In this document: in pieces, positions 1 to 24,191 of the stretch | Position numbering within the stretch: the first letter of the stretch is position 1 | Layout: the number at the start of each line of letters is the position of its first letter | Virus record (IMG/VR): IMGVR_UViG_3300012920_000257 | Span: 1 to 24,191 of that record | Reading direction: 5' to 3' (one strand) | From: a virus | Length of the DNA stretch: 24,191 nt | Made by a program: the position numbers and the translations under genes | The notes under the pieces: generated by a model | What the model was told of the DNA's origin: nothing | The model's input: the letters and a program-made list of their open reading frames with translations, nothing else | Database searches by the model: none

Positions 1-2
1 AC

Positions 3-3000
3 GATATAATACAAAGGAATTTCCTTAATTTAGTAACTCATGGCGCGGCAAGATCCAATGATGTTGAAGTATTGAAGATATTGGAATCGCCTGAAGGAAT
101 CTCTCAGTTGGCTGACGCATTGGGTAATGTTTATGATCAAATGCAATTTGGTTATCGCCAGTTAGTTCATGGCTCTGAATCAATTAATAATGCGCCAGCA
201 GATCCCAGTACTCCACCTAGTTTTGCCGCTTTTGAAAGCCGCGAGGCTCTTATTGATTTTGTTTTATCTAATCAGGCTGAAGTCGAATCTATCATAAAAA
301 AGATAGGTGCTGCTAGACTTTTGGATGATGGCCCTCCTCAGAATGATTTTTATCACAGTATTGATCCAATTGTAAGGAAAGAGGTCAATGCAGCTAGAAA
401 TGCTGATGATGCTAAGAAAAATATCCAACAACAAAAGGATATAGCTACAAAAAATATTTTAGACTTAAGAGAAGAACTTAATGAATTACGGGCTAGAGCT
501 GAAAGGGTTCCCACAAAGGAGGAAACCAATCTAATGGATTCATTAGAAAAGCAAATTGATCTAGCTAGAAATAATGAAAAATTGCTTCAAAAAGCACTAG
601 ATGATTTTGATTCAACATTAGATAATGCGCCATTAACTCATTTCCTAGCTAGCTTTATTGTGGCTATGAAAAAGGACTTAGGTCTTGTAGTTAAAGACAG
701 GCAAGGAAAACTAGCAATCTCAGCTCTGGAGTTTGATGCGTTTCATTATGTAAGAAGCGATGCCTTCCTTAAAGCTTTTGGTGATTGGATCTCAAAGAAT
801 GAAGGATCTGTAATATTAAAGAACCCTGAAACTGGAGAGCCACAGCATTTTTATGTTGTTCGTACTGAGGAAGGAGTCCTTCTTGTTGATGATCCAGTTG
901 TTGCAATGCGTACAACTCAAGGCGAGGCTGGTGAATTAGCTGTCCCTATTATTGGTGAAGAACAGTTAGCAATTCTCAAGCTGGAAGAATTGCCTGAGGT
1001 CAAGCAAGCCGTCAAAGATGGAATTATTCCTCCAGAAGAGTTAATCAATATAATTCAAGACCCAACTCTTTGGCTTAATTTGGATGAGAGTGTTCGCTCC
1101 GCCATTATCAAAAGAGGTGTGATGAAGAGCATATTGAAAGGCTCAACGATTAATGATGCTGAAAGTATATTTAACAGGCTTGATCCAAAAGAAAGGGTAA
1201 GGATTGAAAAAAGAATAAATCTGCTCAAATCATTTAAAGCCCGATGGGACACTGTAACAGATATTCTAGGAGGTAGCGATGAGGCCTTTAAACTTACTCC
1301 TGATCAGGAAAAATCAATCAGAGAGATTTTTGCTGAAATTAAAGATGACGCATTACCAGCTGACAGGGAAATAACAAAAGAGGATTTTGACGAAGCGCGC
1401 CAACTGGTAGATAACGCTCTTCTACGCCTTGATGCTTTACTTAGGGATTTACCAAGAACTCAAATTAAACAGTTCTTAGTTACTAGAGTAATAGGCCAAG
1501 AAAATACTCCATTTAGGAGGAAGGAAACAATTAGGCGTCCACTTACCGAAGCTGAAGATCAAGTTAGGAGGGAAGCCATAGATAATATGAAGGTTGAGGA
1601 CTATGATAGCCCCGAAGCCTTCAACGAAGCAGTTGCCGAAGCTCAACAAAAATTACAAGCCCTTCAACGTGACGGCATTGAGGAATCCCAGATGGTGACT
1701 GATCCTGTTGGAGCACAACACTTTGATGCTGAGGATATACGTGAGTCAGATATAGCCGAAAGCATAAGGCAGTCAGGTGGAGTACAATTTATTACTCAGA
1801 CAAAGACAGTAGGGGCTGAGAATGAATCTTTCTCAGATTTAATGCCTTATCGTCATAACCCAGATACGTTACCTGCAAGCCGAACTGATGCTGAAAGAAT
1901 CAGAGAAGGAAGTAAGACTTCAATCACCAAAGGTGGTTTCAGACAGATAGAAGGTGATAATAATCACCTCAAGAAGCCCATAGGTAGTATGGTGTCTGAG
2001 AATGCTATCCTTTCAGACGTATGGGCTATATTTACATCCAAAGATGCACCAAAGACCTTGGCTGAAGCCAGAGCTTCACTAGGTAGAGTTGGTTATGATA
2101 TCTTTACTGAACTCATTTCAGCTTGGTCTGAGTTAAGACCAATAAGTAAAGAGGTTTACGACTTAATTAATTTAAAGGTAGACAATCAAAAGAAGGAAAT
2201 CACAAGGCTAGAAGGCTATCGGGATGAATGGAGGTCAATATTAACAAAAGCTAAAGGAGTACAAGAAAAGGCAAGAAATAAAAGTCCTGATCTTTGGGGT
2301 GCAGTTCAAGATTACATTTTTGAGCTTCAAGATATTCTTAAAGCTACCAATGAAGAGATAGCAGTCCTTGAGCCTAGAATTAGAGATATATACGAGAAGA
2401 TAAATCGTCATAACAACCAAAAGTTAGGGACTGATCCGAATCAAGAGGTCCCCCCAACACCAGCCGAAAGGGCAAAACTCCATGGCGAGTTGGTCGAGTC
2501 CAATAAGAGGATGAAGTTCTTACAGACTCTAACAAAGACTATGGCCGAGCAGACTAGGCGGTTAGAGGAATCCAAGGATGGCTTTCTCTTTGCTCCATTA
2601 AGTCAAACAATAGGCGGACTGCAACATGCAGTTGATACATACAATAATCTAATTAAAGAGCAAGAAGTAGGCTTAGATACTTTTAGTTATCTTGATAGTT
2701 CTCGTCTAAGTGAAGAAGGCGATGCTACCGCTTTTTGGAAAGGTTTCCTCAATAGACTTGGTGAATACAATTTCGCAGAAGATCTTACCAGCGATAATTG
2801 GAGAGGGCAGTTCTTTTCAGGGCTTGATGAAATCCTTCAGATTCCGACTCAGGAATCAACTATTGGACCTCCTAAAAAAGGTGACGTTTTTGCAATTAAA
2901 GATGCAGATGGCACTCCTGTTTTTGTTAAAATCGGTGACGCTAGAAAGCTAGATAGCACTGGTGACTGGACTTCAATCAAGGTTCCCAAAAGTCTTTCTG

Positions 3001-6000
3001 ACTTTTTAAAAAGCCAAGTCTTAAAGAATAATAAAGTAACCATTGATACCTTTGCTGACCTTATCCCTGAAGTCCAAAGCATACTTATTAATGCGATCAA
3101 GAAAGAAGAAGGGGCAATAAAGGAAGGTGAAGCCCCTAAGTATCGAATTGAGTTAGAGTATGAAGGTCAAAAGTATGACCCTACTGATATTGATAGTGCG
3201 TTTTTGCGAAACGTAATGGATAAGTTTGAAGACGTAGGTAAGGCTTATCAAAGAGTGGAAATTCCATCTAAAGCAGGAGCAACTTTACAGGAAATTCTAG
3301 CTAAAAAGCTTAATAGACCTGAAGAGTGGATGGATGTCGTATGGGAAGCAATTAGCTCAGGCAGTAAGGAAGATTTATGGAGAGCAATACTTCAAGATAG
3401 ACTAAGCTTCATAGCTTTAGGTTTATATTTAGATTCTGCCCAAAGATGGGAAGGACCTACCGCACTTAATGATGATGGTAAAAGAGTTAGCATTGATCCA
3501 GATGAGGCTATAGGTACTAGAGCTAATGCTGACGAAGGTTATCAACCCGGGGCGCCAAGAGACACTCCTCTCACTTGGAATGAAGCATTAGTGCAAGCTA
3601 AATCAATTCTTAGTGAAGCAAATGTAAAAGATGAAAACCTTAATGATGTCGAGCCTGTTGATCCATACATGGAGCCTAACGTCGATCATTTAATAGATGA
3701 TCTAGGAAGAACTTCAAGAGAGAGTGATGATTATGATCCGACCGAGCAAGAACTCATGGATGGCTTCCAAATCGAAAGAGGTGGAGAGGAATCCAAAAAT
3801 GAAACTGCTGGTAAATTTGAAGATGATGGCACTGAAGGTGTTCAACGCGATAGACCTGACGTAGATTATAGGCATAGCGTTGCAAGTGGAAGCGTTAAGC
3901 CGCCTTATGCTGACTGGTTGCCTATTGATGAAGGAGGAAGATTAGAAAAGCCTATTGGAGAGGCAATGGATATTGCCCAGTATTTATATAAGAAAGCTAA
4001 GGGTGCTAACCTTAATGGTGAACACAATCACTTCAATTATACCCCTAATGATTTTGTTCATGCCTTCCTTGAATTAACAGGATGGACAACCAAAGAACTT
4101 GAGTTTGCGCAGGAATCAGTGAAAGTCCCAGTTGGCCCTGAGATGCCTGTTGGTGATTTGGTTCCAGCAACAATAAAAATAATACAAAAGAACCAAAATT
4201 TCGTAAGAGAATGGGCTAATAGAAATGGAGTTACAGAAGAGTATGCAAACCAACAACCTATGCGTGGTTGGGAAGTTGATGTAGAACCAGTCGGAGCAAA
4301 AATTATAGAAAACCCAAGTGCTAGCAATCTTTCAGAACAAGGAAAAAATGTTGTTTCACAAATCCGACAAGCTCTTGGTAGGGAGTTGCGCCCACAAAAG
4401 AAGGGCGCAAAGAAAGGTAAAGGGCTTACTAAAGAGCAAAGGCTTCAACAACAAATAGATAATAGCAAAAACAATGCGGCAATTGATAAGGCCTACAATC
4501 AAGCTGACGCGACGATAGTAATGATTAGCCGAAAACAGGCTAAGAATCTTAAACTACCAGATGGCATTTACGCCATGCATGACGGAATAGTTTATCGCGT
4601 AAATGAAGAGACTGGGAAAATAGGTCCAGCAAGAGGCCCAAAATCAATATCAACAAGCACCATTAAGCCAGCCCCTGAACTAGAGGATAAAGTACCAACA
4701 GGTCAATTAACTGATACATCTCTAAATAAATCATTAGATTATCCAGCTAAACGTGCGCTAAAGAAATCAACTTTCGACAATAAACCTTTTTATGTAATTA
4801 TCGGTGAATGGAACTATCAATCATCTTACATTGATGGCTTGCTAGCCCGTGCTAGGGTTGAGAACCCAATGCTTTTGGGTGACTTAGATAATTTAAAAGT
4901 TCCTTATCATGCCGCACAGTACGAGAGTGATGGCTTAGGTTCATTGATTAGAGAAGGTGGTGCAATTGATCCTGAAGGCACAGGTTCATTTAGGACACCA
5001 GTTGCGGCAGAGCCTGTTACTGGTGGCTACCGATGGAGATCAGGAAAGAAAGGCAAGAACCAAGCAGAATATGTTGCTAAAATTATTCAGCATAAAGGAG
5101 TTCCCAAGATCGTATTGATGAAGTTCAAGGGAGAGACCTATGAGTTTACTAGGATAATTGATTACGGTGACTATCGAAAAATTAGTAAATCAAAGGAAAA
5201 GATTAAAAATTCTGACTTGGAGAAAATGCAGGATGAGGGAAGTAGCAATATGGGTCTACAGCATATCAAGGAAGGGATAGATCGTCAGGCGGCAACTGGA
5301 AGAGTAACAAAGGTCAATAAGGACTTAGATGCCCTATTTGATGGTTTCTTTGCTCAAAGCGAAGATACGTCCTACATGGATATAGATGAGGCAAATCAAA
5401 TGGCTGACCTCAATAATATGAGGAGATACATTAAGGAAGTTGCCGCAAAAAAGAAAGGCCTTGCAATAACTTACGGAGATAAACGTAGCATTCGTTTATT
5501 TGATGAGAAAGATGCTTTCTTTCATCAGCACTCAGTTAATCGTCAGCGTGGCATGGAGGAAGAAGGTCTTCGCAAGAGAATAGAAGAAACTGTCAAAGAA
5601 CAAGTCACTAGAACTCTTGTTGAAACTCAGTCAAAAGTTCGTCAACAGGAGCTGGACGACCACAATAATGATCAACAACATGACGATCCCCTCATTACTA
5701 ATGTAAGGGGACAGCAAGAAGCATCTGCTCCAAGCACAGCGGAAGCTGAGCCATCACCTAACCCAACAGAGCTGACAGTTGAGCAACTTATAGCAAAGTA
5801 TGTTATTACAAGTAAGAACCAAGATGGAGTTGGAACTATTACTCAAAAGCAGGGTGACTTAGATACTGATTCATTGAGATGGAGTCAGAGCTATGGATAC
5901 AAACTGGAGCAGTTCAGATCAGAGAGCGATAAGATCTCATATATCTTAAGGATTAACCCAGATTCATTACTTTCGCCCCAAAATGCTGGTCAAGCAGGAA

Positions 6001-8558
6001 AGTTAGCTAATTATTATGCTCACTTCATTGAGCTTGTTGAGAAAGATGCTGTTAAGCGCGCTGAGTTTGAAAACATTGAAGGAGGCACAAGAGATGATAA
6101 CTTAGATAGAGTTAGTATCCTTAGGCAAAGAGCTGAGATAAACTCACAACTTAAGGTTCTTGATCTATTTACTGGTTTCTTTGCTCAGAGATCAGACAAT
6201 AACTTGCATACTGCAATAATTGAGTATCTGACAGGAGGTGAGCTAAATGAACGATCTTCAGGGTCAAGTGTTCATGCTTATAAGACAGCTATGGGCAGAA
6301 AGATGCTTAGCCTTCTTACTGATCCATTAAAGGATCGTGGAGCTTTTGATGACTTCCTATCAGACAAATTAAGACGTGAGATAGCTGAAGCAATTTGGAA
6401 GGTGTCTTACAATGAAGACGTTTCTCATTTGCCTCCGCGAGCAGTACAAATTGCTAAGATTAAAATTAGGGCTGACCTTGAGAGCTTAGCTCTTACTACA
6501 AGAGAGGGGCTTGAAGTTGTGTATGATAGAGGTAGAGCGCAAGCGACTACACACAGTCCTGAGTTCCTAATGTCTGGTGGCAGAAGAAACTTTGGTTCAG
6601 ACAGTCAATCTTCAACAGTAAAAAAAGTAGTTGCTGGAGCCAGAGCATTAAAGAACTTTAAGAAGCTTCCATTTGATGAAGCACAAAGACGTTGGTCTGA
6701 TTTCTTGATTAATGAAACAAAGCTTAATCACAGATCTACATTTGGTGTGCTCACTACTGAGGGTGCAGATTGGATACTTGATCCAGCATCTGCATTTGGG
6801 CAGTTCTTTTCTAATAAAATGAGACAGAGCGGCTCTCCGCTTAGAGGTGCCGATACCTTGAGGTATGATCCTAGCCAGATGTGGCACAAGGAGTTCCTGA
6901 ATGAAATTTTCTCCAATATAATTGAGTCTGAAGGAGGAGAGTCTCCATTTAATGTAGTTGATAGGGAAACTAAAAGAAAGACTATCGTTTTTGCTGACTG
7001 GGATTCTGAGCTTAAGTATCAAGAGAAATACGGATCCCGTGGTGGAGCAGAAGGCATGTTGCTAGATATGCAACGCAGAGGTCAAGTTCTGGGGATCGTT
7101 GCTCGATTAGGCTCAGATCCAGATGCAAACTTTAAAATGTTAATGGATCTTGGAGGAGAAACCATAGCCAAAGACAAAGTGTTAAGTGGCCCAATTGAAG
7201 GTGTTCAAAAGCACGGACTGATATGGATGGAGCCGCAGGCTTATTACGACACTGTAATGGGATACTTGCACACACCTGATGGTAACGCCGCGAAGACTAT
7301 TTCTGGAATAGGTACAGCTTTAAGACAAGCAGGTATATTGGCCTTCTATGGTTTTGCAACTATCTCATCTACAGCAGATTTAGCAGTAAGAAACTTTATC
7401 CTTACTACTCACGGAATCAAAAATGTAAGGAAAATGGTTCGTGACTTAAGGAAGTTAAATTCAACAAAAGAAGGGCGAGAAGTCCTTGCAGGTTTGGCTG
7501 TAGGAGCTGAAGCTTGGTTAGGTACTGCCGCAGAGAAGTTTGGTTTTAGCCAGCACCATAAAGGCTTTATGGGCAATATGGTGCGCACGATGTTTAAAAT
7601 CAACGGAATGAATGCTTGGTTGAGAATGAACCAAAATCGTTCGGTTGCAGTTATGGCTAACAATTTTGGCAATCATGCAGAAAAGAGTTTCGTTGATCTA
7701 CCTGAAGAAACCAAACAGTTACTGCACAAATACGAAATTGGCGAGTTTGAGTGGGACATATTAAGGCAAGGTGCCTATGAAGTTGAGTCTTCGGCTGTAG
7801 GCAAAGTAAAGATGCTTACTGTTGGTTCAGCCAAAAATATACCAGTAGAAAGCATAAGACAATATGCTGTAGAAATGGGTTACGGCAACTCACTTGAAGC
7901 TGTATCTAAAGCCAGAAAAGAACTAGATTGGACTCTAAACGTACTGTTTAGTTCTGAGATGGATGCAGCCTCTGCTCTTCCCGGCCCATGGGAAATGGCT
8001 AATTTATATTGGGGGCAACCAGCAGGAACTTTACTAGGTGAGGCCGCAAGGTTTAGCAGTATGGCTAAAGGTCACGGTGCATTCATGCATAGAAAAGTTT
8101 ATAATAGAGCTTTCCAGCACACACAGACAACTGGTTCCTTTATTCCAGTTGCTCAATTTATATCACTTGCCATAGCTTATGGCGTTATTGCTGGAGCGGC
8201 TACTCAAATATTAAAAGGCAATGTTCCTCTCGATGAAGATCAAGATGACTTAACCTTTTTCTTGAAAGCATTTCAGCTATCTGGAGTCGGCGGAATGTTT
8301 ACGGATATGCTAACTCACCAGCAAATAGGAGATTCTGAAAGTTCATTCATAAATTCAGCTGGAGGCACACTGCTTGGTCCTTTATGGGATACTACTAGAA
8401 AGCTTCATGATTCATTTGGCGCACAAACTAATAGGAGCCAGAAATTGACTGAAAATATATTCAGCCTGCTACCTTATAGTAATCTTCCCGGGGTTGAAAT
8501 GGCCTCTGAAGCATTAATATGGGACAACTTCAATGACATGCTAGAGCAAAGAGATTAA
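3..8558 (+). CDS. Giant phage virion-type polyprotein-like protein, 5'-partial
   Basis: The reading frame is open to the left edge: the codons from position 3 to the TTG at 72 contain no stop and read as ordinary protein, so the true start lies outside the window and at least 2851 residues are encoded. A long charged coiled-coil stretch lies around residues 125-210, and much of the first 2000 residues is acidic and low in recognisable motifs. The last 700 residues look like the conserved C-terminal region of giant tailed-phage proteins (large polyvalent or internal/ejected virion proteins): a hydrophobic segment around GILAFYGFATISSTADLAVR, then MVRTMFKINGMNAWLRMNQ, a YEIGEFEWDILRQ segment, and PAGTLLGEAARFSSMAKG near the end. 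A role in the virion or in DNA ejection is inference from that resemblance and from its place at the end of the rightward arm. I found no N4-type virion RNA polymerase motifs. The stop codon overlaps the stop of the convergent helicase gene. Confidence 0.85.
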   Translation, partial: DIIQRNFLNLVTHGAARSNDVEVLKILESPEGISQLADALGNVYDQMQFGYRQLVHGSESINNAPADPSTPPSFAAFESREALIDFVLSNQAEVESIIKKIGAARLLDDGPPQNDFYHSIDPIVRKEVNAARNADDAKKNIQQQKDIATKNILDLREELNELRARAERVPTKEETNLMDSLEKQIDLARNNEKLLQKALDDFDSTLDNAPLTHFLASFIVAMKKDLGLVVKDRQGKLAISALEFDAFHYVRSDAFLKAFGDWISKNEGSVILKNPETGEPQHFYVVRTEEGVLLVDDPVVAMRTTQGEAGELAVPIIGEEQLAILKLEELPEVKQAVKDGIIPPEELINIIQDPTLWLNLDESVRSAIIKRGVMKSILKGSTINDAESIFNRLDPKERVRIEKRINLLKSFKARWDTVTDILGGSDEAFKLTPDQEKSIREIFAEIKDDALPADREITKEDFDEARQLVDNALLRLDALLRDLPRTQIKQFLVTRVIGQENTPFRRKETIRRPLTEAEDQVRREAIDNMKVEDYDSPEAFNEAVAEAQQKLQALQRDGIEESQMVTDPVGAQHFDAEDIRESDIAESIRQSGGVQFITQTKTVGAENESFSDLMPYRHNPDTLPASRTDAERIREGSKTSITKGGFRQIEGDNNHLKKPIGSMVSENAILSDVWAIFTSKDAPKTLAEARASLGRVGYDIFTELISAWSELRPISKEVYDLINLKVDNQKKEITRLEGYRDEWRSILTKAKGVQEKARNKSPDLWGAVQDYIFELQDILKATNEEIAVLEPRIRDIYEKINRHNNQKLGTDPNQEVPPTPAERAKLHGELVESNKRMKFLQTLTKTMAEQTRRLEESKDGFLFAPLSQTIGGLQHAVDTYNNLIKEQEVGLDTFSYLDSSRLSEEGDATAFWKGFLNRLGEYNFAEDLTSDNWRGQFFSGLDEILQIPTQESTIGPPKKGDVFAIKDADGTPVFVKIGDARKLDSTGDWTSIKVPKSLSDFLKSQVLKNNKVTIDTFADLIPEVQSILINAIKKEEGAIKEGEAPKYRIELEYEGQKYDPTDIDSAFLRNVMDKFEDVGKAYQRVEIPSKAGATLQEILAKKLNRPEEWMDVVWEAISSGSKEDLWRAILQDRLSFIALGLYLDSAQRWEGPTALNDDGKRVSIDPDEAIGTRANADEGYQPGAPRDTPLTWNEALVQAKSILSEANVKDENLNDVEPVDPYMEPNVDHLIDDLGRTSRESDDYDPTEQELMDGFQIERGGEESKNETAGKFEDDGTEGVQRDRPDVDYRHSVASGSVKPPYADWLPIDEGGRLEKPIGEAMDIAQYLYKKAKGANLNGEHNHFNYTPNDFVHAFLELTGWTTKELEFAQESVKVPVGPEMPVGDLVPATIKIIQKNQNFVREWANRNGVTEEYANQQPMRGWEVDVEPVGAKIIENPSASNLSEQGKNVVSQIRQALGRELRPQKKGAKKGKGLTKEQRLQQQIDNSKNNAAIDKAYNQADATIVMISRKQAKNLKLPDGIYAMHDGIVYRVNEETGKIGPARGPKSISTSTIKPAPELEDKVPTGQLTDTSLNKSLDYPAKRALKKSTFDNKPFYVIIGEWNYQSSYIDGLLARARVENPMLLGDLDNLKVPYHAAQYESDGLGSLIREGGAIDPEGTGSFRTPVAAEPVTGGYRWRSGKKGKNQAEYVAKIIQHKGVPKIVLMKFKGETYEFTRIIDYGDYRKISKSKEKIKNSDLEKMQDEGSSNMGLQHIKEGIDRQAATGRVTKVNKDLDALFDGFFAQSEDTSYMDIDEANQMADLNNMRRYIKEVAAKKKGLAITYGDKRSIRLFDEKDAFFHQHSVNRQRGMEEEGLRKRIEETVKEQVTRTLVETQSKVRQQELDDHNNDQQHDDPLITNVRGQQEASAPSTAEAEPSPNPTELTVEQLIAKYVITSKNQDGVGTITQKQGDLDTDSLRWSQSYGYKLEQFRSESDKISYILRINPDSLLSPQNAGQAGKLANYYAHFIELVEKDAVKRAEFENIEGGTRDDNLDRVSILRQRAEINSQLKVLDLFTGFFAQRSDNNLHTAIIEYLTGGELNERSSGSSVHAYKTAMGRKMLSLLTDPLKDRGAFDDFLSDKLRREIAEAIWKVSYNEDVSHLPPRAVQIAKIKIRADLESLALTTREGLEVVYDRGRAQATTHSPEFLMSGGRRNFGSDSQSSTVKKVVAGARALKNFKKLPFDEAQRRWSDFLINETKLNHRSTFGVLTTEGADWILDPASAFGQFFSNKMRQSGSPLRGADTLRYDPSQMWHKEFLNEIFSNIIESEGGESPFNVVDRETKRKTIVFADWDSELKYQEKYGSRGGAEGMLLDMQRRGQVLGIVARLGSDPDANFKMLMDLGGETIAKDKVLSGPIEGVQKHGLIWMEPQAYYDTVMGYLHTPDGNAAKTISGIGTALRQAGILAFYGFATISSTADLAVRNFILTTHGIKNVRKMVRDLRKLNSTKEGREVLAGLAVGAEAWLGTAAEKFGFSQHHKGFMGNMVRTMFKINGMNAWLRMNQNRSVAVMANNFGNHAEKSFVDLPEETKQLLHKYEIGEFEWDILRQGAYEVESSAVGKVKMLTVGSAKNIPVESIRQYAVEMGYGNSLEAVSKARKELDWTLNVLFSSEMDAASALPGPWEMANLYWGQPAGTLLGEAARFSSMAKGHGAFMHRKVYNRAFQHTQTTGSFIPVAQFISLAIAYGVIAGAATQILKGNVPLDEDQDDLTFFLKAFQLSGVGGMFTDMLTHQQIGDSESSFINSAGGTLLGPLWDTTRKLHDSFGAQTNRSQKLTENIFSLLPYSNLPGVEMASEALIWDNFNDMLEQRD

Positions 8559-9976
8559 ATAAGATCTCTAAATGATTCCACGCTAGATAGCACTTGATCT
8601 GCCAAGTCACTTTTGTCCTTAAGAGCTTTAAGTATTTTTTCGTCTACTGTATTTTTGATACATAGATCAATGTAAGTGACGTTCTTGTTCTGCCCGATGC
8701 GATGGCATCTATCTTCTGATTGAAGACGATCCTCCAGTTTAAAGGAATTAGAGTAATAAATCACATACCCTGCATTATTGAGCGTAAGGCCTTTGCCGCC
8801 ACATTGTGGAGTACCTATCAAGTAGAGGCAATCAGGGTCGTTCTTGAAGCGTTCTAGAGCTTCCTGACGCTCTACTAGATCATTGGGGCCGTAATAAGTA
8901 ACAGACTTTTTGCCCAAGGCCGCATGGAGCAGTTCCACATCACGTTGGAAACTGCACCACACGATCACCTTGGAACTGGTCGTGTCGATCTCATTAGTGA
9001 TCTCCATGACCGCATCGAGTCTGTTGTTTGGGATGTCTTTCGTGTTGCCAAAGTCATCTTTGACGTGACCACACGCTATCTGATGTAGCTTAAGTAAGGT
9101 GGTGAGAGCATTTGTCGAAGTCAATAGCCCATCCTCCAACATGACTAAGCTTTCATGCTTTAACGTCATGTACATGAGTTTTTGCTCTTGAGTCAGCTCT
9201 ACGTTCCTAACCATGTAGTTCTTATCAGGTAGATCTAGACAATCTTCATTCAGTACTCGGTAATTAAAGGGCTTAATTCGTTCAGTAAGCTGGTCTAGGT
9301 TTTTGTAACCAGTAACCTTATCGAACGTCCTATTCCCCATAGTCATTTTCATTTGGTTAGCATAGGTATGTTTGAACAGAAAGAATGATGGACAGCCTGA
9401 AAGTCCTTTATCTAAGAACTCAACTTGTGAGTATAGATCCAATGGGGAGTGAGTAATTGGAGTACCAGTAAGTATTCGTCGATACTTGCAAACCATACCT
9501 ATCTTGATCGCGGCTTTACTGCGCTTACCCTTCGGATTCTTGATAGCTGTCGACTCATCAATTACCATCATGGTGTCGTGATCCTTGATGAATCTAAAAC
9601 ATAAATCATTACCCTTCTTGGTAGATAATGACTCTATGTTAATTAAAAGGATTTGGAGGCCCTCAGGTGCATCAATCAAATGCCTGAGAGCCTCCGCCTC
9701 CTTCTTCTTCATGGATGAACTGTAACTTGCTAACTCATAACCTCCCCAAGCATGAGTTTGCAATTCAGACTTCCAATTAAGATAGACCCCTTTTGGGGCG
9801 GATATGACTACACGGGAGATTTGTTTAGATTCGTGTAATGCGAATATATTATCTATGGTAACTTTGGACTTCCCAGTTCCCATTTCCATAAATAAAGCAT
9901 AGTATTCCTTGTCCCAGCTTTGATTTAGAGCTTGTAGCTGGTGGTCGTAAGGTTGAGTTTTAAAATTAAAGGTCAT
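8555..9976 (-). CDS. SNF2-like superfamily 2 helicase/translocase
   Basis: A 473-residue SF2 ATPase of the SNF2/RapA type. With the start at 9976, the Q-motif-like region (YDHQLQAL) is near residue 10, Walker A MEMGTGKS at 30-37, motif II as VIDEST around 138-143, motif III LTGTP at 169-173, and the C-terminal RecA lobe ends in the SNF2-typical QSEDRCHRIGQ. SNF2 proteins move along double-stranded DNA and remodel bound proteins; in phages they are usually placed with replication or recombination genes, as here. The frame is open for 28 more codons upstream, to 10060, but that would overlap the preceding helicase gene by 95 bases. ATG 9976 overlaps it by only 11 and the conserved domain begins just after it, so I chose 9976. 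No good ribosome binding site is visible, which suggests translational coupling to the upstream gene. It is the last gene of the leftward operon. Confidence 0.88.
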   Translation of the reverse strand: MTFNFKTQPYDHQLQALNQSWDKEYYALFMEMGTGKSKVTIDNIFALHESKQISRVVISAPKGVYLNWKSELQTHAWGGYELASYSSSMKKKEAEALRHLIDAPEGLQILLINIESLSTKKGNDLCFRFIKDHDTMMVIDESTAIKNPKGKRSKAAIKIGMVCKYRRILTGTPITHSPLDLYSQVEFLDKGLSGCPSFFLFKHTYANQMKMTMGNRTFDKVTGYKNLDQLTERIKPFNYRVLNEDCLDLPDKNYMVRNVELTQEQKLMYMTLKHESLVMLEDGLLTSTNALTTLLKLHQIACGHVKDDFGNTKDIPNNRLDAVMEITNEIDTTSSKVIVWCSFQRDVELLHAALGKKSVTYYGPNDLVERQEALERFKNDPDCLYLIGTPQCGGKGLTLNNAGYVIYYSNSFKLEDRLQSEDRCHRIGQNKNVTYIDLCIKNTVDEKILKALKDKSDLADQVLSSVESFRDLI

Positions 9977-11480
9977 AGATGTACTGTGTAGATGGCTCAC
10001 ATATGTAGAGTTTCTTTTTAGCTCTGGTGACTCCCACATACCAAACACGATGCTCGGCATCTTCGTTGTCGATCATAGCGTTGTAGGCGTTGAGTCCCAT
10101 ATCTGATAGTAAAACAACATTATCAGCTTCTCCCCCCTTAGCTCCGTGTATGGTTGATATAGTTATTCTTGGTTCCGATATGTCATCAACCTCTAAAGCT
10201 CTTTCCATATAGTCTCTGTCTGAGTCTGTTATTCGATCTAAAGCGTCAGCCCAATCCAGATCGGAACACAAAAGCCCATAATCATCTTTTAGCTGTTTAA
10301 TTGTAAATACACCATTATCTTCCATTGCGTTAACCTTGGACTTGATTCCATGCTTAACCCTTTCAACGGACGACATGAGGCTATACAACAGCTTGACTCT
10401 CCTACCTACTGCTAGTCCACCAGATCTTAGAGTCTGCCAAGTCCTGACAGCTAGAACCAGCTCTTTAAAGTCTTTGGCTTTATGTGCATACCTGTAGAAG
10501 ACTCCAGCTTCTATGCACATTTCCTCATAGTCTCTCAGAAGCCCATTGGTTCTCGCCATTAGCAACCATTGACCTTCTCGTATCTCATCAATCAATTCTA
10601 AGGGTGATCTGATGTATTCGACTTCTCCTTGTTCTTCTCCAACAGACTCCCAAGATTTTTCTCGTCTTTCAGAAATTCGCTCAATGATTCGATTAGAGAC
10701 TTCCTTGATTCTTGGTGGTACTCTCCAAGATCGTCCAAGTGTTTCGACTCTTCCTTGAAGTTTGATGAAGTGTTGGACATCGGCTCCTGCCCATTCGTAA
10801 ATGCTTTGGTCATCGTCTCCCGCTAAAAATACTTCGTTGGCTTTAAGTGCTAGTTTCTCTGCCATCCTCCATTGTATCGAGGATAAATCTTGTGCTTCAT
10901 CAATAAATAGTACATGAAGAGATGGTACGGTTCCTGAGTTAGCGTACTCCTGAATGACATCATCAAAGTCCATCTTGTTATTGAGAAGCTTGTAATATGA
11001 TAGCTTTTCATCGAACTCGACTAGCTCATCATAATCTACTTGGTCGCCGTACTTGGTCCAAGCGTCCTTCAAAGACATTTCACGTATCTTAGATTGACTG
11101 ATTACAGACAGCAACAGGTTCCCCATGTGCCTACCTTCGGGCATGCCATAGGCATCAAAGGAATCAAAGCTGATACTGGTTCCAGTTTCTTTAGCCAGAG
11201 CATAGTAATCACTTGGATTCATAATGTTATTCCTCCTTAGGTGAAGGAATTCGAATGCAAGTGAGTGAAGTGTGCGGAATAGAGGAAGGTCGTCTTCGTA
11301 TAAATCGAAACGCTGGCATGCTCTTTCCAATGCTTCATTAGCCGCTTTTTTAGTGAAGCTAATGAAGCACACACTTCTTGGACTATAGCTACGAAACACC
11401 TTATCCAACTGAGACATAAGTCTAGTTGTTTTACCAGTGCCCGGAGGGCCTAGTATTAGTGTTGTGCAGTCTGGGTTCAA
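9966..11480 (-). CDS. UvrD/Rep-like superfamily 1A DNA helicase
   Basis: A 504-residue SF1A helicase that should unwind DNA 3'-5' using ATP. Visible motifs: Walker A GPPGTGKT at residues 11-18, motif Ia SFTKKAANE at 41-49, Ib TLHSL at 70-74, motif II LFIDEAQDLS at 191-200, motif III LAGDDDQSIYEWAGA around 219-233, motif V TISTIHGAKGGEAD near 440 and motif VI VWYVGVTRAKKKL near the C-terminus. It is shorter than host UvrD (about 720 residues), mainly through reduced 1B/2B insertions. The start codon is TTG and forms a TTGA overlap with the stop of the upstream HTH gene. The next in-frame ATG falls after Walker A, so TTG is the only sensible start. It sits between a primase/HTH pair and a SNF2-like translocase, consistent with a job in phage DNA replication or recombination. 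Confidence 0.92.
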   Translation of the reverse strand: MNPDCTTLILGPPGTGKTTRLMSQLDKVFRSYSPRSVCFISFTKKAANEALERACQRFDLYEDDLPLFRTLHSLAFEFLHLRRNNIMNPSDYYALAKETGTSISFDSFDAYGMPEGRHMGNLLLSVISQSKIREMSLKDAWTKYGDQVDYDELVEFDEKLSYYKLLNNKMDFDDVIQEYANSGTVPSLHVLFIDEAQDLSSIQWRMAEKLALKANEVFLAGDDDQSIYEWAGADVQHFIKLQGRVETLGRSWRVPPRIKEVSNRIIERISERREKSWESVGEEQGEVEYIRSPLELIDEIREGQWLLMARTNGLLRDYEEMCIEAGVFYRYAHKAKDFKELVLAVRTWQTLRSGGLAVGRRVKLLYSLMSSVERVKHGIKSKVNAMEDNGVFTIKQLKDDYGLLCSDLDWADALDRITDSDRDYMERALEVDDISEPRITISTIHGAKGGEADNVVLLSDMGLNAYNAMIDNEDAEHRVWYVGVTRAKKKLYICEPSTQYIYDL

Positions 11481-11713
11481 GAACGCTTCCTAGTCCTATA
11501 TAGCTTTGAGTTGATCAAGTACTGATATACAGTTCCTTTACTCACTGATATATCTGTGTGCTTAACAAGCCACTCAGCTATAGCTTTTAAGGTAAATCCT
11601 TTTTCTCTATGTAGGATTTTAATTGCCTGCTTATATGGCTCTAATCGGCTTACGTTTCTTGGTGATTGGCTAGGCTCAGCCTTAGCCATTTCTATTAGTT
11701 CTTCTATACTCAT
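11477..11713 (-). CDS. Small helix-turn-helix protein
   Basis: A basic 78-residue protein. The segment from about residue 38 to 66 (GFTLKAIAEWLVKH, then VSKGTVYQYL) reads as a helix-turn-helix with a recognition helix starting near the SKGTVYQYL segment. The C-terminus is strongly basic (YRTRKRS). It could be a transcriptional regulator or a small DNA-binding accessory of the replication enzymes. Its gene is locked between them: its ATG overlaps the primase stop (TAATG) and its TGA overlaps the TTG start of the helicase. I do not recognise a named family beyond HTH. The tight coupling on both sides makes it likely to be a real gene. Confidence 0.72.
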   Translation of the reverse strand: MSIEELIEMAKAEPSQSPRNVSRLEPYKQAIKILHREKGFTLKAIAEWLVKHTDISVSKGTVYQYLINSKLYRTRKRS

Positions 11714-13200
11714 TATTCTTTAGGTTGTTGTCTTTGAGGGACTGACCATACGTTAGTGCCTGTTCCCTTTATGTTGAAGAAAGTGTGATCAACTGCTTCG
11801 ATCTCTTTGATGTAAGCCAAAACCTTGTTCTGCTTGACTTCAGTGAATTTGACTCTATCAAGGTATAAGAGGAAATCTTTCATCCTGAAGTAGTGGCGAG
11901 AGTCATTAAGCCATGGTTTGCCTGATAATATCTCTTCTCGCTTTTTTGCTTGTACTCTACCTGTTAGAAAATCACTCAAATGATCGAGCATTCGCCCCTT
12001 TGGAGACGCTTCTTTTGGGACTTCTATTATTTCTAGGTTCTCTAATAATCCTGATATTATTTCTCGCCATTGGTCGCCTTTCACCACTGGAGGCATCACG
12101 CTCAGCTCCTCCATACAGCGTTTTTGAAACTGTCTTGGAGTTTGTAACTCCTCAGTAGATAACTCTATTATTCCTCCATCTATGACATCTATTCTCCATA
12201 CTGGAGGATCAGTCATCACTTTAGTAAGCCTACCAAGCTTAGGGATCTCTTCATCGGGTCGAACACCATATTTGCAGACTAAGCACTTAGACTTATTACA
12301 TACAGATACAATAGGGTTATCCTTGCATTTGTAGTTGTAGTCCTTGACAGATAGTGACTTAACTACCGCACCTACTTCTCTGTGGTCTAGCGGAGGATCT
12401 ATTAAGTCTCTATTGTAGTTCTCTATCGTCTCTTCCCAATCATCAGGGAAGGCCTTCTTAGCGTATACACCTAAATTAAAAAGTGTATTATTGCGGGTAT
12501 TAGGAGGGAACCCCCTAATAAGCAGAGTATTAAGACAAGGAGGGCCTCCAGCAAGTGGCTCTTTCTTCTCAGTTCTAGTCTTTTCTTCTGTTGTATAATG
12601 TTGTAACGCCTTTGCGCTCGTTCTGCGGGACTTAACGTATCCCACGATCTCTTGAAAGGGTATCGCATTGCCATCTTCATCAATTCCATATCTATCTGTA
12701 GATTCTGCAAAGAAATAGGGCATATTCAGCCAATTGCCCACACTGTTTGGGTCAGGTCGCTTATCTTGCTTTGGAAATATCTCCACACCATGAAAGCCTA
12801 GTAGGTTGGCCATAGTCTCCATGGCTTCTCTAGCCAGCTTAGCAGGGACAGGTTCTTCCAAGAACATGAACAAGTGTGCTCCACCTGACTTACTGCGAAA
12901 TGGTATTAGCGGTAGATTCTGACTATGTATCTTATCGTTAAGATCACTCAACGATAATGTATAGTCATCTATGTCTATCGCGCCAAAACATAAATGATCA
13001 TTAGAAAGGAGAGGAACAATACCGAGGCCAGTCCTGCCATGAAAGTGAGCATCCCAATGCGGCTCACCAACTTGGCCTCTGACGGTAATAGCTTTGCCCT
13101 TTTGCTTACCTTCGGTTTGTCCGTCCTCAATTTGGAATACCCCATACGCTTCAGTATATCCCCTGAACAGCTCTGCAAATTCTTTTTTGTACTCATCCAT
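11713..13200 (-). CDS. Archaeo-eukaryotic primase (AEP) superfamily primase
   Basis: A 495-residue protein with an N-terminal AEP-type primase domain like those of TOTE-type and phage primases. The catalytic acidic pair is in GAIDIDDY (D76, D78), the SxH-like motif is SKSGGAHLF with H109, and the third acidic residue is probably E120 in GVEIFPKQ, followed by GNWLNMPYF around 145-153. Residues 212-275 resemble a PriCT-like helical region (LNTLLIRGFPPNTRNNTLF). Four cysteines then form C282-x8-C291-x4-C296-x2-C299, a likely metal- or cluster-binding site seen in related phage primases. The C-terminal 190 residues have no motif I can name. It should make primers for phage replication; some AEPs also extend DNA (PrimPol), which cannot be decided here. 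The ATG at 13200 lies three bases after the T-tract of a strong terminator, so expression probably depends on read-through. Confidence 0.83.
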   Translation of the reverse strand: MDEYKKEFAELFRGYTEAYGVFQIEDGQTEGKQKGKAITVRGQVGEPHWDAHFHGRTGLGIVPLLSNDHLCFGAIDIDDYTLSLSDLNDKIHSQNLPLIPFRSKSGGAHLFMFLEEPVPAKLAREAMETMANLLGFHGVEIFPKQDKRPDPNSVGNWLNMPYFFAESTDRYGIDEDGNAIPFQEIVGYVKSRRTSAKALQHYTTEEKTRTEKKEPLAGGPPCLNTLLIRGFPPNTRNNTLFNLGVYAKKAFPDDWEETIENYNRDLIDPPLDHREVGAVVKSLSVKDYNYKCKDNPIVSVCNKSKCLVCKYGVRPDEEIPKLGRLTKVMTDPPVWRIDVIDGGIIELSTEELQTPRQFQKRCMEELSVMPPVVKGDQWREIISGLLENLEIIEVPKEASPKGRMLDHLSDFLTGRVQAKKREEILSGKPWLNDSRHYFRMKDFLLYLDRVKFTEVKQNKVLAYIKEIEAVDHTFFNIKGTGTNVWSVPQRQQPKE

Positions 13201-13202
13201 TT

Positions 13203-13249
13203 AAAAAATGGGAGCAGGAGGCGCCATGTCAGAAGCACCTCCTGCTCCC
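13203..13249 (-). terminator. Intrinsic terminator between the ssDNA-binding-like gene and the primase
   Basis: On the minus strand GGGAGCAGGAGG and CCTCCTGCTCCC form a perfect 12-bp stem with a 16-nt loop, followed by A and six Ts. The T-tract ends three bases before the primase ATG. A second small hairpin (CTAAGAG/CTCTTAG, 13266-13288) overlaps the upstream gene's stop codon. Confidence 0.85.
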
Positions 13250-13284
13250 TCACAATCACGGAATCCTAAGAGAACACATAACTC

Positions 13285-14031
13285 TTAGAAAGGGTTTGAT
13301 TCTAACTCCTTAGCAGTTGATTGCTCAATAGCCGCTGTTGTTTGCTTGTTGGCGGCAACTGCCTGACCAAAAGCTACACCATCGTCTACTGGTCCGTCTG
13401 TCTCAACCTTCCAGCCAAACCAACTACCATACTGATTAGACTCAGTAACGCTAGTTAGGTTGTAGTAATGACTGAAGATAGGAGGCGTAAACGGCTGTCC
13501 GTCTTCACCTTGCATTGTGATGCTGGTGATTTTAGATAGCCATTGACGAGACTTCTTCAACTGAGTGGATTGCATACTGATTATCGCACGCTCCCAACTT
13601 CCACTTGGAGTCTGATACATAACGAAATGATAAGCAGTCGTTTCCACATTGTTTCCGTTTGGAAGGACATACTTATTTTTCTCATTCCGTTCACACTCAT
13701 TCAGGATGCTACCGTCTGTATGAACTTGCACCATGCCGCCACCGTCTTCTCGTGGACGCCACTCTACATAGCTCTTTTGATACCCAACAGGGATAACTTT
13801 CGCAAGATCGCCATACTTGGCTATGATCTCGCGGGTCACGCTATTGAAGATATCACCAGCACTAGCACCTTCAATCCCCTTGGTAGCGTAGTCTTGATTA
13901 GACTTATCCACCTCAGGAGAATTGTTTTGGATAATTTGCAAGAATGGTACCTGCAAATCTTCGTTGCTTATATTCTCTGTGCCCACGCCAGCGTGAGAAG
14001 AGAAGTCGATTATGTTAGTGTCTTCTGACAT
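13285..14031 (-). CDS. Probable phage single-stranded DNA-binding protein
   Basis: A 248-residue soluble protein. The first part (VPFLQIIQNNSPEVD, then GDIFNSVT) and the middle (VIPVGYQKSYVEWRPREDGGG) match a protein type I know from many tailed phages, where it lies beside replication genes and is often annotated as a ssDNA-binding or replication-associated protein. The C-terminus ends in ELESNPF, an acidic tail with a terminal NPF, reminiscent of the acidic partner-binding tips of SSB proteins. There is no catalytic motif. The assignment to ssDNA binding is inference from family memory, tail and neighbourhood. There is no obvious Shine-Dalgarno sequence. The gene follows a 171-residue phage protein after four bases and is followed by a strong terminator, so it closes the first part of the replication operon. 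Confidence 0.6.
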   Translation of the reverse strand: MSEDTNIIDFSSHAGVGTENISNEDLQVPFLQIIQNNSPEVDKSNQDYATKGIEGASAGDIFNSVTREIIAKYGDLAKVIPVGYQKSYVEWRPREDGGGMVQVHTDGSILNECERNEKNKYVLPNGNNVETTAYHFVMYQTPSGSWERAIISMQSTQLKKSRQWLSKITSITMQGEDGQPFTPPIFSHYYNLTSVTESNQYGSWFGWKVETDGPVDDGVAFGQAVAANKQTTAAIEQSTAKELESNPF

Positions 14032-14035
14032 TTGA

Positions 14036-14551
14036 TTATTTGATTTTAGTTACGTTTTTGACAAAGATACCAAATACTTCTTCAGGCATATCCTTCCCCT
14101 CCTGATAGCGCTCTTTAACTAGAGCTTTTAGAGTTTGAGGGTGAACATTATGTTTGTTCCTGAATGATGCATCAGTATCTTCCAAATGCTTTACAAGCTC
14201 ATCAGCTTTATCACTTTCTCCCTTACTAAATAAGGTTGTGATTTCTCTTTTGATTAACGCTCCGTATCCATTACTAGCAAGCCACTCAAAAGCTTCAGAA
14301 CGCTTATCTTCTGGAATTTTAGCAAAGTATGCTTTTTCACACGTAAGCTTCTTTCCATCATTTAATTCTAAAGATTGAATACCTAGATCAAACATAAGGT
14401 CTGGTATGACCTCTTCGCTGATGCGGTCTCTTTCTTTTTGGAAACAGGTTAGGACTTCCTTTGCGGCTTCAATTTCGGAATCTAATTCTCGAATTTTAAG
14501 AACCCATTCGGACAGTTTACCTAACCCTTCAGGTAGGTTTTCTTCACTCAT
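14036..14551 (-). CDS. Conserved phage protein of unknown function, coiled-coil N-terminus
   Basis: A 171-residue acidic protein. Residues 15-50 form a likely coiled coil (ELDSEIEAAKEVLTCFQKER). A compact domain follows (SLELNDGKKLTCEKAY, then EAFEWLASNGYGALIKREI), and the tail reads HPQTLKALVKERYQEGKDMP. I recognise this arrangement as a common hypothetical protein of siphoviruses and podoviruses, placed just upstream of the ssDNA-binding-like protein, but I know no proven function. The coiled coil recalls Gam-like host-nuclease inhibitors in a general way only. The start overlaps the end of the nuclease gene by eight bases, so the two are probably translated together. Confidence 0.7.
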   Translation of the reverse strand: MSEENLPEGLGKLSEWVLKIRELDSEIEAAKEVLTCFQKERDRISEEVIPDLMFDLGIQSLELNDGKKLTCEKAYFAKIPEDKRSEAFEWLASNGYGALIKREITTLFSKGESDKADELVKHLEDTDASFRNKHNVHPQTLKALVKERYQEGKDMPEEVFGIFVKNVTKIK

Positions 14552-14966
14552 CGTTTAGTATGTTTTGGTTTGCGGTTTTTTTTGTCAAAGATAAAATCAA
14601 AGTTTCTGCAAAATTAGAAAACTCACATTCATAATTGGGATCAGTATTGACCTTGAGCCTTCCGTGAGTGCTTGTTGCTTCTACTCCAAAGTCAGGCGTA
14701 TCCCAGATTTTGATCTTTTTTCCGAACTGAAATACAATAGCTACATTAGATCCAAGAATCATCCGTTTCTTTATCCATGCGTGCTGAGCACTCCGTATTA
14801 TCGGTTTGGTTGCTGATTTGAGTTCTAGCCAAATTTCCCCCACTTTCGGGATGAATAGGTTCACGTCTGGTATCCCCAGACCTGTCGTGCTCTCTATCCT
14901 CTGCCAATGCCATAGAGGGGGGCAGTTGTTGCGAAGCGACTGATAGAATCTTGTCTCTGGTGCCAT
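14544..14966 (-). CDS. PD-(D/E)XK nuclease, VRR-NUC-like
   Basis: A 140-residue protein with a compact PD-(D/E)XK nuclease core: GLGIPDVNLFIP places the first acid at D34, and EIWLELKSA gives the E48-x-K50 pair. A conserved glutamine/basic helix follows (RSAQHAWIKKRM), and then a beta strand (VAIVFQFG). The order and size match the small stand-alone VRR-NUC/Holliday-junction-resolvase-like nucleases that phages encode among replication genes. Likely roles are resolving branched replication intermediates or trimming DNA before packaging; substrate specificity cannot be read from sequence. A TAG codon lies two codons upstream in frame, so 14966 is the first available start. About the first 220 bases overlap a different-frame ORF that begins at 15063. 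Confidence 0.78.
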   Translation of the reverse strand: MAPETRFYQSLRNNCPPLWHWQRIESTTGLGIPDVNLFIPKVGEIWLELKSATKPIIRSAQHAWIKKRMILGSNVAIVFQFGKKIKIWDTPDFGVEATSTHGRLKVNTDPNYECEFSNFAETLILSLTKKTANQNILNDE

Positions 14967-15063
14967 CTTTTTCTAGTTCCTTCATTGCTTGCCAGTATAC
15001 CTTTGGGTGATTGTGGTATACATGATTAAGTAACAGTTCCATTTCTTGATTTATTTCCCGCAT
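14746..15063 (-). CDS. Possible small gene overlapping the nuclease gene
   Basis: An ATG at 15063 overlaps the end of the small membrane-protein gene and opens a 105-codon frame. The first 33 residues (MELLLNHVYHNHPKVYWQAM, then KELEKDG) look like a normal helical protein and fill the 84-bp gap otherwise left between the membrane protein and the nuclease. The remaining 72 residues are read out of frame with the nuclease gene and look like a shadow (many R, D, T, H). It may be a real short gene whose tail overlaps, or the N-terminal half may be a remnant. I see no canonical slippery site that would join it to the nuclease frame. Confidence 0.35.
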   Translation of the reverse strand: MREINQEMELLLNHVYHNHPKVYWQAMKELEKDGTRDKILSVASQQLPPSMALAEDREHDRSGDTRREPIHPESGGNLARTQISNQTDNTECSARMDKETDDSWI

Positions 15064-15272
15064 AATTTTTTCATTAATAAAAGCATGACTGAAAATATTA
15101 CTCCAGCCATTACTGCCGATGTTATGCCGCCTAGTGTTCCACCACATAGAATAAATAAGCCTACTGTAAAGCTTATGTCTAGTGGTATCTCGTACTCAAT
15201 AGTTTTGCGTAAACCGAAAGCTTTGAGTACAATTATTAGAAAACCGACAGCGGAAAGTACCGCTAATATCAT
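15051..15272 (-). CDS. Small two-span membrane protein
   Basis: A 73-residue protein with two predicted membrane segments: residues 1-20 (MILAVLSAVGFLIIVLKAFG) and about 34-68 (FTVGLFILCGGTLGGITSAV followed by a second hydrophobic run LLLMKK). Each end is basic (LRK, KKLCGK). Its ATG overlaps the stop codon of the JAMM peptidase gene as TAATG, so it belongs to the same translation-coupled unit. Function is unknown. Because it is coupled to the ubiquitin-like cassette it might anchor that system to the membrane or simply be an unrelated early membrane protein. Size and topology would also allow a holin-like role, but the position in the early operon argues against lysis. Confidence 0.65.
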   Translation of the reverse strand: MILAVLSAVGFLIIVLKAFGLRKTIEYEIPLDISFTVGLFILCGGTLGGITSAVMAGVIFSVMLLLMKKLCGK

Positions 15273-16249
15273 TACGGCTTCTCCTGAACATAAAAGATGT
15301 CTTGGAACTTCTGGTTGAACTCAGTGAAACTCATGTTGCGCTCTACACAAGCTTGAGTTACGTCTGACCTCCAAACCCCATGAAGACCTAGCTCGTCTTC
15401 TATGTCCTCTAATACATCGCACCATTCTTGTGCTGTAATGCCAGCTTGCCATAGAATTTCTTCTATCTCCGCTTCGTCTTTAGCTTCTTGTTTATCCTGC
15501 TTCGTCGGAAACATTGACGGGGAAGCTTGGTAAGCACCGTATCCTCCGTAATAACCTGCTCCAAGATGGGTGTTATAGGTCTTTGGCTTTTCTTTGACGA
15601 CATCTTTCCATTCCTCAGGAAATTTATGTTCCTTCTGCTTCGCCACATTTGTACAAAGTAGATAGTCGTGTACTGCACGATACCTAACCTGCGTAGGTAT
15701 TTTATCGAACCAATCAGGCATCTCAACCCAACTAAGCATATCTGCTGGGAATAACTCACCAGCCCACGAAAACCTACCATGGTAATCGAGGATAGCTTTA
15801 TCCAGATGGCCAATAGTATAGTGAAAACCATCCTGCTCCTTTTCGTTAGCTTCGTCAGTCCCTGACTGAAACGCGTTGGTTGTGCAGTGGTGGTGCGCCG
15901 TGCCGAAGTAGACCCACGGGTCTTTGAACTTCGCCCTGATTTCTTCGTCTTGCTTGTCATTGGTGGTCATGCCAGAAGGCGACTGAGGATATGGTTGAGC
16001 CGCCCAACTGCGTGTTTGTGTATTATAATATAACCTGACTTGAGATTCCGACTTGTATTTCTCTTGTGTCCAGAGAAAGAAAGAAAGAACTTGAAACCAA
16101 GTCTTGTGGTCGATCTTACCGCCCTTGAACTTACACAGTGGCTTGGAGTCCTGCAACTCGATTCGGTTCCAGCCAGAGATAAACTCGTTATCTGATTTGA
16201 TGTACAGCTTGTTGTCATGTACTGCGAGGTTGTTAATGTCTAGCATCAT
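15272..16249 (-). CDS. JAMM/MPN+ metallopeptidase of a ubiquitin-like system (PRTRC protein A-like)
   Basis: A 325-residue protein. The JAMM zinc motif is exact: H119-x-H121, seven residues, S129, two residues, D132 (in HHHCTTNAFQSGTD). It is followed by ANEKEQDGFHYTIGHL, a continuation I know from the JAB domain of PRTRC system protein A. The upstream glutamate expected to activate water is probably E68 in SESQVRLYY. JAMM peptidases remove ubiquitin-like proteins from targets or process their precursors. The gene is in an overlapping operon with E1- and E2-like genes (ATGA overlap with the gene upstream), which supports that role. The roughly 150 residues after the JAB domain, rich in W, Y and acidic residues (EEILWQAGITAQEWCDVLED), are not recognised and could bind substrate or the Ubl. 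The assignment of domain and metal ligands is strong; the substrate is unknown. Confidence 0.82.
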   Translation of the reverse strand: MMLDINNLAVHDNKLYIKSDNEFISGWNRIELQDSKPLCKFKGGKIDHKTWFQVLSFFLWTQEKYKSESQVRLYYNTQTRSWAAQPYPQSPSGMTTNDKQDEEIRAKFKDPWVYFGTAHHHCTTNAFQSGTDEANEKEQDGFHYTIGHLDKAILDYHGRFSWAGELFPADMLSWVEMPDWFDKIPTQVRYRAVHDYLLCTNVAKQKEHKFPEEWKDVVKEKPKTYNTHLGAGYYGGYGAYQASPSMFPTKQDKQEAKDEAEIEEILWQAGITAQEWCDVLEDIEDELGLHGVWRSDVTQACVERNMSFTEFNQKFQDIFYVQEKP

Positions 16250-17025
16250 TCTATGATTCTGTTTAATATGTCTCTGTATTCGGTGTAGTCACCATCTAAA
16301 CTGGTGTCGCTTGCATCGTGATCATCGTAATTGTAATTTTGATAATCACCATCGCTATCGTAGATCCTCTCCCTGATTGTTTCCTCAAGGAGTTCAAGAG
16401 CTTCCTCTTCGCCGTCCTCTTCGTATTTGGTGCGAATGTCATCCAATTCAGCCCCTGAAAGAGATACCATATTGTAATGAACATCACACCAATACGTGGA
16501 GTTACCTGACTCGCTCATGGTAATATCTACGTCGAAATCAGTCCAGTCGGTGTTCCTGCGCATAGGTGGAGGAGCGTTCCTTCTACTGTACGAAGACTTT
16601 TGATAAGCCATTTGAAAGAACTTATCAGGATCCTCGATGATCTGTTTGTATAGATCACCAATGTCTTCGAACTCTATGTTGCGCCAGTTGTACTGGCTAT
16701 ACAACAGCTGTTTGGTGATCTCATTCTTTGGCTCCATAGTCAACCAGCGCATGATACCCATGGTAAGAGCAAAGGGATTGAAGAATATCTTCATCTCCTG
16801 AATGCCTTCGGATTCCCATGTGTCTTTGTGACAGTATTGAAATTCCGTGCTTAAACTCCATTTGTCTTCAATCTTGCGAAAGAAGTACCACATGGGATTG
16901 TTAAAGTTAACTGTCTCTTTGCCGTAGTTATCTACGGCTAGCTCTATTTTGCCTACCCAAACGTATTCTTTATTAGATAGTCCAGTTTTCGACTCGATAG
17001 TCTGTAAAACTTCTTCTGATGTCAT
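16246..17025 (-). CDS. Unknown protein embedded in the ubiquitin-like cassette
   Basis: A 259-residue protein I do not recognise. The N-terminal half is rich in aromatic residues (NPMWYFFRK, KFFQMAYQKSSYSRR). The centre is basic and proline-rich (RRNAPPPMRRNTDW), and the last 90 residues are extremely acidic (EEDGEEEALELLEETIRERI, then many D, Y and S). There is no signal peptide or membrane segment. The ATG at 17025 has a good ribosome binding site (GAGAGGAGTT) although it overlaps the E1-like gene by 53 bases, and its TGA overlaps the start of the JAMM gene as ATGA. Being wedged between E1 and JAMM, it is a candidate partner, adaptor or substrate of the conjugation system. A DNA-mimic or inhibitor role would also fit the acidic tail. 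Both are inference. Confidence 0.75.
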   Translation of the reverse strand: MTSEEVLQTIESKTGLSNKEYVWVGKIELAVDNYGKETVNFNNPMWYFFRKIEDKWSLSTEFQYCHKDTWESEGIQEMKIFFNPFALTMGIMRWLTMEPKNEITKQLLYSQYNWRNIEFEDIGDLYKQIIEDPDKFFQMAYQKSSYSRRNAPPPMRRNTDWTDFDVDITMSESGNSTYWCDVHYNMVSLSGAELDDIRTKYEEDGEEEALELLEETIRERIYDSDGDYQNYNYDDHDASDTSLDGDYTEYRDILNRIIE

Positions 17026-17644
17026 AAGGTAACTCCTCTCTAGCTTGTGGATGTGTGATTTCTGAATATTTAATTACGTGAACCCAGAACAAATGCATCA
17101 TCATGCAACCAGACATAGCATTAGCTATGGCCAATTGTGGTGTAGATTCAGCACTTTCTCCCTGACAGGACTGTGGGGAGCGTTCTGATTTCACAAGTAT
17201 TTCTGGATATCTGATGCGTGGATCTGCACGTGTGTTCATCCACTCAGCCCTGTAGCAGTACGATTGGCTATCGAAGTACTCATTGACACCAAAGATGCCA
17301 ACGGTGCCTTCTAGCTCGTCTAGATAATCCAAGACAAGCTTGCGGCTATCATGATTATCAACTGCCACAAAGACTACATCTGGGCTGTATTTATTAAACA
17401 GTTGCTTAGCATTGCGCTCCGTTAGGTACTCAGGCTCCACATTGATCTGGGGATAAAGCTGGCGTAATGCCATTGCCTTATTCTTCCCAATGTCTTGAGG
17501 CCTGAACAACTGCCTATCCAGATTCTTTTCCTCTAGCTCATCACCGTCTACAACAGTGATCTTGCCAGATGAATCGCACATCTTGAGCAGTTGTGGAAGC
17601 ATATGACTGGTGACACCACCAGCCCCGATAATCATTATCATCAT
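16973..17644 (-). CDS. ThiF/MoeB-type E1-like Ubl-activating enzyme
   Basis: A 223-residue Rossmann-fold adenylating enzyme. Visible family features: nucleotide-binding loop GAGGVTSHM (residues 7-15), acidic ribose-binding end VVDGDE with D33, NLDRQLF with N41 and R44 for the active site, GKNKA with K56, and FVAVDNHDSR with D96 that normally coordinates Mg-ATP. A probable catalytic cysteine is C160 in SPQSCQGES, after the usual crossover region. It lacks the CxxC zinc pairs of MoeB/ThiF. It is expected to adenylate the C-terminus of a ubiquitin-like protein, most obviously the one encoded at 18648-18881, and to pass it to the E2-like protein. The start overlaps the upstream 80-codon gene as ATGA. 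Size and lack of zinc sites resemble the ThiF protein of PRTRC cassettes. Confidence 0.88.
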   Translation of the reverse strand: MMIMIIGAGGVTSHMLPQLLKMCDSSGKITVVDGDELEEKNLDRQLFRPQDIGKNKAMALRQLYPQINVEPEYLTERNAKQLFNKYSPDVVFVAVDNHDSRKLVLDYLDELEGTVGIFGVNEYFDSQSYCYRAEWMNTRADPRIRYPEILVKSERSPQSCQGESAESTPQLAIANAMSGCMMMHLFWVHVIKYSEITHPQAREELPYDIRRSFTDYRVENWTI

Positions 17645-17883
17645 ATTCCCCTCGCTGTTCCTATTAATTGATTAATAAACTCTTCGGGATCCTTAGCCTC
17701 CCTCATGATCTTGTAAGAGTCGTCAGATAGTTTCTCACATTGATCAATAAACTTTAAGAGGTCTTCACCTCCGTTAAGTTTGGCGTAGATATATGCTTCC
17801 TTAACTCTTTCAGAGTTAAAGTAATCGGTGCTAAGATTACACTCAGCTGTGCCGTATGTCTGTATGCTTTCTTCAATGCTCAT
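17641..17883 (-). CDS. Unknown small protein between E2-like and E1-like genes
   Basis: An 80-residue acidic, probably all-helical protein (ERVKEAYIYAKLNGGEDLLK, then EEFINQLIGTARGI). I recognise no family. It is clearly a gene: it has a strong ribosome binding site (AAGGAGGT) before the ATG at 17883, that ATG overlaps the stop of the E2-like gene, and its own stop overlaps the E1 start (ATGA). The position between E2 and E1 makes it a candidate cofactor of the conjugation machinery. The sequence ends in GI and has no di-glycine, so a second ubiquitin-like modifier is unlikely, and it has no beta-grasp pattern. Confidence 0.75.
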   Translation of the reverse strand: MSIEESIQTYGTAECNLSTDYFNSERVKEAYIYAKLNGGEDLLKFIDQCEKLSDDSYKIMREAKDPEEFINQLIGTARGI

Positions 17884-18569
17884 ACAACCTCCTTCATGAA
17901 TGCTAGTTTAGATTGGGAAATCATTTCTAGATGACGCTGATAGTCCTCCATAGGAGGATGGATGAGCTTATCATCATTAATGAGGATATACCTGCATTGG
18001 CCGTCATCTAGATCTGAGTTAAACTCACTATTCTTGAAGTCAGTCAATGCGTTGGAATGCTTTTCCGCCATGGTATCACCTGTGACAATGAAATGACTAC
18101 CCATGCATATTTGACCATTTGAATATACATTTGGCAGGGGTGGACGATATATGTCCCCGTCCATACTTGCTATCAAGTAGCAACAAGACAACTCGTTGTG
18201 TCTGTTGTAATTAGTACCGAACCACATCTTCATGTACTCGGGTGGAGTCCATGTGATGTCTTTTTTGATGGCACCATCTTCTTGTCTGAAGACTGCTTTG
18301 AGTGCTGGCCATTGGTCGGCTTCCCCGAATACTGGGCCTTCGTAGCCAGCCCAGAATGTATTTAAACTAAACTTATCAACTTCTGTCACAAGCCAAGACC
18401 CATGGTCATTGGTTGCGAAAGTTGTATCCGCAAATAAGTCTTTGGTGACCATGGTTGCAGAGTTCCTCATTGACGCTATAGCCTGATTGGACAAGCAGAC
18501 TCTATTGCGTGTTGTGCGCTCCTCATAGATCGCACCATTCTCAAATATGTAGCGTTGTGATGTAGACAT
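17880..18569 (-). CDS. E2-like Ubl-conjugating protein (PRTRC protein B-like)
   Basis: A 229-residue protein. Residues 145-157 read LPNVYSNGQICMG, which resembles both the conserved core of PRTRC system protein B and, in layout, the active-site region of eukaryotic E2 enzymes (HPN, then a few residues, then the catalytic cysteine). C155 is therefore the predicted acceptor cysteine and N147 the HPN-type asparagine. A beta-rich stretch (ELSCCYLIASMDG) precedes it, as in the UBC fold. The N-terminal 100 residues are not recognised. It is expected to take the activated Ubl from the E1-like protein encoded two genes downstream. The gene starts about 20 bases after the T-tract of a terminator that follows the Ubl gene. 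Its own stop overlaps the next ATG. The E2-like fold is inference from motif and operon context; target specificity is unknown. Confidence 0.75.
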   Translation of the reverse strand: MSTSQRYIFENGAIYEERTTRNRVCLSNQAIASMRNSATMVTKDLFADTTFATNDHGSWLVTEVDKFSLNTFWAGYEGPVFGEADQWPALKAVFRQEDGAIKKDITWTPPEYMKMWFGTNYNRHNELSCCYLIASMDGDIYRPPLPNVYSNGQICMGSHFIVTGDTMAEKHSNALTDFKNSEFNSDLDDGQCRYILINDDKLIHPPMEDYQRHLEMISQSKLAFMKEVV

Positions 18570-18587
18570 TATACCTATGCTAAAGTT

Positions 18588-18625
18588 AAAAAAAAAAGGG
18601 GAGCCACGAATGAACGTGACCCCCC
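18588..18625 (-). terminator. Intrinsic terminator after the ubiquitin-like gene
   Basis: The minus-strand RNA forms an 11-bp stem GGGGGGUCACG/CGUGGCUCCCC with a six-base loop, followed by ten Us. Two of the pairs are G-U wobbles that pair only in the leftward transcript, which fixes its orientation. It separates the Ubl gene from the E2/E1/JAMM operon, so the modifier may be made in excess of its enzymes. Confidence 0.85.
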
Positions 18626-18647
18626 TGAAAGAGAAATAGAAGGATAC

Positions 18648-18881
18648 CTATGCCTTCGAATTTGAGCGAGTCTCTAACGAAATAACTACGTTGGGTCCGA
18701 GATCTGCAAGCGTGGTGCTTGGAGATTGAACAACACCATCGACGATGGCGTCAACGCTCTCACCATGTTTTAAGATGGCTTTGTAGTTAGTATTGCTGAC
18801 GAGATCACCAATAGTGGTGGTCTCATCAGCTTCGTCTGAAACTTGCCTAGACAAGCCATGTTTAAGAACAAAACTGATCAT
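18648..18881 (-). CDS. Ubiquitin-like beta-grasp protein
   Basis: A 77-residue protein with the order expected for a ThiS/MoaD/ubiquitin-like beta-grasp fold: strand (ISFVLKHG), second strand (SRQVS), helix starting at TTIGDLVSN, strand VDAIVDGVVQ and a final strand VVISLETR preceded by DLGPN, where Ubls carry a turn. It is just upstream of E2-, E1- and JAMM-like genes on the same strand, so it is the likely modifier. It ends in RSNSKA: there is no C-terminal GG, and the last glycine is 16 residues from the end. Activation would therefore have to use the terminal alanine or involve a non-canonical route. AAAGGT and TTAGGT lie upstream of the ATG. A transcriptional terminator follows. Fold assignment by pattern only; a structure prediction would settle it. 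Confidence 0.75.
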   Translation of the reverse strand: MISFVLKHGLSRQVSDEADETTTIGDLVSNTNYKAILKHGESVDAIVDGVVQSPSTTLADLGPNVVISLETRSNSKA

Positions 18882-18899
18882 ACCTAATTTTTTACCTTT

Positions 18900-19067
18900 C
18901 TACCTTTGAATGTTATCACTTTCTTCCCGATCAACTCGATTGAGAAAGAAATGACTTGCAACCAATGCTAGTCCAGCTGGCACTACTCCGCATACAATGC
19001 AAGCAACGCCAATTCCTAGCAATGGGAACTGAATGGCTAAATCAACTAACTTGTCGACTTGCTTCAT
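18900..19067 (-). CDS. Small membrane protein, paralogue of the 51-residue protein at 22290-22445
   Basis: A 55-residue protein starting MKQVDKLVDLAIQFPLLG. It has one long hydrophobic stretch (residues about 13-42) and a charged tail NRVDREESDNIQR. The ATG at 19067 has a ribosome binding site (AGAGGAG) and overlaps the end of the ribbon-helix-helix gene by 26 bases. Aligned without gaps it shares the pattern MKxxDKxV at the start, P15, G27, G32, H39, N43 and a terminal ESD/SSD with the protein encoded at 22290-22445, so the two are paralogues. Function is unknown; candidates include a membrane anchor or superinfection-exclusion protein. It lies directly upstream of the Ubl gene. Confidence 0.7.
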   Translation of the reverse strand: MKQVDKLVDLAIQFPLLGIGVACIVCGVVPAGLALVASHFFLNRVDREESDNIQR

Positions 19068-19293
19068 CTAGTCTTTCTCCTCTCATAATTAGGTATTGAA
19101 CCATGTTGCTAAGAGTTCTGCATTCCTCTTTAGCACGTGCTTCCAATACTTCAGCTTGTTCGGGTGTCAAGGTGACGAGCACCTTCCGTGGTTTATCTTC
19201 TGTATTTATCATAATAAGATCACTTTCTCCCACGCTTTCGTTTGGCTGGTTGGTTGGATATACTCCATTGGTTCCATTGTTTGACAAGTTCAT
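19042..19293 (-). CDS. Ribbon-helix-helix DNA-binding protein
   Basis: An 83-residue protein whose C-terminal half is an Arc/CopG-like ribbon-helix-helix: strand KVLVTLT, helix PEQAEVLEARAKEE, turn and second helix LSNMVQYLIMRGERL. Such proteins bind operators as dimers through the strand. It is a likely early regulator, possibly of the nearby Ubl operon. Start choice is uncertain: ATG 19293 has a perfect AGGAGG at six bases but overlaps the upstream gene by 74 bases. ATG 19212 has no overlap and still contains the whole domain, with only a weak GGGAG at distance. The extra N-terminal 27 residues of the longer form (NNGTNGVYPTNQP) are low in complexity and come partly from a GGTT repeat. Confidence 0.7.
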   Translation of the reverse strand: MNLSNNGTNGVYPTNQPNESVGESDLIMINTEDKPRKVLVTLTPEQAEVLEARAKEECRTLSNMVQYLIMRGERLDEASRQVS

Positions 19294-19465
19294 TTGCCCC
19301 CTCCTCGTCCGCCGCATATCTTGGGTAGTCGGGTAGAGGTAGCCTCTTTGAGAGTCTGGAACCTATCGGTGCTGGTTTGCCAAAACTGTTCACACACACC
19401 TCCCACATATCATGCGTCTTAACGCACATGAATGTTGTTGTCCAATTACCGCCAAGTTTACTCAT
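19220..19465 (-). CDS. Unknown small basic phage protein
   Basis: An 81-residue protein I do not recognise. The N-terminal part looks like a beta-strand-rich domain (GNWTTTFMCVKTHDMWEVCV), the middle is helical (AADEEGANELVKQWNQW), and the C-terminus is strongly basic (PAKRKRGRK), which suggests nucleic-acid contact. The start at 19465 has AAGGA at a suitable distance and lies about 40 bases after the T-tract of an intrinsic terminator. The frame is open for nine more codons upstream, but that start has no ribosome binding site. Confidence 0.62.
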   Translation of the reverse strand: MSKLGGNWTTTFMCVKTHDMWEVCVNSFGKPAPIGSRLSKRLPLPDYPRYAADEEGANELVKQWNQWSISNQPAKRKRGRK

Positions 19466-19504
19466 TGGTATATCCTTGAATAGACGTATCAAAAGCGAGC
19501 AAAT

Positions 19505-19541
19505 AAAAAAAAAGGGAGCCGACCCTTGCGAGCCGACTCCC
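19505..19541 (-). terminator. Intrinsic terminator after the 210-residue gene
   Basis: The minus strand carries GGGAGTCGGCTC, the GNRA-type loop GCAA, then GGGTCGGCTCCC. This is a continuous 12-bp stem if the G-U pairs of the leftward RNA are allowed, and it is followed by nine Ts. It lies 15 bases after the stop codon of the upstream gene. Confidence 0.88.
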
Positions 19542-19555
19542 TCTTATCCTTCTGC

Positions 19556-20188
19556 TTATGATAGACCTGCCTTGGCCAGTAGCTTCTGACGGCGCCTTAT
19601 TGCCGCCGCTTGCTCAACCAACTCATCCTTCTTGAGATACCAACTCTCTTGGTTATCTCGTTCCCATACGACACGCCACCCATTAGACCGACCTCTGGCG
19701 TTTTTGCCATAGCCATGTATCTGATCGTCCCTCGTCTTGAGGGTTACTGAACGACCATTGACCTCGATACATTTGGAATAAAGTGGATCCTGATCACTCA
19801 AGGCATGGGCACGTTCTCGATCTTCCAGCTGAGCTTCCCCAGTTCGGTCGAAGTCCTCTCGGTAATCCAGCCAAACTCCATCCACGCAGAATAACTTCTT
19901 GTTCTGCTGTAGAGGTTGAATAAGGTCGTCAGAGCCTATCGTGATGCTCGTTCTTATGCACTCGTCCCAGTTGTAGGACTTCTGTGCAACCACATAACCT
20001 GTATCTTTTACCTCGTAGATGCGATCGTGGCATTCTTCAAGCCACACCAGCTTCTTGTCATCATGGCAAGGCATGTGACGACCTGAGACCGTTCCTATCG
20101 GAAGGTCTAATTCCGTATCTGAGTAATACGGAATGAAATCTCCAAGCAAGCTGGAGCGTTGGTTGTGTTCTGGCGCAGTCCAACTCAT
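19556..20188 (-). CDS. Unknown phage protein, 210 residues
   Basis: A soluble protein with no recognised domain. It is rich in charged and aromatic residues, for example KKLVWLEECHDRIYEVKDTG, and has a basic C-terminus with a helix of mixed charge (DELVEQAAAIRRRQKLLAKA). There are no membrane segments and no catalytic signature I can name. The ATG at 20188 overlaps the stop of the upstream gene as ATGA and a strong terminator follows, so it is the last gene of the first early transcription unit. Its base composition is noticeably richer in G+C than the giant rightward gene. Confidence 0.7.
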   Translation of the reverse strand: MSWTAPEHNQRSSLLGDFIPYYSDTELDLPIGTVSGRHMPCHDDKKLVWLEECHDRIYEVKDTGYVVAQKSYNWDECIRTSITIGSDDLIQPLQQNKKLFCVDGVWLDYREDFDRTGEAQLEDRERAHALSDQDPLYSKCIEVNGRSVTLKTRDDQIHGYGKNARGRSNGWRVVWERDNQESWYLKKDELVEQAAAIRRRQKLLAKAGLS

Positions 20189-20730
20189 GATGCTTTAGCC
20201 TCCGCCAACAAGTGGGTTGCTTTAACGCCGAAGCACTCTTCTGCCTGTTGCAGAACACGGAGTGGCTTACGCCAAGTGTCGAGTCTAGCTAGAGTAGACT
20301 CAAAGGCATCCGCTTCTGGAATAAATTTCATATCGCAACTGTCAGCATAGACAAGTACACGATAACAAACTCCGAAGTTGATGAAGCCCTCGGCAAGGAA
20401 GATGGACTTATTGTCCTCCTCGACGTTGTTAAGCTTGAGATAGCCGCTAAACACGGAAGGTCTGTTACCATAATAAAACGGAAACGACCAGTCAGGGAAG
20501 TCCCTGCCTATCTTTTGTTCTAGTTGAAGGTCGTCGTCGGTGAGGACTTTGACCAGTTCTGAAGAACCCATCTTGATGAAGATATTATCTCCCTGTTGCG
20601 TATAGTCCAGTGAGACTGGAACACCACGAAATACTGCTGATTTCGTAGTAAACGAACCTATTGGCGCGCTTTGCGTTGCTTGATTTTGGGCTAGTTGTGC
20701 CCAAGCGTTAGTGTTGTGTTGGTCTTCCAT
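20185..20730 (-). CDS. Unknown phage protein, 181 residues
   Basis: A 181-residue protein I do not recognise. The N-terminus is Q/N/A-rich and probably flexible (NAWAQLAQNQATQSAPIGSF). The middle is beta-rich (VFRGVPVSLDYTQQGDNIFI; GYLKLNNVEEDNKSIFLAEG), and the last 50 residues are helical (FESTLARLDTWRKPLRVLQQ). The organisation, flexible leader followed by a beta domain, would fit a small binding protein, but no function can be assigned. It overlaps the next gene by ATGA. I see no Shine-Dalgarno sequence before its ATG. Confidence 0.68.
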   Translation of the reverse strand: MEDQHNTNAWAQLAQNQATQSAPIGSFTTKSAVFRGVPVSLDYTQQGDNIFIKMGSSELVKVLTDDDLQLEQKIGRDFPDWSFPFYYGNRPSVFSGYLKLNNVEEDNKSIFLAEGFINFGVCYRVLVYADSCDMKFIPEADAFESTLARLDTWRKPLRVLQQAEECFGVKATHLLAEAKAS

Positions 20731-20735
20731 GATGT

Positions 20736-20930
20736 TTATTGGAGTAAAAATTGCATTTCCTCCATAGCATTTAGTTTGGTCGGTTGATTGGTTGGTTGGT
20801 TGGTTGGTTTGGTAGATACGCCCGTATCATTCACGGACGTATCCACGTTTTCTGGTCTGTGTGCCATCATTAGAGGTGGCACAACAGACCGATCAGGAAT
20901 AGGCAGGGTGCAGATAGTATCATCACCCAC
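20736..20930 (-). CDS. Doubtful small ORF containing a tetranucleotide repeat
   Basis: A 64-codon frame with a GTG start, ending five bases before the ATG of the 181-residue gene. Part of it is the translation of the TTGG repeat (KPTNQPTNQPTK). The spacing fits an operon, but the composition is unlike a folded protein and there is no ribosome binding site. It may be a leader region rather than a gene. Confidence 0.28.
   Translation of the reverse strand: MGDDTICTLPIPDRSVVPPLMMAHRPENVDTSVNDTGVSTKPTNQPTNQPTKLNAMEEMQFLLQ
20788..20807. repeat. Tetranucleotide microsatellite (TTGG)5
   Basis: Five perfect TTGG units, continued imperfectly on both sides (GGTTGATTGG and TTTGG). A shorter GGTTGGTTGG copy lies at 19248-19257. 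A palindrome GATACGCCCGTATC (20815-20828) follows directly. Confidence 0.9.
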
Positions 20931-20957
20931 GCCAGTATCATAAAGGCCGTATCCATA

Positions 20958-21290
20958 TCATTTACTTTCTATCCATAGCCACTCCCATATCATGTCGAGC
21001 TGGCGGTTGCTTAATTTGTAAAAGAGAGAGGGGAAACGTGCTCGCACCCTATCATGTATCGATACATAGGCCGTATCAATTAACACAGTCTCTAGGTACG
21101 GAGCTTTGGCGTCTGGCCAATCGTAGTCCGCCTCCATCTTATACAATACACTATCAGGTATAACTATCTCGTCATACTCGTAACCGTATTCGTCGTATTG
21201 ACTATCAAGTCTATCGAAATAGTCCTGATGTATCATCCTCCCGTTCTCATAGAAACGGAAGGCCGTATTATTATTATTATTATTATGCAT
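20958..21290 (-). CDS. Unknown phage protein with N-terminal poly-asparagine
   Basis: A 110-residue acidic protein starting MHNNNNNNTAFRFYENGRMI. The six asparagines come from six AAT codons, a perfect trinucleotide repeat. The body is rich in D, E and Y (DRLDSQYDEYGYEYDEIVIP) and ends in a tryptophan-containing helix (DMIWEWLWIESK). The ATG at 21290 overlaps the end of the upstream gene by eight bases. The frame stays open for 22 more codons upstream, but those would overlap that gene further. No family recognised. Confidence 0.62.
   Translation of the reverse strand: MHNNNNNNTAFRFYENGRMIHQDYFDRLDSQYDEYGYEYDEIVIPDSVLYKMEADYDWPDAKAPYLETVLIDTAYVSIHDRVRARFPSLFYKLSNRQLDMIWEWLWIESK
21267..21284. 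repeat. Trinucleotide microsatellite (ATT)6
   Basis: Six perfect ATT units plus AT. On the minus strand they encode the Asn run at the start of the 110-residue protein, so unit gain or loss would change the length of that run but not the reading frame. Confidence 0.92.
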
Positions 21291-21669
21291 GGTCGATAAA
21301 GGTTTGTAAGTCACGCTCGTTATACACACACAACTCCCGAATTTCTTCGTTCCCACGTCTGTACGTGATGCATACTAGGTCACCTGTGAACTTGTGACGC
21401 CATATCTTGTTGTCGTGCTCGTCTATTTCCATTTCGCGGTAGTCTTTCCACTCGCTCATGGCTTGAACGATGATGTGCTCATCTATCCAGTCTATCTTTC
21501 TCCTCGGTGTTAGGAGTTCGAATTGCCTGCGATAAGGCATAGGAGTGTACGGCTTATCATCGCGGCGCTCCCAGCGTTTGTGCATGCGCTTTGCATGTGA
21601 TTGCCACAAGTTGATCCAAGTGACGAAGTTACCGATTTCGGTGTTTAGTATGTCGTGGTTTATATCCAT
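21283..21669 (-). CDS. Unknown phage protein, 128 residues
   Basis: A basic/acidic mixed protein with many W, R and H residues (WINLWQSHAKRMHKRWERRD; PYRRQFELLTPRRKIDWIDE). The C-terminal half looks beta-stranded (DNKIWRHKFTGDLVCITYRR). No conserved motif is recognised, and there is no membrane segment. The stop overlaps the start of the next gene. The gene begins two bases after the stop of a doubtful 73-codon ORF and follows an A-rich stretch (CTAAAAAAGTTAAC) that lacks a clear ribosome binding site. Confidence 0.65.
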   Translation of the reverse strand: MDINHDILNTEIGNFVTWINLWQSHAKRMHKRWERRDDKPYTPMPYRRQFELLTPRRKIDWIDEHIIVQAMSEWKDYREMEIDEHDNKIWRHKFTGDLVCITYRRGNEEIRELCVYNERDLQTFIDHA

Positions 21670-21671
21670 GA

Positions 21672-21893
21672 TTAGTTAACTTTTTTAGGTTGTTGTCCCC
21701 CAATTCCATTGGGACAACTGCCTTGTATTGAGTTATTGAGGTTGGTTTTGCATGTAATAGGGTTTATCCTAGTAACAGTGCGGTATCTATTGGAATATTG
21801 GGTTATTGCCTCCAAAACCTGAAACTGACTACTCTCTATCATTTCCAAATCTTCCAATATATCCAATAACCTCAATAGATACCGCATTATCAC
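21672..21893 (-). CDS. Possible small helical protein within an inverted-repeat region
   Basis: A 73-codon ORF: MIMRYLLRLLDILEDLEMIE, then an amphipathic helical stretch, then a tail with no obvious structure (CKTNLNNSIQGSCPNGIGGQ). It ends two bases before the next gene, as expected for an operon member. However, it lies exactly on an imperfect inverted repeat of more than 200 bp, so the ORF could be a by-product of that structure. No ribosome binding site is clear. Confidence 0.38.
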   Translation of the reverse strand: MIMRYLLRLLDILEDLEMIESSQFQVLEAITQYSNRYRTVTRINPITCKTNLNNSIQGSCPNGIGGQQPKKVN

Positions 21894-21944
21894 TTATAAG
21901 ATGAACCCTATCAGGGGCTATTGACCACATGACTGGCCAATAAC
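21732..21944. repeat. Long imperfect inverted repeat, candidate cis-acting site
   Basis: Nested arm pairs share one axis near 21835: GTTATTG 21732-21738 with 21938-21944; ATAGGGTTTATC 21757-21768 with 21900-21911 (one mismatch); TGCGGTATCTATTG 21779-21792 with 21873-21886 (14 of 14); GTTATTG 21802-21808 with 21864-21870. A separate 8-bp hairpin GTTGTCCC/GGGACAAC lies at 21692-21718. Candidate replication origin, regulator binding array or inverted duplication; function not shown. Confidence 0.7.
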
Positions 21945-21960
21945 CCCCAAAGGGTACGTT

Positions 21961-22206
21961 CTATATCAGCTCGTATGACAGGCGGCTGTCCTTGTGTGGT
22001 CCAGTAAAGAAGCGACGATGACCGTGACGGTCTATCATCATTTCTCCTGCGTAACAGTTAAGGTAGACTCTGCGTCTTGCTTTGACGACAGTGCCATCCT
22101 TCTTAGTGAAGCTCACCCACGCCCAAGGCGCCGTTGATTTAATGGACGACCTATCACGGCCGTGACCCGATTGTTTGATGTGTTTATTATTCATGATGTG
22201 ATTCAT
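21961..22206 (-). CDS. Unknown small basic phage protein, first gene of the leftward module
   Basis: An 81-residue protein rich in H, K and R (MNNKHIKQSGHGRDRSSIKS). The centre is a beta-type segment (WAWVSFTKKDGTVVKARRRV), followed by YLNCYAGEMMIDRHGHRRFF. It is possibly a small nucleic-acid-binding protein, but no family is recognised. Two ATGs, at 22206 and 22194, are possible and neither has a strong ribosome binding site. It is the first gene after the terminator at 22244-22280, so an early promoter is expected just upstream. A 7-bp hairpin (GCTTGCC/GGCAAGC, 22214-22240) sits in the presumed leader. Confidence 0.6.
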   Translation of the reverse strand: MNHIMNNKHIKQSGHGRDRSSIKSTAPWAWVSFTKKDGTVVKARRRVYLNCYAGEMMIDRHGHRRFFTGPHKDSRLSYELI

Positions 22207-22243
22207 TCATTAGGCTTGCCTATCTTCTTGATGGGCAAGCAGT

Positions 22244-22280
22244 AAAAAAAACCCTTGAGGCACGAATGCCCCAAGGGTTT
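22244..22280 (-). terminator. Intrinsic terminator with UUCG loop
   Basis: The minus-strand RNA forms a 14-bp stem AAACCCUUGGGGCA/UGCCUCAAGGGUUU (one G-U pair) with a UUCG tetraloop, then a run of Us. It follows the 51-residue membrane-protein gene by about ten bases. It should stop leftward transcription before the main early module. Confidence 0.88.
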
Positions 22281-22289
22281 AAGTATAGA

Positions 22290-22445
22290 TTAGTCGCTAG
22301 ACTCATCCTCCCAGTGGTTGAAGAGGTAATGGCCTAGAAGACATACGATGCCAGGAATCACCTGACCCAGACTAAACGACACCAAGGCTCCGAAGAACCA
22401 AGGCCGTGCTTCAACTATTGATACTATTTTATCGATCTTTTTCAT
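22290..22445 (-). CDS. Small membrane protein, paralogue of the 55-residue protein at 18900-19067
   Basis: A 51-residue protein, MKKIDKIVSIVEARPWFFGA followed by a hydrophobic stretch (LVSFSLGQVIPGIVCLLGHY) and an acidic tail NHWEDESSD. Gap-free alignment with the 55-residue protein upstream of the Ubl gene gives about 14 identities in 51 positions, including MK, DK, V8, P15, G27, V29, G32, H39, N43 and the final S-D, with many conservative matches. It is transcribed alone, with its own terminator directly after the stop codon. No Shine-Dalgarno sequence is obvious. Function unknown; an early membrane protein such as an exclusion or anchor protein is possible. Confidence 0.65.
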   Translation of the reverse strand: MKKIDKIVSIVEARPWFFGALVSFSLGQVIPGIVCLLGHYLFNHWEDESSD

Positions 22446-22475
22446 AAGCGTCAGACTTTATGAATAAGATCCAAA

Positions 22476-22487
22476 GGGGGTACCCCC
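22476..22487. promoter_or_regulatory. Perfect 12-bp palindrome in the divergent intergenic region
   Basis: GGGGGTACCCCC is a gapless palindrome between the leftward 51-residue gene and the rightward late promoter. The position would suit an operator controlling one or both directions. I see no convincing leftward -35/-10 pair near it. The rest of 22446-22542 shows nothing else I can name. Confidence 0.4.
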
Positions 22488-22542
22488 CCTCTCGAAAAAC
22501 TTGGTTCTAGTACTCCCATTCCGTTCTATGTGAAAAACGATT

Positions 22543-22571
22543 TTGAAAGTTGACAGGACGTGTGATATATA
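22543..22571 (+). promoter_or_regulatory. Sigma70-type promoter for the rightward packaging/structural module
   Basis: TTGAAA (22543-22548), a 17-base spacer, then TATATA (22566-22571) with an extended TG at 22563-22564. The expected transcription start near 22578 leaves only about seven bases before the ATG at 22585, so the mRNA would be almost leaderless. The TTG that would extend the first gene lies inside the -35 box and cannot be translated from this promoter. Confidence 0.65.
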
Positions 22572-22584
22572 TTTTCAGATAGAA

Positions 22585-22869
22585 ATGGAGGACTTGATCA
22601 AAAACTACGGCCTACCCACAGCATTGCTAGTGGGCATATCTGTATGGGCGGGACTCCTAGTTAACTTTCTAAAGAGTTTAATCACTAAGGAACTAGGGGA
22701 ACTGAAGAACAACCAAGCCAAATTGGCACAGGAGCTAAGAAATGTGCAGGACGACACTTGCAGAATAGAATTAATGCTTAGACTACAGCATGACTATGCA
22801 TCTCATGGAGGGCCAACGCCAGAGATGAGTAGAATAGGAAAGGCTGGCACAGACGCAGACTTAACGTAA
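22585..22869 (+). CDS. Holin-like membrane/coiled-coil protein
   Basis: A 94-residue protein: MEDLIKNYG, then one membrane segment (LPTALLVGISVWAGLLVNFL), then a coiled coil (ELGELKNNQAKLAQELRNVQ) and a short polar tail. This layout, a single N-terminal span followed by a helical coil, is seen in some phage holins and in membrane-anchored accessory proteins near terminase genes. I have no motif that proves lysis. The ATG at 22585 was chosen because the frame's earlier TTG (22543) lies inside the promoter. It overlaps the next gene as TAATG. First gene of the rightward module. Confidence 0.62.
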   Translation: MEDLIKNYGLPTALLVGISVWAGLLVNFLKSLITKELGELKNNQAKLAQELRNVQDDTCRIELMLRLQHDYASHGGPTPEMSRIGKAGTDADLT

Positions 22870-23186
22870 TGCCAGAGCTAAACGAAAACACGCAGGTCAA
22901 GGCGAATATGGCATTTGCCATAAAAGTAATTGTAGCAGTAGCCACAGCAGTATGGGGCTACAGTGTGATAGAGCATCGCATAAGTGATGTAGAAAATGAG
23001 ATAGTTAGGATGCAATCCGACTTAAGTCAGAACAGTGAGTTCAGAGTTAAGTGGCCGCGAGGAGAATTAGGCGCACTACCCGATGACGCAGAGCAGAATC
23101 TGCGTTTAAGTTATATAGAGGAACAGATTAAGATACTATCTGCTCACGTAGATCAGTTGCGCCATGCCAGCAAAGAGTCGAACTAA
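22869..23186 (+). CDS. Small membrane/coiled-coil phage protein
   Basis: A 105-residue protein with a membrane segment at about residues 14-33 (MAFAIKVIVAVATAVWGYSV), a coiled coil (IEHRISDVENEIVRMQSDLS) and a motif VKWPRGELGALPDDAEQNLR that I associate with conserved hypothetical proteins next to holin or terminase genes of marine phages. A second helix ends the protein. With its neighbour it could form a two-component holin or spanin-like pair, but this is inference. Its ATG overlaps the preceding stop and its end overlaps the small-terminase candidate by 23 bases. Confidence 0.62.
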   Translation: MPELNENTQVKANMAFAIKVIVAVATAVWGYSVIEHRISDVENEIVRMQSDLSQNSEFRVKWPRGELGALPDDAEQNLRLSYIEEQIKILSAHVDQLRHASKESN

Positions 23187-23523
23187 AGCGCAGAAGGGTC
23201 TTCGTACCGCCCTATCAAAAAGCGTGTCCACGGCAAAGGAGACGATGCTAGGGAATAAGAAGGTTAAGCCGACCGAGATGCGGGAGGCCTTAGCTATATA
23301 TTTTGAAAAGGCAGAGTACGACCCAATAAAAGAATTGATCGACACGGCTAAAGATTCTGAAGTTCCAGTAAAGGAGAGGATAGGAATCCACAAAGAATTC
23401 TTAAAGTATATGGCACCAAGCCTAAAGAGTATAGATATACAACAGCACGTAGACGCTAATATCCAAGTAGTTGTGCGTAAATTCGGAGATGACATAATAG
23501 AGATAGATGAAGAATCAGATTGA
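23164..23523 (+). CDS. Candidate small terminase subunit
   Basis: A 119-residue protein with a basic N-terminus (MPAKSRTKAQKGLRTALSKS), a central helical region (EMREALAIYFEKAEYDPIKE) and the segment KDSEVPVKERIGIHKEFLKYMAPSL, which is similar to the oligomerisation region of small terminase subunits. It lies directly before terL and overlaps it by 17 bases, the normal place for terS. Small terminases recognise the packaging site and hand DNA to the motor; pac/cos specificity cannot be read here. The alternative would be an unrelated DNA-binding protein. Confidence 0.65.
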   Translation: MPAKSRTKAQKGLRTALSKSVSTAKETMLGNKKVKPTEMREALAIYFEKAEYDPIKELIDTAKDSEVPVKERIGIHKEFLKYMAPSLKSIDIQQHVDANIQVVVRKFGDDIIEIDEESD

Positions 23524-24191
23524 GTTGCCATATGATTTTATACCCAGAGACTACCAAATGCCATTATGGAAATATTTGGAGGGCGGAGGGAGAAAGGCGT
23601 GTGTAGTATGGCACCGCCGTGCAGGAAAGGATTTGTTTGCTATTAACCGCATAGCTTGTGCGAGCCAAGAGCGTATAGGTACTTACTGGCATGTACTACC
23701 TACATACAATCAAGGCCGCAAAATTGTGTGGGACGGCTCAACAAAAGACGGTCGGAAGTTTCTTGATCACTTCCCCCGAGACTTAATCGCTAGCAAAAAC
23801 AACACAGATATGCGCATTACGTTTAAGAACGGAAGTGTATATCAAGTTGTAGGAGCGGACGACCCCGACCGATTGGTTGGGGCTAATCCAATAGGGGTCG
23901 TCTTCTCCGAATACAGTTTGATGGATCCCAAAGTGTACACATTAATCCAACCGATCTTGAGTGAGAACGAAGGATGGTGTTTATTTATATTCACCCCACG
24001 TGGAAAAAATCATGGATGGAAACTCATGGAAGTGGCAAAGGAAAGCCCTAATTGGTATGGTGAAGTGTTGGGTGTTGATACTACTGGCGCTGTACCACTT
24101 GCAAGAATTGACGAAGACAGGGAGGCAGGCATGCCCGAAGAGATGGTCAAGCAGGAGTATTACTGTAGTTTCGAAGCTCCGATCGTTGGAG
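23507..24191 (+). CDS. terL: Large terminase subunit (packaging ATPase), 3'-partial
   Basis: The first 228 residues of the DNA-packaging motor, cut by the right edge. Walker A is WHRRAGKD at residues 35-42, Walker B with catalytic glutamate is GVVFSEYS around 130-137 (E135), and the coupling motif is FTPRG at 162-166. An adenine-binding-like region (PRDYQMPLWKYLEGG) precedes Walker A. The nuclease domain is outside the window. The start is certain: a TAG codon in frame lies directly before the ATG at 23507, which overlaps the small-terminase candidate. The ATPase packs genomic DNA into proheads. Its presence beside the giant protein's end and the early module shows the two ends of the rightward arm. 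Confidence 0.93.
   Translation, partial: MKNQIELPYDFIPRDYQMPLWKYLEGGGRKACVVWHRRAGKDLFAINRIACASQERIGTYWHVLPTYNQGRKIVWDGSTKDGRKFLDHFPRDLIASKNNTDMRITFKNGSVYQVVGADDPDRLVGANPIGVVFSEYSLMDPKVYTLIQPILSENEGWCLFIFTPRGKNHGWKLMEVAKESPNWYGEVLGVDTTGAVPLARIDEDREAGMPEEMVKQEYYCSFEAPIVG

Follow-up and report, generated by a model that had tools for sequence, protein, structure and literature searches.

The window, by which we mean the whole 24,191-nucleotide stretch of viral DNA analysed here, holds a complete and apparently intact gene set for ubiquitin-like protein tagging, composed of a ubiquitin-like modifier (Ubl), an E2-like enzyme, an E1-like enzyme and a JAMM protein. A first-pass annotation had placed these four genes on one strand, and the open reading frames confirm its positions: all lie on the minus strand and all are intact (Table 1). 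Two further genes of the cassette were absent from that annotation, one for an 80-aa protein and one for a 259-aa protein, here called X, so that the order reads Ubl-E2-small-E1-(X)-JAMM. Nor did it note the alanine at the end of the Ubl or the hairpin that follows the Ubl gene. The ATGA-type overlaps that had been proposed to join E2, E1 and JAMM do exist, but their partners differ because the two unmentioned genes intervene: the 4-nt overlaps are E2/80-aa gene, 80-aa gene/E1 and 259-aa gene/JAMM. The E1 and 259-aa genes share a 53-nt overlap. Likewise, the cassette had been described as the head of the replication operon; replication genes do adjoin it, but further same-strand open reading frames lie upstream (to about 22445), which makes the description a loose one.

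Table 1. Features of the cassette and of the adjacent genes, in window coordinates
Feature	Position	Strand	Remarks
SNF2-type helicase	8555-10060		after the replication module
Adjacent replication module	9966..14966	(-)	nuclease-like gene, Pam3 gp33-like (DUF7307), Pam3 gp34-like, primase, UvrD-type helicase
Hydrophobic 73-aa protein	15051..15272	(-)	probably membrane; ten other loci have a homologue upstream of their Ubl
JAMM/MPN+ metalloprotease-like protein, 325 aa	15272..16249	(-)	E68 / H119-H-H121 / S129 / D132
X protein, 259 aa	16246..17025	(-)	acidic, Tyr-rich C-terminus; divergent member of an unannotated clade B family
E1-like ThiF-type adenylating enzyme, 223 aa	16973..17644	(-)	invariant Cys160
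80-aa protein between E2 and E1	17641..17883	(-)	4-nt overlaps on both sides
E2-like enzyme, 229 aa	17880..18569	(-)	predicted active-site Cys155; Asn147 eight residues upstream
Terminator-like hairpin	18597..18626	(-)	12 pairs, then T10 run; between Ubl and E2; sequence scan
Ubl, ubiquitin-like modifier, 77 aa	18648..18881	(-)	C-terminus ...SNSKA (Lys-Ala, without Gly)

A family of divergent viral cassettes

Relatives were gathered with one degenerate DNA pattern for the JAMM core, which returned 120 viral stretches; with loci chosen in this way, the frequencies of the other genes refer to loci that have a JAMM. Such a pattern was needed because the cassette proteins are too divergent for single-protein searches. 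Window and aligned relatives are about 15-36% identical, searches of viral contigs with the window E2, JAMM and E1 returned no relatives, and annotated phages likewise gave none when queried by tblastn with E2, JAMM and X. Most of the 120 stretches, where long enough, carry E1 and E2, and some hundred further pieces of viral genomes share the gene set. Co-conservation in related viruses, proposed beforehand as a check, is strong, with Ubl, E2, E1 and JAMM recurring as an ordered set. Since the same genes in the same order are found in dozens of divergent viral contigs, the cassette is not a product of chance.

Two architectures can be recognized: clade A, with a Ubl ending in Lys-Gly, and clade B, the type of the window, in which the end is mostly Lys-Ala. 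In about 15 loci of clade B, the cassette has this replication module beside it. The complete phage MW202510, where the nuclease-like gene of the module is VRR-NUC-like, has the same replication module and no cassette was found in it; thus, the cassette is optional.

Modifier, enzymes and accessory proteins

A search of the Ubl sequence against families gave no meaningful match. AlphaFold2 predicts a beta-grasp with confidence (pLDDT 90.9), the fold that had been anticipated for it, and Foldseek aligns the model with ubiquitin, SUMO and archaeal Ub (E about 1e-4, TM about 0.71-0.78). A further 31 clade B loci have a homologue immediately upstream of their E2. The terminus is Lys-Ala in 29/32 clade B loci and Lys-Gly in 32/32 clade A loci; an alanine end is not absolute in clade B, given that the Ubls of two loci (L116, L036) end in Lys-Gln or Lys-Asn. 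Where Ubls are in tandem, the internal repeat ends in Lys-Ala (L012, L021, L096) or Lys-Gly (L006, L137), matching the terminal Lys-Ala or Lys-Gly, and therefore this residue marks the functional end of the Ubl. The conjugated beta-grasp modifiers known to us all have a C-terminal glycine. In the cGAS-like proteins of CBASS the last residue is Gly or Ala, and one with Ala was conjugated experimentally (PMC10097602), so that conjugation via a C-terminal alanine has an experimental precedent.

The E1-like protein has one ThiF domain (Pfam ThiF 4.3e-20, above cut-off). Its GxGG, D33, D35, N41, R44, K56, D96, R101 and C160 are invariant or nearly so, with Cys160 present in 104/104. Clade A has Gly at residue 120; in clade B this residue is mostly Ala, and in the window it is Val. 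We considered that this residue could be tuned to the Ubl terminus and rejected the idea: some Lys-Ala loci retain Gly, both Ubl ends occur within one subclade, and the pattern may consequently be one of ancestry only.

In the E2-like protein, Pfam Prok-E2_D (PF14460) is matched above cut-off (5.1e-8), and N147 and C155 are found in 61/61 viral and genome-contig E2s. The Asn lies 8 residues before the Cys, as it does in eukaryotic UBC enzymes. LPN stands where the classical motif is HPN, N184-x-D186 is invariant in clade B E2s (position 185 between them varies, with Ser in the window), and no conserved His was found downstream of the Cys across clade B E2s. In the UBC fold the active-site Cys follows a beta-meander. 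The model has a topology compatible with this fold, but Foldseek returned no significant UBC match (best UBC-type match E 0.55), and for this reason the fold assignment draws on Pfam, the motif and the topology.

The JAMM string HHHCTTNAFQSGTD matches HxHx7SxxD, and relatives invariably keep the Glu upstream of it, E68. The whole catalytic set (E68/H119/H121/S129/D132) is unchanged in all proteins compared, 53/53 in clade B and 58/58 in clade A (111/111). The exact JAMM motif reported at first pass holds; degraded active sites in relatives had been named as counter-evidence, and relatives keep intact predicted active sites in E1, E2 and JAMM. Among profiles, Prok-JAB gave a sub-threshold match only (0.0058, below the curated cut-off), and PDB profile searches with the JAMM and the E2 alignments returned nothing significant. 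In the N-terminal extension of the JAMM protein, W51 is conserved in 42/45. The HHH form of its core occurs alongside Lys-Gly Ubl ends in L115 and L137, which makes it a clade trait, not strictly linked to alanine.

Nearly every clade B locus has a small open reading frame separating E2 from E1. The 80-aa protein shares that position, and no sequence link was found between it and the small proteins there in other clade B loci. The X protein was recovered by hmmsearch in a 7-sequence set (1.3e-7), and hhalign linked it (E 1e-4) to a family of 21 members sited between E1 and JAMM; a Pfam search of its relatives gave no match above cut-off.

Relation to described systems

The nearest described system is the predicted operon type 6d/PRTRC (Iyer 2006, PMC1779556), minus two defining residues. 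Type 6d (PMC1779556) shares with the window a small stand-alone beta-grasp Ubl, a stand-alone E1, Pfam Prok-E2_D, an E2 with the conserved Cys and without the classical His, a JAB with an N-terminal extension and an additional poorly conserved protein. The extension is described there as an alpha+beta domain with conserved Arg and Trp, and type 6d as having a partner protein that is mostly alpha-helical and conserves polar residues. The type 6d Ubl, in contrast, has a highly conserved C-terminal Gly where the window has Lys-Ala, and the type 6d E2 has an absolutely conserved His downstream of the Cys, absent here. The cassette of the window also includes the extra X family and sits in phages by replication genes, and the hairpin conserved here has no mention in the section of the account consulted.

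With the plasmid PRTRC cassette (TIGR03735-03738), all enzymes show a weak likeness (ThiF 2.6e-14, B 1.4e-3, A 0.048), at NCBIfam scores far under the curated cut-offs (18 vs 131, 53 vs 145, 13 vs 102 bits). The one plasmid PRTRC protein C examined (L142) ends in Asn-Gly, unlike the Lys-Ala of the window Ubl, and no ParB-related gene, a PRTRC feature, was seen among the scanned genes of the window, which is a fragment. The proposed kinship to PRTRC/type 6d sets is supported. The view that the system is wholly undescribed is not, since many viruses carry the cassette and a prediction of its general type dates from 2006 (PMC1779556). We found no report of phage-borne Ubl cassettes in the open-licence papers searched.

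The first-pass comparison with Bil does not hold. BilABCD likewise is a single operon of Ubl, E2, E1 and JAMM (PMC11354881), but in BilA two Ubl domains are combined with a reactive C-terminal Gly, against a single domain with an Ala end here; BilD combines inactive and active adenylation domains with a Cys domain (PMC11354881), against 223 aa and one ThiF domain; and the CEHH motif of BilB (Cys, +6 Glu, +8 His, +13 His; PMC11354881) is not in the window E2, where the residues +6/+8/+13 from C155 are Ile/Thr/Ala. Bil membership is ruled out by E1 architecture, E2 motif and Ubl number. Type II CBASS Cap2/Cap3 resembles the proposed pathway in its conjugation at a C-terminal Gly or Ala and its JAMM isopeptidase (PMC10097602); there, E2 and E1 are fused in Cap2 and a cGAS-like enzyme serves as the modifier, whereas the window has separate parts and a beta-grasp modifier. 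By our reading of its record, which annotates PRTRC_A and ThiF, Bacillus phage vB_BauM_KLEB27-3 carries a cassette of Ubl, E2, JAMM and E1 (gp194-gp199), but with the clade A order and four tandem Ubl repeats with a Lys-Gly end.

A probable conjugation pathway and its alternatives

We consider that the cassette probably encodes a working, reversible Ubl conjugation pathway, expressed by the phage with its replication genes. The E1 would adenylate the carboxyl of the C-terminal alanine of the Ubl and then carry the Ubl on Cys160; from there it would move to Cys155 of the E2, which would place it on an amino group of target proteins. The JAMM protein would take the Ubl off its targets and, in relatives with tandem or tailed Ubls, trim the precursor. 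The X protein and the small protein, both unannotated, may be accessory factors and are candidate adaptors or ligases (E3-like). Our leading guess for the targets, drawn from gene context alone, is DNA replication or processing proteins.

A Ubl and E1 acting in sulfur transfer or a cofactor pathway (ThiS/ThiF-like), not in protein conjugation, would fit an E1 of single-domain ThiF type whose top NCBIfam score is ThiF. However, an E2 with an invariant Cys and a JAMM protein are present alongside, for which reason we reject a sulfur carrier as the main reading; no thiamine or molybdopterin genes lie nearby, the Ubl is without the terminal Gly of ThiS/MoaD, and we regard this explanation as extremely improbable. 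The missing canonical Gly, together with the lack of the type 6d downstream His in the E2, could also be read as the mark of remnant or repurposed genes, a conserved complex of structural use with no conjugation. This is very unlikely, as catalytic residues are invariant across over 100 divergent proteins and the Lys-Ala end is itself conserved, internal repeat ends included.

Readings in which the pathway conjugates in the service of conflict deserve more weight. It might inactivate host immune or restriction proteins early in infection, or the JAMM protein might strip host Ubl tags; the location with early or replication genes, as inferred from layout, and the optional presence within the lineage, fitting a host-dependent trait, are consistent with this. 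Neither a target nor a matching host system was found, though, and stripping host tags needs no full making pathway, and we regard counter-defence as an unlikely alternative. Rather unlikely, in our view, is a phage-carried defence module tagging the proteins of competing phages and excluding rivals, as Bil does for bacteria. Bil likewise combines Ubl, E2, E1 and JAMM (PMC11354881), and clade B cassettes also occur in bacterial MAGs, mostly Verrucomicrobiota, where our reading of the open reading frames found a Wadjet-like pair (L133) and AbiEi/AbiEii-like genes (L129) as neighbours. On the other hand, PADLOC gave weak E1-domain matches and no system, phage cassettes adjoin core replication genes in many loci, and the Bil-specific features are absent.

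Returning to phage-expressed reversible conjugation, we tentatively hypothesize a broader scenario, in which a large viral lineage of complete Ubl pathways dropped the terminal glycine: conjugation would proceed via Lys-Ala, the surroundings of the E1 and JAMM active sites would have shifted to match (JAMM HSH to HHH), phages would use the pathway to modify replication or virion proteins during infection, and the conserved RNA hairpin would set the tag-to-enzyme ratio. If active, the cassette would represent a virus importing its own complete ubiquitin-like pathway into bacteria. Clade B, whose tag ends in alanine where glycine is usual, is a distinct variant, open to experiment, of a bacterial pathway that has received little study, and the family would test alanine through the entire E1-E2-JAMM cascade, with the Gly-ending sister group as a natural control. 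It also offers a compact single-operon system for finding the targets of type 6d/PRTRC-like pathways, a question that dates from the 2006 prediction.

The hairpin 3′ of the Ubl adds a simple testable expression rule. Its conserved position suggests that the Ubl tag is produced in excess over the enzymes; the hairpin may reduce read-through into the genes for the enzymes, or it may make the message upstream of it more stable. Located directly after the Ubl stop codon, a position conserved across the cassette family, it is detected at z<-2 in 24/32 loci of clade B and in 26-27/31 of clade A, and hairpins are rare 3′ of E2, E1 and JAMM in the same loci, so that the signal is specific to the Ubl end.

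A six-gene cassette and its predicted folds

The ORFs of this 24,191-base IMG/VR viral fragment bear out the Ubl, E2, E1 and JAMM genes at the coordinates proposed in the first-pass annotation. The ATGA-type overlaps that it described along E2, E1 and JAMM are present and 4 nt long, but they pass through two genes that it had omitted, encoding an 80-aa protein and protein X; the E1 and X genes overlap by 53 nt. E2 and E1 score above the Pfam cut-offs for Prok-E2_D and ThiF, respectively, and JAMM matches Prok-JAB under the cut-off. Judged by its parts, the cassette is by far best explained as a conjugation and deconjugation pathway.

Genes of the cassette, in order of transcription
Gene	Position	Strand	Order
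Ubl	18648-18881	minus	first
E2	17880-18569	minus	second
80-aa protein	17641-17883	minus	third
E1	16973-17644	minus	fourth
Protein X, 259-aa	16246-17025	minus	fifth
JAMM	15272-16249	minus	sixth

The Ubl-like fold expected from sequence was confidently predicted: the AlphaFold2 model, built from a 26-sequence alignment, is a beta-grasp (mean pLDDT 90.9, pTM 0.75) whose confidence drops only at the C-terminal tail, and Foldseek matched it in the PDB to archaeal ubiquitin, SUMO, ubiquitin and ISG15 (E about 1e-4, TM about 0.71-0.78). After a beta-rich N-terminal part, the E2 model (pLDDT 76) follows the UBC order of helix, four-strand meander, Asn147 and Cys155, and another helix. Since Foldseek returned no significant match for this model, a UBC fold is likely for E2 but not confirmed. 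Asn147 and Cys155 occur in 61 of 61 relatives, and N184-x-D186 is almost as constant.

The general operon type was already predicted in 2006 (PMC1779556). That paper describes a His downstream of the E2 Cys as absolute in type 6d, one of its predicted Ubl operon types, whereas the window E2 lacks it. NCBIfam models of PRTRC, a related plasmid cassette, match the window proteins weakly, far under their cut-offs.

Two clades of cassettes

Strict searches found no close relatives of the window proteins. Loci for comparison were collected by running a degenerate JAMM core pattern on viral contigs, which gave at least 120 stretches; in profile searches, among the matches listed, E1 and E2, and often Ubl, adjoin JAMM. 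Counting the matches listed plus bacterial genome matches, E1 follows JAMM in 59 loci (clade A) and precedes it in 54, including the window (clade B). An E1 tree of 104 rows, made by a quick method and with some long branches, requires two changes of gene order. The window forms its own branch inside clade B, its top E1 identity among the matches listed being 41%, to L047.

Both clades keep the E1 adenylation residues and Cys160 invariant or nearly so, and JAMM residues E68, H119, H121, S129 and D132 are kept in 111/111 compared proteins; degraded active sites, which would have spoken against the first reading, are not seen in E1 or JAMM of the relatives. The middle residue of the JAMM HxH is Ser in 54 of 58 clade A proteins and His in 50 of 53 from clade B. 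Because two loci, L115 and L137, combine an HHH JAMM with a Lys-Gly Ubl end, such clade-tracking differences may reflect ancestry rather than tuning.

Protein X belongs to a family whose members lie between the E1 and JAMM genes of 19 clade B loci among the matches listed. The window protein is a divergent member (hmmsearch 1.3e-7 with a seven-sequence set; hhalign E 1e-4), and the family had nothing above cut-off in Pfam. Nearly all clade B loci encode a small protein between E2 and E1, the place of the window 80-aa protein, which had no detectable sequence link to those small proteins. The latter (L025, L061, L136 and others) share a conserved core, DCGRKRGAILRYIK.Y. In many clade A loci (L011, L027, L045, L050, L110 and others), Ubl is followed by another E1-like gene, which diverges more than the first, and some of these cassettes have neighbouring genes that appear to encode multi-subunit RNA polymerase and SbcC/D, a setting also seen in jumbo phages.

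Ubl terminus and post-Ubl hairpin

The window Ubl ends in ...SLETRSNSKA, without Gly. Complete clade A Ubls have a Lys-Gly end in 32/32 cases, some with a short tail beyond, and clade B Ubls end in Lys-Ala in 29/32, the exceptions being L115 (Lys-Gly), L116 (Lys-Gln) and L036 (Lys-Asn). The Lys before the terminal residue is invariant across the clade B alignment. In tandem Ubls, inner repeats end in Lys-Ala (L012, L021, L096) or Lys-Gly (L137 and L006, Bacillus phage KLEB27-3). As inner repeats end like outer ones, selection seems to act on the terminus of every repeat. CBASS cGAS-like proteins offer a precedent for a C-terminal Ala in conjugation (PMC10097602). KLEB27-3 has been cultured, and it encodes a complete clade A cassette; its gp199 (L006, 2676-3425) has four tandem repeats, each with a Lys-Gly end, close to an unannotated E2-like gp196.

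The Ubl-E2 gap of the window holds a 12-pair hairpin followed by a T10 run (18626-18597). Scoring the 100 nt after each stop codon (significant, z below -2 against dinucleotide shuffles), we found a significant fold after Ubl in 24/32 clade B and 26-27/31 clade A loci, although near-copies among the loci make these counts not independent. Folds passing the same threshold followed E2, E1 and JAMM in 5/32, 6/32 and 9/29 clade B loci, respectively, and in 1/24, 4/30 and 5/32 clade A loci. Hairpin sequences vary from locus to locus. This recurrent position suggests that Ubl would be made in surplus over the enzymes. Further strong terminator-like hairpins of this region lie at 13249-13210, 19545-19510 and 22280-22249 (minus strand), one of them separating the Pam3 gp34-like gene from the primase; terminator-like sites outnumber those in shuffles (22 against 7).

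Genomic context and possible roles

Downstream of the cassette lie a nuclease-like gene, Pam3 gp33-like and gp34-like genes, a primase and helicases, and about 15 clade B loci among the matches listed have this replication module next to their cassette. From this context we favour DNA-replication or processing proteins as candidate targets; counter-defence and inter-phage defence remain live as roles for the cassette. The complete genome of podovirus MW202510 has the replication module, and a search for the cassette there found none. Since the window primase had no match in further clade B viral contigs, 42-71 kb long, more than one phage lineage seems to carry the cassette. L136, from a Sneathiella MAG, bears the phage replication module and is probably viral.

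Among bacterial genome contigs, clade B relatives come chiefly from Verrucomicrobiota MAGs, and some of these cassettes apparently stand in bacterial, not phage, surroundings. The human gut scaffold MT835919 (L005), labelled 'phage', may instead come from a plasmid or another kind of mobile element; at positions 7-7140 it encodes a beta-clamp-like protein and a methylase alongside JAMM, E1 and an E2-like protein. In a Limisphaerales MAG (L133, 1869-15855), genes reading as beta-clamp-like, adenine methylase and a Wadjet-like SMC/JetD pair lie near a clade B cassette, and in a Verrucomicrobia MAG (L129, 9963-12977) the cassette adjoins RadC-like and AbiEi/AbiEii-like genes.

Our literature search, covering open-licence papers, found no account of complete phage-borne sets, and such sets may have been mentioned earlier elsewhere. 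What appears to be new is the terminal Ala and the clade that carries it, together with the family of protein X and the conserved post-Ubl hairpin.

Elsewhere in the window, a 2828-aa ORF (72-8558, plus strand) without a Pfam match is partly similar to a structural protein of MW202510 (1.1e-30), and its product is probably an internal virion protein. An ORF cut at the right edge (23507-24190, plus strand) reads like a terminase large subunit, with no Pfam match at 1e-3; six clade B loci hold relatives of it, on the strand opposite the cassette.
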